Shown piece by piece: positions 1 through 64,000 of a stretch of DNA of 64,000 nucleotides. The DNA is from Limnohabitans sp. JirII-31 (lineage in GTDB: Bacteria; Pseudomonadota; Gammaproteobacteria; Burkholderiales; Burkholderiaceae_C). Under the pieces are notes generated by a model. The model did not search any database, was not told the origin of the DNA, and saw only the letters and a list, made by a program, of their open reading frames with translations. Where the stretch lies: NCBI RefSeq assembly GCF_002778315.1, contig NZ_NESA01000001.1, positions 558,001-622,000 on the forward strand, in the 5' to 3' direction. Both the position numbers and the translations under genes were made by a program. How positions within the stretch are numbered: position 1 is the first letter of the stretch; each line of letters starts with the position of its first letter.

Positions 1-1
1 C

Positions 2-226
2 ATGAGTGCGGCCATCTTGGCGCTGACCTCGCTTGACTTTTTGGGTTTGGGCGTTCCTCCGGGCACACCCAGCCTGGGTGAGCTGTTGGCCCAAGGCAAG
101 AACAACATCGATGCGTGGTGGATTTCGCTCTCCACCTTTGCCGTGTTGGTGGTGACCTTGATGTTGTTGACCTTCATGGGCGATGGTTTGCGCGATGCGC
201 TCGACCCCAGAAAGGCCGAGCGATGA
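2..226 (+). CDS. yejE: Peptide ABC transporter permease, C-terminal part (YejE type)
   Basis: Only the last 74 or so residues are present because the gene runs off the left edge. They contain the late permease motif SLGELLAQGKNN, a hydrophobic segment (about residues 41-61) and the ending RDALDPRKAER, which closely resemble the end of E. coli YejE, an inner-membrane permease of the DppC/OppC family that imports oligopeptides. The stop overlaps the start of the next gene (ATGA), so the two are translationally coupled. The specific YejE assignment over a generic DppC/OppC permease is inference from this tail and from the fused ATPase that follows. Confidence 0.85.
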   Translation: MSAAILALTSLDFLGLGVPPGTPSLGELLAQGKNNIDAWWISLSTFAVLVVTLMLLTFMGDGLRDALDPRKAER

Positions 227-1857
227 GACTGCCCTTGCTTCAAGTACGCGATTTGCACATTGCATTCGGTGCCACCGAGGTGGTGCACGGCATCAGCTTC
301 AACATCGAACATGGCGAGAAGTTGGCCCTGGTCGGGGAGTCCGGGTCTGGCAAAAGCCTCACGGCGCTCAGTCTGGTTCGTCTGGTGGAAGGTGCGGCCT
401 TGTCTGGGCGCTGCTTGTGGACACCGCAAGATGCGGCAAGCTTGGCAGCCGTGTCTACGGACGAGATTCAAACCCGTGACTTGTTGAAACTCAAAGCACG
501 TGAACTCGAAGCCATTCGCGGCCAAGACATTGCTTTCGTGTTTCAAGAGCCCATGACCGCCTTGAATCCGTTGTTCACGGTCGGCGATCAAATTGCCGAA
601 GTGCTGCAACTCAAGCGCGGCATGTTGCGTGATGAGGCCTGGTTTGAGGTGATTCGCCTGCTCTCAGACACTGGCATTTCAGAGCCTCAGCGACGTGCGC
701 ACAACTACCCGCATCAGCTCTCAGGTGGGCAACGCCAGCGCGTCATGATTGCCATGGCCTTGGCGTGTCGTCCGCGTCTATTGGTGGCCGACGAACCCAC
801 CACGGCGCTGGACGTGTCATTGCGTGGCCAGATTTTGGATCTGCTCGATAGTTTGCAACAGCGCTACGGCATGTCGGTCTTGCTGATCACCCACGATTTG
901 CAAGCCGTACGACGTTTTGCTGACCGCGTCTTGATCATGGAAAAAGGACAGGTGGTGGAGTCAGGGCAGGTGTCGGAGGTTCTCGAACGTCCCCAACACC
1001 CTTACACGCAACGCCTGATCGACAGCCACGCACCACGGGACGTGTTGGCTGCACGTGACGATGCGCCTGTGTGCATGCAAGCAAACAACTTGCGCGTGAC
1101 CTACCCGGTGACCCGTGGTGGCTGGCGAGGTTGGCTGGGGCGCGGCGAGTTTGTGGCGGTTCATGGCCTTGATTTTGTGCTGCGTGCTGGCCAAACCTTG
1201 GGCGTGATGGGCGAGTCTGGTTCGGGCAAATCCAGCTTGGCGTTGGCTGCCTTAGGGCTGTTGCCTAGCGAAGGCACGCTGACCATTGACGGTCAGGCAT
1301 GGTCAGGGCGTGCTCGTCAAGATTTGGCCTTGCGACGCAAAGTTCAAGTGGTATTTCAAGACCCGTTCTCGTCTTTGTCTCCACGCATGAATGTGCAGGA
1401 GCTGGTGTCCGAGGGCCTGCGCTTGCACAACCCACAACTCGATGAGCTGGGCTGTTTGCGCCGCCTGCTCATCACCCTGGCTGCCGTGGGTTTGACCGAG
1501 TCAGAGTTTCCGGGCTTGTTGCAACGCTATCCCCATGAGTTCTCAGGCGGCCAGCGCCAGCGCTTGGCCATCGCGCGAGCTCTGGTGGTCGATCCTGAGG
1601 TGCTGGTGTTGGACGAGCCGACCAGTGCCTTGGATGTGGCCATTCAAAAACAAGTGCTTGAGTTGCTGCAACGTTTACAGCGCGAACGTGGATTGAGCTA
1701 TTTGCTCATCACGCACGACGTGACCGTGGTGCGCGCCATGGCTCATCAGGTGCTGGTCATGCAAGGCGGGCAAGTGGTGGAGTCTGGCACGGTCGACGCG
1801 GTATTGGATCAGCCTCAACATGCCTACACACGCTTGTTGGTGGCGGCTGCGCGTTAG
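223..1857 (+). CDS. yejF: Peptide ABC transporter ATPase with two fused nucleotide-binding domains (YejF type)
   Basis: This 544-residue cytoplasmic protein energises the peptide importer whose permease precedes it. Two complete ATPase domains are visible. The first has Walker A GESGSGKS (38-45), signature LSGGQRQR (166-173) and Walker B LLVADEPTTALD. The second has Walker A GESGSGKS (330-337), signature FSGGQRQR (440-447) and a VLVLDEPTSALD Walker B. Fusion of the two domains is typical of YejF, where Dpp/Opp systems use two separate genes. I chose the ATG at 223 because it overlaps the permease stop as ATGA; a longer open frame from 115 lies inside the permease and is not credible. The gene meets the next one tail to tail with overlapping stop codons. 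Confidence 0.92.
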   Translation: MRLPLLQVRDLHIAFGATEVVHGISFNIEHGEKLALVGESGSGKSLTALSLVRLVEGAALSGRCLWTPQDAASLAAVSTDEIQTRDLLKLKARELEAIRGQDIAFVFQEPMTALNPLFTVGDQIAEVLQLKRGMLRDEAWFEVIRLLSDTGISEPQRRAHNYPHQLSGGQRQRVMIAMALACRPRLLVADEPTTALDVSLRGQILDLLDSLQQRYGMSVLLITHDLQAVRRFADRVLIMEKGQVVESGQVSEVLERPQHPYTQRLIDSHAPRDVLAARDDAPVCMQANNLRVTYPVTRGGWRGWLGRGEFVAVHGLDFVLRAGQTLGVMGESGSGKSSLALAALGLLPSEGTLTIDGQAWSGRARQDLALRRKVQVVFQDPFSSLSPRMNVQELVSEGLRLHNPQLDELGCLRRLLITLAAVGLTESEFPGLLQRYPHEFSGGQRQRLAIARALVVDPEVLVLDEPTSALDVAIQKQVLELLQRLQRERGLSYLLITHDVTVVRAMAHQVLVMQGGQVVESGTVDAVLDQPQHAYTRLLVAAAR

Positions 1858-2375
1858 CGCAGCGGTGGCACAGGCAACAAAGCGCCCTCTAAAGTGCCGC
1901 TTTTGACCAGTTCGTTGTAGAGCAGCGCTTGATAGCGGCGGTTGAAATATGGCGTGGTCGAGTGATAAGCGGCAACACCAAACCATGTGTTGCCATACTT
2001 GGCGATGTTTTTTTTCAAATGCCAAGCAGCCACATAACTTGCGACGCATGCATCCAACAAATGTTCGGGCGCTACACCATGCTTGGCAAGTTCAGGAAAA
2101 TTGCTTGAGTTCATGCCCCCCATACCCACGTCAAGGGTGCCGTTGGTGTTGCGCGTCACGGTACCTGGATTCAAACGAGTTTCCACCCGCAAAATGGCAC
2201 GCAACACATCATGGTTCACTTGGTGAAACTGTGCGGCAGGAACAATGCAGCGTTCTTGTTCGGTGCTGAACGCCCGTGGTGCCTGTGGCGCTTGGCCATG
2301 GGCGAGATCCATGACCCACAGCAGCAAGATCCATGTGATCAGGCGAGCAAGCGATAACGGGGAATGCGTGCGCAT
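1854..2375 (-). CDS. Small periplasmic lytic transglycosylase (SLT domain)
   Basis: The 173-residue product has an N-terminal signal segment (hydrophobic 10-22, likely cleavage near AHG-QA about residue 27) and an SLT/goose-lysozyme-like fold. The catalytic glutamate is probably Glu65 in AILRVETRLNP, matching the family's ES/ET-x-x-NP motif. RNTNGTLDVG and NSSNF match the next conserved block, but the usual GLMQINS reads GMGGMNSS here. Such enzymes cleave peptidoglycan between MurNAc and GlcNAc, often to let secretion machinery or pili through (IagB/VirB1 type); no such machinery is adjacent. The ATG at 2375 was chosen because it gives a proper signal peptide; an upstream in-frame ATG at 2429 adds a Pro/Cys-rich stretch that does not look coding. 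Confidence 0.8.
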   Translation of the reverse strand: MRTHSPLSLARLITWILLLWVMDLAHGQAPQAPRAFSTEQERCIVPAAQFHQVNHDVLRAILRVETRLNPGTVTRNTNGTLDVGMGGMNSSNFPELAKHGVAPEHLLDACVASYVAAWHLKKNIAKYGNTWFGVAAYHSTTPYFNRRYQALLYNELVKSGTLEGALLPVPPLR

Positions 2376-2534
2376 GGTGTGGGGGCAAAGCGGCGGGCAG
2401 GCCTCTGGATTGAATGCTAATGGATGCATTGTCCATGAGCCCGATGGTTTTTATCCACGTCCGGCGATCAGAGGCGTTTGGGCGCCTCGCTTGCATTGGG
2501 ATTGTGTGTTGGCGGTTCTTTTCTAACAATCTCT

Positions 2535-2563
2535 TTGCAAATCAAGCATTTAGACGTTACAAT
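2535..2563 (+). promoter_or_regulatory. Promoter for the rimP-nusA-infB operon
   Basis: A -35 element TTGCAA (2535-2540) and a -10 element TACAAT (2558-2563) are separated by 17 bp, close to the sigma-70 consensus. Transcription would start near 2570, immediately before the terminator-like hairpin at 2574-2615 and about 85 bp upstream of rimP. The stretch 2376-2534 shows nothing else recognisable. The call rests on motif match and position only. Confidence 0.6.
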
Positions 2564-2573
2564 GAGCGCTTCA

Positions 2574-2615
2574 CGACCAAACGGGCGGGTAATTACCGCC
2601 CGTTTTTTTTGGTCG
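2574..2615 (+). terminator. Intrinsic terminator/attenuator in the rimP leader
   Basis: The stem ACGGGCGG (2581-2588) pairs with CCGCCCGT (2596-2603) and runs into eight T residues; outer arms CGACC (2574-2578) and GGTCG (2611-2615) can extend it. It is a textbook Rho-independent terminator. No gene ends just upstream on this strand and the best promoter lies only 10-20 bp before it, so it probably acts as an attenuator or antitermination site for the operon encoding NusA, or yields a very short RNA. Confidence 0.75.
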
Positions 2616-2654
2616 ATTGTTTTTTGATTCTTTGAACTTAGGGCTTTTGTCGAC

Positions 2655-3212
2655 GTGGCTTTGCAGCAAATAGTAGAACAAACTGTGACAGGTTTAGGTT
2701 ACGACTTGGTAGAGATTGAACGCTCTGCCGGGGGGCTGTTGCGCATCACGATTGACTTGCCTTGGACGCCAGAGACGCCAGTTCAATTTGTCAACGTCGA
2801 GGATTGCGAGCGCGTGACCCGTCAGTTGCAGTTTGCACTGGAAGTGGATGGGGTGGAGTACCAGCGCTTGGAAGTGTCCTCACCGGGCATTGATCGGCCT
2901 TTGCGCCACCAGGCGGACTTTGAGCGCTTTGTCGGCGAAGAAGTTGACCTCACGCTCAAAGCACCTATGGGCGTTGCTGCTGCCGGTCAGGTGGCAGCCA
3001 ATCGCAAAAAATTCCGTGGCACCTTGGAGCGTACGGACGACGGCCTTGGCTGGCAAATCACTTGGCGTGACGCGCCCAAAGCCAAGCCCGGTCAAAAGAT
3101 CAGTCAAAAAAGAGCCGAGACCCCGCTGCATGCGTTGGGTTTCACGTTGGACGAGTTGCGTGAAGCACGTCTGGCACCGATTGTGGATTTCAAGGGCAAA
3201 AAGCCCCGTTGA
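2655..3212 (+). CDS. rimP: Ribosome maturation factor RimP
   Basis: RimP assists late maturation of the 30S subunit. The 185-residue product begins MALQQIVEQTVTGLGYDLVE and carries LRITIDLP and the block VEDCERVTRQL followed by LEVSSPGIDRPL, the family signature. It is longer than E. coli RimP (about 150) because of an insertion and a basic tail ending KGKKPR. The start is a GTG at 2655; no in-frame ATG lies near the conserved N-terminus. It is the first gene of the operon, 28 bp ahead of nusA, the order conserved in most bacteria. Confidence 0.95.
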   Translation: MALQQIVEQTVTGLGYDLVEIERSAGGLLRITIDLPWTPETPVQFVNVEDCERVTRQLQFALEVDGVEYQRLEVSSPGIDRPLRHQADFERFVGEEVDLTLKAPMGVAAAGQVAANRKKFRGTLERTDDGLGWQITWRDAPKAKPGQKISQKRAETPLHALGFTLDELREARLAPIVDFKGKKPR

Positions 3213-3240
3213 ACTTTGGTCTTGAGAAGGAGTAGTCGTC

Positions 3241-4725
3241 ATGAACCGCGAAATGTTGATGTTGGTTGAAGCCATCTCGCGCGAGAAAAACGTCGAGCGC
3301 GATGTGGTGTTTGGTGCAGTTGAATCTGCATTGGCACAAGCCACCAAAAAGCTCTACGAGGGTGAGGTGGACATTCGTGTGGCCATGGACCGCGACACGG
3401 GCGATTACGAAACTTTCCGCCGCTGGTTGGTGGTGCCTGACGCTGCCGGTTTGCAAAACCCAGAAGCCGAAGAACTGCTGATGGATGCACGCGAGCGTGT
3501 GCCTGATGCGGAGGAGGGTGAGTACATCGAAGAGTCGATCGAGTCCTTGCCCATTGGCCGCATTGGCGCCATGGCGGCCAAGCAAGTTATTTTGCAAAAG
3601 ATCCGCGATGCAGAGCGCGAGATGCTGCTCAACGACTTCATGTCACGTGGCGACAAAATCTTTGTCGGTGCCGTCAAGCGCATGGACAAGGGCGACATCA
3701 TTGTTGAATCCGGCCGTGTCGAAGGCCGCTTGCGTCGCAGCGAGATGATCCCCAAAGAAAACCTGCGCAATGGCGACCGCGTACGCGCCATGATCATGGA
3801 TGTGGACCTGACTTTGCGTGGCGCACCCATCATCTTGTCGCGCTCGGCACCTGAATTCATGGTGGAGCTGTTCCGCCAAGAAGTGCCTGAAATTGAGCAA
3901 GGCTTGCTCGAAATCAAATCGTGCGCCCGCGACCCTGGCTCGCGCGCCAAAATCGCTGTGGTGTCACACGACAAACGTGTGGACCCCATCGGCACTTGCG
4001 TTGGCGTGCGCGGCACCCGCGTGAATGCGGTCACCACCGAGCTCGCTGGCGAGCGCGTGGACATCGTGTTGTGGAGTGAGGATCCTGCACAGTTTGTGAT
4101 CGGTGCCTTGGCCCCTGCCAACGTCAGCTCCATTGTGGTGGACGAAGAAAAGCACGCCATGGACGTGGTGGTGGACGAAGAAAACCTAGCCATCGCGATT
4201 GGCCGTGGCGGTCAAAACGTGCGCCTGGCCTCTGACCTGACCGGTTGGAAGATCAACATCATGGACGCTGCCGAGTCGGCACAAAAACAAGCCGACGAAA
4301 CACATGGCATGCGTGCCTTGTTCATGGCCAAGTTGGACGTGGACCAAGAGGTGGCTGACATCCTGATTGAAGAGGGCTTCACCAGCTTGGAAGAGGTGGC
4401 TTATGTGCCTCTGCAAGAGATGCTCGAAATCGAGAGCTTCGATGAAGACACCGTCAATGAGCTGCGCGCACGTGCTAAAGATGCGTTGCTCACCATGGAA
4501 ATTGCACGCGAAGAGAGCGTCGAAGAAGTCTCGCAAGATCTGCGCGACTTGGAGGGTTTGAACGTTGACCTCATTGCCAAGTTGGCAGAGGGCGGTGTTC
4601 ACACCCGTGACGATTTGGCCGATTTGGCCGTAGACGAGCTCACAGCCATCACCGGCCAAAGCGAAGAAGAGGCCAAAGCCCTGATCTTGAAGGCACGCGA
4701 ACATTGGTTCGCGGGTCAAGAGTAA
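3241..4725 (+). CDS. nusA: Transcription termination/antitermination factor NusA
   Basis: NusA binds RNA polymerase and controls pausing, termination and antitermination. The 494 residues match the proteobacterial form: N-terminal polymerase-binding domain (1 to about 125, starting [18 protein letters not shown]), S1 domain (about 135-200), two KH domains ([12 protein letters not shown] and [13 protein letters not shown]), and two C-terminal acidic repeats (about 365-490). A strong Shine-Dalgarno AGAAGGAG precedes the ATG. It lies between rimP and infB, as expected, and may act on its own leader terminator at 2574-2615. Confidence 0.97.
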
Positions 4726-4750
4726 CGGTCATGGAGAGGAACCACGATAT

Positions 4751-7621
4751 ATGTCCAGTACGACCGTTGCCGAGTTTGCGAACGAACTCAAAAAATCAAC
4801 CGACACCTTGCTTGAGCAATTGAGCGCAGCAGGCGTGTCCAAATCTTCGGCCAATGATGCGCTGACCGAAGGCGACAAACAAAAGCTGTTGAGCCATTTG
4901 CAAGCCAGCCACGGCACCGTGGCCGCTGATCGTAAAAAGATCACCTTGGTAAAAAAGTCAACCAGCGAAATCAAACAGGCCGATGCTTCGGGCAAAGCCC
5001 GCACCATCCAGGTAGAAGTGCGCAAAAAACGCACCTTCGTCAAACGTGACGAGCCCGATACAGTGGAAGCACCGGCACCTGTTGTGCACGAGGTTGAAGC
5101 GGCTGCACCCGCTGCACCGCTCATCAACGAAGCTGAATTGGCCCGTCGCGAAGAAGAAGCTCGCCGTCAGGCTGAGTTGATTCGTCGCCAAGAAGAAGAG
5201 CTGGCTGAAAAGCGTCGCCAACGCGAAGCGCAAGAAGCCCAAGAGCGCGCGCAAGCCGAAGCGGCCAAAGCTGCTGCCGAAGCTGCAAAAGCCGCAAAAG
5301 CTGCTGAGGCACCAGCTTCGGCCGAGCCTGTTGCTGTCGTGGAAGACACTGCAGCTGCTAGCAAAGCCCAAGCTGAAGAAGCTGCACGCGAACAAGCGGC
5401 CGCTGCATCCAAAGCACGCGCCGATGAAGAGACTGCACGCGCCAAAGATTTGGATTCACGCCGTCGCAAAGCCTTGGCTGAAGCCGAAGCCATTCGCGCC
5501 ATGATGAGCACGCCGCAAAAAGTGATGGTGGCTAAAAAGCCCGAACCCACCGCGGCTGAAACTGCCAAAGCTGCCATGAAAGGCACCCTGCACAAGCCGG
5601 CGGGAAGCCCAGGCGCCGTGGCACGTCCAGGCGCACCTGCTGCGCCCGGTGCACCCACAGCACCCGGTGGCAACAAAGAAGTCAAGAGCGCCAAGCTGTC
5701 ATCAAGCTGGGCCGACGAACAAGCCAAGAAAAAAGAAATCAAAACCCGCGGTGACAGCAGCGGTGGTGTGGGGCGCAACAGCTGGCGTGGCGGTCCACGT
5801 GGTCGTCGTGAGCAACGTGGGGGTCGTGATGACAACCACAGCAATTCGGCACCCGTGGAAGCACGCGTGATCGAAGTGCACGTGCCCGAAACCATCACCG
5901 TGGCCGAATTGGCGCATAAGATGGCAGTCAAGGCCTCTGAAGTGATCAAGCAATTGATGAAGCTCGGCCAGATGGCCACCATCAACCAGCCCTTGGACCA
6001 AGACACCGCCATGATTTTGGTGGAAGAAATGGGCCACAAAGCCATCGTGGCAGCCCTGGACGACCCGGAGGCCTTCACCGAAGAAGAAGCCTCGGCACAC
6101 CACGCCGACGCGGTCACCCGCGCGCCTGTGGTCACGGTCATGGGTCACGTGGACCACGGCAAGACCTCGTTGCTGGACTACATCCGTCGTGCCAAAGTCG
6201 CTTCTGGCGAAGCTGGCGGCATTACCCAGCACATTGGTGCCTACCACGTGGAAACACCACGCGGCATGATCTCCTTCCTGGACACACCGGGTCACGAGGC
6301 CTTCACGGCCATGCGTGCCCGTGGTGCCAAGGCGACCGATATTGTGATCTTGGTGGTGGCGGCCGACGACGGCGTGATGCCCCAAACGAAAGAAGCCATC
6401 AAACACGCAAAAGCGGCGGGTGTGCCCATCGTGGTGGCCGTCAACAAGATTGACAAGCCCGGTGCCAATCCAGAGCGCGTCAAGGGCGAGCTGGTGGCCG
6501 AAGAGGTGGTCCCTGAAGAGTTCGGCGGTGAGTCGCCCTTTGTGTTGGTGTCGGCCAAAACCGGCGCAGGCATTGACGAGTTGTTGGAGCAAGTGCTGCT
6601 CCAAGCCGAAGTGCTGGAATTGAAAGCACCTGTCGACGCCATGGCCAAAGGCTTGGTGATCGAAGCGCGCTTGGACAAAGGCCGTGGTCCTGTGGCCACG
6701 GTGCTGGTTCAGTCGGGCACCCTCAGCGCGGGCGATGTCATCTTGGCAGGTCAAACCTTTGGCCGCGTGCGCGCCATGCTCGACGAGAACGGCAAGCCCA
6801 TCAAGTCGGCAGGTCCTTCCATTCCGGTGGAAGTCCAAGGCCTCACCGAGGTTCCTCAAGCAGGTGATGAGTTCATGGTCATGACCGACGAACGTCGTGC
6901 CCGCGAGATTGCCACTTACCGTGCAGGCAAGGTGCGCAACACCAAGCTGGCCAAGCAACAAGCGTCGAAGCTCGAGAACATGTTCTCGGACATGACCTCG
7001 GGTGACGTGAAGATGCTGCCTATCATCGTCAAAGCCGACGTGCAAGGTTCACAAGAAGCCTTGGCCGCTTCTTTGCTCAAGTTGTCGACAGACGAAGTCA
7101 AAGTCCAACTCGTGTATGCCGCTGTGGGTGGCATCAGCGAGAGTGACATCAACTTGGCCATTGCATCCAAAGCTGTGGTGATTGGTTTCAACACCCGTGC
7201 CGATGCCGGTGCGCGCAAGTTGGCCGAAGGCAATGGCGTGGAGATTCGTTACTACAACATCATTTATGACGCTGTGGATGAACTCAAAGCCGCCATGTCG
7301 GGCATGCTCACACCAGACAAAAAAGAAGAAGTCATCGGTACCGCCGAAATCCGCCAAGTGCTGCGCGTCAGCAAGATCGGTGCGATTGCGGGCTGTATGG
7401 TCACTTCGGGCTTGGTGCGTCGCACGGCCAAGCTGCGTTTGTTGCGCAACAACGTGGTCGTCTTCACGGGCGAACTCGACAGTTTGAAGCGTTTCAAAGA
7501 CGACGCCAAAGAAGTCAAAGAAAACTTCGAGTGCGGTTTGACCATCAAGAACTACAACGACATCGTCGAAGGCGATGTGTTGGAGTTCTTCGAAATCAAA
7601 GAGGTTGCACGCACGCTGTAA
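4751..7621 (+). CDS. infB: Translation initiation factor IF-2
   Basis: IF-2 is the GTPase that brings initiator tRNA to the 30S subunit and promotes subunit joining. The 956-residue product has an IF2_N domain at 1-54, a long Ala/Glu/Lys/Arg-rich linker (about 120-250), a Pro/Ala/Gly-rich segment, a second IF2_N domain (about 375-430, [12 protein letters not shown]), then the G domain: G1 GHVDHGKT (465-472), DTPGHEAF and NKIDKP, followed by the beta-barrel and fMet-tRNA-binding domains ending [10 protein letters not shown]. The long form with two IF2_N modules is usual in Betaproteobacteria. It follows nusA by 25 bp with an AGGA-type ribosome-binding site. Confidence 0.97.
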
Positions 7622-7633
7622 AGCGTCATTGGT

Positions 7634-8005
7634 ATGGCACGTAAACCGAGTAGCAGCCCCAACCGCAGTTTCAAAGTGGCCGACCAGATCCAACGCGATC
7701 TGGCCGAGTTGATCGCGCGCGAATTGAAAGATCCGCGCGTGGGCATGGTCACGCTGCAAGGGGTGGAAGTTACGCCCGATTACGCCCATGCCAAAGTGCA
7801 CTTCAGCGTGCTCAACGGCGACGCCAAAGCGTGTGCCGAAGGCCTCAACCAAGCGGCAGGTTTCTTGCGCAATGGCTTGTTCAAGCGCTTGCACATTCAC
7901 ACGGTACCTACCTTGCACTTTGTCTTTGACCGCACGCCCGAGCATGCCTCAGACATGAACGCCTTGATTGCCAAGGCCGTTTCTTCCAAAGCTAAGGAAG
8001 ATTGA
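7634..8005 (+). CDS. rbfA: Ribosome-binding factor A
   Basis: RbfA is a cold-shock-linked 30S maturation factor acting on the 5' end of 16S rRNA. The 123-residue product shows the family pattern: [32 protein letters not shown] in pieces over residues 14-45, then [11 protein letters not shown] and the closing [18 protein letters not shown]. Length fits the family (about 120-135). It starts 12 bp after infB and its TGA overlaps the truB ATG (TGATG), indicating coupling. Confidence 0.95.
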
Positions 8006-9039
8006 TGAGCACCGCCGGGCCGCCCCAAGGTGCGAAGGCCCCCTTGGGGGGCAGAGAACCACACGAAGTGGGTGAACGTGGGGGCAATGCTCGCGCGCCG
8101 CGCACCAGGGTGCAGCGACGCCCTGTGCATGGGGTGTTGCTGTTGGACAAGCCCTACGGACTCTCCAGCAACGATGCCTTACAAAAGGCCAAGTGGTTGC
8201 TGCGCGCCGAAAAAGCGGGCCATACTGGCACGCTGGATCCGCTGGCCACCGGTGTATTGCCTTTGTGTTTTGGTGCAGCCACCAAATTTAGCCAACTCCA
8301 TTTGGATGCTGACAAATCTTACGAAGCCATTGCCGTGCTCGGCATTCAAACCAGCACCGCAGATGCCGAGGGCGATGTGATCGCCGAAAAATCCGTCGAC
8401 TTCACGCCCGAGCAGTTGCAGGCCGTGCAAGAACAATTCACGGGACCGATCTCCCAAGTGCCTCCGATGCACAGTGCCTTGAAAAAAGATGGCAAAGCCT
8501 TGTACGACTACGCCCGTGCAGGCATTGAAGTCGAGCGCGAAGCGCGACCAGTCACCATCCATGCCTTGAGCCTGCAAGAGATCGAACCAGACAACGGCCA
8601 TCGTCGTTTGAAGATCACCGTGACATGCAGCAAAGGCACGTACATCCGCACCTTGGGCGAAGACATTGGTCTGGCCCTCGGGTGTGGTGCGCATTTGAGC
8701 GCGTTGCGTCGCACGGTGACCGGCCCCTTCCTGGCAGACCAGTGCATCAGCCTGAGCGATTTAGAGGCCTTGCCCGAGCCTGATCGACAAGCGCGCTTGT
8801 TGCCCGTGGATGCTTTGCTTGGGGGACACACGCCTGTCACCCTGGCACCCGAAGATGCAGGGAAATTTTTAAGCGGCGTGCGCCGTCGTGGTGCTTGGCC
8901 CGACTGTGCGCGCACCGCCGTGTACGGCCAAACACCGCGTGCCCTGTTGGGCACGGCGCATGTGACTGCCGGTGAACTGATTCCGGGGCGTTTGTTGAGC
9001 CCCATCGAAATTCAATCAATCTTGGAGAGTGAAGTATGA
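8005..9039 (+). CDS. truB: tRNA pseudouridine-55 synthase TruB
   Basis: TruB converts U55 to pseudouridine in the T-arm of tRNAs. The catalytic aspartate is Asp78 in [15 protein letters not shown]; other family blocks are [32 protein letters not shown], and [15 protein letters not shown]. The protein has 344 residues, longer than E. coli's 314. The extra N-terminal 30-35 residues ([20 protein letters not shown]) are encoded by what looks like an intergenic palindromic repeat read in frame. The ATG at 8005 overlaps the rbfA stop (TGATG); a GTG at 8068 or a later GTG could be the functional start, so the N-terminus is uncertain. The stop overlaps the typA start. Confidence 0.94.
8012..8085 (+). 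repeat. Dispersed palindromic intergenic repeat captured in truB
   Basis: The segment contains a GC-rich palindrome, GCCCCCTTGGGGGGC (8038-8052), flanked by CCGGGCCGCCCCAAGG and AACCACACGAAGTGGGTGAACG. I recall very similar repeats between genes in Comamonadaceae genomes. Here it sits between the rbfA stop and the conserved TruB core and is open in the truB frame. Only one copy was found in this window, so its repetitive nature rests on recollection and not on the sequence alone. Confidence 0.5.
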
Positions 9040-10853
9040 GTAAACAAATCCGCAACATTGCCATCATTGCCCACGTTGACCACGGCAAAACCACCATGGT
9101 GGACCAGCTGCTGCGTCAATCGGGCACCTTTGCCGAACACGAAAAAGTGGTCGACACCGTGATGGACAACAACGCCATCGAACGCGAGCGTGGCATCACC
9201 ATTCTTGCAAAGAACTGCGCCGTGAGCTGGCAAGGTACCCACATCAACATCGTCGACACCCCAGGCCACGCGGACTTTGGTGGCGAGGTGGAACGTGCCC
9301 TGTCCATGGTCGACGGCGTGGTGCTGTTGATCGATGCGCAAGAGGGGCCCATGCCCCAAACCCGTTTCGTGACCAAAAAGGCCTTGGCCTTGGGTCTGCG
9401 TCCTATTTTGGTGGTCAACAAAGTGGACAAGCCCGGTGCCCGTCCTGACTTTGTGGTCAACGCAGCCTTTGACTTGTTTGACAAACTCGGTGCCACCGAC
9501 GAGCAACTCGATTTCCCTGTGGTGTACGCCTCCGGCATCAACGGTTGGACCTCGCTCGAAGAAGGCGCACCTGGTGAACAGTGGGGCCCCGACATGTCGG
9601 CCCTGTTCGACACCGTGCTCAAGCACGTGCCTGCACAAAAAGGCGACCCAGCTGCGCCATTGCAACTGCAAATCTCCGCACTTGATTTCTCTACCTTCGT
9701 GGGCCGCATCGGCGTGGGCCGTATCAGCCAAGGCACCATCAAGCCCATGATGGATGTGGTGGTCATGGAAGGCCCAGATGGCAAGACCGTCAAAGGCCGC
9801 ATCAACCAAGTGTTGACCTTCCAAGGTTTGGAGCGCGTGCAAGCCAGCGAAGCAGGCCCAGGCGACATCGTGTTGATCAACGGCATTGCCGACATCGGCA
9901 TTGGTGTGACCATCACCGACCCTTTGAACCCCGCTCCGCTGCCGATGTTGAAGGTGGACGAACCCACGCTGACCATGAACTTCTGCGTCAACACCAGCCC
10001 CTTGGCCGGTCGTGAAGGCAAGTTTGTGACCAGCCGTCAAATCTGGGACCGTCTGCAAAAAGAACTGCAACACAACGTGGCCTTGCGCGTCAAAGAAACC
10101 GATGAAGAGGGCGTGTTCGAAGTGATGGGTCGCGGTGAATTGCACCTGACCATCTTGCTGGAAAACATGCGCCGCGAAGGCTATGAGTTGGCTGTGTCCA
10201 AGCCCCGCGTGGTGTACCGTGACATCGATGGCGAGCGTCACGAGCCGATTGAGCTGGTCACTGCCGACATTGAAGAAACCCACCAAGGGGGTGTCATGCA
10301 AGCTCTGGGCGAGCGCAAAGGCGAACTCGTCAACATGGAACCCGATGGCCGTGGCCGCGTGCGTTTGGAATACCGCATTCCTGCCCGTGGTTTGATTGGT
10401 TTCACCAACGAGTTCTTGAACTTGACCCGTGGCTCAGGCTTGATCTCCAACATCTTTGACAGCTACGAGCCTCACAAAGGTGAGATCGGTGGTCGTAAAA
10501 ACGGTGTGCTGATTTCCATGGACGATGGTGAAATTTTCACCTACGCCTTGGGCAAGCTGGACGACCGTGGTCGCATGTTCGTCAAGGCCAATGACCCTGT
10601 GTACGAAGGCATGATTGTGGGCATCCACAGCCGTGACAACGACCTGGTGGTCAATGCCACGCGCACCAAGCAGCTTACCAACTTCCGTGTGTCTGGCAAA
10701 GAAGATGCGGTCAAGATCACGCCGCCTATTGACCTCACGCTCGAATACGGCGTCGAGTTCATTGAGGACGACGAATTGGTCGAGATCACGCCCAAGAGCG
10801 TGCGTCTGCGCAAGCGCTACTTGAAAGAGCACGAGCGCAAGCGCAACAAGTAA
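9036..10853 (+). CDS. typA: Ribosome-associated GTPase TypA/BipA
   Basis: TypA/BipA is an EF-G-like GTPase that helps large-subunit assembly under stress and low temperature. The 605-residue length is standard. G1 is AHVDHGKT (12-19), followed by GITILAKN, the [16 protein letters not shown] block, [15 protein letters not shown], and the C-terminal domain with [16 protein letters not shown] and the loop [17 protein letters not shown]. The start overlaps the truB stop (ATGA). An intrinsic terminator follows the stop at 10884-10915, closing the operon. Confidence 0.97.
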
Positions 10854-10883
10854 ACACCCTGGGCTCCAAGGCCCCGGAATGAC

Positions 10884-10915
10884 AAAAAGCCGAAGGTTGA
10901 TCCTTCGGCTTTTTC
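10884..10915 (+). terminator. Intrinsic terminator after typA
   Basis: A perfect stem, GCCGAAGG paired with CCTTCGGC around a TTGAT loop, is flanked by A5 and T5 runs. It lies 30 bp after the typA stop and ends the rimP-typA operon; the flanking A and T runs would allow function on either strand. Confidence 0.9.
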
Positions 10916-10949
10916 ACAAGCCTCGACGCATGAGGCCACAGGAGCTTGT

Positions 10950-12092
10950 ATGAATCGCTTCACATCCGATGTATCCCATGCGCGTGTCGGCCACGTGGGC
11001 TTGATCACGCTTAGTCGCCCGCAGGCGCTCAATGCCTTGTCACTGGCCATGGTGCGTGAACTTACCCAGGTGCTCATCGACTGGCAACACGACCCGCAGG
11101 TGTGGGCTGTGGCTGTAAGAGGCAGCAACAAGCAAGGCCCCTTCGGTGCTTTTTGTGCAGGTGGCGATATTCGTTATTTCCATCAAGCGGCTTTGGCGGG
11201 CGATGCCTCGCTGGAAGACTTCTTCACCGAGGAATACAGCCTCAACCATTTGATTCAGAACTATCCCAAACCCTACATCGCGTTCATGGACGGCATCGTC
11301 ATGGGCGGAGGTATGGGCATCAGTCAGGGGGCTGCTTTGCGGGTGGTCACAGAGCGCACCCTGATGGCCATGCCAGAAACCCAAATTGGTTTGTTTCCAG
11401 ATGTGGGCGGTGGTTATTTCTTAAGCCGCTGCCCAGGCCACAGCGGTGAATACTTAGCCCTCACTGGTCAACTGTTGCACGGCACCGATGCATTGACCGT
11501 CGGCTTGGCCGATGTGTGCCTGCCCTCAGACGCTTTGCCTGCCTTATGGGACGCCTTGAGCAACCCCAACTGGAGCAGTGGCGAGGCTTTGTTGGCAGGT
11601 CTGCAAGCGCAAGCAGAAAATTTGCAAGGAGCATGTACTGTGCAAAACGCCGCAAGGCCGAGTTGGCACGACGCGCAGCTCGACAGCGTGTTTGCGTTGC
11701 CCAGTGTGGGAGAAATGGTTCAGTCTTTGACGCGCTTGGCGGCTGGTCAAGCCGAGGGCTGGGCTGCACACACCTTGCAGGCACTGCGACAACGCTCGCC
11801 GCTCATGCTGGCGGTCAGCCTTGAGCAAATACGCCGAGGTAGGCACTTGAGCTTGGCCGATGATTTGCGCATGGAGCGCGACTTGGTGCGTCACTGCTTT
11901 CACACCGATCACCTCCAGCGACGTGGCACACAAACAGAAACCGTGGAGGGCATTCGTGCCTTGGCGATTGACAAAGACCGTCAACCCAAGTGGCAGCCCG
12001 AGCGCATCGAAGATGTCACGCCTGAGATGGTGGCAACGTTTTTTGTCAGCCCATGGCCGAGCCAAAGCCATCCGTTGCGTCATCTGGTTTGA
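10950..12092 (+). CDS. 3-hydroxyisobutyryl-CoA hydrolase-type protein (ECH_2 family)
   Basis: This crotonase-superfamily member probably hydrolyses 3-hydroxyisobutyryl-CoA in valine breakdown or a related beta-hydroxyacyl-CoA. The 380-residue length and C-terminal ECH_2 extension distinguish it from ordinary enoyl-CoA hydratases (about 260). Oxyanion-hole segments are FCAGGD (69-73) and VMGGGMG (118-123). Glu143 and Asp151 in the PETQIGLFPDVGGGYFLSR block fit the catalytic positions of HIBCH enzymes. A ribosome-binding site AGGAG precedes the ATG at 10950. The gene is alone on its strand between the typA terminator and the convergent adhesin gene, only 3 bp away. Confidence 0.85.
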   Translation: MNRFTSDVSHARVGHVGLITLSRPQALNALSLAMVRELTQVLIDWQHDPQVWAVAVRGSNKQGPFGAFCAGGDIRYFHQAALAGDASLEDFFTEEYSLNHLIQNYPKPYIAFMDGIVMGGGMGISQGAALRVVTERTLMAMPETQIGLFPDVGGGYFLSRCPGHSGEYLALTGQLLHGTDALTVGLADVCLPSDALPALWDALSNPNWSSGEALLAGLQAQAENLQGACTVQNAARPSWHDAQLDSVFALPSVGEMVQSLTRLAAGQAEGWAAHTLQALRQRSPLMLAVSLEQIRRGRHLSLADDLRMERDLVRHCFHTDHLQRRGTQTETVEGIRALAIDKDRQPKWQPERIEDVTPEMVATFFVSPWPSQSHPLRHLV

Positions 12093-12095
12093 TCA

Positions 12096-15000
12096 TCAAT
12101 CACGGATGCCGCCACTGGTGACTTTGATGCGCATGAAGCCATTTGCATCCCGTCCAGAATCTCTCACTACATTGCTAGGCCCCGCTTGTAATAAGGCAAC
12201 GTTATTTTCTGAAAGATTGGTGTTTGCAGGCGCTCTCACCAATAACAGTCCGCCGACAAATACCTCTGCTTGGACTTGAGGCTGGGCCAAAGGTGCGGAC
12301 ACGGTGATGACAGTGGTCGCCGGTGTTGCCGCTGAAGCTTGAACGGTTGGTTCATCGTTGGTATTGGTGGTGACAGCTGTCGATACCGTTGATGTTTGAA
12401 CGCTCGATCCACCGCTAGTGGCGGTATTCACAGCTATTGCTGGCGCACTTGCAGGTGTTGGAGCCAGGGGCAAGCCTAGAGTTGGCGCATTAGTCGATGC
12501 CGTGCTAACTTTGGCGATTTGTTGTGCGATGGTGATTGAGGCCGTACTGATGGCTGGGCTGACATTAGGGCCTGTGATGGTTGCTAAGTAACTACCTCCA
12601 AGGAGCGTGTAATTACTGGCGGTGCCATTGTTACTGTCGTTGAGTGCCAAGCTGCCTAAATTCACCTCTTGCGTTCCAGCCGCGACCAATGGACTTGCTA
12701 CGGAGCCACTGCCACTTAGCACCAAGTCTTCGTTATTGACCAAATTGCTTAAGCTGAAAATACTGGCCTTGACGACTGTGGAGCCATCATAGGTTCGTGT
12801 ACCCACCAGACTGATGGGCCGCGCATTGATGGTCAACGTGCCAGCGCTGTAGGTGATGGCGTAGTTGTCGTTGTTGGCGTTTGTGAGACTGCCTTGTGTG
12901 ATGTCGTAGATGCCCTTGTTACTGGCACTCGTCGCGGCTGTAGTGACTGAGCCGGAAAGGGTTTCAAAAGCACCATCCAAAGAGGCTAAGCCACGACTGG
13001 TGGTGTTAGCAACGCCTTGATCGACTTGCACGGTGTAGGTCAAACTGGGATTACTGTCGCCATAGACACGGCTGGTGCTCACGCCAGACACAGTGATGGG
13101 ACGTGCATTGACAGTGAGCGTGGCCTTGGCGTAGCTCATGTCGTAGTTGGTGTTGCTGCTGGACAAGCTGCCTTGCGCGATGTCGTACGAGCCCTTGCTG
13201 CTGGAGGCAGTGGCGTCAGTAACAAGCGAACCACTCAAGCCCAGGCTGTCACCTGCCACCAAGCCACGGCTGGTGCCAGCGGCTTCGGTGGTGTAGGTCA
13301 AGCTGGGGTTGCTGTCACCGTAGACACGGCTGAGGCTGTTGGCTGTGACGGTGATGGGGCGTGCATTGACGGTGAGCGTGCCTTTGGCATAGCTCATGTC
13401 GTAGTTGGTGTTGCTGCTGGACAAGCTGCCTTGCGCGATGTCGTACGAGCCCTTGCTGCTGGAGGCCGTGGCGTCAGTAACAAGCGAACCACTCAAGCCC
13501 AGGCTGTCACCCGCCACCAAGCCACGGCTGGTGCCAGCGACTTCGGTGGTGTAGGTCAAGCTGGGGTTGCTGTCGCCATAGACACGGCTGGCGTTGTTGC
13601 CTGAAACGGTGATGGGACGTGCATTGACGGTCAGAGTTCCGTTGGTGTAGCTGATGTCATAGTTGCTGTTGTTGGTGTTGGTCAGGCTGCCTTGCGTGAT
13701 GTCGTAACTGCCTTTGCTGCTCGCGCTCGTTGCGTTGGTGCTCACAGCGCCGATCAGGCTGTCACCCGCCACCAAGCCACGGCTGGTGCCAGCGGCTTCG
13801 GTGGTGTAGGTCAAGCTGGGGTTGCTGTCGCCATAGACACGGTTGGTACTCACGCCAGACACAGTGATGGGACGTGCATGGACGGTCAGAGTTCCGTTGG
13901 TGTAGCTGATGTCATAGTTGCTGTTATTGGTGTTGGTCAGACTGCCTTGCGTGATGTCGTAACTGCCTTTGCTGCTCGCGCTCGTCGCGCTGGTGCTTAC
14001 AGCGCCGATCAGGCTGTCGCCCGCCACCAAGCCACGGCTGGTGCCAGCGGCTTCGGTGGTGTAGGTCAAGCTGGGGTTGCTGTCGCCATAGACACGGCTG
14101 GCGTTGTTGCCTGAAACGGTGATGGGACGTGCATTGACGGTCAGAGTTCCGTTGGTGTAGCTGATGTCATAGTTGCTGTTGTTGGTGTTGGTCAGACTGC
14201 CTTGCGTGATGTCGTAACTGCCTTTGCTGCTCGCGCTTGTCGCGCTGGTGCTCACAGCGCCGATCAGGCTGTCGCCCGCCACCAAGCCACGGCTGGTGCC
14301 AGCGCTTTCTGCGGTGTAGCTCAAAGTGGGGTTGCTGTCGCCATAAACACGGCTGGCGTTGCTGCCCGTGACGGTGATGGGGCGGGCATTGACGGTGAAT
14401 GTGGTGTTTTGCACGGCATAACCAAGGCTCGCCAAATTGGTGCTGGTGATGCTGTATTGCCCAGCATTGAGATAACTAGATACAGAGTAGCTTGGGGACA
14501 CCATGCTTAAATCAGTGTTGCTATCCCCATTTTTCGTACCCGTCACAGTTGCTTGAAGTGTGGGTAACGCATCACCGTAAATCGCGGCCTGACTGCCACT
14601 CAGTATGACGGTAGGCTTCTCACGATACACGGCATACAAACCGGTGCCTAAAACTGTGCTGTAGTTCGTCTCGCTTTCATCACTGTTGTAGCGATAGTGC
14701 CCACTGCCTGAAACTGCCAAGTTGCTCAGACCCGTGCTGTCGTTAACGCTGCCGGTGTACAACACAGCACGTCCACCAGTACCGACGGTGATGGTTTTGC
14801 CATTAGCCATCAGTAAGTTGCCGCCACTGCTTGTGCCTGCTATTGCATCCTTGCCCGCGTTGAGTGTGACAGCGCTTGTGCTGCTGTCTGTTGTGGTGAT
14901 GTTGGCGTTGACGCTCAGATCGCCTGTCCGGGTGCTGATGTTCACCGCTGCGCTAGATGCAACTCCGCTTACCCCGCCTGATTGGCCAATGCTCAATGCG

Positions 15001-18000
15001 CCATTGTTTAAAAAGTTAAAGGTGCCCACGCCAGTGGCTGCCAATGTATTGACTTGATTGTTTGAATTGTTCAAGGTCACTGTGTTAGCACCCAAAATCA
15101 CCAGCGTATTACTTACCAGTGCAGCACTTTGCGTGACATTTCCCGCGGCCGTGATCGACAGCGTGTTGTTAGGGTTGGTGATGGCTTGGTTGATGCTGAC
15201 GTTGCCACCGAAGAGGTTGATATCACCTGTCATGCTCAACGCACGATTGATCGTCAAGTCGGCAGTGTTGCCACTTTTACCAATACGTAAGCCGCCTAAA
15301 GAACCAAGTGCCCAACTACTGCTGTCAAAGCTATTAGCAAAACTGCTGTTACTGGACTCGATCACCAATTTTCCGGAGCCAGAAAAGCTACTGCTTGCTG
15401 TGCTGGGGTTATCGTTTTGAATGATCAAACTTCCAGCCGTAATGCTCGTGCTTCCTTGATAGGTGTTGGTGCCCGAGAGCGTCTCGCTGCCCGCAGCCAC
15501 GGTCAAGCCACCGGTGCCACCGATCACGCCAGCGTAATTGCCCGACGCATTGCTCAGCGTGAGTGTTTGGCTGCCAAGCACCACCCCGGTGGCGGCGGTT
15601 GAAGTGCCCGTCAAAGAGACCAAGGTTGCACCACTGGTGGTGCCAGAAATATCCAGAACACCAGAGCCGGAGGTTGTCACGCCCGACGAAGCCGCAATGC
15701 TGCCTGTGCCAGACAGTGCCAGCGTGCCGTTAGAAATTGTGGTGGTGCCGTTGTAGGTATTGGTGTTGGTGAGGGTGGTGGTGCCCGTGCCCGACTGAGT
15801 GAGTGCACCCGTGCCTGAGATCACACCCGAAGCAGTCAGCGTGCCGCTCTGCGCAAAATCAACCGTCCCGTTGTCGATCACCGTATTCGCAAAGCTCGAC
15901 CCTGTCGCCTCGTTGAGGCGCAGCGTGGCACCGCTGGCTACTGTCACCGCGCTTGTTGCATTGAGCGAGCCTGTTGTGCCATTGCCGACTTGCAGGGTGC
16001 CGATATTGACCGTGGTGCTGCCGCTGTAGGTGTTTGCACCGGTGAGTGTTGTGGTGCCTGTGCCAGACTGGATGAGTGAACCCGAGCCCGAAATTGCACC
16101 CGAAGCTGTCAAGGTCCCACTTGGAGTGAATGTCACTGTGCCCTGATCAATCACTGTATTCGTAAAGTTTGCACCCGTTGCTTGGTAAAGCAAGAATGTC
16201 GCGCCGTTGGCTACCATCACTTTGCTCGACCCAGAGAGTGAACCAGCAGTGTTATTTCCTAGCTGTAGCTTTCCACCATTGATGGTGGTGTCACCGGTGT
16301 AGGTGTTTGCGCCGGTGAGGGCTTCTAGGCCCGCAGCCAAAGTAAGGCCGCCTGTGCCAGCTATGACGCCAGCGTAAGTGCCCGAGGCATTGCTCAGCGT
16401 GAGTGTTTGGCTGCCAAGCACCACCCCGGTGGCGGCGGTTGAAGTCCCCGTGAGCGAAACCACACTGGCACCACTGGTGGTGCCAGAAATATCCAGAACA
16501 CCAGAGCCGGAGGTTGTCACGCCCGACGAGCCAGCGATGCTGCCTGTGCCAGACAGGGCGAGCGTTCCGTTAGAAATTGTGGTGGTGCCGTTGTAGGTGT
16601 TGGTATTGGTGAGGGTGGTGGTGCCCGTGCCCGACTGGGTGAGTGCGCCTGCGCCTGAGATCACACCCGAAGCAGTCAGCGTGCCGCTTTGCGCAAAATC
16701 GACCGTCCCGTTGTCGGTCACCGTATTCGCAAAGCTCGACCCCGTCGCCTCGTTGAGGCGCAGCGTGGCACCGCTGGCCACTGTCACCGCGCTTGTGGCA
16801 TTGAGCGAGCCTGCTGTGCCATTGCCGACTTGCAGCGTGCCGCCACTGATGGTGGTGCCGCCGGTGTAGGTGTTGGTGCCCGAGAGTGCTTCTAGGCCCG
16901 CTGTCAAAGTGAGGCCACCCGTGCCACCGATGACGCCAGCGTAAGTGCCCGACGCATTGCTCAGCGTGAGGGTTTGGCTGCCAAGCACCACCCCGGTGGT
17001 GGCGGTTGAAGTACCCGAGAGCGAAGCCACACTGGCACCACTGGTGGTGCCAGAAATATCCAGAACACCAGAGCCGGAGGTTGTCACGCCCGACGAGGCC
17101 GCAATGCTGCCTGTACCAGACAGGACCAGCGTGCCATCACTGATGGTCGTGTCGCCTGTATAGGTGCTGGTGCCGCTGAGGGTGACGGTATTGCTGGTCG
17201 ACTTGTTCAGAGCCGCCGCGCCAGTCAAGTTGGCGCTTACGGTGCCGGCTTGTAAATCAAAACCACTGCTGGCGGTTAACGTGCCGTTGCTCAATGTGCC
17301 TGATGTTTGTTTGTAATTGGCGGTGGTGAGGGCGTAGCCACCCAAGTCGAGTGCGCCACCTTGCAGCAAGACAGGGCTGCCCATGCTGCTGGCGTTGATG
17401 GTTTGAGACAGGGTGTAGCTAGACGTTGGCGACAACGCCATGAGCTGGAGTTGGTTGGTCGTGCGTATTTGATTGGAATACTCCATCGCTAGGATGGGTC
17501 GACCGGCTAGGTTGTTTCCACTGTTGATCGCACCAGCGGTATCGACCATGACCCAGCCACTACCGTCAGTTTGGCTGGTCGTAGTCCACGCAGAATAATT
17601 GGCAATGCTTTTGAATTGCGCAGTTGTTAGGCCCGTGCCTGCAGCGCTCGTTGATTTGCCTGAAGTGGTGGTATCCCAATAACTGTTGGTGACTGTTCCA
17701 CCGTTTATGACAACCAATCCGTTACTGCCAGTCCCGGTCACGGAGCTTATTGAATAGCTATTGGTGATGGCCCCGCTGTTTGATGCAACCAATCCACCTG
17801 CCTGGTTGCCACTCACAGAGCCTGTCGAATAAGAGTTTGAAATTTGGGCTGAATTTAGACCAACCAAACCCGCCCCATAACTGGGCTGAGAAGCGGGTGC
17901 TGTTACAGCGACCTCTGAATAACTATTGCTTATGCTCGCACTGTTTTGGTTGTAGCCAGCGAGGCCACCGTAAGCGTTGCCACCCGTATTGTTGACAGTT

Positions 18001-20267
18001 AAAGAACCCAAAGAGTAACTGTTAGAAATAGTTCCTCCGGTATTGTTTCCAACAAGACCGCCAATTCCGTAGTTGGCACCACTATTTACAACTTTGAGGG
18101 TGAGGTTTGCGTAGCTTCGTTGAATAACTCCCGTGTTATATCCCACCAAGCCACCAAATCCATTACCCACAGCATTAAGAGTCAAAGACCCTAGGGCGTA
18201 GCTGTTGTTGATCGTTCCACCGTTGTTTTTTCCTACTAAGCCAGCTGTGTAGTAAGTGCCAGAACTTGTGACTGTGAGTGCGATGTTGGCGTAGCTGCGA
18301 TTGATCGTTCCAAAGTTCTCTCCTACGAGCCCAGCGACTAATGTGCCGTTTAACGAATTTAAAGTGCCTATGACGTAAGAGTTGGTGATGGCTCCGTAGT
18401 TGGTAGCGACCAATCCTCCGGCCGTGTTATTGGCCGATAGGTTGAGCGAAGTCAGTCCTATATCTTGAACGCTTGCAGTGCTTTCAAGCTTGCCAAAAAG
18501 CCCGATGGACGATGAACCAGGGCGGTTGATGGTCAAGTTGCTGACGGTATGCCCCAGACCTGCAAAATTTCCTGCATAACCAGCATTTGTTCCGCTTGTG
18601 CCAATAGGGTTAAAGCCTTGGTATACGCCACTGACTAAATTCCAACCAGAAGTCGCGCTGGCATTGATATCCATGCCGATTGCGTAGTTGGTAGACAAGT
18701 TGTTGCGGACATTTTGCAAGCTGGCTACATCAGTAATGACGGTGTACGTCTTCTTGTTAGCCGCATTGCTGCCTAGTTGGGTTGAGAAATGGTTGCCCGC
18801 GCTGAGCGTGACGGTGCTCCCATTGAGCACGCGGTAGCTGGCGGCAGTGCCGTTGATCGTGCCGTTGGCAGAGCCTTGACCGTATTCAAGGTTGAGCGAG
18901 CCGCTACTTGTGTTTTTGATGTTGGCGTTGATGTAGATGTTGTTGTAGGCGCTGAGTGTCAGGTTGCTGGTGCTGCTCCACGTCACATCGCTGTTGACAT
19001 TGATGTTGCCACTGTCTATTCCATTCACGTTGTCGGTGGCAATCGACACCGAGCCGTTGGCCAAGTTGTTTTGCAGTGTGGTAGCCCCTATGCCAGATGA
19101 TGTCTGGCCAGTTGTGCCCGCACTGACTGTGAAGTCGGTGGGGTCAATCAGCCAAGTACCGCTGGCAGCGTTGCCACTTGCGAGTGTGGTGACTTTGGTG
19201 TTGTCGTTGATGTGTACTTGCGCTGCGCTGGTTTCTACAAAGCCGCCGTCTCCGCCGTTGGGGGCGCTGGCGTCTAAGGTGCCGCCTACGTCAATGCGGT
19301 TGGTTTGCTTGCTGCCCATCAAAAAGATTTGGCCTTTTTCCCCTGTGGTCAAGGTTTGTGCGCGGCTGGTGCCTGTGTGCTTGATGCTGCTGGCCACCAA
19401 GTCGCCTGCGGCTTGCGCGGTGAGGTAGATCAGTCCGCCATCGGCTTGAATGGCACCGCCTTGTTCAATCAGTGCATCCACACTGCTTTGGCTGACCTTG
19501 ATTTTGACGGGGCCTCCCAAATCCAGCGTGACGGCATTGCCTGCGCCAATCAATACGTTGCCTTTGTCGGCGGTGATGTTGCCTGTGTTGACCACTCTGG
19601 CCGCGATCAAAGCCACGGTTCCCCCCGCGCCCGTTGAATCGCCATTGACGGTGATGCGCCCCTGGTTGATGACCGCACCTGCTGATGTGCTGCCGCTGTT
19701 GCTGAACTGGTAGTTGCCGTTGAGGAAGTCTTTGTCACTCAACGATAAGGTAGAGGCCACCAGTCCGCCCACACTGACTTGCGCGGTGGAGGTGAAGAGC
19801 ACGCCGTTGGGGTTGATCAGAAACACCTGTCCGTTGGCATTGAGCGCACCTTGAATGGTGGACACGTCAGCCCCTGTGACGCGGTTGAGCGCCACAGACG
19901 ATGCCGAGGGTTGCACAAAGTTGACGGTGTGGTTTTGCCCAATGTTGAATGACTGCCAGTTGGTGGCCAATTTGTCGCTGCTTTGGGTGATGGTCATCGT
20001 CTTGCCGCTTTGACTGATGCTGGCCTGGCCCGCCACGATGCTGGCCCCCGTGGGCAAGGTTTGAGCCTGTGTATGGGCACTCAAGCAAGCGATGCTGAAC
20101 AACAAGACTGAGCGCGCAATGCATAGATTGAGATGCTGAGGGTTCACTGCCGGGGCGGTGCCAGCAGCTTTGACGCAGGTGGACTTGCCACGTGCTGTGG
20201 CGGCTTCCGTGACAGCTTGCCATACGCCTTGCGAGGCGTTCCAAATGACGCGATAGATGTGATTCAT
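12096..20267 (-). CDS. Giant two-partner-secretion exoprotein (filamentous-haemagglutinin/adhesin type)
   Basis: The 2723-residue product is the TpsA partner of the transporter encoded just upstream. It begins with an extended signal peptide region (ESPR; MNHIYRVIWNASQGVW) and a hydrophobic core ending in AHTQAQ near residue 69. A TPS secretion domain follows (about 70-330), with LNRVTG and GQVFLINPNGVLF marking the beta-helix start. Then come GLUG-type repeats (about 610-880, GGLVGxNxGxIxNSY), autotransporter-associated beta-strand repeats (about 1020-1620, NTYTGxTTIxxGTL), six MBG repeats of 85-86 residues (about 1960-2480, RVYGDSNPSLTYT) and a YDG-like module. The C-terminal 100-200 residues are Ala/Thr/Val-rich with no toxin domain that I recognise. 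It is likely a surface or released adhesin. The start follows the tpsB stop by 15 bp. Confidence 0.92.
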   Translation of the reverse strand: MNHIYRVIWNASQGVWQAVTEAATARGKSTCVKAAGTAPAVNPQHLNLCIARSVLLFSIACLSAHTQAQTLPTGASIVAGQASISQSGKTMTITQSSDKLATNWQSFNIGQNHTVNFVQPSASSVALNRVTGADVSTIQGALNANGQVFLINPNGVLFTSTAQVSVGGLVASTLSLSDKDFLNGNYQFSNSGSTSAGAVINQGRITVNGDSTGAGGTVALIAARVVNTGNITADKGNVLIGAGNAVTLDLGGPVKIKVSQSSVDALIEQGGAIQADGGLIYLTAQAAGDLVASSIKHTGTSRAQTLTTGEKGQIFLMGSKQTNRIDVGGTLDASAPNGGDGGFVETSAAQVHINDNTKVTTLASGNAASGTWLIDPTDFTVSAGTTGQTSSGIGATTLQNNLANGSVSIATDNVNGIDSGNINVNSDVTWSSTSNLTLSAYNNIYINANIKNTSSGSLNLEYGQGSANGTINGTAASYRVLNGSTVTLSAGNHFSTQLGSNAANKKTYTVITDVASLQNVRNNLSTNYAIGMDINASATSGWNLVSGVYQGFNPIGTSGTNAGYAGNFAGLGHTVSNLTINRPGSSSIGLFGKLESTASVQDIGLTSLNLSANNTAGGLVATNYGAITNSYVIGTLNSLNGTLVAGLVGENFGTINRSYANIALTVTSSGTYYTAGLVGKNNGGTINNSYALGSLTLNAVGNGFGGLVGYNTGVIQRSYANLTLKVVNSGANYGIGGLVGNNTGGTISNSYSLGSLTVNNTGGNAYGGLAGYNQNSASISNSYSEVAVTAPASQPSYGAGLVGLNSAQISNSYSTGSVSGNQAGGLVASNSGAITNSYSISSVTGTGSNGLVVINGGTVTNSYWDTTTSGKSTSAAGTGLTTAQFKSIANYSAWTTTSQTDGSGWVMVDTAGAINSGNNLAGRPILAMEYSNQIRTTNQLQLMALSPTSSYTLSQTINASSMGSPVLLQGGALDLGGYALTTANYKQTSGTLSNGTLTASSGFDLQAGTVSANLTGAAALNKSTSNTVTLSGTSTYTGDTTISDGTLVLSGTGSIAASSGVTTSGSGVLDISGTTSGASVASLSGTSTATTGVVLGSQTLTLSNASGTYAGVIGGTGGLTLTAGLEALSGTNTYTGGTTISGGTLQVGNGTAGSLNATSAVTVASGATLRLNEATGSSFANTVTDNGTVDFAQSGTLTASGVISGAGALTQSGTGTTTLTNTNTYNGTTTISNGTLALSGTGSIAGSSGVTTSGSGVLDISGTTSGASVVSLTGTSTAATGVVLGSQTLTLSNASGTYAGVIAGTGGLTLAAGLEALTGANTYTGDTTINGGKLQLGNNTAGSLSGSSKVMVANGATFLLYQATGANFTNTVIDQGTVTFTPSGTLTASGAISGSGSLIQSGTGTTTLTGANTYSGSTTVNIGTLQVGNGTTGSLNATSAVTVASGATLRLNEATGSSFANTVIDNGTVDFAQSGTLTASGVISGTGALTQSGTGTTTLTNTNTYNGTTTISNGTLALSGTGSIAASSGVTTSGSGVLDISGTTSGATLVSLTGTSTAATGVVLGSQTLTLSNASGNYAGVIGGTGGLTVAAGSETLSGTNTYQGSTSITAGSLIIQNDNPSTASSSFSGSGKLVIESSNSSFANSFDSSSWALGSLGGLRIGKSGNTADLTINRALSMTGDINLFGGNVSINQAITNPNNTLSITAAGNVTQSAALVSNTLVILGANTVTLNNSNNQVNTLAATGVGTFNFLNNGALSIGQSGGVSGVASSAAVNISTRTGDLSVNANITTTDSSTSAVTLNAGKDAIAGTSSGGNLLMANGKTITVGTGGRAVLYTGSVNDSTGLSNLAVSGSGHYRYNSDESETNYSTVLGTGLYAVYREKPTVILSGSQAAIYGDALPTLQATVTGTKNGDSNTDLSMVSPSYSVSSYLNAGQYSITSTNLASLGYAVQNTTFTVNARPITVTGSNASRVYGDSNPTLSYTAESAGTSRGLVAGDSLIGAVSTSATSASSKGSYDITQGSLTNTNNSNYDISYTNGTLTVNARPITVSGNNASRVYGDSNPSLTYTTEAAGTSRGLVAGDSLIGAVSTSATSASSKGSYDITQGSLTNTNNSNYDISYTNGTLTVHARPITVSGVSTNRVYGDSNPSLTYTTEAAGTSRGLVAGDSLIGAVSTNATSASSKGSYDITQGSLTNTNNSNYDISYTNGTLTVNARPITVSGNNASRVYGDSNPSLTYTTEVAGTSRGLVAGDSLGLSGSLVTDATASSSKGSYDIAQGSLSSSNTNYDMSYAKGTLTVNARPITVTANSLSRVYGDSNPSLTYTTEAAGTSRGLVAGDSLGLSGSLVTDATASSSKGSYDIAQGSLSSSNTNYDMSYAKATLTVNARPITVSGVSTSRVYGDSNPSLTYTVQVDQGVANTTSRGLASLDGAFETLSGSVTTAATSASNKGIYDITQGSLTNANNDNYAITYSAGTLTINARPISLVGTRTYDGSTVVKASIFSLSNLVNNEDLVLSGSGSVASPLVAAGTQEVNLGSLALNDSNNGTASNYTLLGGSYLATITGPNVSPAISTASITIAQQIAKVSTASTNAPTLGLPLAPTPASAPAIAVNTATSGGSSVQTSTVSTAVTTNTNDEPTVQASAATPATTVITVSAPLAQPQVQAEVFVGGLLLVRAPANTNLSENNVALLQAGPSNVVRDSGRDANGFMRIKVTSGGIRD
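12821..14393 (-). repeat. Tandem MBG-module repeats within the exoprotein gene
   Basis: The anchor corresponding to the peptide TVNARPIT recurs at 12821, 13103, 13361, 13619, 13874, 14129 and 14384, giving spacings of 282, 258, 258, 255, 255 and 255 bp. Units between 13103 and 14384 are nearly identical in DNA and in protein (RVYGDSNPSLTYTTEAAG, then SRGLVAGDSL). Two subtypes alternate: three or so units with IGAVSTSATSASSKG and two with LGLSGSLVTDATASSSKG. The high DNA identity points to recent duplication or gene conversion. Confidence 0.92.
15460..17170 (-). repeat. Autotransporter-associated beta-strand repeat blocks with near-identical DNA
   Basis: Long direct repeats encode NTYxGxTTISxGTLALSGTGSIA and GVVLGSQTLTLSNASG modules. 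The 60 bases at 15541-15600 and 16381-16440 differ at a single position, and a third copy of this segment begins at 16948. Copy spacings are 840 and 567 bp. The blocks are long enough for homologous recombination to change module number. Confidence 0.9.
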
Positions 20268-20282
20268 GGTCTTTTGAGGTGC

Positions 20283-21953
20283 TTAGAAGTAACGGTTAAG
20301 GCTGACCCACAGGCGTGGTCTTGGATCGCTGCTGGTGTCCGCCTGAGGGGTGCCACCTTGGCTGCGCCAGCTCAACAAGGCATCGCCGCTGAATTGCCCA
20401 TCGGCATAGCGCACGCCAATGCCGCCTCCTGCACGAACTTTGTCTGCGCTGGGTGTGCTGAGCAGCTCAGGTTTGGCGTTGACCTTGATTCGTCCCATGT
20501 CATAGAAGAGGAAAGGAGTCCACAGCGCTAGGCCGTAGCGCAGCTCAACCTGTGTGAAGAATCCTTGATCGCCTGGTGCTTCGCCCACTGGATAGGCGCG
20601 CACGGACGTTGGGCCACCAAGTGAAAAGTTTTCAGATGAATCGAGGTTTTTGCCTGCCCAAGAGCGATTCAGTCGAGTGAACAAGCTCCACGATTCGGGC
20701 AGGTTTTGAACGCGGCTGACGTCGAGCACGACTTTTTTAAAGCTTCCTCTGGTTTGCCCACTGTCGTTGGCTGCTAGGGTGCTGTCCAAATACAACTTGC
20801 CCGATGTCCAGGTGAGGTTGCCGTAGGTCACACCGCCTTGTCCCAAACTGTCTCGGTGGTCGAACAGCAGGCTCAAAGGAATGGTTTCGCTGCTTTTGCT
20901 GCTGTGTGTGCTGGTGATTTCTGTGTTGTCGTTGAGTCGGCTGTGTTGATAGCTGACGTTGAGGTTGACATTGGATTGTTGAGAGCGCAGCCACGGATAA
21001 GTCAACCCAGCGCTGTTGATCTTGGCAGTTCCATAGGCACTCAAACTCGCAAATTCTTTGCCGAGTTTGTAGCTGGTGGTGGCGTAGCCCAGGGTGGCGC
21101 GTAAACCACTGCCACCCAAGGGGCGGCTGTAGTTGGCATTGCCAAGCCACATGTCTTCTTGCGTGTAAAGCCCTGAGAGGTTGATTTGATCGCCCAGCGC
21201 AAATGGGCTATTGATTGACAGGTTGCCGCGCGTGCGGGCTTGGCCGCTGTAACGGTTGCCGTAGTTGTCTAAGCCAAGGCTGCCGTTGACGGCAGACGCA
21301 CGTGAGACTTGTACCTCCAAGTCACCCGTACCAGCCTTACTGCCAGGGCTGATGACCGGGCTGATACCGATGCCGGGCAGGTCAGACAAGATCAAGCTAG
21401 CCCGCTCCAAGCTGGGCCCATAAATTACCTCACCGCTTTGCAAATCGCTGAGAAAGGGCTGTGCTTGTTCGGCTAATTCTGGTTCAGTGCTCTGAGGTTG
21501 AATTTGCCCATAGCGCCCTTCGGTAATGTCGAGACGAACGACACCATCGTTGACCGTTTGCTCAGGAACTTGAGCACTGGCGAAAGGGTAGCCAAGGGCT
21601 TGATACAACTGCGTGATCCGAGCGGCTAAGTTGTGCAGGCCGGCAAGGTCTAAGCGCGCACCGGATGTCAGACCTACCGCTTTCGTCAGGCTGTCGTTGT
21701 CGATGACGGTGTTGCCTGTGAATGTGATTGCCAGCACTTCAAGTTGTGGTCCGCCAGGTGCTATCGCATCTTGAAGGGGGGGGAGGTGGTAAGAAAAGGA
21801 CGGACTGGTCGTTGGCTGTGTTGGGCCTGGACGCACTTGCTGCAAGATGCTGCCAATGCCAGGAGCTGTTTGCGCAAACACGGCCCCAATCGAGCATGTC
21901 AGCAGTGCTAGCCACACACACAGCTTTTGACACTTCGAATTGTTAAAATTCAT
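20283..21953 (-). CDS. Two-partner-secretion outer-membrane transporter (ShlB/FhaC family)
   Basis: This 556-residue Omp85-superfamily protein exports the giant exoprotein encoded directly downstream. A signal peptide (residues 1-27, ending IGAVFAQ) is followed by a Pro-rich linker, POTRA domains (about 70-220; VLAITFTGNTVIDNDSL, then GYPFASAQVPEQ) and a C-terminal 16-strand barrel (about 230-556) ending in RLWVSLNRYF with the terminal Phe expected of outer-membrane barrels. The FhaC-type block GSLGLDNYGNRYSG opens the barrel. I chose ATG 21953 because it gives the signal peptide; there is no clear Shine-Dalgarno, and the ATG abuts a large AT-rich hairpin. A run of eight C (coding strand; 21776-21783) lies at residues 57-60. 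Confidence 0.93.
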   Translation of the reverse strand: MNFNNSKCQKLCVWLALLTCSIGAVFAQTAPGIGSILQQVRPGPTQPTTSPSFSYHLPPLQDAIAPGGPQLEVLAITFTGNTVIDNDSLTKAVGLTSGARLDLAGLHNLAARITQLYQALGYPFASAQVPEQTVNDGVVRLDITEGRYGQIQPQSTEPELAEQAQPFLSDLQSGEVIYGPSLERASLILSDLPGIGISPVISPGSKAGTGDLEVQVSRASAVNGSLGLDNYGNRYSGQARTRGNLSINSPFALGDQINLSGLYTQEDMWLGNANYSRPLGGSGLRATLGYATTSYKLGKEFASLSAYGTAKINSAGLTYPWLRSQQSNVNLNVSYQHSRLNDNTEITSTHSSKSSETIPLSLLFDHRDSLGQGGVTYGNLTWTSGKLYLDSTLAANDSGQTRGSFKKVVLDVSRVQNLPESWSLFTRLNRSWAGKNLDSSENFSLGGPTSVRAYPVGEAPGDQGFFTQVELRYGLALWTPFLFYDMGRIKVNAKPELLSTPSADKVRAGGGIGVRYADGQFSGDALLSWRSQGGTPQADTSSDPRPRLWVSLNRYF

Positions 21954-22016
21954 AATAGTTAATAAATTGACATTAAAGAATTCATTTTGATGAATTCTAG
22001 TCAATAAATAACTATT
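21954..22016 (-). promoter_or_regulatory. Nested AT-rich inverted repeat immediately upstream of tpsB
   Basis: The inner palindrome GAATTCATTTTGATGAATTC (21978-21997) has perfect 8-bp arms. It is enclosed by outer arms: AATAGTTAATAAATTGAC (21954-21971) is largely complementary to GTCAATAAATAACTATT (22000-22016), with 8 outer and 6 inner pairs around a small internal loop. In the transcript the hairpin would end at the base before the tpsB ATG. It could be an operator or a translation-controlling structure. The rest of the 107-bp gap (22017-22060) is AT-rich and probably holds the promoter, though I cannot pick one -10/-35 pair. Confidence 0.65.
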
Positions 22017-22060
22017 AAGTTTACTTTTAAGTTTAAATAGTCATTGCCAGCCTTTTAGGC

Positions 22061-22987
22061 TTACATGGGCAAGGTGTGCAGCGGAATATCTTTGGCATTG
22101 GCCAGCCGATCCAGTTGCTGCCGTGTTTGGTTGGCAAAAAATGTTGCCAAAGCTTGGTGGGTGCTGCGTTTGTGCATCTGCTGTGCGGCCCCTTGAGGCA
22201 AGCCTGCGGCTTCGCACAAGCGCGCGGCAAAGTGAGGCTCTAGGGCTGCCACAGCCACGCGGCCGTTTTTGCAGGCATAAATACGGTAGCCCGCATGGGC
22301 ACCGCCCACGTCCCCGTCTGGTGTGGTCAAGCCCCAACTGCGTGGCAGGGCCAAATAAGCCGCCGCATCGCTCAAGGCAATCTCTTGAAACACGCCGCGA
22401 CCGAATAGACGCCCAGAGCGTTGGCGCATCAGCAGGGCTTGCAACACCGCTTCGGTGGTCAACAAAGAGCCGCCCATGTCGGCATACAGGCTGGCAGGCA
22501 TGTCCAAGCCATTGACCAAGCCGTTCTCGGCCAAATAGGTCAGGTCGTGTCCGGGTTCTTCGGCCCGCGCACCCAAAGCACCCACCACGCTGACCATGCA
22601 CAGGGCCGGGTATTGGCGGTGCAGCGCCCTCCAGCCGAGTCCAAGTTTGGTCAGAGCAGAGGGACGAAACGAGGTGATCAGCACATCGGTGCGTGCCAAG
22701 AGCTTGTGCAAGCGGGCTTGACCGCGCTCGGTTTTCAAGTCAGCTTGCACCACCTGCACGCTCTGGTGCATGGCCTCGTAGGCCGCCGGTTTGTACAGCC
22801 CCATCGGGTCGGCAGTCGCGGCTCCTGTTGGGGCCAACGGTTCGAGCTTGGTGCAGTGGGCACCCATGCCATGCAAGCGCATGAGCGCTGCAGGACCTGG
22901 CAGATTGAGCGCAAGACTGAGAATGCGCACCCCCTTCAGAGGGGACAGGGGGCGGGGCTTGGAATCGGCAGAAGTGGGCAGCGTCAT
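22061..22987 (-). CDS. CaiB/BaiF family CoA-transferase (short form)
   Basis: Family III CoA-transferases move CoA between carboxylic acids, or act as alpha-methylacyl-CoA racemases. Recognisable blocks are PLKGVRILSLALNLPGPAA near the N-terminus, DVLITSFRPSALTKLGLGW and PGHDLTYLAENGLVNG, which includes the conserved Asp expected to form the acyl anhydride. At 308 residues it is shorter than typical CaiB/Frc (about 400) and fits racemase-type members of about 330-380 better. The ATG at 22987 was preferred over an upstream codon at 23041 that would overlap the neighbouring receptor gene. It is the last gene of the minus-strand catabolic cluster, so it may activate the product acid. Substrate unknown. 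Confidence 0.8.
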   Translation of the reverse strand: MTLPTSADSKPRPLSPLKGVRILSLALNLPGPAALMRLHGMGAHCTKLEPLAPTGAATADPMGLYKPAAYEAMHQSVQVVQADLKTERGQARLHKLLARTDVLITSFRPSALTKLGLGWRALHRQYPALCMVSVVGALGARAEEPGHDLTYLAENGLVNGLDMPASLYADMGGSLLTTEAVLQALLMRQRSGRLFGRGVFQEIALSDAAAYLALPRSWGLTTPDGDVGGAHAGYRIYACKNGRVAVAALEPHFAARLCEAAGLPQGAAQQMHKRSTHQALATFFANQTRQQLDRLANAKDIPLHTLPM

Positions 22988-23009
22988 GCGCCCAATTATC
23001 TGCGGCGAA

Positions 23010-23810
23010 TCAGCGGCTGGCAGGATCGAGGCCGGTCTCACGGACCAGCTTGGCCACCGAGGCAGAGCTCAGAAAACGCACCAAGTGCTTGGCCGCTTCT
23101 TGCTCTTGCGAACCTTCGACCAAAGCTGACGAGAAGAAGATGGTTTGCTGCACCGCATCGGGCAAGGTGCCCACGAAGTCGAGTTCTTTGAAGTAAATCA
23201 GTTCGCTCACTTGCTGAAAGCCCAGCTCGGCATCGCCGCGTGCCACCACCGCGCCCACGCGCTCGCTCATGATGCGTTTGGCAGTCACCTTCATTTGCTC
23301 AGCTACGCCCAGCTTGGGGAACAACTCAGTCGACAAATAGGTGCCACTGGCGCTGGCCGAGTAGGCGATGGATTTGGCTTCGAGCAAGGTTTTCTTCAAT
23401 GCTTCGACGGTGCTGATGTCGGGCTTGGGCGTGCCTTTGCGCACAGCCACACCGATTTGCGAGCGGGCCAAGTCAACGCGACTGCCTTTGACCAATTTGC
23501 CTTGCGCCATCAGGGCTTCCAGGCCACCTTCGGACAAGATCACCAGATCAAACTTTTCGCCACGCGCGAAGCGGCTGGGAATCGAGTCAGGCGCATTGCC
23601 CACCGACGCACCGAACGCGCTGATGACTTTGTTGCCGGAAGCCTGTTCGTACATGGGCACCAGTTGCTTGTAGGCCTCGGTGAATGCGCCGGAGGTGATG
23701 ACGCGAATTTCTGCGGCGTGCACCAGTTGGGCTGCAAAGACAAACAGACCCAGGCCAAGCAGGCCTAAGCGGCGCGTCAACGAAGGAGCAGAGAAAGAAC
23801 GGAGGTTCAT
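23010..23810 (-). CDS. ModA-like periplasmic substrate-binding protein
   Basis: The 266-residue product has a signal peptide (residues 1-32, ending QLVHA-AE) and a type II periplasmic-binding fold of the molybdate/ModA family: IRVITSGAFTEAYKQLVP, FDLVILSEGGLEALMAQGKL, and RGDAELGFQQVSELIY. There are no ModB/ModC genes in the window and the cluster is catabolic, so binding of an organic anion is at least as likely as molybdate. It lies 22 bp before the CoA-transferase and after a Bug receptor on the same strand. ATG 23810 was chosen to start at MNLRS, directly before the basic signal-peptide n-region. Confidence 0.78.
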   Translation of the reverse strand: MNLRSFSAPSLTRRLGLLGLGLFVFAAQLVHAAEIRVITSGAFTEAYKQLVPMYEQASGNKVISAFGASVGNAPDSIPSRFARGEKFDLVILSEGGLEALMAQGKLVKGSRVDLARSQIGVAVRKGTPKPDISTVEALKKTLLEAKSIAYSASASGTYLSTELFPKLGVAEQMKVTAKRIMSERVGAVVARGDAELGFQQVSELIYFKELDFVGTLPDAVQQTIFFSSALVEGSQEQEAAKHLVRFLSSASVAKLVRETGLDPASR

Positions 23811-23838
23811 GGTGTGTCTCGATTTGGTCAATGAAAAA

Positions 23839-24834
23839 TTATTCGGCAGTGATCTTGCGCTCGCGAATCACACGGCCCCAGGTGGCTGTTTCTTTGGCCA
23901 TGTAAGTAGCCAATTCATTGCGCGTACCGGGCAGCGGAGTCAGGCCGTGGCTGTTGAGTTGCTCCACCACATCCGGAGACTTCAGCACTTTGACCAACTC
24001 CACATTCCAGCGGTCCAAGATGGCCGTAGGCACTTTGGAGGAAGCAACGAACGCGTACCAGTTGGTGGCGCTGAAGCCTGGATAGCCCGACTCGGCAATG
24101 GTCGGAATATTGGGCAACGAACGCAGGCGTTGTGTGCCTGTGCTGGCCAAGGGAATCAGTTTGCCGTTGTCGATGTAGGCCTGTGAGGTGGAGTAGGTCG
24201 AGAAGTAAGACGACACGCGACCACCCAACAAGTCTTGCAGGGCCGGCGCACCGCCTTTGTAGGGCACGTGGACGGTCTCGATCTTGGCCATGTCGTCGAG
24301 CAGTTCGCCGGCCAGGTGTGATGCGGAACCTGGGCCGGTGGATGCGTAGTCAAGCTTGCCGGGGTTCTTCTTGGCATAGGCAATGTACTCGGCAAAAGTC
24401 TTGATGCCTGTGCCTGCGTGGACCACCAGCACATTGGGAAAGTTCACGCCCATGGTGATGGGGGCCAAGTCTTTGACCGGGTCATAAGGCAACTTCACCA
24501 AGTGTGGTGCGATGGTGAGTGGGCCGACCGAGCCAAACAAAATCAAGCTGCCATCGGTGGGGCCTGTGGCCGTGTATTGGTGCGCAATGTTGCCACCAGC
24601 GCCGCCCTTGTTGTCGATGACGACCGAGGCCCCGATGTTCTCGCCGAGCTTCTTGGCAATGATGCGTGCCGCTGTGTCGGCGGCACCACCAGCAGCGAAG
24701 CCGACCACCATGGTGATCGATTTTTTGGGAGGGAAGTCTTGCGCGGTTGCCGAGAAGGCCAGCAGACCGCTGAGCAAGCACAGACTGAGATGGCGACGTG
24801 TGGTGGTGATCATGGGAACTTTCGTGACAGTCAT
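23839..24834 (-). CDS. Bug/TctC-family tripartite tricarboxylate receptor
   Basis: Bug proteins are periplasmic receptors for carboxylates, either feeding TctAB transporters or acting in sensing. The 331 residues show a signal peptide, then KSITMVVGFAAGGAADTAAR, VVIDNKGGAGGNIAHQY, PYDPVKDLAPIT and HVPYKGGAPALQDLLGG, all hallmark blocks. It directly follows tcuB (13 bp), suggesting that its ligand is the substrate of the TcuAB oxidase. TctA/TctB membrane proteins are not in the window. ATG 24813 (MITTTRRHLSL) is an equally plausible start. Confidence 0.9.
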   Translation of the reverse strand: MTVTKVPMITTTRRHLSLCLLSGLLAFSATAQDFPPKKSITMVVGFAAGGAADTAARIIAKKLGENIGASVVIDNKGGAGGNIAHQYTATGPTDGSLILFGSVGPLTIAPHLVKLPYDPVKDLAPITMGVNFPNVLVVHAGTGIKTFAEYIAYAKKNPGKLDYASTGPGSASHLAGELLDDMAKIETVHVPYKGGAPALQDLLGGRVSSYFSTYSTSQAYIDNGKLIPLASTGTQRLRSLPNIPTIAESGYPGFSATNWYAFVASSKVPTAILDRWNVELVKVLKSPDVVEQLNSHGLTPLPGTRNELATYMAKETATWGRVIRERKITAE

Positions 24835-24847
24835 GACAGCCGAGAGC

Positions 24848-26020
24848 TTACTCGCCGCTCAAGCCGATGGTTTTGGGTTGACGTTTTTCCACGGCATAGC
24901 GCAGCAGCGCGGCGGTGCGAAACACGCCATGCGCGAACTTGCCGTAGGGCAGGGTGGCAAACAAGGCCATCACCACGCCTAGGTGAGCTGCCAGCAAGGC
25001 CGGCAAGGCCGCGCTGTCACGCGCCAACCACAGGGCCAGGCCTGTCAAGCTGGTGAAAAACAACAGGGCGATGAAGCCATAGTCCATGGGTTTTTGTGCG
25101 GCGTCCCCGTGCATGGGGTGACGTTGCCATTTGAGTTTGAACAAGCCCACCGTGCCCAGCAGCAAACTCAGCCCGCCCACCACGCCCAAAATTTTGGGCA
25201 AGCTGGGCAAGTCATACGGTGCCTGCCAACCCAGCACATAGTGGTACAGCGTGGCCACGCTGGTGGCCGCAAAGCACAACATGAATCCATAGAAGGTCAA
25301 GTGGTGGGCGCGTTGACGCGACAGACTGAAGGCGTCGTCTTCGTTGTTGCAACCTTGGCCGTGACCAGCTTCTAAGTACCTCAGACGCAGCACATCGTGT
25401 GCGGCTTCGGCGGTGGCGGGTGGTGTGAGCGCCGCGCCGCTGGTGGCTGGGGTGACTTCCCGCCAGAAACGGCGCACACCCAAGCCCAACGCCAGTGCAG
25501 CAAACAAGAACACGGGCGCAAACAAACCCACCAACAGGTTGTGCGGGAAGATTTTGTAAAAGTTGCCGCCCAAGCCTTGGGCTGTCAGCGTGCCATTGAA
25601 CTGCAAGGCCAGCAGCAAGAACAAGGTCAAGCCAGCCGCCAACGCCAACGACAGCGTGAGGCCGTTGCGCTGGTACAGCGCACCCAGGGCCGGTGGCCAG
25701 GCGTAGTCGGTGTAGGTTTGGCCACGCAACTGGGCCATGGACTGGGGCACGTTGACGGCAAACACATGGGGCGGTGCGTATTGGCAGGCATGCAAACAGG
25801 CACCACAGTTGTGGCACAGATTCGCCAGGTAATGAACATCGGCTTTGCCAAATTCAAGGCGGCGGGTCATCGCAGGAAACACCGCGCAAAACCCTTCGCA
25901 GTAGCGACAGGCATTACAGATTTGCAGCTGCCGCGCCACTTCGGCTTCGGCGGTGGACAGGGGCAGAGCACCTTGCGCTAAAGCGCGTGCTTCTTGGGTC
26001 AGGGCTTCAAGCGTTTGCAT
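24848..26020 (-). CDS. tcuB: Tricarballylate-utilisation iron-sulfur membrane protein TcuB (CitB type)
   Basis: TcuB reoxidises the flavin of TcuA by passing electrons through two 4Fe-4S clusters and a membrane domain to the quinone pool. Two cysteine sets are visible: Cys35/38/41/45 ([11 protein letters not shown]) and Cys69/72/75/79 ([11 protein letters not shown]). The remaining 300 residues hold several hydrophobic helices with histidines suitable for haem. The length of 390 residues matches Salmonella TcuB (about 380). ATG 26020 overlaps the tcuA 3' end by 14 bp; a longer open frame to 26164 lies inside tcuA and lacks family features. Confidence 0.9.
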
Positions 26021-27422
26021 GGTTTGCCCCTTGTGTGTGGCCGAGCGCCGCGCGTGCCGCGTTGCTGCCTGCGATGCGGCCAAAGGCCGTGCCAATGGAC
26101 ATGCCAACACCGGCTGTGTAGCCTTTGCCCAGCACATTGCCCGACATGATCTCGCCCGCGGCAAACAAGTTCTCGCTGGGTTTGTCTTGGAAACGCACAG
26201 CGGCCGTCTCGTCGGTTTTTAGGCCCAAATAGGTGAAGGTGATGCCAGGGCGCAATGCGTAACCATAGAAGGGGCCGGTATCGATAGGACGTGCCCAATG
26301 CGTTTTGGCAGGGGTAATGCCTTCGGTGTGGCAGTCGTCTTGCACGTTGTGGTCAAAGGTGCCGACGCGGCAGGCTTGGTTGAATTCGGTGATGGTGTGC
26401 ATGAAAGTGTCTACAGGCAAGCCCAGCAAGGCGGCCAGTTCGGGCAAGGTGTCGGCTTGGATGCCGTCAAATACCGGAGGCATGAAACGACCAATCGCTT
26501 TGCTGTCGATGATGGTGTAGCCAATTTGCCCTGGTTGCAGCGCCACCAAGCGGCCCCAGATGGCGTAGCGCTTGGGCCAAAAGTCTTCGCCCTCATCGTA
26601 GAAGCGTTTGCCTTCTTGGTTCAGCACCACACCGAGCGACACACAGTCTAGGCGGGTGCAAATGCCGCCGTCGTATTCCGGCGCACGTGCGTCAATGGCC
26701 ACCATGTGGGCTTGGGTTTTGTCGCCAATCATGTCAGCGCCATGGGCCATGAGGTCTTTGATCATGAGGCCTTGGTTGTAGCGGGTGCCACGGACCAAAA
26801 AGTTGTCCGCTGTCCATTCGCCCCATTCGTTTTGACCCCAGGCTTCGCGCAGCCACTCACGGTTGGATTCAAAGCCGCCACATGCCAACACGCAGGCTTT
26901 GGCGGTGATGCGTTCTTGGCCCACATAGGCCGCCACAAAACGCCCATCTTCCATCTCGATGTGGTCGACGGGGGCGTTGTAGCGCACCTTCACGCCCAGT
27001 TCTTCGGCGCTGCGAAAGTAGGCGTTGACCAGGGCTTTGCCCCCGCCCATGAAAAACGCGTTGGTGCGGGCCACATGCAGCGTGCCTGATAGCGGTGGCT
27101 GAAAGTGCACGCCGTGTTGGCGCATCCAGTCGCGGCAGTTAGACGATGCGCGAATCACCAAGCGGGCGAGTTTTTCGTTGGTGATGCCGCCCGTGACTTT
27201 GAGCAGGTCTTGCCAATACTCTTCTTCGGGGTAGGCCTCGACCAACACGTCTTGCGGGGCGTCATGCATGCAACGCAAGTTGCGTGTGTGCATCGAGTTG
27301 CCGCCACGCCATTCTTTGGGAGCAGCCTCCAGCAAGGTCACGCTGGCTCCCGCTTCTGCAGCCATCAGCGCTGCGCACAAGGCGGCATTGCCGCCGCCTA
27401 TCACCAGTACATCGGTACTCAT
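26007..27422 (-). CDS. tcuA: FAD-dependent tricarballylate dehydrogenase TcuA
   Basis: TcuA oxidises tricarballylate to cis-aconitate in Salmonella; relatives form the fumarate reductase/succinate dehydrogenase flavoprotein superfamily. The 471-residue product starts with the dinucleotide-binding motif [14 protein letters not shown] (GGGNAA 9-14) and has [10 protein letters not shown] in the middle. The C-terminal superfamily block [25 protein letters not shown] binds FAD. It is paired with tcuB by a 14-bp overlap, the usual arrangement. The regulator TcuR and transporter TcuC are absent; Bug receptors surround it, so the true substrate may be another tri- or dicarboxylate. Confidence 0.9.
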
Positions 27423-27431
27423 CCCTCGTCC

Positions 27432-28298
27432 TTAAAAGCCAAACAGTCGGGCTGGATTGTCTTGCAGAATTTTTTGCCGCGTCGCGGCATCGGGGGCCCA
27501 GTCTTTGAGCAAATTGAACAAGGCCACCGAACCCACTTTGTCAGCGAACGACAAATGCGGGTAGTCGCTGCCCCAGATCACGCGGTCTGCGGCTACGCCC
27601 AAGATGGCTTGTGCCATCGGCAGTGCGTCGTCAAACGCAGGGGCCGTGGCCATGCGGTAGGTGCCGGTGAACTTGATCCAGGTTTTGCCAGGGCCGTTTT
27701 TCAGCAAATCGAGCAACTGCACAAAGCCGTCTTGCTGTGGGCCTTGCGCACCCAAGAACATGCCCATGTGGGCCAAGCTGTGGTCGACTTTGAGTTGCGC
27801 CAAGGTGGGCAACATTTTGTGGGTCAACCAGCCGGGCAGCAAAAAGTCGAGGTGCCAGCCCAGCTCGGCGCAGCGCGCATCCAGGCGCTGAATGCGCGGC
27901 AGCATGTGCTCTAGTAAACCTTCTTCGTAAGGGTGCACAGGCGACACGTTGATGCGCACACCCCGCACGCCCAAATCGTTCATGACAGCGAGTTCTGCGT
28001 CTGAGATGTGCTCGTCCACATCCACAATGGCGCGTCGCAGCGCAGGGTCCATGTGACGCATGGCGTCAAACATGCAACTGTTGTCACGGCCATAGGCCGA
28101 GGGCTGCACAAACACAAAGCGTTTCATGCCTAGCAACTCGGCCAAGCCAAGGTAATCGCTCAGCTCAGCAACGGGTGGCGTGTAGCGCAAGCCACCCGCG
28201 TAGGGGTAGCGCTCGGCCGGTCCAAACACATGAAAATGGGCATCGCAAGCAAGTGCGGGAGACTGAAACGCGGGTTCTGCGTCGTGATGTGTAAGCAT
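27432..28298 (-). CDS. Amidohydrolase-family TIM-barrel hydrolase (LigI-like)
   Basis: The 288-residue protein has the metal-dependent-hydrolase pattern: N-terminal CDAHFHVFG (His21 and His23), a central RGVRINVSP block, HMGMF, and the C-terminal WGSDYPH holding the catalytic Asp. This spacing matches 2-pyrone-4,6-dicarboxylate lactonase (LigI) and related lactonases or decarboxylases of the amidohydrolase_2 group. Within this cluster it could open a lactone of a di- or tricarboxylate. It lies 9 bp upstream of tcuA and 5 bp downstream of the aldolase, so it is clearly part of the operon. Exact substrate unknown. Confidence 0.82.
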   Translation of the reverse strand: MLTHHDAEPAFQSPALACDAHFHVFGPAERYPYAGGLRYTPPVAELSDYLGLAELLGMKRFVFVQPSAYGRDNSCMFDAMRHMDPALRRAIVDVDEHISDAELAVMNDLGVRGVRINVSPVHPYEEGLLEHMLPRIQRLDARCAELGWHLDFLLPGWLTHKMLPTLAQLKVDHSLAHMGMFLGAQGPQQDGFVQLLDLLKNGPGKTWIKFTGTYRMATAPAFDDALPMAQAILGVAADRVIWGSDYPHLSFADKVGSVALFNLLKDWAPDAATRQKILQDNPARLFGF

Positions 28299-28303
28299 GC
28301 TAA

Positions 28304-29101
28304 TTATTTTACGCAGGCCTTACGCAGTGCCTGAACGTCTTGTCGTGCGGCGGACATCAGATACGCCACGTCGTTGCCAGCAATGATGAAGCGCGCGCCC
28401 AGTGCGGTGAGTTGGCTTTGCAATTCCAAGTCACCGCGAATACCGCCAACGCCCAAAAACTTGCCATGCTTGCGACACGCTGCGGCGGTGGTTTCGTAAG
28501 CTTCTTTGATCTTGGGGTGCTTGAGCTGTCCGGGGATACCCATCTCGGTACACAAATCGTTGGAGCCAATCAACAGCATGTCCACGCCTTCCACGGCTGC
28601 AATGGCCTCGGCGTTTTCAATGCCCTGTGGCGTTTCCAGCATCACGATGACCACCGTGTCATGGTTGAGGCGGCTGTTGTTCTCGGCCAGGGGAATCGCT
28701 TGGTAGCCCAAGGCCGGGTTGGCGCCCATGACCGAGCGGTGTCCGATGGGTGGAAATTTGCAAGCTGCGATGATGGCTTGGGCTTGTTCTGCCGTGTTGA
28801 CGTGCGGAATGATGATGCCTTGCGCACCTCCATCGAGTACGCGGCTCATGTCGCTGGCCAAGTGGCCGGGTACACGCACGAAGGGCGTGATGCCGTGGCC
28901 AATAGCGGCCACGCAAATGGCGGAGGTGGTGTCGTGCGAAATGGCGCTGTGCTCCATGTCGACGTAGATGGCATCAAAGCCGCACGAAGCGGCCATCGGG
29001 CCGATGTCTGCAGTACGCGCTTGGCGCAAACCCATGCACAACACCAGTTGGTCGGCGAGCAGGGCTTGTTTGGCTTTATTTTGGTAGGCTGGTGTGGTCA
29101 T
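28304..29101 (-). CDS. HpcH/HpaI-family aldolase
   Basis: Members are class II pyruvate-type aldolases cleaving 4-hydroxy-2-oxo acids (HpaI) or 2-keto-3-deoxy sugar acids. The 265 residues contain DAIYVDMEHSAIS (Asp48, Glu50, His51), RVPGHLASDMSRVLDGGAQGIIIPHV in pieces, VMLETPQGIENAEAI with the metal-binding Glu, and LLIGSNDLCTEMGIPG. ATG 29101 is preceded by AAAGAAG; the upstream in-frame ATG at 29128 would overlap the neighbouring receptor gene. A product of pyruvate or oxaloacetate plus an aldehyde or keto acid would fit a polycarboxylate pathway. Confidence 0.85.
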   Translation of the reverse strand: MTTPAYQNKAKQALLADQLVLCMGLRQARTADIGPMAASCGFDAIYVDMEHSAISHDTTSAICVAAIGHGITPFVRVPGHLASDMSRVLDGGAQGIIIPHVNTAEQAQAIIAACKFPPIGHRSVMGANPALGYQAIPLAENNSRLNHDTVVIVMLETPQGIENAEAIAAVEGVDMLLIGSNDLCTEMGIPGQLKHPKIKEAYETTAAACRKHGKFLGVGGIRGDLELQSQLTALGARFIIAGNDVAYLMSAARQDVQALRKACVK

Positions 29102-29120
29102 GACAGTTTCTTCTTTCGGG

Positions 29121-30092
29121 TTATTCAACTTTGATGGCAGATTTGGTCACCACGCTTTTCCAGAGGCGTGATTCGTCTTGAACTTTCTTGCTGAAATCTG
29201 TACTGCTGCGTGCCACGGCGCGCGCGCCTGTGGCGGCAAACACCTCGATCACTTTGGGTTGCTCCACAGCACGCGCCACGCCTTGCTGAATGCGCGCCAG
29301 CACGGCGGGCGGCAAACCAGCAGGGGCCATCAGGCCAAACCAATAGACCATCTCATAGCTGCCGTAGCCGGCTTCGGTGAAGGTGGGCACCTCGGGGATG
29401 AGTGGGTGACGCTCCTTGCCCACCACCGCCAGGCCGCGCAACTTGCCACCTTTGATGTGCTGTGCGGCGGAACCTGCGCTGGACAAACCCACATCAATGC
29501 GGCCGGCCATCAAGTCGAGCAAGGCGGCGGCGACGCCCCGGTAGGGCACATGGGTGAGTTCTGCATTGGCTTGGATGAAAAAAAGTTCAGTCGCCAAGTG
29601 CGCGGAAGAGCCTTGACCGCCTGAGCCATAGGTCAAGGTTTTCGGGCTCTTGTGGGCTTGGTCCACCAAGTCTTTCAAGGTTTTGTAAGGCGCGTCAGCT
29701 TTGACCATCAGCACCGCAGGTGCTTCGGCGATGGTGCTGATTTTGACGATGTCTTTGTCCGGGTCATACGGCAGTTTGTCGTAGAGCGCAGACGACACCG
29801 CAAACGAGTTGTCGGTGACCAGCAAGGTGTAACCATCGGGGGCTGACTTGGCCACCATGTCGGTGCCTACTGTGCTGCCTGCACCGCCTTTGGTTTCGAC
29901 AATCACGGGCTGCCCCCATTGGTTGGTCAGTTCCGCGCCGAGCGTGCGCGCCGCTGTTTCGGTGAATGAGCCGGCAGCGAACGGCACGATGATGCGAATG
30001 GGTTTGCTGGGCCAGGTGTTTTGCGCCATGGCGCTGTGCATCAGCAGCAGGCCGAGGGCGACATGAAAAACGCGCAACATCAAACGGTGCAT
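29121..30092 (-). CDS. Bug/TctC-family tripartite tricarboxylate receptor
   Basis: This second receptor of the cluster has 323 residues with a signal peptide ending HSAMA-QN, then RIIVPFAAGSFTETAAR, VIVETKGGAGSTVGTDMVAKSAPDGYTLL in pieces, LPYDPDKDIVKIS and THVPYRGVAAALLDLMAGR. It differs substantially from the receptor at 23839 (different ligand-loop residues, SFTE against GAAD), so it probably binds another carboxylate. It sits between the aldolase and the racemase-family gene, on the same strand, with gaps under 20 bp. Confidence 0.9.
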   Translation of the reverse strand: MHRLMLRVFHVALGLLLMHSAMAQNTWPSKPIRIIVPFAAGSFTETAARTLGAELTNQWGQPVIVETKGGAGSTVGTDMVAKSAPDGYTLLVTDNSFAVSSALYDKLPYDPDKDIVKISTIAEAPAVLMVKADAPYKTLKDLVDQAHKSPKTLTYGSGGQGSSAHLATELFFIQANAELTHVPYRGVAAALLDLMAGRIDVGLSSAGSAAQHIKGGKLRGLAVVGKERHPLIPEVPTFTEAGYGSYEMVYWFGLMAPAGLPPAVLARIQQGVARAVEQPKVIEVFAATGARAVARSSTDFSKKVQDESRLWKSVVTKSAIKVE

Positions 30093-30107
30093 GGTGTTCC
30101 TGATGAT

Positions 30108-30782
30108 TTAAAGGTGGAGGGTGGCGCGCAACTGTTGGGCAGTGGCCTGGATGGAAGACAACACAGGGCGACCGAATTCGGCGCTCAGGCCCTGCAAGAT
30201 ATCGAAGGTGGGCAGTTGCGAGCAGGCAATGAACATGGCATCGCAACCATCGGTCATGACTTGGCGTGCCATCTGCGCCACTTCGGTGGAGGTGATGCGC
30301 CCCAATGCGTCCACGTTGGGGGCGCGCAAGCTGTCAAACGACGCCACATCAATCCCTCCATCGGCCAAGAAGCGTTTGAGCTGATCATTGACTTCGTCGT
30401 GGTAAGGAGTGACCAAACCAATGCGTTGGGCTCCTTGCGCTTGCAAGGCTTTCACCATGGCACTGGCTGTGGTGACGACGGGCTTGCCAATCAACTGGGT
30501 AAGTTCTGCACACAACTCGGCGTCACCTTGCGCACCAGACAAAAAACTGGCGGCGGTGCAACCGTAGGCCAAAGCCTGAATGGGCTGCCCAACCAAAGTC
30601 TGTGCCAGTGCCAGCGCTTGGGCTTTGTAGGCCGGAATGGTCTCACGCGTGAGCAGACCTTGACCGCGCGGAATCTTCAGCGTTTGACAATCGGTGCCTG
30701 AAGGCAGCCAGCCCACCAACTCGGTGGCCATGGTGGTGTTGTTGATGGGAACCATCAACGCAATGTGGAGTGGGTTGTTCAT
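30108..30782 (-). CDS. Asp/Glu racemase superfamily enzyme (maleate isomerase / arylmalonate decarboxylase-like)
   Basis: The 224-residue product has the two catalytic cysteines of the superfamily: Cys75 in AYGCTAASF and Cys187 in FIACSQLPTFD. The block RIGLVTPYHDEVNDQLKRFL is characteristic of maleate cis-trans isomerases and arylmalonate decarboxylases. The same chemistry could isomerise a cis-dicarboxylate produced by the flanking enzymes. The true start is ATG 30782, overlapping the stop of the upstream propeller gene (ATGA); the longer open frame up to 31178 is a shadow of that gene. Confidence 0.82.
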   Translation of the reverse strand: MNNPLHIALMVPINNTTMATELVGWLPSGTDCQTLKIPRGQGLLTRETIPAYKAQALALAQTLVGQPIQALAYGCTAASFLSGAQGDAELCAELTQLIGKPVVTTASAMVKALQAQGAQRIGLVTPYHDEVNDQLKRFLADGGIDVASFDSLRAPNVDALGRITSTEVAQMARQVMTDGCDAMFIACSQLPTFDILQGLSAEFGRPVLSSIQATAQQLRATLHL

Positions 30783-31810
30783 ACAGGTTCGATACGACGG
30801 GTGAGGGAGTGGTCTTGTTGGCGTATGCCTGGACGCAAAGGTCGCCAGTGCAGGGCACGGATTTCGCCAAACTCCTGGGGCAAGCGCTCCCAATGCCAAC
30901 CGCCATCTTGGCTGGCGAAGACCTGGCCCAAGTTGGTACAGGCCCACAGATGCATGGGTTGTAAGGGATGGGTGGCCACGGTCCAGACCGTGCTGTTGAC
31001 GGTGCCGGGCAAGAGCACCTCTTGCCAGTGTGCGCCGTAGTCTTCGCTGATCAGCAGGCGTCCCCGGTTGCCCGGAGGGCCATTGCCGTTGGTGAGAAAC
31101 ACCACGCCGGTGTGATCGAGCCGGGGCACGATGGCGCGGGTGTATTGCCAGGGCGAGTCGATGGCTTGGAACTCCCAATGCAAACCGCCATCGGTGCTGC
31201 GGTGCAGGCCTTGGTTGGTGGTGGCGTACATCAGGCGTTGGTGATTGGGTTGGTCGAGGATGGCGATGCCATGCACATCCGCAGAAATCAGTCCTTGATC
31301 GCGTGCATGCCAGGTGTCACCGTCGTCATGACTGACAAAGATGCCGCCAATTTCAACGCTCAGCCACACCGTGTGAACGTCCAGGGGATCAAACAAAATT
31401 TGCGTGACCCGCGTGGCCCCCATGTTGATGGTGGAGAACTGTTGCAAGCCTGGAACTTGGAGCGCTTGCCAAGTTTTACCGCCGTCACGGCTGCGACAAA
31501 TGCCCGCTGGGCGGCTGCCGACAAACCACAACTGAGGGTCTTGCGGGTGGATGGCGGCCACCCACACGTCTTGCAGCGGCGACGCAATGGCGGTCCACCG
31601 CGCACTGGCTTCGTGCCATTGGAACAAACCCATGTCGGTGCCAGCCAGCAGCCAGTCGGGATGCTCTAGGTGACTGGCGAAACTCCACACACGGGCTTCG
31701 AGGTACATGCCCGAATGGCTGTTGGGGTGCACCCAGTTCAGGCCACCGTCCTCGCTGAACCAAGCTGAGTGCCCAGCGGTGCCGACATAGACATGCGGTT
31801 GCAAATTCAT
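30779..31810 (-). CDS. Asp-box (BNR/VPS10-like) beta-propeller protein, probably cytoplasmic
   Basis: The 343-residue protein carries six Asp-box motifs (S-x-D-x-G-x-x-W): about residues 19-25, 107-114, 160-167, 205-212, 255-262 and 300-307. They predict a six- or seven-bladed propeller like those in sialidases, plant HCF136 and VPS10 proteins. There is no signal peptide (it begins MNLQPHVYVGTAGHS), so it is probably cytoplasmic. It is the first gene of the minus-strand operon and its stop overlaps the start of the racemase-superfamily gene, implying coupled expression. Function unknown; a scaffold or lactone/ester-binding enzyme are options. Confidence 0.75.
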   Translation of the reverse strand: MNLQPHVYVGTAGHSAWFSEDGGLNWVHPNSHSGMYLEARVWSFASHLEHPDWLLAGTDMGLFQWHEASARWTAIASPLQDVWVAAIHPQDPQLWFVGSRPAGICRSRDGGKTWQALQVPGLQQFSTINMGATRVTQILFDPLDVHTVWLSVEIGGIFVSHDDGDTWHARDQGLISADVHGIAILDQPNHQRLMYATTNQGLHRSTDGGLHWEFQAIDSPWQYTRAIVPRLDHTGVVFLTNGNGPPGNRGRLLISEDYGAHWQEVLLPGTVNSTVWTVATHPLQPMHLWACTNLGQVFASQDGGWHWERLPQEFGEIRALHWRPLRPGIRQQDHSLTRRIEPV

Positions 31811-31841
31811 ACTCAGTTCAAGCCTTGCACGGGGTGGTAAA

Positions 31842-31871
31842 TTGCGTGCGCTGGATGATAGAGACTATAAA
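31842..31871 (+). promoter_or_regulatory. Promoter of the plus-strand Bug receptor
   Basis: TTGCGT (31842-31847) and TATAAA (31866-31871) are spaced by 18 bp in the 89-bp gap between divergent genes. Transcription would begin near 31878. This rules out an upstream in-frame start at 31825 for the receptor gene and supports a start at 31885 or 31900. Confidence 0.5.
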
Positions 31872-31899
31872 AACTGCAACCGTCATGAAGGAGACAGCC

Positions 31900-32868
31900 G
31901 TGCTGAAGATCAAACAATGGGGAGTTGGAGGGGCCTTATTTTTGGGGTGTGTGCTGGGCGCTTTCGCACAAGCCTTTCCTCAAAAACCGGTGCGCGTGGT
32001 GATTGGTTTTCCGCCCGGTGGTGGCATCGACATGGTGGCTCGCTTGATGGCGCCCAAGCTGTCTGAGTCGCTTGGGCAATCGGTGCTGGTGGACAACCGT
32101 CCGGGCGCCAACGGTGTGCTCGCGATGGACCACGTGGCCAAATCAGCGCCCGATGGTTACACCTTGTTTTTGGGTACGTTGGGCAACTTGAGCATCAACC
32201 CTTCGTTCTATGCCAACTTGCCGTTCAATGTGGACAAACAATTTGTGCCGGTGACCGAGGTGGCTTCGTTGTCGTTTGTTTTGTTTGCGAACCCAGCGGT
32301 TCCTGCCAACACTTTGTCTGAGTTGGTGTCGTACGCCAAGGCCAATCCAGGCGTGCTGAATTACTCGTCCAGCGGGGCAGGGGGCTTGCCGCATTTGGCG
32401 GGTGAGTTGTTCAGTTCCGCCGTGGGCTCGAAGATGGTCCACGTGGCCTACAAGGGCAGCGCACCCAGCATCAGCGATGTGATGGGCGGGCAGGTGCAGA
32501 TGACGTTTGAAGCCGCAGCAGCGGGCGCTCAGCAGCTCAAAGCAGGTCGACTCAAGGCCTTGGGTGTGACGGGTAACAAACGCGTCGCTTTTTTGCCCGA
32601 TGTGCCTGCGGTGCAAGAAGTGGTGCCGGGGTTTGAGGTGCTCAATTGGTATGGCTTGGTGGCACCCGCAGGCACACCCAAGGAGACCATTCGCAAGTTA
32701 CAGCAAGAGATTGCCAAGGTGATGGCACTGCCCGAGATTCGCGACAAGATGCTGGCCATGGGCACCGACCCGGTGGGGTCAACGCCTGAGGAGTTTGGTC
32801 AGTACATCAAGTCTGAGACGCTCAAGTGGGGGCGCATCATCCGCGAAGGCAATATTCGCCCCGACTGA
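31900..32868 (+). CDS. Bug/TctC-family tripartite tricarboxylate receptor
   Basis: The third receptor is divergent from the catabolic operon. It has 322 residues: signal peptide MLKIKQWGVGGALFLGCV ending FAQA, then RVVIGFPPGGGIDMVARLMA, VLVDNRPGANGVLAMDHVAKSAPDGYTL in pieces, and HVAYKGSAPSISDVMGGQVQMTFE. I chose the GTG at 31900 because AAGGAG lies 6 bases before it and the result is a compact signal peptide; ATG 31885 is the alternative. Being the only cluster gene on the plus strand, with its own promoter, it may be expressed separately and serve in sensing or uptake of the inducer. Confidence 0.9.
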   Translation: MLKIKQWGVGGALFLGCVLGAFAQAFPQKPVRVVIGFPPGGGIDMVARLMAPKLSESLGQSVLVDNRPGANGVLAMDHVAKSAPDGYTLFLGTLGNLSINPSFYANLPFNVDKQFVPVTEVASLSFVLFANPAVPANTLSELVSYAKANPGVLNYSSSGAGGLPHLAGELFSSAVGSKMVHVAYKGSAPSISDVMGGQVQMTFEAAAAGAQQLKAGRLKALGVTGNKRVAFLPDVPAVQEVVPGFEVLNWYGLVAPAGTPKETIRKLQQEIAKVMALPEIRDKMLAMGTDPVGSTPEEFGQYIKSETLKWGRIIREGNIRPD

Positions 32869-32882
32869 CGCTGAACTTGAAT

Positions 32883-34124
<1,242 letters not shown>

Positions 34125-34140
34125 TCATGCAAAGTCAGCT

Positions 34141-34179
34141 TTGTGCGATGATTGGATTGATTGTGCGATAGTCGCGCAA
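34141..34179 (+). promoter_or_regulatory. Probable operator for the IclR-type regulator
   Basis: The 124-bp pobA/regulator gap contains TTGTGCGAT twice (34141-34149 and 34161-34169), exactly 20 bp apart. The second copy is the left half of the imperfect palindrome TTGTGCGATAGTCGCGCAA (34161-34179). A separate palindrome, CAAAG-TCAG-CTTTG, lies at 34130-34143. Two half-sites two helical turns apart on the same face fit IclR-family binding; the second abuts the regulator's ribosome-binding site, suggesting autoregulation. Confidence 0.5.
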
Positions 34180-34191
34180 AGAGGACGGTGT

Positions 34192-34950
34192 ATGTCGATA
34201 GCCAAAGCGGATGTGATTGAGGGGATGGTCAAAGGCATGGCTGTGCTGGAGAGTTTTGACACAGAACGCCAGCGGCTGAACGCCACCTTGGCGGCACAAC
34301 GCGCAGGCATCACGCGCGCTGCTGCACGTCGACACTTGTTGACCCTGCATCACTTGGGTTATCTGGAATCCGATGGCAGCTACTTCTGGTTGGCTGCCAA
34401 GGTGATGCGTTTTTCGGGCAGCTACTTGGCTTCGTCACGGTTGCCACGTGTGATACAGCCAACCCTGAACCGTTTGGCGGCCCAAGCGCAACATTCGTTT
34501 TCAGCCGTGGTGCTAGATGGAGAAGAGGTGGTCATCATTGCCCGCAGTGACGGGGCCCGTGTGCTGGCGTATGGCTTGCACTTGGGCGCACGTCTACCCG
34601 TGCATGCCACGTCCACAGGGCGCGTGTTGTTGGCAGGTAAAACAAAGACGGAGTTCAATGCCTGGCTGAAGGGACGCAGTTTGTCGCGTTTGACAGGCCA
34701 CACGGTCACAGACCCCAAGACCCTGCGTGAGCAGGTGGCCCAGGCGCAAATCAACGATTACGTCATCAGCTGTGAAGAGCACGAGCTGGGGGTGAGTGCC
34801 ATGTCTGTGCCTTTGCGCAACGCACAGGGCAAAGTGGTGGCAGCGCTGAACGTGGTGTTGCCGTCCCATGTCATGACAGCGGCCCACATACGGCAGCAAT
34901 TCTTGCCCTTGTTGCAAGGAGCTGCGCAAGAGTTGCGTGCTTTGTTGTGA
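34192..34950 (+). CDS. IclR-family transcriptional regulator (PobR/PcaR-like)
   Basis: The 252-residue protein has an N-terminal winged helix-turn-helix (about 7-65; LAAQRAGITRAAARRHLLTL) and a C-terminal IclR effector domain (about 80-250; GARLPVHATSTGRVLLAG, then EEHELGVSAMSVPLRN). The ALxxxGxxRAAAR pattern is typical of the PcaR/PobR/PcaU subgroup, which respond to 4-hydroxybenzoate, protocatechuate or beta-ketoadipate. Its divergence from pobA supports control of pobA by 4-hydroxybenzoate. ATG 34192 follows AGAGGA; a start at 34141 would lie within the presumed operator. Confidence 0.88.
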   Translation: MSIAKADVIEGMVKGMAVLESFDTERQRLNATLAAQRAGITRAAARRHLLTLHHLGYLESDGSYFWLAAKVMRFSGSYLASSRLPRVIQPTLNRLAAQAQHSFSAVVLDGEEVVIIARSDGARVLAYGLHLGARLPVHATSTGRVLLAGKTKTEFNAWLKGRSLSRLTGHTVTDPKTLREQVAQAQINDYVISCEEHELGVSAMSVPLRNAQGKVVAALNVVLPSHVMTAAHIRQQFLPLLQGAAQELRALL

Positions 34951-34954
34951 GTGA

Positions 34955-36496
34955 TCAGGCGCGCAGCTTGAAGCGTTGAATTTTCCCCGTAGCCGTTTTG
35001 GGCAGCTCGTGGACAAACTCAACCCAACGGGGATATTTGTAGGGTGCCAATTGCGATTTGACGTGTTGTTTCAAATCATCGGCGCTGAGCTGCTGCCCCG
35101 ATTTGAGAACCACAAAAGCCTTGGGCTTGATCAACCCATCGGTGTCGGCCAAGCCCACGACCGCAGCTTCCAAAATGCTGGGGTGCGTCATGAGCGAAGC
35201 TTCGACTTCGAAGGGTGATACGTAAATGCCACCGACCTTGAGCATGTCGTCGCTGCGACCACTGTAGGTGTAGTAGCCGTCAGCGTCGCGGATGTATTTG
35301 TCTCCGCTGCGCGTCCACTCGCCCGCAAAGGTGGCCTTGGTTTTGGCCCGGTTATTCCAGTACATGAGGGCAGCGCTGGGGCCGCTGATTTGGAGTTCCC
35401 CAATGTCACCGTCTTGGCATTCTTGGCCATCTTCCCCCACGATGCGCAGGGCATAACCCGGCACAGCTTTTCCTGTGGTGCCATAGCGCACCTCACCAGG
35501 ACGGTTGCTCAAAAAGATGTGCAGCATTTCGGTGGAACCAATGCCGTCCAAGATTTCGCTGCCGTATTCAGCCGTCCATTTTTTGCCAATCTCTGCGGGC
35601 AAGGCCTCGCCTGCGCTGGTGCACACACGCAGCTTCAAAGCCGATTTGGCCGGGCGTTGTGGGTCTGCCAACAAGGAGGCATACAAAGTAGGCACACCGT
35701 AAAAAATGGTCGGTTGATACTTGGTCAAGATGCCAAATACATCGGCTGTTGTGGGGCGGGCAGGCAGCAAGATGGTGGTGGCTCCGACGGCCATGGGAAA
35801 TGTCAGCGCATTGCCCAGACCGTAGGCAAAAAACAGTTTGGCGGCTGAGTAAACAACGTCTGAAGCTTGGATGCCTAAAACGCCTTTGCCATACAACTCG
35901 GCGGTTTGAATCAAATGGCTGTGCAGATGCACGGTGCCTTTCGGGGCGCCTGTTGATCCGCTCGAATAGAGCCAAAAGCACATGTCATCAGCACAGGTGT
36001 TCAAGCAAGAAGGTGTGGCATCCGCTTGGGCAATGAGTGACTCCAATGACTGATCTGCGCCAGCATATGTTTCGCCGGACACGATGACAGTTTTCAAGTC
36101 GGGGAGTTGGCCGATCAAACCCTCAAACGCAGGGCGAAGAGCACTCGATACCACCAAGACTTGTGCGCGGGAGTCACGCAGCATGTACTCAAAATCTTTG
36201 GCTGTCAGCAATGTGTTGGTAGCAACTGGCACCACGCCAGCCAGGATGCAACCCAAAAACACCACGGGCCAAGCTGGTGTATCCAGCATGCACAGCATGA
36301 GCCGGGTTTCTGGTGCGAAGCCTTGCGAACGCAGGGCGTTGGCAAAACGGTGAGCTTGTTCGGTCAGTTCGCCATAGGTCAGCGTCTGACCAGACAGGGC
36401 GTCGATGAAAGCCACTTTGTGAGGGTGTGAGGTGTTACGCGCCAGCAGATCCTGGGCTGCGTTGTATGAATGAGGTATGTTGACGAGGGGTTGCAT
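34955..36496 (-). CDS. Benzoate-CoA ligase family protein
   Basis: This acyl-adenylate-forming enzyme probably activates benzoate or a hydroxybenzoate to its CoA ester using ATP. The 513 residues carry the P-loop-like motif YSSGSTGAPKG (177-187), KLFFAYGLGNALTFPM typical of benzoate-CoA ligases (BadA/BclA/HbaA), the hinge YSGRSDDMLKVGGIYVSP and the C-terminal catalytic Lys in TATGKIQRF. ATG 36496 is preceded by GCAGGAGA. It converges on the IclR gene with 4 bp between stops. No box genes or benzoyl-CoA reductase are nearby, so the downstream pathway must lie elsewhere. Confidence 0.88.
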   Translation of the reverse strand: MQPLVNIPHSYNAAQDLLARNTSHPHKVAFIDALSGQTLTYGELTEQAHRFANALRSQGFAPETRLMLCMLDTPAWPVVFLGCILAGVVPVATNTLLTAKDFEYMLRDSRAQVLVVSSALRPAFEGLIGQLPDLKTVIVSGETYAGADQSLESLIAQADATPSCLNTCADDMCFWLYSSGSTGAPKGTVHLHSHLIQTAELYGKGVLGIQASDVVYSAAKLFFAYGLGNALTFPMAVGATTILLPARPTTADVFGILTKYQPTIFYGVPTLYASLLADPQRPAKSALKLRVCTSAGEALPAEIGKKWTAEYGSEILDGIGSTEMLHIFLSNRPGEVRYGTTGKAVPGYALRIVGEDGQECQDGDIGELQISGPSAALMYWNNRAKTKATFAGEWTRSGDKYIRDADGYYTYSGRSDDMLKVGGIYVSPFEVEASLMTHPSILEAAVVGLADTDGLIKPKAFVVLKSGQQLSADDLKQHVKSQLAPYKYPRWVEFVHELPKTATGKIQRFKLRA

Positions 36497-36576
36497 GGTG
36501 TCTCCTGCACTAAATTGCAACTTTATCTAATTTCGGCAATATATTTCATCGTGGTTTCCCCGTGGTCAACTCAGGC

Positions 36577-36582
36577 TACAAT
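36577..36582 (+). promoter_or_regulatory. -10 element for tRNA-Pro
   Basis: TACAAT lies 10 bp before the tRNA-Pro gene. The -35 region is poor (GGTTTC-like at 36553-36559). The 95-bp gap from the ligase start at 36496 also has to contain the ligase promoter on the other strand, which I could not identify. Confidence 0.4.
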
Positions 36583-36591
36583 AGTCAGCTT

Positions 36592-36668
<77 letters not shown>

Positions 36669-36671
36669 TTC

Positions 36672-36704
36672 ATGAAATAGGCCCCTCACGGGGCCTTTTT
36701 TCAT
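36672..36704 (+). terminator. Intrinsic terminator between the two tRNA genes
   Basis: GGCCCC (36680-36685) pairs with GGGGCC (36690-36695) around TCAC and runs into six T. Outer ATGAAA and TTTCAT arms can add pairs. It would end the tRNA-Pro transcript 5 bp before the tRNA-Arg gene, so tRNA-Arg depends on read-through or on a promoter not obvious in the 41-bp spacer. Confidence 0.8.
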
Positions 36705-36709
36705 GGTAA

Positions 36710-36786
36710 CTGCCCGTAGCTCAGTTGGATAGAGCAACAGCCTTCTAAGCTGTGGGTCGGGGGTTCGATCCCCTCCGGGCAGGCCA
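36710..36786 (+). tRNA. tRNA-Arg (anticodon TCT)
   Basis: The 77-base cloverleaf is complete: acceptor arms CTGCCCG and CGGGCAG, D-arm AGCTCAGTTGGATAGAGC, anticodon stem ACAGC/GCTGT with loop CTTCTAA (anticodon TCT at 36744-36746), T-arm GGGGTTCGATCCCC, discriminator G and encoded CCA. It ends 11 bp before the stop of the convergent six-cysteine gene. Confidence 0.97.
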
Positions 36787-36797
36787 AGCGTCTTGAT

Positions 36798-37727
36798 TCA
36801 GTTGAACAACCAATCAGGGTTCAACGCGACATAACAGTTCTTTTCACCCAACAGTTGCCCTTCTGGCGAGACGCAAAACGAGCCACGTTGGTATTTGTGC
36901 TGATCCGTCAAAACATAAGAACGATAAATCTCTTTGCTGTGTTTGCCGGTTTTGTCCTTGGGGAACAGCATCACAAGACGTGTCGCACCACATTCACCTT
37001 TTTGCATGCATTGCACAGCCGCTTTGTCGTCTACATAGAACTCTAGGTAAACCGCCCCTGGAAATTTGGTGTTCGGTTTGGCCACTTTGACCATGCAGGG
37101 TAGTTCTTGTGCATGGGGCAAGCCCATGCGGTCGGCGAAGGTGTTCATTTCGCCGAGAACGGTTTTTCGGTATTTGGTGCTCACGACATCGCGACATAAA
37201 AAATAGTCAGCGGTCTTGGTCGTGCGAGAAACAGTCGTGAACGGGCGGTTGTTGCCATCGAGCTTGATGATGGCCTTGTCATAGAGCGCACTGACGGTGG
37301 GTTCTTCCTTTTTGGCTTCTTTGCCATGTGCATTGCCATGGCCGCCGCCATGACCGTCATCTTTCTTCTTTTCTTCTTTTTTAGGCTCTTTGTGGTCATC
37401 CCCGCCATGACCATCGTCTTTCTTTTTTTCTTCTGGCTTGGCGTGCGGATCTTTGCCATGCGCATCTTTGGATTCGGCCTTGGGGGCTGGCTTCGGTTCT
37501 TCTTTGGCAACGGGTTTGGGCTCTTCAAAAGCTTCTTTGATCACCCGTTTGTAGGTGTAGCCGCGTCCGGTTTCTCCCTCTTCATCGACGTACTTGAATT
37601 TCTTTTCTTCCTTGACAGGCTCGGCCTTCTTGGGGTCGTTGGCCCAGGATGGCGTGCTCAGACAGCCTATCAAAGCGATCAGACAAGAGGCAACAGCAAG
37701 GGGGGAGAAATAGGTCGACAACTTCAT
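36798..37727 (-). CDS. Secreted six-cysteine protein with a Lys/His-rich linker, unknown family
   Basis: The 309-residue product has a signal peptide (cleavage likely after SWA, residue 29; a lipobox-like LIGC at 19-22 is an alternative). A low-complexity linker (about 35-142) is rich in Lys, Glu, Pro and His and contains KKKDDGHGG twice (101-109 and 121-129). The C-terminal globular domain (about 145-309) has cysteines 178, 211, 240, 246, 285 and 298. All six are matched, with nearly the same spacing, in the protein encoded immediately upstream at 37800-38444, so the two are tandem paralogues. I do not recognise the family. A periplasmic location and three disulfides are inferred; the DGHGG motifs could bind metal. 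Confidence 0.7.
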   Translation of the reverse strand: MKLSTYFSPLAVASCLIALIGCLSTPSWANDPKKAEPVKEEKKFKYVDEEGETGRGYTYKRVIKEAFEEPKPVAKEEPKPAPKAESKDAHGKDPHAKPEEKKKDDGHGGDDHKEPKKEEKKKDDGHGGGHGNAHGKEAKKEEPTVSALYDKAIIKLDGNNRPFTTVSRTTKTADYFLCRDVVSTKYRKTVLGEMNTFADRMGLPHAQELPCMVKVAKPNTKFPGAVYLEFYVDDKAAVQCMQKGECGATRLVMLFPKDKTGKHSKEIYRSYVLTDQHKYQRGSFCVSPEGQLLGEKNCYVALNPDWLFN

Positions 37728-37799
37728 ACCAAACAGGGCTTATCCCCAGAAGATCGACACCTCAAGAGCAGGCTTTAACGCAGGGGATGAATAAAGTGC

Positions 37800-38444
37800 T
37801 CAGTCAACGGTGTAGCAGGTGGTGTCGCTGTGCAATTTGCCCTTGTCCGTCACGCAGTGTTGTGCAATGAGTTTGCGTGACATGTCGGAGAGAAAGTAGG
37901 AGCGGTACAAGACTTCACCCTTAGGAATCAAGGTGATGCTGCGAAAGACAGGGCATTGCTCGTTGCGTACGCAAGCCGTCAAGCGCTGATTGTTGGTGTA
38001 GAGGTGGATGCTGATACGACCGGGGGTCAAACTCTTCGCAGTCCCAATACTGACCACACAAGCATCGCCTTTGACAAAAGGAATTTCATTGAGTTCTGCA
38101 AAGTAGTTCATTTCAGCGACGACAAGCTCGCGAAACCAAGGTGCGACGATGCCCTCGCACTCGAAGTATTCGAGTTTGATGGTGTGGGCGATGGCCTCGG
38201 TGTAAGGCCTATTTTTAGGGCCCAGCAGCAGCATGGGTTCTTTACCCGACTGGGGTGGGCGTGCCAGCAATGCGCGCGAGGCAGTGGGCGGGGCCGGCTT
38301 GCTGAAATTGGGTTCGGAACTGGTGGACTCCTCTCCCTTTTTGATCGTATAAGGCTTGTATCTAGGTTCGGGTTTGTCTTGTGCGAAGGCAGTTGTCCAT
38401 ACCGTCAGGAGCAAACAGGTCAGCAGGCAAAACTTCTTGAACAT
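37800..38444 (-). CDS. Secreted six-cysteine protein, short paralogue, unknown family
   Basis: The 214-residue product begins with a signal peptide (MFKKFCLLTCLLLTVWTTAF, cleavage near AFAQ-DK at residue 22), then a short Pro/Lys/Ser linker and a domain homologous to the protein encoded next at 36798. Six mature cysteines (96, 129, 158, 164, 197, 210) align with the paralogue; intervals are 33, 29, 6, 33 and 13 here against 33, 29, 6, 39 and 13 there. Other shared blocks are AEMNYFAELNEIP/GEMNTFADRMGLP and LYRSYFLSDM/IYRSYVLTDQ. ATG 38444 was chosen for the signal peptide; an upstream in-frame ATG at 38507 adds nothing recognisable. Function unknown. Confidence 0.72.
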   Translation of the reverse strand: MFKKFCLLTCLLLTVWTTAFAQDKPEPRYKPYTIKKGEESTSSEPNFSKPAPPTASRALLARPPQSGKEPMLLLGPKNRPYTEAIAHTIKLEYFECEGIVAPWFRELVVAEMNYFAELNEIPFVKGDACVVSIGTAKSLTPGRISIHLYTNNQRLTACVRNEQCPVFRSITLIPKGEVLYRSYFLSDMSRKLIAQHCVTDKGKLHSDTTCYTVD

Positions 38445-38543
38445 AGTGGGAGTTATCGGTTGTAAGAAGGTCAACTTTATCAGCATCGACGCATGTGCCG
38501 AGTGCAACTCAAGTAAAGTGATGCCAAACCGATCAACAAGATC

Positions 38544-39461
38544 ATGAATACAAAAATCTGGGGATATGCCTTCTTGCTTCTGGCTTTGGTTGGGTGCGGA
38601 GGCGGCGGCGGCGGTGGCACAGTCTCCACACCTGGTGCAACAGGTGCTAGTGTGAACGTGAGTGTGTTTGCTGCTGGCAACTTATTGAGTGAGCCTCGGC
38701 ACATGGTGTTTGATGGCACCGATCTTTATGTCGCCAATTACGGCGGCAATAACATTGTGAAGATTGACAGCACAGGTGCTCAGTCTGTTCGCATGACAGG
38801 TATCTCACACCCATTTGGCGTTGCAACGGATGGTGAGGACTTGTTTGTCACAGGTACGGTTTCGGGAACCGGACTTGGTATTTATCCCTTCACCATCAAT
38901 GGTGGCAGTTTGCGCGCCTTGATCGCGACTTGTAATTGCTACGGTGTCGCCGCGACTGCTGGCGTCCATTTGTCATCTGGCACAGGTCGGTTGTACGCCG
39001 TAGACTTAACCACCCGAAAGGTGAACGTTTATTCAAGTGCAGGCGCTGTCGCAAGCCTGGACGTGGTGGGCGTGCCAACGGGCTTATCGATCAACAACGG
39101 TTTTACATACACCACACTGTTTGACAGCAGTGTCAATCCCGTCATTAAAAAAATAGACAACACGACCAACACGGTCAGTGACTTTGTAAATTCGAGCCAA
39201 CTGGATCGACCCAACGGCATAGCCGTTGATCCTGCAACGGGGAATGTGTATGTCGTGAATCAGGGAACTTCTGGCTCAAGCAGTCTTTTAAAAATCACCC
39301 CCGCCGGGGTTGTTTCTCAGTATCTATCAGCGTCGGATGGTCTCTGTGCCGCAACGGGTGTTGCCATCCGTAGCGGCAGCTTGTATGTCAGCAATGGTCC
39401 GTGTGTCAGTGCAACGACGCCTGAGACCACCAACTTTATTTTGAAAGCCTCGTTGACTTAA
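38544..39461 (+). CDS. Lipoprotein with beta-propeller (NHL/SMP-30-like) repeats
   Basis: The 305-residue product has a lipoprotein signal (FLLLALVGC, acylated Cys18) followed by seven glycines. The rest repeats the pattern G-hydrophobic-x-x-D-G-x-x-hydrophobic-Y/F-V-x-x: HMVFDGTDLYVANYGGNNIVKI, FGVATDGEDLFVTG and GIAVDPATGNVYVVNQG, which predicts a six-bladed propeller. It was probably anchored in the outer membrane or inner membrane outer face. It diverges from the six-cysteine gene pair across a 99-bp gap with no clear promoter. Ligand or enzymatic role unknown. Confidence 0.75.
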   Translation: MNTKIWGYAFLLLALVGCGGGGGGGTVSTPGATGASVNVSVFAAGNLLSEPRHMVFDGTDLYVANYGGNNIVKIDSTGAQSVRMTGISHPFGVATDGEDLFVTGTVSGTGLGIYPFTINGGSLRALIATCNCYGVAATAGVHLSSGTGRLYAVDLTTRKVNVYSSAGAVASLDVVGVPTGLSINNGFTYTTLFDSSVNPVIKKIDNTTNTVSDFVNSSQLDRPNGIAVDPATGNVYVVNQGTSGSSSLLKITPAGVVSQYLSASDGLCAATGVAIRSGSLYVSNGPCVSATTPETTNFILKASLT

Positions 39462-39467
39462 CGATTT

Positions 39468-40172
39468 TCAGCGCGCTTTGTATTGGGTGCTGCCAAACAA
39501 CACCTCACGCGATTTGTCATCCGTGATGGGTTTGCGCAAATCGGCCAACACCTGAACACCGCGTTGCACGGCAGGACGAGCGCTGATACGGTCAAACCAG
39601 TCTTTGAGGTGCGGATAGTCTGCCCAGTCGATGCCTTGGTTTTGCCAGCTGCGCAGCCAAGGGAAGATGGCGATATCGGCAATGCTGTAGCTGTTGCCAG
39701 CGATGAACTTGGTTTTTCCCAACTGCTTGTTCATCACACCATACAAACGCTTGGCTTCGTTGGTGTAACGGTTGACGGCGTACTCAATTTTTTCGGGTGC
39801 GTAAATTCGAAAGTGGTGTGCCTGGCCCAGCATGGGACCCACACCACCCATTTGGAACATCAGCCATTGCAACACCTCGTATTTGGCGCGGTCACTTTTG
39901 GGTAAAAACTTGCCCGTCTTTGCCGCCAAGTACAGCAAGATGGCGCCTGATTCAAAGAGGCTGATCGGTTTACCGTCGGGACCGTGTGGATCGACCAATG
40001 CAGGAATTTTGTTGTTTGGACTGATCTTCAAGAACTCCGGCTTGAATTGGTCACCTTGACCAATGTTGACAGGATGGGCCAACCAGTCACGTCCAAGTTT
40101 GAGCCCACATTCTTCGAGCATGATGTGGACCTTGTGTCCGTTGGGGGTAGGCCATGAGTAAACGTCGATCAT
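39468..40172 (-). CDS. yfcG: Glutathione S-transferase family protein (YfcG/Ure2-like)
   Basis: YfcG-type GSTs are disulfide-bond oxidoreductases that use glutathione. The 234 residues start MIDVYSWPTPNGHKVHIMLEE in pieces, with the N-terminal thioredoxin fold holding SPNNKIPALVD (cis-Pro) and LFESGAILLYLA, then the alpha-helical domain with NSYSIADIAIFPWLRSW. It lies 9 bp downstream of the acyl-CoA dehydrogenase gene and is probably the last gene of that operon. The stop is 6 bp from the convergent lipoprotein stop. Confidence 0.85.
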   Translation of the reverse strand: MIDVYSWPTPNGHKVHIMLEECGLKLGRDWLAHPVNIGQGDQFKPEFLKISPNNKIPALVDPHGPDGKPISLFESGAILLYLAAKTGKFLPKSDRAKYEVLQWLMFQMGGVGPMLGQAHHFRIYAPEKIEYAVNRYTNEAKRLYGVMNKQLGKTKFIAGNSYSIADIAIFPWLRSWQNQGIDWADYPHLKDWFDRISARPAVQRGVQVLADLRKPITDDKSREVLFGSTQYKAR

Positions 40173-40181
40173 TTCAATTCC

Positions 40182-41444
40182 TTAACAGCCACGGGTGATG
40201 GGCATTTCAACTTCCTGGGGTGCCGAGACAATGTGTCTCGCCAGTTCGAGTTTAGCGATGGCGTTGCGATGCACTTCATCGGGGCCATCGGCCAAACGCA
40301 GCGTGCGTTGGTGAGCATAAGAGTAGGCGAGGGGAAAGTCATCTGACACACCCGCAGCGCCATGCGCTTGAATGGCCCAGTCAATGATTTGTGTCGCCAT
40401 GGTTGGGGCAATGACTTTGATCATGGCGATTTCAGCACGCGCCACTTTGTTGCCCACGGTGTCCATCATGTAGGCGGCTTTGAGGGTCAACAAGCGAGCT
40501 TGCTCAATCATGATGCGTGCGTCGGCAATTCGTTCATGCCACACACCTTGCGCCGATACAGGTTTGCCAAAGGCGACACGGCTATTGAGTCGACGACACA
40601 TCAACTCCAGCGCGCGCTCGGCAGCACCAATGGTGCGCATGCAATGATGAATGCGTCCTGGTCCTAAGCGACCTTGCGCAATTTCAAAACCACGGCCTTC
40701 ACCCAGTAGTAAGTTGCCCACAGGCACGCGAACATTTTTGAGGACCACTTCCATGTGACCATGTGGTGCGTCGTCGTAGCCAAACACGGTCAGGGGCCGC
40801 TCAACGGTGACGCCAGGGCTGTTGCTGGGTACGATGATCATGCTTTGTTGTGAGTGACGTGGGGCCTCAGGGTCGGTCTTGCCCATCACGATGTAAACCG
40901 CACAACGAGGATCTCCTGCGCCGGAGCTCCACCATTTGCGGCCATTGATGACGTAGTGGTCACCATCGCGCTCAATACGGCACTGGATGTTGGTGGCGTC
41001 AGACGATGCGACCTCGGGTTCAGTCATCAAAAATGCCGAACGAATTTCGCCCCGCAGCAAAGGCTCCAGCCATTGGTCTTTGAGTGATTCACTGGCGTAG
41101 CGCTCAAAGGTTTCCATGTTGCCCGTATCGGGTGCCGAGCAATTGAAGACTTCAGCAGCAAAAGGCACCCGCCCCATGATTTCGCACAAAGGTGCGTATT
41201 CAAGATTGGACAAGCCTTGGGGTGCGCGCGGGCTGTGCGGCAAGAACAAGTTCCACAAGCCTGCGGCTTTGGCCTTGGGTTTGAGCTCTTCCACAATTTG
41301 GGTGGGTACCCAGGCGTTGCCCTTGGCGCGGTTTTGTGCAATCTCAGCATAAAACCGTTTTTCGTTGGGATAGATGTGTTCATCCATGAATGCGAGTAGG
41401 CGTGCTTGCATGCCCTTGACTTTGTCGGTGTAGTCGAAATTCAT
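40182..41444 (-). CDS. Acyl-CoA dehydrogenase of the ACAD10/ACAD11 type
   Basis: The 420-residue flavoprotein has the standard acyl-CoA dehydrogenase domains: N-terminal helices, the beta domain with [16 protein letters not shown] and [15 protein letters not shown], and the C-terminal helical domain. The stretch [31 protein letters not shown], and the ending [19 protein letters not shown] strongly recall mammalian ACAD10/ACAD11. Where ordinary family members have the base Glu in YEGT, this one has Asp in [12 protein letters not shown]10/11 and Pseudomonas LvaC process 4-phospho-acyl-CoAs made by an APH-fold kinase; such a kinase is encoded 34 bp upstream. Mammals fuse the two activities in one chain. 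The function is inferred from this pairing. Confidence 0.85.
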
Positions 41445-41478
41445 GGTGATTTCCTTGGTGTTGTCTTGTTGTGCGTGA

Positions 41479-42564
41479 TCACGCTTGTTGTGCAAATTTC
41501 CAGGCCAACTCGGCCATGGGTCGAGCGCCAGCGCCCGATGCTTTGGCTTGTGTGCTGGAGGCGGTACCAGCTTCCACGCGCTTGGCAATGCCTTGCAAAA
41601 TGGCTGCAATGCGAAACATGTTGTAGGCGAGGTAGAAATTCCAGTCGGTTTTCAGATCTTGTGGTTTGGCTAACCCTGTGCGGTCGCAATAGCGATGGAT
41701 GTATTCAGATTCGGTGGGAATGCCCAAGGCGGCGACGTCAACGCCGCCAATGCCACGAAAGGTGCCCGGTGGAATATGCCAAGCCATGCAGTGGTAGCTG
41801 AAGTCAGCCAAGGGATGACCAATGGTGGAGAGTTCCCAGTCCAACACAGCCAACACTTTGGGTTCGGTGGGGTGGAACATCAAATTGTCGAGACGGTAGT
41901 CGCCATGCACGATGCTGACTTTGCTGGCATCCAAGGCGCTGGCAGGCATGTGCGCAGGCAGCCAAGCCATCAGCTGATCCATTTCTGCAATCGGCTGCGT
42001 GACAGAGGCCACATATTGTTTGCTCCAACGACCAATTTGACGTTCGAAGTAATTGCCGGGTTTGCCGTAATCGGCCAGGCCCCGTTCAGCAAAAGGCACA
42101 GTGTGGAGTGCCGCGATGACACGGTTCATTTCGTCATAGATGGCGCCACGCTCTTGGCGGTTCATGGTGGGGATTGTTTGATCCCACAGCACGCGCCCTT
42201 GCACAAACTCCATGACATAAAACGCCCTCCCGATGATGGACTCGTCTTCACACAACACATGCATTTGGGCCACGGGTACATCGGTGCCATACAGACCGCC
42301 CATGACCTTGAACTCACGCTCGACCGCATGGGCTGAGGGCAGTAGCTTGGCCACTGGGCCAGGCTTGGCCCGCATCACGTAGCTTTTGCTGGGGGTGATG
42401 AGTTTATAAGTAGGGTTGGATTGGCCGCCTTTGAACATTTCCACGCTCAAAGGACCTGCAAAGCCTTGCAGATGTTGACTTAGCCAAGTTTGTAAGGTGC
42501 CCACATCAAAGCTGTGGGCATCGCTGACAGCACGGGTGCCGACAAATGCGTCATCCCGGCTCAT
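41479..42564 (-). CDS. APH-fold phosphotransferase (ACAD10/11 kinase-domain / LvaA-like)
   Basis: The 361-residue protein has an aminoglycoside-phosphotransferase/choline-kinase fold: a glycine-rich loop [12 protein letters not shown] (44-55), Lys/Arg in VMRAKPGP, the catalytic loop VHGDYRLDN (219-227, Asp222) and the metal-binding [14 protein letters not shown] (Asp242). This version of the motifs matches the kinase domain of ACAD10/ACAD11 and bacterial LvaA, which phosphorylates 4-hydroxyacyl-CoA. Drug resistance is unlikely given the neighbours. It lies 13 bp after the Crp-type gene and 34 bp before the dehydrogenase. Confidence 0.85.
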
Positions 42565-42577
42565 ACGACGGCCTTAT

Positions 42578-43297
42578 TCAGTGATCGGCTTCGCTGATGT
42601 GAAGCAAAGCTTCTCGGTTGCGAATGACCAATCCACCCGCTTCGATGCGAATGGCTTCTTCGCGCTCCATGGCCTTGAGCTCTTGGTTGACACGTTGACG
42701 CGAAGCACCCAGCAATTGAGCCAGTTCTTCTTGTGCCAGGTGCAAACCAATGCGCGTTTCTTGTGCGTTGGTCAGGCAAGGCACACCGTAACTGCGAGCC
42801 AGGTGCAGCAGTTGCTTGGCCAAGCGCGAACGCAAGGGCAGGGTGTTGAGGTCTTCCACCAAACCAAAGAGTTGGCGAATACGACGCGCTTGCAAACGCA
42901 ACATGGCTTCGTAGAACTCGACGTGTTGCGTCAAGATTTTTTGGAAGTCGGCTTTGGCCACACACAAGATGGTGGTGTCGCCATGCGCGTACACATCGTG
43001 GGTGCGACGATCGCCATCCAAAATTGCCACGTCGCCAAACCAAATGCCAGGCTCCACATAAGTGAAGGTGATTTGCTTGCCCGACAGTGAGGTTGAGCTC
43101 ACTCGTACGGCGCCTTTGGCGCAGGCCATCCACTCTTCGGGCGCATCGCCGCGCGCTGCGATCAGGTCGCCGTCTTTGCATCGTTTGACGTAAGCGCATC
43201 GAAGAATGTCGTGTCGAAGTGAAGGAGAAAGAGATGAGAACCAACGACCTGCGTTGATTGACTCGCGTTCTTCGATATTAAGAATGGGATCGTCCAT
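42578..43297 (-). CDS. Crp/Fnr-family transcriptional regulator
   Basis: The 239-residue product has a cyclic-nucleotide-binding-like domain (about 20-140; DGDLIAARGDAPEEWMACAKGAVRV in pieces, GIWFGDVAILDG), a dimerisation helix and a C-terminal winged helix (LAQEELAQLLGASRQRVNQEL). It lacks the Fnr-type N-terminal cysteine cluster, so an iron-sulfur oxygen sensor is unlikely. It is embedded in the acyl-CoA operon, 53 bp after the enoyl-CoA hydratase gene and 13 bp before the kinase gene, and probably controls it in response to a metabolite. ATG 43297 was chosen over a longer frame to 43354 that reaches the upstream gene's stop. Confidence 0.87.
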   Translation of the reverse strand: MDDPILNIEERESINAGRWFSSLSPSLRHDILRCAYVKRCKDGDLIAARGDAPEEWMACAKGAVRVSSTSLSGKQITFTYVEPGIWFGDVAILDGDRRTHDVYAHGDTTILCVAKADFQKILTQHVEFYEAMLRLQARRIRQLFGLVEDLNTLPLRSRLAKQLLHLARSYGVPCLTNAQETRIGLHLAQEELAQLLGASRQRVNQELKAMEREEAIRIEAGGLVIRNREALLHISEADH

Positions 43298-43350
43298 AAA
43301 CTGTCTTGTGTGTGACCTAATGTTGATAAATTGTCGCTCGGGCGACCTGT

Positions 43351-44133
43351 TCAAGATTTGTAGATTGGTTTTTCTTTGTGAAGAAATGCGGCGATACCGA
43401 TGCCCGCGTTAGCGTGGTGTAAGTTCTTCACGAAGTGATCTCGTTCTTGAGACAAGTGCACCGTCATGTTGTGCGTGCTGGCATCGTTGAGCAATTCCTT
43501 GATGCTAGACATGGCGTTGGGTGCGCGTGCATTGAGACGCTCAGCCAATTGCAGCGCCTGATCGAGCGCGTTGCCACTGTCGACCACTTGATTGACCACG
43601 CCAAGTGCATGCAAGCGTTCAGCGCCAATGCGCTCTCCCAGCAAGAGCATTTCCGACGCCAATTGGCGCGGCAGTGCCTGAGCCAAGCTCCAGCTGCCGC
43701 CACCGTCGGGTGACAAGGCGATGCTGCTGTAAGCCATGACAAAAATACTGTCGCGTGCAGCGACCACCAAATCGCACATCAGCACCAAGGAAAAACCAGC
43801 ACCTGCTGCCGCGCCTTCAACGGCTGCGATCACAGGCTTGGGGAAGGTGCGGATGGCCTCAATCCAGCTGTGCAAACCTTCAATACTTTGGGCTTGTACT
43901 TCAGGCGCTTTGTCGCGGTTGCCTTGCAAGCGTTGCAAGTTGCCGCCTGCGCAAAAGTTGGCGCCTTCGCCCGTGATGATGACGCTGCGTATTTCGGGGT
44001 TGGTCTCGGCGACATTGAGCGCCTCTATGCCAGCGGCATACATCTCTGGCCCTAGCGCGTTGCGCAGCGAGGGATCGGACAGGGTCAAGATCAGGGTCTG
44101 ACCTTGGCTGGTGCTTTTGAGTTGTGCAGTCAT
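43351..44133 (-). CDS. Enoyl-CoA hydratase/isomerase family protein
   Basis: This 260-residue crotonase hydrates trans-2-enoyl-CoA or isomerises the double bond. Oxyanion-hole segments are GANFCAGGNLQRL and EGAAAGAGFSLVLMCD; the active-site region reads SSIALSPDGGGSWSLAQALP, in which the usual second Glu position is Asp within PDGG, a pattern of PaaG/oxepin-CoA-type and related isomerases. It is 13 bp downstream of the 3-hydroxyacyl-CoA dehydrogenase gene. Together they could take the enoyl-CoA made by the ACAD10/11-like enzyme to a 3-ketoacyl-CoA. Confidence 0.88.
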   Translation of the reverse strand: MTAQLKSTSQGQTLILTLSDPSLRNALGPEMYAAGIEALNVAETNPEIRSVIITGEGANFCAGGNLQRLQGNRDKAPEVQAQSIEGLHSWIEAIRTFPKPVIAAVEGAAAGAGFSLVLMCDLVVAARDSIFVMAYSSIALSPDGGGSWSLAQALPRQLASEMLLLGERIGAERLHALGVVNQVVDSGNALDQALQLAERLNARAPNAMSSIKELLNDASTHNMTVHLSQERDHFVKNLHHANAGIGIAAFLHKEKPIYKS

Positions 44134-44146
44134 CGCAATACAGAGT

Positions 44147-45667
44147 TCAAGACTCGACGTGGCTCAGACTGAGTCCAATCGCACCGCGTCGACGCAGCCA
44201 AGGGCTCGGGCGATAACGTGGGTCGCCGTAGACGGTCTGCACATTGAACAGAACTTCCAAAATCTCGGTCGGACCGAACTTGTCCCCCATCATCAAGGGG
44301 CCCATGGGGTAACCCAAGCCTAGTGTGACTGCAGTTTCCAAGTCTTGTGGTGTGCACACGCCTTGTTGGCAAATGTCGCAGGCAATGTTGACGATGGTGG
44401 CGACCACGCGTTGGGTCACAAATCCACCACTGTCGCGGATCACACTGACAGGCTTGCCATCGCGCGCGAAGAGGGCGTGCGCGGCGTCGCGCATGTCGGC
44501 TCGGGTGGCGGGGTTGGTCGCCAGTACACGGCGCTTGGTGACCTTATCGTCAATCAAGAAATCAATGCCAATGGTGCGGGCTGGGTCAAGCCGCTCGACG
44601 ATAGCGACTGTGGTGACATCAAAGCCCAGGGGTGCCACGATGGACAGGGCTTGTGCCGAGGGAGATGCACCCGTTTCAATCTTGGCGCCTAAGTCTTTGA
44701 GCAATTGCAACAACTCGGCGCGCCGCACGGCGCGGGTAGAGACCCACACAGGAGGCATGTCGGACACGACAGGCACGGCTGGCTCGGGGGGTACTTGTGC
44801 CACACCCTCGATGTATTTGTAGAAGCCTTCTCCTACTTTTTTGCCCACAATCCCGCCAGCCAAGCGTTGGGCGGTGATGACGCTGGGGCGGTAACGCGGC
44901 TCGTCGTAATACTGCTGGTAGATCGACTCCATGACGGGATGCGACACATCGAGTGCGGTCAAGTCCATCAACTCGAAGGGGCCGAGTTTGAATCCCACTT
45001 GGTCTTTCAAAATGCGGTCGATGGTGGCGAAGTCGGCAATGCCTTCGGACACGATACGCAAAGCTTCGGTGCCGTAGCCCCGACCCGCGTGGTTCACGAT
45101 AAAACCCGGCGTGTCTTGCGCGTGTACAGCTTTGTGGCCCATCTGGGTTGCGTATTTGGCCAAGTCTTGGCAAACAGCGGGCTTGGTTTTGATACCGGCA
45201 ATGACTTCAACCACTTTCATCAAAGGCACGGGGTTGAAAAAGTGGTAACCCGCAAATTGCTCTGGATGCTTCAGCGCAGAAGCGATGGCCGTGACAGACA
45301 AAGACGAGGTGTTGGTGACCAGCACTGTGGTGGGTTGCACCAAAGATTCAAGCTCAGCGAAGAATGATTTCTTGATGTCCAAACGTTCAACAATGGCTTC
45401 AATGACCAAATCGCAATCGGCCAAATCTGTCAGTTGCGCGGCGGGTTGAAGTGCTTGTTTGTACTGAGTTGCCTGTTCAGGGCTGAGTCGTTGTTTCTCG
45501 ACCAGCTTGTCCCATTGAGCCCCTACGGCAGCGATGGCTTTGGATACAGCATCGGCCTGCATGTCAAACAGTTTGACGCGGCTGCCGGCTTGTGCCGCAA
45601 TTTGCGCAATGCCGCGCCCCATGGCTCCGGCGCCGGCGACGCCTACAGTTTTGTAAATCGGATTCAT
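44147..45667 (-). CDS. 3-hydroxyacyl-CoA dehydrogenase (PaaH/PaaC type, duplicated C-domain)
   Basis: The 506-residue NAD-dependent enzyme oxidises 3-hydroxyacyl-CoA to 3-ketoacyl-CoA. The Rossmann motif VGVAGAGAMGRGIAQ opens it; EAIVERLDIKKSFFAEL and NTSSLSVTAIAS follow, and the catalytic His lies in GYHFFNPVPLMKVVEV. Two copies of the C-terminal helical domain are present (about 190-290 and 410-500), each with a G-F-x-x-x-R/N entry (DTPGFIVNHAGRGY and DSGGFVTQRVVATI), as in PaaH-type proteins. ATG 45667 is used; an in-frame TTG lies 6 bp upstream. It is the first gene of the minus-strand operon. Confidence 0.9.
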   Translation of the reverse strand: MNPIYKTVGVAGAGAMGRGIAQIAAQAGSRVKLFDMQADAVSKAIAAVGAQWDKLVEKQRLSPEQATQYKQALQPAAQLTDLADCDLVIEAIVERLDIKKSFFAELESLVQPTTVLVTNTSSLSVTAIASALKHPEQFAGYHFFNPVPLMKVVEVIAGIKTKPAVCQDLAKYATQMGHKAVHAQDTPGFIVNHAGRGYGTEALRIVSEGIADFATIDRILKDQVGFKLGPFELMDLTALDVSHPVMESIYQQYYDEPRYRPSVITAQRLAGGIVGKKVGEGFYKYIEGVAQVPPEPAVPVVSDMPPVWVSTRAVRRAELLQLLKDLGAKIETGASPSAQALSIVAPLGFDVTTVAIVERLDPARTIGIDFLIDDKVTKRRVLATNPATRADMRDAAHALFARDGKPVSVIRDSGGFVTQRVVATIVNIACDICQQGVCTPQDLETAVTLGLGYPMGPLMMGDKFGPTEILEVLFNVQTVYGDPRYRPSPWLRRRGAIGLSLSHVES

Positions 45668-45799
45668 GCGCAAGATTATGACCGAGCCGACGCCCCTCTC
45701 TGCGCTGGAAAAAGAGGCTATGAGCTTGGTCTACCTACCCATCTCCTCTTGATGTCTGTGCAAGAATATTCAAGTAAAAAGTCAATTTTGGAGACATCT

Positions 45800-46465
45800 A
45801 TGACCCTCAAGCTGTGCGGCTTTTCAGTCAGTAATTACTACAACAAACTCAAAATTCAGCTTCTTGAAAAAGGCGTTTCGTTTGAGGAGGAATTGGTGTG
45901 GGTGAATCCGGTCGATCCAGACACCTATCGTCGATCGCCGATGGGAAAAGTCCCTTTTTTGGAGACGCCTCAAGGCTGCCTGTCGGAGTCGGTGGTGTGT
46001 GCCGAATACATTGAGTCGGCCTATCCACAGTCACCTCTGTTGCCCACGGACCCCTTTGCGGCAGCCAAAGTGCGTGAGTTGATTGTTTATTTGGAGTTGC
46101 ACATTGAGTTGGTGGCACGTGAGCTGTATGGCCAGGCCTTCTTTGGCGGCAAAGTCAATGAGGCAACCCAAGAGCGCGTGCGCAAACAATTGACCAAAGG
46201 CGTCGAAGGCTTTGCCAAGCTCACCAAATTTTCGCCTTATGTGGCGGGTGACAGCTTCACATTGGCCGATTGCTCAGCCATCGTGCACTTGCCTGTGGTG
46301 TCGTTGGCAACCAAGTTGGTATTGGGCGAAGACTTGTTGGCAGGATTACCTGTCAAGGAATACAGCAAACGCATGGCGGAAAGAACCTCGGTGCAGCAAG
46401 TCAATGCAGACAGAAAAATCTGTTCAGAGTTGATGGCTGCACGCTACGCCAAGCCTGCGTCCTGA
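45800..46465 (+). CDS. Glutathione S-transferase family protein
   Basis: The 221-residue product has the GST N-terminal thioredoxin fold (LKLCGFSVSNYYNKLKI, RRSPMGKVPFLETP with cis-Pro, LSESVVCAEYIE) and the all-helical C-terminal domain (about 85-215; GDSFTLADCSAIVHL). A Cys-Gly-Phe-Ser segment near the N-terminus replaces the canonical Tyr/Ser motif, so its catalytic residue is uncertain. The ATG at 45800 is preceded by GGAGA; the longer frame from 45434 is a shadow of the divergent dehydrogenase gene. The 132-bp divergent gap (45668-45799) shows no clear promoter. Substrate unknown. Confidence 0.85.
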   Translation: MTLKLCGFSVSNYYNKLKIQLLEKGVSFEEELVWVNPVDPDTYRRSPMGKVPFLETPQGCLSESVVCAEYIESAYPQSPLLPTDPFAAAKVRELIVYLELHIELVARELYGQAFFGGKVNEATQERVRKQLTKGVEGFAKLTKFSPYVAGDSFTLADCSAIVHLPVVSLATKLVLGEDLLAGLPVKEYSKRMAERTSVQQVNADRKICSELMAARYAKPAS

Positions 46466-46474
46466 GAAATCAGC

Positions 46475-47638
46475 TCAGCGTGTGGTTGTCCGGTGCGCAG
46501 CACGTGCGGCTTGAAAGCTCAGAACCAAGGCCAGCACCATGCCGGACCAGCCAAACCAGTGAAGTTGTTCTATGGCGTGGTTGCTGATGAGCCAACCCCC
46601 GCCTGCGGCACCAATTGCCTGTCCCAGGTAAATGGCCGAGGTGTTGAGGGCAACAGAGCCGGAAGCCAAAGAAGGTGCAAGTTGAATTAACCGAGCTTGT
46701 TGTGCTGAGTTGCAAGCAAACATACCCAAACCCCAGGGCACCAGAATCAAAGCCGCCAACCATACGGTGCTGCCTAACGACCAAAGCAATAGGCTGACCG
46801 ACATCAAGAGCAAACACAGGTTCACGGCACGTGCGCTACCCATGCGGTCAATGTGACGCGAAATGAGCATGTTGCCCAGCAAGCCACAGGCACCAAAACA
46901 AGCAAACAAGGCACTCAACTCGTTGGGGCTGGTTGCTAAAGTTTGTTTGAAATAGGGCGCGAAGTAAGCGGTCAGAACAAACTGCCCGGAAGCGCTCAAG
47001 ACAGTGACACCAACGGTCATCATCAACGGCATGGAACCGAAGGTTTGGCGCCATGCCGACAAAGACATAACGGGCGGTGACAAGCCTTTGGGTATCACGA
47101 GCCAGACCCAAATCGCGCTGACCAAAGCCAAGCATGACTGCAAGCCAAACACGACTCGCCAGCCATAGACTTCGCCAACCCAGGCTGCTGTCGGCATGCC
47201 AACCACGGAAGCGACAGACCAACCGATGAAGATGAATGTGATGGCTCGACCACGGTTTGCAGGGCTCGCCAATTGACCGATACATGCCGCAGCTTGAGGG
47301 GTGAAGATGGCTGGGGCGACCATGGCCAACACACGCATCCACAAGATGTATTGAAAACTTGGCATGAGCACGCACAGTGCATGGGCGAGTCCATACCAGA
47401 ACATGACCCAGCCGAGCAGTTGTCGTCGATCACGTTTACCCAAAATGGTGGCAAATACAGGTGCACTCAAACACATCAAGACTGAGCCTGCGGTGATCAG
47501 AAAACCGGCCTGCGCCACTGAAATTTGCAGGTCATGGCTGATGTCGTTCAGGGAACCTGGAACCATCAGAACACCCAACCCGATGACAAAATTTCCGAAA
47601 AGGAAACACCACAAAACGGCCGGCGTGGCGCGATTCAT
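46475..47638 (-). CDS. MFS exporter, DHA1 (AraJ/YdhP-like) family
   Basis: The 387-residue protein has about twelve hydrophobic helices in two halves. The helix 2-3 loop reads FATILGKRDRRQLLGW, a variant of the MFS signature G-x-x-x-D-R-x-G-R-R, and helix 5 has the antiporter-like GWSVASVVGMPTAAWVGEVYGWR motif in pieces. This pattern fits proton-driven efflux of drugs, sugars or amino-acid derivatives. ATG 47638 follows the stop of the dehydrogenase gene by 2 bp; the two genes are likely co-transcribed. Confidence 0.85.
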   Translation of the reverse strand: MNRATPAVLWCFLFGNFVIGLGVLMVPGSLNDISHDLQISVAQAGFLITAGSVLMCLSAPVFATILGKRDRRQLLGWVMFWYGLAHALCVLMPSFQYILWMRVLAMVAPAIFTPQAAACIGQLASPANRGRAITFIFIGWSVASVVGMPTAAWVGEVYGWRVVFGLQSCLALVSAIWVWLVIPKGLSPPVMSLSAWRQTFGSMPLMMTVGVTVLSASGQFVLTAYFAPYFKQTLATSPNELSALFACFGACGLLGNMLISRHIDRMGSARAVNLCLLLMSVSLLLWSLGSTVWLAALILVPWGLGMFACNSAQQARLIQLAPSLASGSVALNTSAIYLGQAIGAAGGGWLISNHAIEQLHWFGWSGMVLALVLSFQAARAAHRTTTR

Positions 47639-47640
47639 GG

Positions 47641-48648
47641 TCAACGCCGAACTTGCAGTGCGCCTGGATTGACGATGTTGGTGGGCGTGCCTTTGATGAA
47701 GTTCACCACGTTGTCAAACGCAGTACCGAAATACAACTCGTAGCTGTCTTGTTCCACATAGCCAATATGCGGCGTGCAGATGCAGTTTTCCAAACGCAAC
47801 AATGCATGGCCTTGCAAAATAGGCTCACTTTCAAACACATCGATGGCGGCCATACCGGGTCGGCCTCGATTGAGTCCTGCGAGCAAGGCATCGGGTTCAA
47901 TCAACTCGGCTCGTGAGGTGTTGACCAGCAAGGCGGTAGGCTTCATGCGTTGCAAGTCGGCGGCAGTGACAATTCCGCGTGTGGCCTCATTCAGACGCAG
48001 ATGCAGACTGACGACATCCGACTCGGCAAAAAACTCTTCACGTGAAGCGGCCACGTTCAAGCCTTCTTTCAAACCACGTTCGCGCGAAGCTTCACTGCCC
48101 CACAATAAAACGCGCATACCAAAAGCTTTGCCATAGCCAGCCAGTAGTTGACCAATCTTTCCGTAACCCCATATGCCCAGAGTTTTTCCGCGTAACACCT
48201 GGCCCAAGCCAAAGTTGGTTGGCATAGAGCCAGCTTTCAGCCCTGCTTGCTGCCAAGCACCATGCTTCAAGTGGCTGATGTATTGAGGAATGCGACGCAT
48301 CGCGGCCATGATCAGGGCCCAAGTCAACTCAGCAGGCGCAACGGGCGAGCCAAAGCCTTCGGCGACCACGATGCCACGCTCGGTACAGGCGGCCACATCA
48401 ACATGGCTGCCGACTTTGCCTGTTTGTGAAATGAGTTTGAGGTTAGGCAACTTCTCGATCAATTGACGTGTAATTTGGGTGCGCTCACGGATGAGGACCA
48501 AAATTTCAGCATCTTTGAGACGAACGGAGAGTTGGCCGATGCCTTTGATGGTGTTGGTGTAGACCTTGGCTTGATACGGGTCAAGCTTGGACGCGCAGTT
48601 CAGTTTGCGGACGACGTCTTGGTAGTCGTCTAGGATAACGATGTTCAT
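47641..48648 (-). CDS. D-2-hydroxyacid dehydrogenase family protein
   Basis: The 335-residue NAD(P)-dependent enzyme reduces 2-keto acids or oxidises D-2-hydroxy acids. The nucleotide-binding motif is LGIWGYGKIGQLLAGYGKAF in pieces, and the catalytic triad is visible: Arg in LVNTSRAELI, Glu in DVFESEP and His in CTPHIGYVEQ. It belongs to the phosphoglycerate dehydrogenase-like subgroup without an ACT domain. ATG 48648 begins MNIVILDDYQD, a standard start. It heads a small operon with the MFS gene and is divergent from the DUF1993 gene with 52 bp between starts. Confidence 0.9.
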   Translation of the reverse strand: MNIVILDDYQDVVRKLNCASKLDPYQAKVYTNTIKGIGQLSVRLKDAEILVLIRERTQITRQLIEKLPNLKLISQTGKVGSHVDVAACTERGIVVAEGFGSPVAPAELTWALIMAAMRRIPQYISHLKHGAWQQAGLKAGSMPTNFGLGQVLRGKTLGIWGYGKIGQLLAGYGKAFGMRVLLWGSEASRERGLKEGLNVAASREEFFAESDVVSLHLRLNEATRGIVTAADLQRMKPTALLVNTSRAELIEPDALLAGLNRGRPGMAAIDVFESEPILQGHALLRLENCICTPHIGYVEQDSYELYFGTAFDNVVNFIKGTPTNIVNPGALQVRR

Positions 48649-48700
48649 GTTGCAATTGTGCCTTGTCACTCGATGGGGCAATTGTCGCTCGGAGTACTCC

Positions 48701-49216
48701 ATGTCTATTTCTATGTCTTCTGCCAGCGTGCCTGTTTTTCAAACGATGTTGACCAATTTGAGCCATTTGCTGGCCAAAGCCCAAACCTATGCGGAAACAA
48801 AAAAATTTGATCCCGTTGTTTTGACCCAGTACCGATTGGCTCCAGACATGTTGCCGTTCACGCGACAGGTTTTGATTGCCTGCGATGCCTCTAAGTTGTG
48901 CGTTGCGCGTTTGTCGGGCTTGGAAGCTCCGAAGTTTGACGACACCGAGACCACTTTATCTGAGTTGATGGTGCGTATCCAAAAGACCATCGATTGGATC
49001 AAAACAGTGCCTGCCTCTGCGCTAGATGGCAGTGAGCTCAAAAGCATCACCTTTCCAGTAGGCAAGGACAAAACACGCACCATGACCGGGGAAGACTATC
49101 TCAAGCATTGGGCTTTGCCCAACTTGTTTTTCCATGTCACCACGGCGTATGCGATCTTGCGACACAACGGTGTGGACCTTGGCAAGGCTGATTACTTGCT
49201 TGGCCCAAATGCCTGA
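48701..49216 (+). CDS. DUF1993 family protein
   Basis: The 171-residue product shows the DUF1993 pattern: VPVFQTMLTNLSHLLAKA, LAPDMLPFTRQV, SALDGSELKSITFPVG and the ending YLKHWALPNLFFHVTTAYAILRHNGVDLGKADYL in pieces. The family is a four-helix-bundle relative of DinB proteins with no assigned activity. ATG 48701 follows GGAGTACTCC. The 60-bp stretch after the stop separates it from a convergent small gene and shows nothing recognisable. Confidence 0.85.
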   Translation: MSISMSSASVPVFQTMLTNLSHLLAKAQTYAETKKFDPVVLTQYRLAPDMLPFTRQVLIACDASKLCVARLSGLEAPKFDDTETTLSELMVRIQKTIDWIKTVPASALDGSELKSITFPVGKDKTRTMTGEDYLKHWALPNLFFHVTTAYAILRHNGVDLGKADYLLGPNA

Positions 49217-49276
49217 TTGCCGTTGAGTCACACGCTTCTGGGGAGCGCCAAGCTTCATCCCAGTGCGTGAGTGTGT

Positions 49277-49522
49277 TCAATGTCTGTTTTCTAATTCGGC
49301 CAAGCGGTCAAGTTCAGCGCATACATCGGCCATGCGACCAGAAATGACCATGCGGCCTGCGTTGTGGCGGCTTTGTTGGGCTTCCATCACGCGTGCCACG
49401 CGCAGTGGTAGAGGACGTTTGGCGGAGGGGGTGCTTTGCAAAGCTTGTGCAGGCAAAAAGCTTCGGACAGTGTTTTGCAGCGGGTTCAGCAGGCGGTAAG
49501 CGCCAAAGAGGGCAAGGCTCAT
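49277..49522 (-). CDS. Small protein encoded directly after lexA, unknown function
   Basis: The 81-residue product (MSLALFGAYRLLNPLQ and so on) starts 13 bp after the lexA stop with AGAGAG upstream of its ATG, so it is probably co-transcribed. The N-terminus is hydrophobic (residues 2-13), the middle is basic and contains RPLPLRVARVMEAQQ, and the C-terminus is an amphipathic helix with MADVCAELDRLAELE. No family is recognised. If expressed from the lexA promoter it would be DNA-damage induced. Confidence 0.6.
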   Translation of the reverse strand: MSLALFGAYRLLNPLQNTVRSFLPAQALQSTPSAKRPLPLRVARVMEAQQSRHNAGRMVISGRMADVCAELDRLAELENRH

Positions 49523-49535
49523 GGTAGATCTCTCT

Positions 49536-50210
49536 TTACATCAACATGGTGTTACGAATCAATCCGACAGCGAGACCTTCAATTTCAAAGGGCTCACCAG
49601 GTTCGACCACGATGGTTTGGTAGTCGGGGTTTTCTGCTTCTAGCTCGATGCGAGTGGCTGTACGGCGAAAACGTTTCACCGTGACTTCATCGCCAAGTCT
49701 GGCCACGACAATTTGCCCGTTTCTTGCGTCACGCGTAGATTGCACTGCCAATAAATCCCCATCCATGATGCCGGCGTCTCGCATGGACATGCCACGGACT
49801 CTGAGCAAGTAGTCTGGTTTGTGCTGGAACAAGCTGCTCTCAACGTAATAAGTTTGGTCCACATGCTCTTGGGCCAAGATCGGCGAGCCTGCAGCAACTC
49901 GCCCGACCAAAGGCAGGGCCAGTTGGGCCAAACTTTGCAAGGGCAGGGTGAACTGCTGAGACAAAGAGTTTTGCATGGAGCGCAGGTTTTGGCCTTTCAG
50001 GCGAATGCCGCGCGAAGTGCCGCTTACCAATTCGATCACGCCTTTACGAGCCAAAGCTTGCAGATGTTCTTCGGCTGCGTTGGCAGATTTAAATCCCAGC
50101 TCGTTGGCGATTTCAGCCCGCGTAGGAGGTGATCCCGTGTTGGCAATAGCCGATTGAATCAGCTCCAAAATTTGTTGCTGTCGTGGGGTGAGTTTTGGCG
50201 TGTCATTCAT
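49536..50210 (-). CDS. lexA: SOS repressor LexA
   Basis: LexA represses SOS genes and cleaves itself when RecA is activated. The 224-residue product has a winged helix (1-70; [36 protein letters not shown]), a cleavage site Ala107-Gly108 in GRVAAGSP, and the Ser142/Lys179 dyad in [14 protein letters not shown] and [11 protein letters not shown] 50210 begins [11 protein letters not shown]; an upstream frame to 50249 is discounted. Two LexA boxes lie 40-75 bp upstream, so it is autoregulated. Confidence 0.97.
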
Positions 50211-50249
50211 CGATGCGGCTCCTGCACAATGTGAGTGTCTTGAATACAA

Positions 50250-50265
50250 CTGTCTGCATATCCAG
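50250..50265. promoter_or_regulatory. lexA: LexA box 1
   Basis: CTGTCTGCATATCCAG fits CTG-N10-CAG, the LexA operator of Beta- and Gammaproteobacteria (consensus CTGTATATATATACAG). It lies 40 bp upstream of the lexA start, between lexA and the divergent asparaginase gene. Confidence 0.8.
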
Positions 50266-50268
50266 TAA

Positions 50269-50284
50269 CTGTATTTTTAACCAG
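50269..50284. promoter_or_regulatory. lexA: LexA box 2
   Basis: CTGTATTTTTAACCAG also fits CTG-N10-CAG and is 19 bp (about two helical turns) from box 1. Its end is 20 bp from the asparaginase ATG, so LexA bound here could affect both divergent genes. Confidence 0.82.
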
Positions 50285-50304
50285 CTTTTTAGGTTTGGCA
50301 AGCG

Positions 50305-51267
50305 ATGAATGTGAAAAAAAGCAAAAAAATCGTGGTTTTGGCCACAGGTGGGACGATTGCCGGCTGGGCAGACGATGTCGATCGAGCACAAAACTACCGG
50401 GCAGGACAGATCGGAGTGGCTCAATTGCTAGACAAACTCGAGGCGAGTGCTCATACCCTTGTCTCTGAACAACTGGCCCAGATAGACAGCAAAGACGTGG
50501 ACGATGAGTTGTGGCGCTGCCTGGCTGAACGTGCCGCGCATTGGCTGGCGCAGTCCGATGTGCAAGGGGTCGTTGTGACGCATGGCACAGACACTTTGGA
50601 GGAGACAGCTTATTTTTTGCAAACTCTGTTGCGCCCTACAAAGCCGTTGGTATTGACATGTGCCATGCGAGCAGCCAACGCGCCAGACAGCGATGGTCCT
50701 CGTAATCTACAAGATGCCATCGCTTTGGCCGCAAGTCCAAGTGCGATCGGTGTGCTGGTCGTATGCGCTGGTGAAGTGCACGCCGGGCAGGAGGTTCAAA
50801 AGCTGCACAGCCAGCGCTTGAACCCATTCAGTTCGGGTGAATTAGGACCGATCGGTCGCATGCAAGCGGGACGCTTCGAGCGATTGCGTGATGTGTGCGT
50901 GACCGCCGAACAGGGGGCCATGCCCACGCTGAGTGATGTTCTGGCCTGTGCGCCCTGGCCTCGTGTGGTCTTGGTATTGAGTCACGCAGGCGTGACAGGC
51001 GAGATGGTGGAGGCTGTGCTTGCCAGCCAGCCGCCCGATGGTTGGGTGGTTGCGGGCACAGGCAACGGCACCGTCCACAAAGCCTTGCAAGCTGCATTGG
51101 AAAAAGCACACACCCGAGGAGCCATGGTTGTGCGTGCGTCACGATGTGCATTGGGGGGCGTGCAAGACCGAACGGATGATGTGTTTGCACATGCCGGCAC
51201 ATTGACTGCGGTGCAGGCTCGCGTAGCTTTAATGTTGGTTTTGATTGCCAAGAAAAAGGCCGCTTAA
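50305..51267 (+). CDS. Asparaginase family protein
   Basis: The 320-residue product belongs to the bacterial L-asparaginase/glutaminase family that hydrolyses asparagine to aspartate and ammonia. Nucleophile Thr17 lies in VLATGGTIAG; the second motif VVTHGTDTLEETAYF contains Thr95 and Asp96; the Lys-containing block QEVQKLHSQRLNPF is also present. There is no signal peptide, so a cytoplasmic enzyme is expected. It diverges from lexA across two LexA boxes. The stop lies inside a hairpin that serves as terminator for the opposite strand. Confidence 0.9.
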   Translation: MNVKKSKKIVVLATGGTIAGWADDVDRAQNYRAGQIGVAQLLDKLEASAHTLVSEQLAQIDSKDVDDELWRCLAERAAHWLAQSDVQGVVVTHGTDTLEETAYFLQTLLRPTKPLVLTCAMRAANAPDSDGPRNLQDAIALAASPSAIGVLVVCAGEVHAGQEVQKLHSQRLNPFSSGELGPIGRMQAGRFERLRDVCVTAEQGAMPTLSDVLACAPWPRVVLVLSHAGVTGEMVEAVLASQPPDGWVVAGTGNGTVHKALQAALEKAHTRGAMVVRASRCALGGVQDRTDDVFAHAGTLTAVQARVALMLVLIAKKKAA

Positions 51268-51277
51268 GAGCGGCCTT
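51250..51277 (-). terminator. Intrinsic terminator of the adk operon
   Basis: On the minus strand the stem AAGGCCGCT/AGCGGCCTT (51269-51277 and 51256-51264) with a CTTA loop is followed by TTTTTCTT. It lies 22 bp after the adk stop and overlaps the last codons and stop of the convergent asparaginase gene. In the plus direction the U-tract is poor. Confidence 0.75.
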
Positions 51278-51298
51278 GAGCGGGGTCAAGCACAGGTT

Positions 51299-52782
<1,484 letters not shown>

Positions 52783-52965
52783 TCAGGATTCCAGCTCTTG
52801 GTCGGTCAATACGCGTGCTTCATGTTCAAGCAGCACAGGGATGCCATCGCGCACTGGGTAAGCCAATCGGGCACTGCGAGAAATTAACTCTTGTCGCTCG
52901 CGGTTGTAGTCGAGTGGGCCTTTGGTCACAGGGCAGACCAGCAGTTCAAGTAGTTTGGAGTCCAT
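52783..52965 (-). CDS. Trm112/YcaR family small protein
   Basis: The 60-residue product begins [20 protein letters not shown] and continues [28 protein letters not shown], the compact Trm112 fold. Only one Cys of the usual zinc site remains (CPVTKGPL in place of CPxCKGxL), as in other proteobacterial members. Family members activate methyltransferases; the bacterial partner is unclear. It overlaps lpxK by 20 bp and abuts kdsB, the usual betaproteobacterial order. Confidence 0.88.
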
Positions 52966-53956
52966 GGTGCGATGATAACTTTGAGTCCAAGCGTGCATCA
53001 ATGGCTTGCAGCAATTCGGGTGGCAAGGTCGTGAGCAGCGGGACGGCCCAAACGGTGGGATGCAAGGGCCATAGCTTGACGGCATCTTTCTCTGTGCACA
53101 ACACATCACCTAAGCGCTCATTGATAACCACGTCGCGCATGTCAGCGTGATCTGCCAGCGCTTGGGTATTCGTCAACGACAGGCCTTGCGCCGCGAGCAT
53201 GTCAAAAAAGACCTGAGGTTTGGCAATACCCGCAATGGCTTGCACAGGTGTCATCCGCAAATCTTGCAAGCTGCGCTGCGTGCCGTCTGCGCGTACCGCA
53301 AAGTGAGCCAGTTGCTTGCGCACTTGGTAGCGCGGCGAAGAGGGCGTGGCAGCGCTGGTGAGTTCAAACCGATTGACATCAAGCGCAGCAGCACGCGGCC
53401 ATGGCTCACGCAGAGGGCCGGCAGGCAGCAGCCAGCCGTTGCCGACATCTCGTTCATCAAACACACACACCTCAATATCGCGTGCCAAGGCCAGGTGCTG
53501 TAAACCGTCGTCACACACCAGCACTTGGATGTTTGGGTATTTTTGCAACAAGGCTTCGCCAGCTGCTGCGCGGTCAGCAGCGACCCAAACGGGCACGCCA
53601 CAGCGGCGGGCAATCAGCAGTGGCTCGTCACCCACATCTTGCGCTTGACTACTGGCGTGAACCTCTCGCTGATCGCGTGTTGTGCGTCCATAACCGCGCG
53701 ACAGTACGCCGACATGGAGACCGCGTTGGCGCAAGTGCTCCACCAGCGCCATCACCACCGGTGTTTTACCGACGCCTCCCACCAAGACATTGCCAACGAC
53801 CAAGACGGGCACGGGTAAGTGTTGGGATTTGAAAACGCCCAAGCGATAAAGCCACTGCCGACTCCTGACCAGGCATCCAAAACAGGCAGATATGGGCCAC
53901 AAGATGCAGGCTAAAAGCCCTCGCTTGAGCCATACCTGTGTCAGGACCTTGCGCAT
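52946..53956 (-). CDS. lpxK: Tetraacyldisaccharide 4'-kinase
   Basis: LpxK phosphorylates the 4' position of the lipid A disaccharide at the inner membrane. The 336-residue product has a membrane-associated N-terminal helix (about 13-30), the P-loop [14 protein letters not shown] (54-67), [19 protein letters not shown] and the [15 protein letters not shown] block with the catalytic Asp. ATG 53956 was chosen; the extension to 53995 begins with TTG and overlaps exbD. Neighbouring kdsB also serves lipopolysaccharide synthesis. Confidence 0.95.
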
Positions 53957-53963
53957 GTGGTCT

Positions 53964-54386
53964 TTAATCGGATTTGCCAGCCAGCTGGGCGGCAAAAGTG
54001 AGTTGGCTCAAGCCGTTGCGACGCGCTGCCTCCATGACCAGCATCACAGACTGATGGCTGGCTTGGGCATCTGCACTGATGACGACCATCGGGCTTTCTA
54101 AACCTTGCGTTGCTTGCGTGAGTGCTTGGCTCAGGCTTTGCACATCGCGCCCAGGAATTAGGGTTCGGTTCACGCTGTAACGACCATCGCTACTCACTGA
54201 CACCAAAATTTCGCTAGGACGGTCTTTTTGCAGTGCAGCGTCGGCGACAGGAAGGTTCAACTGCATTTCAGTGAACTTGCTGTAGGTGGTGGACAGCATC
54301 AAAAAAATAAGGACCACCAACAGCACATCAATGAACGGGATCAGATTGATCTCGGGTTCGGGAGAGTTAGATCGATGAAATTTCAT
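53964..54386 (-). CDS. exbD: ExbD/TolR-family energy-transducing protein
   Basis: The 140-residue protein has one N-terminal transmembrane helix (about 16-34; INLIPFIDVLLVVLIFLM) with the essential Asp20, then a periplasmic domain (about 45-140). With ExbB it couples proton flow to outer-membrane transport via TonB, or to Tol functions. Lacking TonB or Tol-Pal genes nearby, the ExbB/ExbD against TolQ/TolR decision rests on the motif and the neighbouring lpxK, a common context for exbBD in this group. Confidence 0.88.
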   Translation of the reverse strand: MKFHRSNSPEPEINLIPFIDVLLVVLIFLMLSTTYSKFTEMQLNLPVADAALQKDRPSEILVSVSSDGRYSVNRTLIPGRDVQSLSQALTQATQGLESPMVVISADAQASHQSVMLVMEAARRNGLSQLTFAAQLAGKSD

Positions 54387-54401
54387 GCGGCGTTCACGAA
54401 C

Positions 54402-55028
54402 TCAACGGAGTTTGTTGCGCAAGGAGAGCAAATGGCGGGCAAAGCGCTCGGCATCGAGTTCAAGCCCTAAGACATAAGCGTCCACGCGCGCACGTAAATA
54501 TCGCCAAAACATCAAGCTGGGAATGGCCACGATCAAACCAAAAGCTGTGTTGTACAAGGCCATCGAGATACCTTGCGCGAGTTGCGCGGGGTTGCTGCCA
54601 CCTGGTGTTTGTGCGCCAAAAATATCAATCATGCCAATCACTGTGCCCAACAAACCCAGCAGCGGTGCCGCAGAAGCGATGGTGGCCAAGGCGGAGAGGT
54701 TTTTATCCAGTTCGTGCGCAGCTTGACGACCCGCAACCTCCATGCTGTAGCGTAAATCTACATCATTGATACTTTGATTAGCTTGCAAGGCATGCCAACC
54801 ACTGGCCAAGACCTGGCCCAAAAAGGAGTGGTGCTCAAGCTGAGCCATCACATCGACGCTGGGCAGACTGTGTTGCGAGGCCAAAATAGCTTGGTCGAGT
54901 AGCCCTTGCGGTGCCACCAAATGCACGCGCAAACTGAGCAATCGTTCGATGATCAGGGCCAGGGCCACCACGGAACAGCCTAATAGGGGCCAAATCGGCC
55001 AACCAGCCGCTTGTATGATCGACAGCAA
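54402..55028 (-). CDS. exbB: ExbB/TolQ-family proton channel protein
   Basis: The protein has three transmembrane helices (about 10-28, 112-135 and 152-178), with the conserved block SAAPLLGLLGTVIGMIDIF and a large cytoplasmic loop between helices 1 and 2. I place the start at TTG 55028, giving MLSIIQAAGWPIWP, since GGAG lies 7 bases upstream and homologues start with this sequence. The longer frame from ATG 55082 adds 18 residues (MCMKRWAIIATSFHWSCA) without family features. With the TTG start it has 208 residues. It heads the six-gene operon to adk. Confidence 0.87.
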   Translation of the reverse strand: MLSIIQAAGWPIWPLLGCSVVALALIIERLLSLRVHLVAPQGLLDQAILASQHSLPSVDVMAQLEHHSFLGQVLASGWHALQANQSINDVDLRYSMEVAGRQAAHELDKNLSALATIASAAPLLGLLGTVIGMIDIFGAQTPGGSNPAQLAQGISMALYNTAFGLIVAIPSLMFWRYLRARVDAYVLGLELDAERFARHLLSLRNKLR

Positions 55029-55086
55029 TGCGCAACTCCAATGAAACGACGTCGCGATTATCGCCCACCGTTTCATGCACATTTAC

Positions 55087-55107
55087 TGTGGATAACTTTG
55101 TGGGTAA
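55087..55107. promoter_or_regulatory. DnaA-box-like pair in the exbB/xseA gap
   Basis: TGTGGATAA (55087-55095) is a perfect reverse complement of the DnaA box TTATCCACA, and TGTGGGTAA (55099-55107) is one mismatch away, on the same strand 12 bp on. The 234-bp gap (55029-55262) is AT-richer than its surroundings and should hold divergent promoters for exbB and xseA; I see no convincing -10/-35 pair. Too few boxes for an origin. Confidence 0.35.
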
Positions 55108-55262
55108 GTTTCAATGCAAGCGCCTACAAGCCGCATGAATGGCCGTTTCCTACAAAATGATTGAATTTTCAGCGCAAAAAATGCCAATGAAATCAAAAAC
55201 TTACACCGACAGCTCGACATTGTTGGTCGATTTGATCTCTCATCCACTCAAGGTTTCGTTCT

Positions 55263-56561
55263 GTGGATGAGTTCAGCTTGTCAGGTCCGGAAACCATCGG
55301 TTTGACGCCGCGAATTTGGGCGGTTGGCGCGCTGTGCCGCGCCATTGCTGATGCTTTGGAAGCGCGTTTCAATCCAGTTGCGGTACGCGGAGAGATTTCG
55401 GGCTTCACACGCGCATCCAGCGGGCATTGCTACTTTTCGCTCAAGGATGGACAGGGTCAATTGCGTTGTGCCATGTTCAAACGCGCCGCCCAGTTGTTGG
55501 ATTTTTCTCCAGCAGATGGTGAGTTGGTCGAGTTGCGTGGTCGCCTGGGTGTGTATGAGCCACGTGGTGAATTGCAGCTGATTGTGGAAAACATGCGCCG
55601 CGCGGGCCAAGGTGCATTGTTTGAGCAATTCTTGAGGCTCAAATCCAAGCTGGAGGCGGAGGGCTTGTTTTCTGTAGATCGCAAGCGTGCGATTGCCAGC
55701 CAGCCGCGCTGTATTGGGGTTGTCACCTCGTTGGGGGCAGCGGCCTTGCATGATGTGGCGACAGCCTTGCAACGACGGGTGCCACACATTCCGGTGCTGC
55801 TTGCTCCATCGCCCGTACAAGGCTCTGAAGCGGCACTTGGTTTGGTTCGCGCTATTCAAGCCTTGATTGAGCACCCCCAAATGGATGTGATTTTGTTGGT
55901 TCGAGGCGGCGGTTCAATTGAAGACCTGTGGGCTTTCAATGATGAAACTTTGGCACGCACCATTGCGCAAAGTCCGATCCCCGTGATTGCGGGTCTAGGG
56001 CACGAAACAGACTTCACCATTGCCGACTTTTGCGCTGATTTACGTGCCCCCACGCCGACAGCTGCCGCCGAATTGTGCGCCACCTCACGCCAAGAATTAC
56101 TGGACAATTTACAAGCTTGGGCAAACGTCATTCAGACCCTGATGGGACGCCAACTGGACACCCAGACACAACGCTTGGACAGGGCGCAAGCTCGTCTGGG
56201 ACGGCCTTCACAAGGTCTGACACACGAAAAAATGCAATTGCTGGGCATGCAGCAAAGGCTACAAACAGGTTTGCAAAATCATCTACAACGCCAGCAGCAC
56301 GCCTTGACGAACTTGGCAAACAGTTTCAACCGAAGTCTGGAGCAAGCACCACATCAAGCGCGCGAGCGCTTGCAGCGTGCCGCTTTGCGGCTTGAGCTAT
56401 TGGATCCTAAATTGGTGCTGCAACGTGGGTTTGCCTGGTTAAGCAACACCGATGGGCGTGCCGTCACATCCGTCAAGCAAACCCAGATTGGGCAGCCCTT
56501 GCAAGCAACCCTTGCGGATGGCGTGGTTGAATTGCAGGTCACTGCATCACGTGAGATATAG
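55263..56561 (+). CDS. xseA: Exodeoxyribonuclease VII large subunit
   Basis: XseA is the catalytic subunit of a single-strand-specific exonuclease acting in repair. The 432 residues contain the N-terminal OB fold (AVRGEISGFTRASSGHCYFSLKD in pieces over about 38-60), FKRAAQLLDF, the catalytic block CIGVVTSLGAAALHDV, VLLAPSPVQGSEA, RGGGSIEDLWAFNDE, PVIAGLGHETDFTIADFCADLRAPTPTAAAE in pieces, and the coiled-coil C-terminal part. The start is a GTG at 55263 with AAGG 9 bases before it. The small subunit gene xseB is not adjacent. Confidence 0.94.
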   Translation: MDEFSLSGPETIGLTPRIWAVGALCRAIADALEARFNPVAVRGEISGFTRASSGHCYFSLKDGQGQLRCAMFKRAAQLLDFSPADGELVELRGRLGVYEPRGELQLIVENMRRAGQGALFEQFLRLKSKLEAEGLFSVDRKRAIASQPRCIGVVTSLGAAALHDVATALQRRVPHIPVLLAPSPVQGSEAALGLVRAIQALIEHPQMDVILLVRGGGSIEDLWAFNDETLARTIAQSPIPVIAGLGHETDFTIADFCADLRAPTPTAAAELCATSRQELLDNLQAWANVIQTLMGRQLDTQTQRLDRAQARLGRPSQGLTHEKMQLLGMQQRLQTGLQNHLQRQQHALTNLANSFNRSLEQAPHQARERLQRAALRLELLDPKLVLQRGFAWLSNTDGRAVTSVKQTQIGQPLQATLADGVVELQVTASREI

Positions 56562-56597
56562 TTTTTACAATCCGTTTTTTTCACCTCAGAGGACTTC

Positions 56598-57179
56598 ATG
56601 GAACATACGCTCCCCGCATTGCCATACGCCATCGACGCATTGGCTCCCCATTACTCTCAAGAAACCTTGGAGTTCCATCATGGCAAGCACCACAACGCTT
56701 ATGTGGTCAACCTCAACAACCTGCAAAAAGGTACTGAGTTTGAAAGCATGTCGCTGGAAGAGATCGTGAAGAAATCCAGCGGTGGCATTTACAACAACGC
56801 CGCCCAAATCTGGAATCACACCTTCTTTTGGAGCTGCATGAAACCACAAGGCGGCGGCGAGCCCACAGGTGCTTTGGCTGCAGCCATCAACGCCAAGTTC
56901 GGCAGCTATGCAGCGTTCAAAGAAGCTTTCGTCAAGAGCGCTGTCGGTAACTTTGGCTCAGGCTGGACTTGGTTGGTCAAAAAAGCCGACGGCTCTGTGG
57001 ACATCGTCAACACGGGCGCAGCAGGTACCCCGCTGACTAGTGCTGATAAAGCCTTGTTGACTGTGGACGTGTGGGAACACGCCTACTACATCGACTACCG
57101 CAATATGCGCCCTAAGTTTGTTGAAACCTTCCTCGACAAACTCGTGAACTGGAGTTTTGCTGAGAGCAACTTCGCCTAA
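56598..57179 (+). CDS. sodB: Superoxide dismutase, iron type
   Basis: SodB converts superoxide to oxygen and hydrogen peroxide in the cytoplasm. The 193-residue length is standard. Metal ligands are visible in [13 protein letters not shown] (His27), WNHTFFW (His near 74), and [13 protein letters not shown] (Asp and His near 157-161). The sequence [14 protein letters not shown] fits the Fe-type rather than Mn-type. AGAGGA precedes the ATG and a -10-like TACAAT (56566-56571) lies upstream, so it probably has its own promoter after xseA. A bidirectional terminator follows. Confidence 0.96.
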
Positions 57180-57198
57180 ATTCTGCGTATTTAGAAAC

Positions 57199-57228
57199 AA
57201 AAAAGCCGACTCAAGGGTCGGCTTTTTT
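57199..57228. terminator. Bidirectional intrinsic terminator between sodB and the DUF192 gene
   Basis: The stem GCCGAC (57205-57210)/GTCGGC (57217-57222) around TCAAGG is flanked by A6 and T6, so either transcript would have a U-tract. It sits between convergent genes, 20 bp after sodB and 16 bp after the DUF192 stop. Confidence 0.92.
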
Positions 57229-57244
57229 GTTGTGGCAACTTATT

Positions 57245-57688
57245 TCAGGGTTTGAACGGTGTACCACCCAAGCGAGTGCCGGCTTTGAAACCTTTTTTGG
57301 CAAACCAGCCTTGGTGCATTTCCAGCACGAAACGCACAGGCTTGGTTGAGCAGTGCGCGTCGGTAGTTTGTGGCTTCATATCAGCCAAGTTCACGATGGT
57401 GCCGTCATCGGCGACAAAAGCCGCGGTAAGAGGTAACAGCGTGTTTTTCATCCAAAAGCACTGCGCACTGGGCTGCTCAAACACAAACAACATGCCTTCG
57501 TGTGTAGGCATCTCCGCGCGGTACATCAGCCCGATGCTGCGTTGTTCAGGCGTTTGTGCCACCTGCGCGTCAATTTGGTACATGCCTGCCTGCAACTTGA
57601 TGCGGGGCAAGTTGGTTTGTGGCCCATCTTGGGCCATCGCAACCAAGCTTGTGAAGGTGATCAGGAGAATATGGATGAGGCGTTTCAT
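57245..57688 (-). CDS. DUF192 family exported protein
   Basis: The 147-residue product has a signal peptide (ILLITFTSLVAMA-QD) and the DUF192 fold: IDAQVAQTPEQRSIGLMYR, GMLFVFEQPSAQCFWMKNTLLPLTAAFV in pieces, ADDGTIVNLADMKP, and RFVLEMHQGWFAKKGFKAG. The M-x-N-T-x-x-P-L and VLE motifs are the family hallmarks. Function is not established; members appear in the periplasm or extracellularly. It is divergent from icd. Confidence 0.88.
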   Translation of the reverse strand: MKRLIHILLITFTSLVAMAQDGPQTNLPRIKLQAGMYQIDAQVAQTPEQRSIGLMYRAEMPTHEGMLFVFEQPSAQCFWMKNTLLPLTAAFVADDGTIVNLADMKPQTTDAHCSTKPVRFVLEMHQGWFAKKGFKAGTRLGGTPFKP

Positions 57689-57797
57689 GTGCTCATTATC
57701 TGGTGGTCTAGTGTCGCCAAAGCTGAGTCCTGTAAGTCGATGTCGTGAGTCGTGTCACTAGAATCAGGCCGAAATTTCACCATTCGGAGCGCTATCC

Positions 57798-59054
57798 ATG
57801 TCTTACTTGCACATTCAAGTGCCAACCCAAGGTCAAAAAATCACGGTCAACGCCGACATGTCGTTGAATGTGCCTGATCAACCCATCGTGCCTTTTATCG
57901 AGGGCGATGGTGTGGGGCAAGACGTCACCCCGGTCATGCGCCAGGTGGTGGATGCTGCGGTGGCGCGTGCCTACGGCGGCAAGCGGCAAATCCATTGGAT
58001 GGAAGTGTTTGCCGGCGAGAAGTCAACACGTGTGTATGGCGCCGATGTGTGGCTGCCTGACGAAACCACCCAAGTCTTACGCGATTACGTGGTTTCGATC
58101 AAAGGCCCACTCAATACCCCCGTGGGTGGTGGCATTCGTTCATTGAATGTGGCCTTGCGTCAAGCCTTGGATTTGTATGTTTGTTTGCGCCCTGTTCAGT
58201 ATTTCAAAGGCGTTCCGTCCCCATTGAAGGAGCCTGAAAAGACCAACATGGTCATTTTTCGAGAGAACTCTGAAGACATATATGCGGGCATTGAGTACGC
58301 AGCCGAAAGCGTAGAAGCCAAGAAATTGATTGCGTTTTTGAACCAGGAGATGGGGGCTACCACGATTCGTTTTCCCAACACCTCGGCCATTGGTATCAAG
58401 CCCGTGTCCATTGAGGGCACAGAGCGCTTCATCCGCAAAGCCATCCAATACGCGATTGACCATGACAAACCCAGTGTGACCATCGTGCACAAGGGCAACA
58501 TCATGAAATTCACCGAAGGCGGTTTTCGTGACTGGGCGCTGGCTTTGGCGCAAAAGGAATTCGACGCCAAGCTGATCGACGGCGGGCCGTGGTGCCGCAT
58601 CACCAACCCTAAAACGGGCAAAGGCATCATCATCAAAGACGTGATCGCGGATGCTTTCTTGCAGCAAATTCTGATGCGTCCTGCCGAGTACTCTGTGGTG
58701 GCAACCTTGAACCTGAACGGCGACTACATTTCCGACGCGGTGGCCGCGCAAGTGGGGGGCATTGGCATTGCGCCGGGCGCCAACCTGTCTGACACCGTGG
58801 CCTGTTTTGAAGCGACTCACGGTACCGCGCCCAAGTACGCCGGCAAGGATTACGTCAATCCGGGCTCCATGATCTTGTCGGCTGAAATGATGTTGCGTCA
58901 CATCGGCTGGACCGAGGCAGCAGACCGCATCATTGACGCCATGGAGGCCGCCATTGCAGCCAAACGGGTGACCTATGACTTTGCGCGACTGATGGATGGT
59001 GCCACCCAAGTGAGCTGCTCAGGCTTTGGCCAAATCATGATTGACCACATCTAA
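57798..59054 (+). CDS. icd: NADP-dependent isocitrate dehydrogenase
   Basis: Icd oxidatively decarboxylates isocitrate to 2-oxoglutarate in the TCA cycle. The 418-residue E. coli-type homodimeric enzyme has [34 protein letters not shown] with Ser115 at the place of the AceK-phosphorylated Ser113 of E. coli, [14 protein letters not shown], and [24 protein letters not shown]-type residues ([20 protein letters not shown] in pieces) follow. CGGAGC precedes the ATG; a terminator follows. It starts 110 bp from the divergent DUF192 gene. Confidence 0.96.
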
Positions 59055-59081
59055 ACCTTGTGCGTTTTAGCAAAGCAATTA

Positions 59082-59105
59082 AGCCCTGCCTAGGCGGGGC
59101 TTTTT
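59082..59105 (+). terminator. Intrinsic terminator after icd
   Basis: AGCCCTGCC (59082-59090) pairs with GGCGGGGCT (59093-59101) around TA, with one G-T pair, and ends in a T run (59101-59105). It lies 28 bp after the icd stop, upstream of clpS. Confidence 0.85.
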
Positions 59106-59133
59106 GCCACAGGGGCATCGATAGAATCACCCC

Positions 59134-59481
59134 ATGCCCAGCAAAAAACCAACGCCCAAAGTTCAATTGCCCGACCGCGACGATGGCGGTTCGGTTGTTT
59201 TAGAGCGTCGCACCCAACGCACCGAGCCACCCCAAATGTTTCAGGTGGTGATGCTCAATGATGACTTCACACCGATGGAGTTCGTGGTCATGGTGTTGCA
59301 AGAGTTTTTCTCGAAAGACCGCGAAAGTGCGACGCAGATCATGCTCAAGATTCACTTGGACGGCAAAGGCGTTTGCGGGGTGTACAGCAAAGACGTTGCG
59401 GCCACCAAGGTGGAGCAAGTCATGGATGCCGCCCGCAAAGCGGGTCATCCACTGCAATGTTTGAGTGAGCCTGTTGAATAA
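59134..59481 (+). CDS. clpS: ClpAP adaptor ClpS
   Basis: ClpS delivers N-degron substrates to ClpAP. The 115-residue product has an unstructured N-terminus and the ClpS fold with [18 protein letters not shown] (the Asn-Asp-Asp substrate-binding pocket), [31 protein letters not shown] in pieces and [16 protein letters not shown]. It is followed by clpA at 56 bp, as usual. A possible -10 TAGAAT at 59122-59127 lies just before the ATG, so a leaderless-like short UTR is possible. Confidence 0.95.
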
Positions 59482-59503
59482 ATGGCTTTCGTTTCCATAT
59501 ACA
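59474..59503 (+). promoter_or_regulatory. Possible internal promoter for clpA
   Basis: TTGAAT (59474-59479) and TATACA (59498-59503) are 18 bp apart between clpS and clpA, overlapping the clpS stop. A start near 59510 would leave a 28-base leader with GGAAGGA before the clpA ATG. Motif-based only. Confidence 0.35.
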
Positions 59504-59537
59504 GTCAAAGCACAGTTGCAAGCCGGAAGGAAAACAC

Positions 59538-61868
59538 ATGATTGCCCAAGAACTTGAAGTCAGCTTGCACATGGCCTTTGTAGAGGCCCGTCAGCAGCGC
59601 CATGAATTCATCACAGTTGAACACTTGTTGTTGGCTTTGCTCGACAACCCCAGTGCCGCAGAGGTACTGCGTGCCTGTTCTGCCAACATCGATGACCTGC
59701 GCAAGTCGCTAGCCAACTTCATCAAAGACAACACGCCCCAGGTCGCAGGTACCGAAGAAGTCGACACGCAGCCCACCTTGGGTTTCCAGCGTGTGATTCA
59801 GCGCGCCATCATGCACGTGCAATCCACGGGCAATGGCAAAAAAGAAGTCACAGGCGCCAACGTCCTGGTGGCTATTTTTGGTGAAAAAGACTCGCATGCC
59901 GTGTACTACTTGCACCAGCAAGGTGTCACGCGACTTGACGTCGTGAACTTCATTGCCCACGGCATCAAAAAGACAGACCCGCCCGAGCCAGTCAAAGGCT
60001 CAGACATCCCTCAAGGGGAGGGTGAAGAAGGGGGGGCGCCCGAAAGGAATGAAAAAGCATCCCCTTTGGAGCAGTTCACTCAAAACCTCAACCAAATGGC
60101 CAAAGACGGCAAGATTGATCCGTTGATTGGCCGTGAATACGAGGTCGAGCGCGCCATCCAAATCCTGTGCCGTCGTCGCAAAAACAACCCCCTCTTGGTG
60201 GGTGAGGCTGGCGTGGGTAAAACCGCCATTGCCGAAGGCTTGGCATGGCGCATCACACAAAACGATGTGCCCGAGATCTTGGCTGAAGCCGTGGTGTATT
60301 CCCTGGATATGGGGGCACTGCTTGCTGGAACCAAATACCGTGGGGACTTTGAGCAACGTCTCAAAGGCGTGATCAAGTTACTACAAGGCAAGCCCAACGC
60401 AATTTTGTTCATCGACGAAATTCACACCTTGATTGGTGCAGGCGCTGCCTCGGGCGGTACTCTGGATGCGTCCAACTTGCTTAAGCCTGCGTTGTCTAGT
60501 GGTCAACTCAAGTGCATCGGTGCCACCACGTTCACCGAATACCGCAGCATCTTCGAAAAAGATGCAGCTCTGAGCCGTCGTTTCCAAAAAATCGATGTGG
60601 TGGAACCTACCATCGAGCAAACGGTGGACATCTTGAAAGGGCTGAAGTCACGCTTTGAGGAACACCACAACGTCAAGTACGCCGTGGCCGCCTTGCAAGC
60701 GGCGGCTGAGTTGAGCGCCAAGTACATCAATGACCGCCATTTGCCTGACAAGGCGATTGACGTGATCGACGAGGCGGGTGCGGCTCAGCGTATCTTGCCT
60801 GTGTCTAAACGCAAGAAAACCATCAGCAAGGCTGAGATTGAAGACATCGTGGCCAAGATCGCCCGTATTCCACCGGCCAACGTGTCCAACGACGATCGCG
60901 GCAAGTTGCAAACACTGGAGCGCGACCTGAAGAGCGTCGTCTTCGGCCAAGACAAAGCGCTGGAAGTACTGGCCTCTGCGGTCAAGATGGCGCGCTCTGG
61001 CCTGGGTAAAAACGACAAGCCGATCGGTGCTTTCTTGTTCAGCGGCCCCACCGGCGTGGGTAAAACCGAAGCTGCTAAGCAGTTGGCCTACATCATGGGT
61101 ATCGACTTGATTCGCTTTGACATGTCTGAGTACATGGAGCGCCACGCAGTGAGTCGACTGATTGGTGCGCCTCCTGGCTATGTCGGCTTTGACCAAGGTG
61201 GTTTGCTGACCGAAGCCGTCACGAAAAAGCCGCACTGCGTGTTGTTGCTCGACGAAATCGAGAAGGCTCACCCGGACATCTTCAACGTGTTGTTGCAGGT
61301 GATGGACCATGGCACGTTGACTGACAACAATGGCCGCAAAGCCGATTTCCGCAATGTGATCTTGATCATGACCACCAATGCGGGGGCTGAAACCATGAAC
61401 AAGGCCACCATTGGATTTACCAACCCACGGCAAGCGGGCGATGAAATGGGCGACATCAAACGCTTGTTCACGCCGGAGTTCCGCAACCGTTTGGATGCCA
61501 TTGTGGGCTTCAAGGCCCTGGACGAAAACGTCATCATGCGTGTGGTCGACAAGTTCTTGCTCCAATTGGAAACCCAGTTGGCAGAAAAGAAAGTGGATGT
61601 CACCTTCAGCGACAAGTTGCGCAAACACTTGGCCAAGAAAGGCTTTGACCCCTTGATGGGCGCCCGTCCGATGCAGCGTTTGATTCAAGACACCATTCGT
61701 CGCGCCTTAGCCGATGAACTTTTGTTTGGTCGCTTGACCGAAGGTGGCCGCTTGAGTGTGGACATTGACGACAAAGACGAGGTGTTGCTAGACATTCAGC
61801 CTTTGCCCAAGAAAGAAAAAGGCGCAAAAGTTGAGCCTAACTCGTCAGAAGAAACCGCTGCGGGTTGA
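59538..61868 (+). CDS. clpA: ATP-dependent Clp protease ATPase subunit ClpA
   Basis: ClpA is the AAA+ unfoldase that feeds ClpP. The 776 residues comprise a Clp N-domain (1-145), D1 with Walker A GEAGVGKT (222-229) and [17 protein letters not shown], and D2 with Walker A GPTGVGKT (503-510) and [18 protein letters not shown]. The ATIGFTNP segment in D2 is at the place of the ClpP-binding IGL/F loop. A Gly/Pro/Glu-rich linker (about 155-180) follows the N-domain. ClpP is not in the window. GGAAGGA precedes the ATG; a terminator follows the stop. Confidence 0.96.
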
Positions 61869-61890
61869 ACCTGGGCGACGCACAACGGAT

Positions 61891-61915
61891 AAGCGGCTGG
61901 CAACAGCCGCTTTTT
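61891..61915 (+). terminator. Intrinsic terminator after clpA
   Basis: AAGCGGCTG (61891-61899) pairs perfectly with CAGCCGCTT (61904-61912) around a GCAA tetraloop and continues into TTTCTTTG. It lies 22 bp after the clpA stop. Confidence 0.88.
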
Positions 61916-61980
61916 CTTTGCTTTTCACAAGATCTGGTCACGTAAAATCGTACCCAGTTTCAATCTGCAAAGGACATCAC

Positions 61981-62700
61981 GTGGCGGGACATAGCAAATG
62001 GGCCAACATTCAGCACCGCAAGGGGCGACAAGACGAAAAGCGTGGCCGCATCTGGACCCGACTCATCCGTGAAATCATGGTGGCAGCCCGCTTGGGTGGT
62101 GCTGACCTGGACATCAATCCGCGCTTGCGACTGGCCATTGAAAAGGCCAAAGCGGCCAATATGCCTGCGGACAACATCAAGCGCAATATTGACAAAGCCA
62201 CCGGCAACCTGGAAGGCGTGAACTACGAAGAGATTCGCTACGAGGGTTATGGCATTGGCGGCGCCGCCATCATTGTGGACACCATGACCGACAACAAGGT
62301 GCGCACCGTGGCTGAGGTGCGACATGCGTTCAGCAAACACGGCGGTAACTTGGGCACCGAAGGCTCGGTATCCTTCCAGTTCAAACACTGCGGTCAGTTG
62401 ATTTTTGCCCCCGGAAGTAACGAAGATCAGATCATGGAAATCGCGCTAGAAGCAGGTGCCGACGATGTGATCACGGGTGATGACGGCGCGATCGAAGTGC
62501 TGACGGCTCCTACTGAATTTGAGTCGGTACAAAAAGCGCTAGAGGCTGCGGGTCTCAAGCCCGAGGTGGCTGAGGTGACCTGGCGTCCTGAAAACACGAT
62601 TGAACTCAACGGCGACGACGCCATCAAAATGCAAAAAATACTGGATGTGTTGGAAGACCTTGACGATGTGCAAGAGGTCTATCACAACGCCGAACTATGA
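61981..62700 (+). CDS. yebC: YebC/PmpR family protein
   Basis: The 239-residue product begins [25 protein letters not shown] in pieces, the conserved start of YebC proteins, and contains [58 protein letters not shown], and [13 protein letters not shown]. YebC proteins were described as transcriptional regulators; recent work links family members to translation of proline-rich stretches. The start is GTG 61981, with AAAGGA 6 bases before it. The stop overlaps the purD start (ATGA). Confidence 0.95.
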
Positions 62701-63989
62701 AAATATTGGTCATTGGCGGCGGTGGCCGCGAACACGCACTGGCTTGGAAACTTGCCCAGTCACACAAAGTTCAAGCCGTGTATGTCGCACCTGGCAATGG
62801 AGGCACAGCACGCGATAAGCGGCTACAAAACGTGGCCCTGACGGATGTCAAGGCTTTGCGTGAATTCGCTCAGTCAGAACGCATCGAGCTCACCGTGGTG
62901 GGGCCAGAAACGCCATTGGCCGCTGGCGTGGTGGATGAGTTTCGCGCCCATGGCCTGCGTATCTTTGGTCCCACGCAAGCAGCGGCCCAGCTGGAAAGCT
63001 CTAAAGCTTTCAGCAAAGCCTTTATGAAGCGTCACAACATCCCCACCGCGGAATACGAAACCTTCACAGACCCCGCCGCTGCGCACGACTATGTCAATGC
63101 CAAAGGCGCCCCCATCGTGGTCAAGGCCGATGGCTTGGCTGCAGGCAAGGGCGTGGTCGTGGCCATGAATCTGGCAGAGGCCCATGAAGCGATTGACTTC
63201 ATGCTGGTCGACAACACTTTGGGCGTCACCCACAATGCGGGTGGCGCGCGTGTCGTGATTGAAGAGTTTTTACAAGGCGAAGAAGCCAGCTTCATCGTGA
63301 TGTGTGATGGTAAAAACGTGTTGCCTTTGGCCACCAGTCAAGATCACAAACGCTTGCTGGATGCCGACGAAGGGCCCAACACCGGCGGCATGGGGGCGTA
63401 TTCTCCAGCACCTGTCGTCACGCCAGAGGTGCATGCGCGCGCCATGCGTGAAATCATTTTGCCAACCATCCGTGGCATGGAGAAAGACGGCATCGTATTC
63501 ACAGGCTTTTTGTACGCGGGCCTGATGATTGACGCCCAAGGTAAACCCAAAACACTGGAATTCAACTGCCGAATGGGTGACCCCGAAACCCAACCCATCA
63601 TGATGCGTTTGAAGACGGATCTGGTGGATGTCTTGATGGCTGCCACGGACCCGAATGCACAGATTCGATTCGACGACTTAGAGCTCGAGTGGGATCGTCG
63701 CAGCGCGGTTGGCGTGGTCATGGCAGCACATGGTTACCCCATGCATCCACGCAAAGGCGACGTCATTTCAGGCCTCCCACAAGACGCTGACGATGTGGTG
63801 GTGTTCCATGCCGGCACAGAAATGAGTGGTGGTCACGTGCGTACTTCGGGTGGACGGGTGCTTTGTGTGACGGCGTTGGGTGGCACCTTGAAACAAGCTC
63901 AGCAGCTTGCGTACGAGACCGCACAAGACATTCACTTTGATGGACAGCAATACCGCCGCGACATTGGCTATCGCGCCATTGCTCGCTGA
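62697..63989 (+). CDS. purD: Phosphoribosylamine-glycine ligase
   Basis: PurD (GAR synthetase) joins 5-phosphoribosylamine and glycine using ATP, the second step of purine synthesis. The 430-residue length is standard. [19 protein letters not shown] opens the protein; [17 protein letters not shown], the ATP-grasp segment [17 protein letters not shown], and the block [24 protein letters not shown] follow, with metal ligands in [13 protein letters not shown]. The ATG overlaps the yebC stop, so the two are coupled. Eleven bases follow the stop before the window ends. Confidence 0.97.
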
Positions 63990-64000
63990 ACTACGCGTAG

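Follow-up and report, generated by a model that had tools for sequence, protein, structure and literature searches.

A probable composite operon joining a 4-hydroxyacyl-CoA kinase-dehydrogenase pair to a phenylacetate-type gene pair in Limnohabitans

We argue that a five-gene cluster in Limnohabitans sp. JirII-31 is a composite operon, in which a phenylacetate-type pair and a 4-hydroxyacyl-CoA pair lie beside one Crp/FNR-type regulator. We give this reading a probability of roughly 0.7. The cluster looks composite since the two pairs come apart in relatives. In one relative the first pair immediately follows paaA, C, D and E in a genome that gives no match to the kinase pair, and another from the window's own genus keeps the kinase pair with no crotonase-fold gene and a shortened 3-hydroxyacyl-CoA dehydrogenase. 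The crotonase-fold protein also lacks the catalytic glutamates of hydratases. This reading draws on gene content and family, on residues and phylogeny, and on linkage and separability, all documented here. The kinase and elimination reactions themselves are those demonstrated in print, for ACAD10/11 and Burkholderia relatives only (PMC11342911, available text).

The locus

The window is the whole stretch of 64,000 nucleotides that was analysed. The genes under study are:

44147..45667, minus strand: two-domain 3-hydroxyacyl-CoA dehydrogenase (HAD) of the PRK08268 subfamily (Pfam 3HCDH_N/3HCDH, NF006124)
43351..44133, minus strand: crotonase-fold protein (ECH) of the alternative oxepin-CoA hydrolase family (NF046063, no catalytic Glu pair)
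42578..43297, minus strand: Crp/FNR-family transcription regulator (Pfam cNMP_binding and HTH_Crp_2)
41479..42564, minus strand: APH-fold kinase, putative 4-hydroxyacyl-CoA kinase (Pfam APH, identity to 3dxp and ACAD11, residues)
40182..41444, minus strand: ACAD10/11-type acyl-CoA dehydrogenase (ACAD), putative 4-phosphoacyl-CoA phosphate-eliminating enzyme (ACAD11 identity, residues)
39468..40172, minus strand: YfcG-like glutathione S-transferase (GST), a downstream neighbour of ACAD whose membership is uncertain

Transcription runs from HAD through ECH, the regulator, the kinase and ACAD to GST, with gaps of 13, 53, 13, 34 and 9 bp. The original prediction had the five genes right in order, in their single strand and in their gaps of 13-53 bp, and the motifs it quoted, of 22 and 10 residues, are in the translations. 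The five-gene cluster is not a chance arrangement, since the Pfam E-values are 3e-50 for the kinase and 4e-35 for the C-terminal domain of ACAD, and relatives share the order of the genes. The five genes are presumably co-transcribed. A promoter scan gave 1 promoter-like site where 3.4 were expected and a terminator scan gave 12 terminator-like sites where 8.1 were expected (sd 2.6), neither clearly above chance. The regulator probably starts at the ATG at 43297, where its homologues in two other loci (L235 and L050) also have their first start; the TTG at 43354 is likewise open.

The kinase and the acyl-CoA dehydrogenase

The best solved relative of the kinase is 3dxp (6e-165, 68.5% identity), which we take to be from Cupriavidus, followed by ACAD11 (9e-78), with 43.1% identity to the mouse ACAD11 kinase domain. 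The window kinase retains the catalytic Asp and Asn of the ACAD11 kinase domain, along with the Arg that binds CoA there. In the alignment D220, N225 and R176 of that domain map one to one onto D222, N227 and R175, a set kept in 174/174 kinases. The best solved relatives of ACAD are ACAD11 (1e-145) and then 4hr3 (6e-136), and its identity to the ACAD11 domain is 59.9% (human) and 60.1% (mouse). Here R626, H634, R637 and D753 align one to one with R259, H267, R270 and D386, and P69 is likewise present. The Arg, His and Arg lie around a helix with a 10-residue motif and the catalytic Asp is in a motif of 10 residues. All four are kept in 64/64 ACADs at 76% identity or more (the window copy counted) and in 91 of the 92 at 64-76%; the one remaining match stops before D386. 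The set is absent from 4 ordinary ACADs of the window genome, these being the coverage-passing ones out of 7 fetched and 8 found. The available part of PMC12440821 reports the mapped ACAD11 kinase and ACAD residues as found or modelled to be needed. Its R86 is not placeable by numbering, as position 86 is a Phe; the Arg beside the alpha-C Glu is R83.

The trees point the same way. A quick ACAD tree, among whose rows LvaC itself is not found, has a 72-row group that includes ACAD11 at a starred support of 97, apart from the 4 ordinary ACADs. In the kinase tree a 42-row group holds the window kinase with the ACAD11 kinase and 3dxp (SH-aLRT 94, unstarred) against a 10-row group at 99 (starred). 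The kinase appears to group with the ACAD11 kinase rather than with the distant APH group. ACAD11 itself sits on a long branch, and its exact place is uncertain. The window genome has a single ACAD of the ACAD10/11 kind (968 bits, next best 125). Similarity, mapped residues, trees and linkage support placing the kinase and ACAD in the ACAD10/11-LvaA/LvaC kind. The original prediction had placed them there, and the phylogeny it called for agrees in trees that hold neither LvaA nor LvaC: ACAD falls outside the ordinary ACADs and the kinase falls with that of ACAD11. The activity it proposed is already in print for bacterial relatives, as far as the available text of PMC11342911 goes.

One can imagine that the kinase acts on something other than a 4-hydroxyacyl-CoA, such as a small hydroxylated metabolite, and that ACAD is a neighbour with no common substrate. 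APH-fold kinases have many different substrates, and the two genes are non-adjacent in 23 of the 103 genomes that have both. These 23 genomes still encode an ACAD of the ACAD10/11 kind, though, and the two proteins co-occur with few exceptions: both are found in 103/120 family genomes, one alone in 3 and neither in 14. They are same-strand neighbours in 80 of the 103. ACAD11 fuses both domains, and relatives act sequentially in vitro according to the accessible part of PMC11342911. We consider separate substrates highly improbable.

The ACAD beside the conserved kinase falls into two identity bands that are never both found in one genome (120 genomes). AU tests of an ACAD swap give strong conflict between the kinase and ACAD gene trees, with the groups named after the identity table had been seen and with quick trees. 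The joined ACAD group has a support of 39 in the AU-test tree; a related 14-row group has 100 (starred) in a larger tree. With two exclusive bands next to a single conserved kinase, the ACADs lend themselves to a natural comparison of the residues that set partnership or chain length.

The crotonase-fold protein and the 3-hydroxyacyl-CoA dehydrogenase

ECH passes the NCBIfam equivalog model of alternative oxepin-CoA hydrolase (NF046063, 385.7 bits, cut-off 300). It has S115, M133 and Y135 at sites that are mostly E, L and E in the canonical copies compared, and a Glu at either catalytic place is found in 0/82 ECH copies at 60% identity or more. Judged by these residues it is not a canonical enoyl-CoA hydratase, since both catalytic glutamates are missing, and the label of enoyl-CoA hydratase in the original prediction has to be dropped. 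The label is an easy misreading, and such a neighbour is not to be read as the following step of the pathway. It counts against our explanation that the alternative oxepin-CoA hydrolase family rests on mutant fitness rather than enzymology, at least in the available part of PMC9007349.

By type HAD is a true 3-hydroxyacyl-CoA dehydrogenase, and its best solved relative is 3mog. The description of it as PaaH-type holds at the subfamily level (NF006124, 726 bits, cut-off 508) and fails at the equivalog level, where its score for PaaH (TIGR02279) is 446 bits and the cut-off 669. The HAD of L180, which lies behind paa genes, is also under the TIGR02279 cut-off (432 of 669 bits). Both shortfalls count against our explanation. 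The substrate of the window HAD would be 3-hydroxyadipyl-CoA or something similar.

L180 is the sole relative seen with paa genes beside HAD-ECH, which also counts against our explanation. The pair directly follows paaA, C, D and E, and a search of that genome gave no kinase or ACAD hit above the thresholds applied. L179 has HAD, ECH and the regulator, and its 18 kb contain no match to the kinase or ACAD. Conversely, G080 (from the window's genus) and L050 keep the regulator, kinase and ACAD; ECH is absent from both and their HAD is 321 residues. The window genome has paaA, C, D and E elsewhere, and no HAD or ECH match was found in the 19 kb around them. These searches covered paaA, C, D and E; paaB was not queried.

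Linkage of the two pairs

The relatives closest to the window kinase make up the 80 named loci, and 55 other kinase loci were examined as well. Fractions over those 55 are not frequencies, because the loci were picked partly for missing parts. The genome samples, of 120, 185, 59 and 119, were drawn automatically. The gene-neighbourhood survey called for by the original prediction bears it out for conservation: all five genes stand together in 62 of the 66 well-covered close relatives.

The original prediction went further and took the five genes as one route for a 4-hydroxy acid: the kinase and ACAD make an enoyl-CoA, ECH hydrates it, and HAD oxidises the 3-hydroxyacyl-CoA. The tight order in 62/66 close relatives favours this, as does the type of HAD. 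Moreover, 53 of 73 above-cut-off ECH copies have a kinase match no more than 6 kb away. Together these counts indicate more linkage than independence would suggest, and that is an argument against the composite reading. However, the missing glutamates in 82/82 close ECH copies, the HAD-ECH pair of L180, and the kinase pairs of G080 and L050 all speak against a single route. In addition, 38 of the 97 genomes with a kinase at 65% identity or more have no ECH over the cut-off. We consider it unlikely that ECH and HAD are the downstream beta-oxidation steps.

The persistent linkage of both pairs, together with the paa genes of the window genome, also suits a scenario where the kinase-ACAD pair works inside a phenylacetate or related dicarboxylate route, clearing a 4-hydroxylated side product from or near the HAD-ECH step. 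The same relatives that keep the kinase pair with ECH absent and HAD shortened count against it. HAD adjoins the kinase in just 12/50 other loci, which had been picked in part because something was missing. This scenario is quite unlikely in our view. A variant makes the pair a repair or bypass step. Here a putative intermediate, 4-hydroxyadipyl-CoA, would arise for instance from its own lactone or when hydration of 3,4-dehydroadipyl-CoA is misplaced. It would then be phosphorylated and converted to 2,3-dehydroadipyl-CoA, the on-pathway substrate upstream of the operon's HAD. If true, this would account for the lasting association of the two modules and extend the bacterial ACAD10/11 system to a new class of substrate. 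We regard it as very improbable.

The composite operon remains our preferred explanation. In its first module the kinase would phosphorylate a 4-hydroxyacyl-CoA at its 4-hydroxyl, using ATP. ACAD, which contains FAD, would then take the alpha proton with Asp386 while Arg259, His267 and Arg270 hold the phosphate, and would eliminate the phosphate and return the electrons, so that a trans-2-enoyl-CoA forms without net oxidation. That product would pass to ordinary beta-oxidation enzymes encoded elsewhere. By analogy with the relatives, the pair most likely prepares 4-hydroxy acids for breakdown, and its natural substrate is presumably one of their CoA esters. In the second module ECH and HAD would most likely carry out oxepin-CoA ring opening and 3-hydroxyadipyl-CoA oxidation in phenylacetyl-CoA breakdown and so complement paaA, C, D and E, which lie at another place in the genome; such a phenylacetate role in the window organism is suggested by family and by L180. 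Overall, the original prediction stands for the kinase-ACAD pair but not for a single downstream beta-oxidation route.

Regulator and flanking genes

The regulator adjoins the kinase in 69/69 close and 47/50 other loci with enough upstream sequence. Its targets and its signal are putative. A search for a palindromic operator shared among the loci gave, upstream of HAD, no palindrome with 5-base arms in more than 4/68 loci. Commoner ones lie upstream of ECH (29/74), the kinase (28/81) and ACAD (23/80), and these are GC-rich and in largely coding regions. The best upstream of the regulator gene is a T-run (12/65). The control was plain shuffles, a weak one, with the shuffled rows shown reaching at most 2.

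GST had been counted as part of the set. It is downstream on the same strand in 21/68 close and 28/50 other loci, but an opposite-strand gene lies in each of the 5 ACAD-GST gaps printed (7 loci asked), which speaks against it as an operon member. In these relatives GST is better seen as a gene lying nearby than as part of a shared operon. No CoA ligase or thiolase beside the operon was recognised by first residues in the listed flank clusters of the 80 named loci. That no linked acyl-CoA ligase to make the 4-hydroxyacyl-CoA was seen counts against our explanation.

Comparison with known systems

The window pair resembles LvaA/LvaC of Pseudomonas putida, compared by description, in being a kinase and an ACAD; the lva pair acts on 4-hydroxyacyl-CoA (PMC6692424, PMC12440821 and PMC11342911, from the parts available). 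Unlike the lva operon, it has no LvaB, LvaD or LvaE alongside and has a Crp-type regulator instead. The lva order of kinase, LvaB and ACAD with LvaD and LvaE is not found, there being 34 bp between the window kinase and ACAD, and no SDR or ligase adjoins this pair, whose neighbours are GST and the regulator. LvaA is reported to be 29% identical to the ACAD10/11 kinases, and the window kinase is 43% identical to ACAD11. No lva operon was recognised in the loci read from presumed Pseudomonadaceae, assigned by OprD matches; this hunt covered the presumed family and the genus of another member. The common 64-69% ACAD stands without a kinase in 7 of these loci, and in one further locus an ACAD occurs with a kinase at 29% and with a phosphatase-like frame. 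The argument that a missing LvaB means another substrate is weak. Pseudomonas citronellolis likewise lacks lvaB in the available account (PMC6692424), and Burkholderia proteins replace the halves of ACAD10 (PMC11342911, in the portion available).

The window ECH resembles the alternative oxepin-CoA hydrolase H281DRAFT_04594 (PMC9007349, accessible part), which likewise lacks the hydratase residues. Its S118/M135 spacing, compared by description, is one off the window S115/M133.

The likeness to mammalian ACAD10/ACAD11 is in the same mapped catalytic and phosphate-binding residues and in identities to ACAD11 of 43% (kinase) and 60% (ACAD) (PMC12440821, PMC11342911, text available). The window differs in having two separate proteins in a bacterial cluster with a regulator, and in having no haloacid dehalogenase domain as ACAD10 does. 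The Burkholderia proteins of PMC11342911 are bacterial relatives of the window pair, likened by description rather than by sequence or neighbourhood. According to the available text, each took the place of its counterpart half in ACAD10 when assayed in vitro: the 4-hydroxyacyl-CoA was phosphorylated and the phosphate eliminated. Since they did so, the kinase-ACAD half of the operon is of a known kind, and the window pair would be a further member. We argue this locus offers a conserved setting with its own regulator, across many Burkholderiales, in which to seek natural bacterial substrates of this chemistry beyond levulinic acid, and that its link to phenylacetate breakdown can be tested.

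Gene row and setting

The window genome is 3.48 Mb in 44 contigs. The genes of interest form a same-strand row of six, listed here in gene order and separated by gaps of 13, 53, 13, 34 and 9 bp:

44147..45667 (-): 3-hydroxyacyl-CoA dehydrogenase (HAD)
43351..44133 (-): crotonase-fold protein (ECH)
42578..43297 (-): Crp/FNR-type regulator
41479..42564 (-): APH-fold kinase
40182..41444 (-): acyl-CoA dehydrogenase (ACAD)
39468..40172 (-): YfcG-like GST

The first four gaps bear out the original prediction of five ordered genes spaced by 13-53 bp. G+C is 0.557 in the operon and 0.559 in the window. The best named kinase matches are from uncultured Burkholderiales and Comamonadaceae genomes (identity up to 89%), and Limnohabitans-labelled loci have kinases of 79-82% identity.

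The window has other features as well. Two exported-looking proteins, one with many Lys/Glu/His repeats, lie at 36798-38507 (-), and in some close loci, too, the operon has a relative of the 37800-38507 protein nearby. The 22061-36520 stretch has the look of a catabolic cluster for small acids or aromatics. One of its proteins belongs to the benzoate-CoA ligase family (TIGR02262, 781 bits), and further frames we take to be periplasmic binding-protein-like, FAD-protein-like, aldolase-like, hydroxybenzoate-hydroxylase-like and IclR-like. At 12096-22004 (-) a 2723-residue open frame with a weak coding score is preceded by a same-strand 573-residue frame with a signal-like start, presumably a large secreted protein and its own transporter of the two-partner type.

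The kinase and ACAD belong with ACAD10/11

Solved chains were searched using phmmer with the kinase and ACAD as queries. The kinase finds 3dxp first (6e-165, 68.5% local identity), then ACAD11 (9e-78; 43.1% to the mouse kinase domain) and 9o56 (7e-48, 35.5%). The top three chains for the ACAD are all ACAD11 (1e-145; 59.9% to human, 60.1% to mouse), followed by 4hr3 (6e-136, 57.3%) and then 4u83 at 2e-37. Excerpts of the ACAD11 structure paper single out D220, N225, R176 and R86 in the kinase and R626, R631, H634, R637 and D753 in the dehydrogenase (PMC12440821). In our alignment all of these except R86 have identical window counterparts. By numbering R86 falls on a Phe, and an Arg adjoins the alpha-C Glu (R83-E84). 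A widened ACAD pocket has been tied to a proline (PMC11342911), which aligns with window P69 provided that it is the proline of WNLFLP.

The mapped kinase positions are kept in 174/174 kinases fetched. The ACAD positions are kept in 64/64 ACADs at >=76% identity (own copy counted), 91/92 at 64-76% (one match stops early) and 24/28 at 50-64%, where the remaining 4 deviate at P69 only. Below 50% (n=4) the set is kept in 2 (P69 excepted in one) and missing in 2.

Quick IQ-TREE runs, whose rows did not include LvaA and LvaC, place the ACAD with ACAD11 and 4hr3, separate from the tree's four ordinary ACADs from the window genome. A 42-row group (SH-aLRT 94) unites the window kinase with 3dxp and the ACAD11 kinase, the latter on a long branch flagged unsure. 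The opposing 10-row group (99) holds 9o56 plus 28-33% kinases. The predicted ACAD10/11 kinship of both proteins is borne out by phmmer ranks, identities, mapped residues and trees. According to excerpts of PMC11342911, identity to the ACAD10/11 kinases is 29% for LvaA and up to 51% for other bacterial ones.

Distribution

The family sample was 120 genomes (ACAD E<=1e-90, kinase E<=1e-40). ACAD is found in 105 and kinase in 104: both in 103, kinase alone in 1, ACAD alone in 2 and neither in 14. A same-strand pair of matches <=1.5 kb apart occurs in 80 of the 103, and the kinase precedes the ACAD in 80/82 pairs (median gap 44.5 bp). In a class sample of 185 genomes, ACAD is in 21 (1e-90) and kinase in 24 (1e-20).

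The five-gene order recurs among the 80 named loci closest by kinase. The neighbourhood is conserved, as the original reading required, with HAD, ECH, regulator and ACAD all around the kinase in 62/66 closest loci with enough flank. Where the relevant side is covered, the regulator is present in 69/69 and ACAD in 68/68. Among 55 other loci with kinase >=60%, picked partly because parts were missing, the regulator adjoins the kinase in 47/50, ACAD in 34/50, ECH in 17/50 and HAD in 12/50.

Loci L135-L139 and L141 have a 66-68% ACAD10/11-type ACAD and no kinase match in the stretch. The frame divergent from it is presumably LysR-like. An ACAD match of this kind is in 117/119 genomes of one genus.

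Two ACAD bands beside one kinase

Band limits of 76% and 64% were set after the identity table had been viewed. Among the 120 genomes a first-band ACAD (>=76%) is in 33 and a second-band ACAD (64-76%) in 68, with both in 0; additional copies <64% are also present. In 19 genomes the first-band ACAD adjoins the kinase and in 14 it lies elsewhere; for the second band the counts are 59 and 9. Plain divergence of one ACAD orthologue would account for this mutual exclusion, but it would not yield the conflict between the matched-set trees. In the kinase tree window-type and Acidovorax/Variovorax-type operons group together (99), and placing window-type with the split genomes, in which kinase and ACAD are apart, is rejected (p-AU 0.0007). 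The ACAD tree, by contrast, rejects the grouping of window-type with Acidovorax/Variovorax-type operons (p-AU 8e-62). These values are descriptive because the groups were named after identities had been viewed. Grouping with the split genomes has support of only 39 in the ACAD tree. One reading is that the ACAD may have been replaced behind an unchanged kinase. If true, this would itself support their partnership.

HAD and ECH form a separable module

ECH scores 385.7 bits to NF046063 (oxepin-CoA hydrolase, alternative type; cut-off 300), and is also above the cut-off of subfamily NF005700 (enoyl-CoA hydratase family protein). It has S115 and Y135 where canonical members have Glu, so it is not a canonical enoyl-CoA hydratase. 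Glu is at either place in 0/82 distinct copies at >=60% identity. The alternative hydrolase was proposed from H281DRAFT_04594, a protein important for phenylacetate growth in which the rat hydratase residues are missing (excerpts of PMC9007349). At one locus, L180 (genome G038), same-strand paaA, C, D and E (PaaA 540 bits) precede HAD (73%) and ECH (63%; 370 bits to NF046063). Neither kinase nor ACAD is matched in G038 at the thresholds used. Against a phenylacetate role, this is the only paa linkage seen, and HAD misses the PaaH equivalog cut-off of 669 bits in the window (446) and L180 (432). In the window genome, paaA, C, D and E lie on contig 43; neither HAD nor ECH is matched at 1e-3 in the surrounding 19 kb.

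G080, which belongs to the same genus as the window, lacks ECH (a genome-wide NF046063 search at 1e-60 gave no match). Its HAD frame has 321 residues and retains both ends, and regulator, kinase, ACAD and GST are all still there. L050 resembles it, retaining regulator, kinase and ACAD.

Shortened HAD homologues (321 residues; both ends of the 506-residue protein kept, no ECH behind)
L235, 6850-7815
L050, 5341-6306

Locus L179 has HAD-ECH-regulator, and 18 kb there contain neither a kinase nor an ACAD match. Above-cut-off ECH copies number 73 in 64/120 genomes, 53 of them <=6 kb from a kinase match. Of 97 genomes with a >=65% kinase, 38 lack such an ECH, and 5 genomes have the ECH but no kinase at >=65%. 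These counts and the arrangements in G080, L050, L179 and L180 show HAD-ECH to be a module separable from the kinase pair, though the two are often together. HAD and ECH had been predicted as the next steps of one pathway; separability and the missing Glu pair argue against this. Two of the five genes get a corrected role.

Comparison with known systems

Either half of ACAD10 can be replaced in vitro by its Burkholderia counterpart, kinase or ACAD, and 4-hydroxyhexanoyl-CoA is still turned into hexenoyl-CoA; ACAD10 works without added electron acceptor (PMC11342911). The putative mechanism of the window pair is carried over from these relatives. Chemistry of this kind is already known; the genomic setting is composite and conserved. 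Our search of open-licence PMC papers found no description of the composite operon, and excerpts of PMC12543098 and PMC13186573 add nothing on the kinase pair. The missing LvaB had been taken as a possible sign of a variant, but it is not diagnostic because P. citronellolis also lacks lvaB, according to excerpts of PMC6692424. Locus L155 (179-3169) has ACAD (59%), kinase (29%) and a third frame in a row. We take the third frame to be histidine-phosphatase-like. This row resembles the P. citronellolis cluster as excerpted from PMC6692424.
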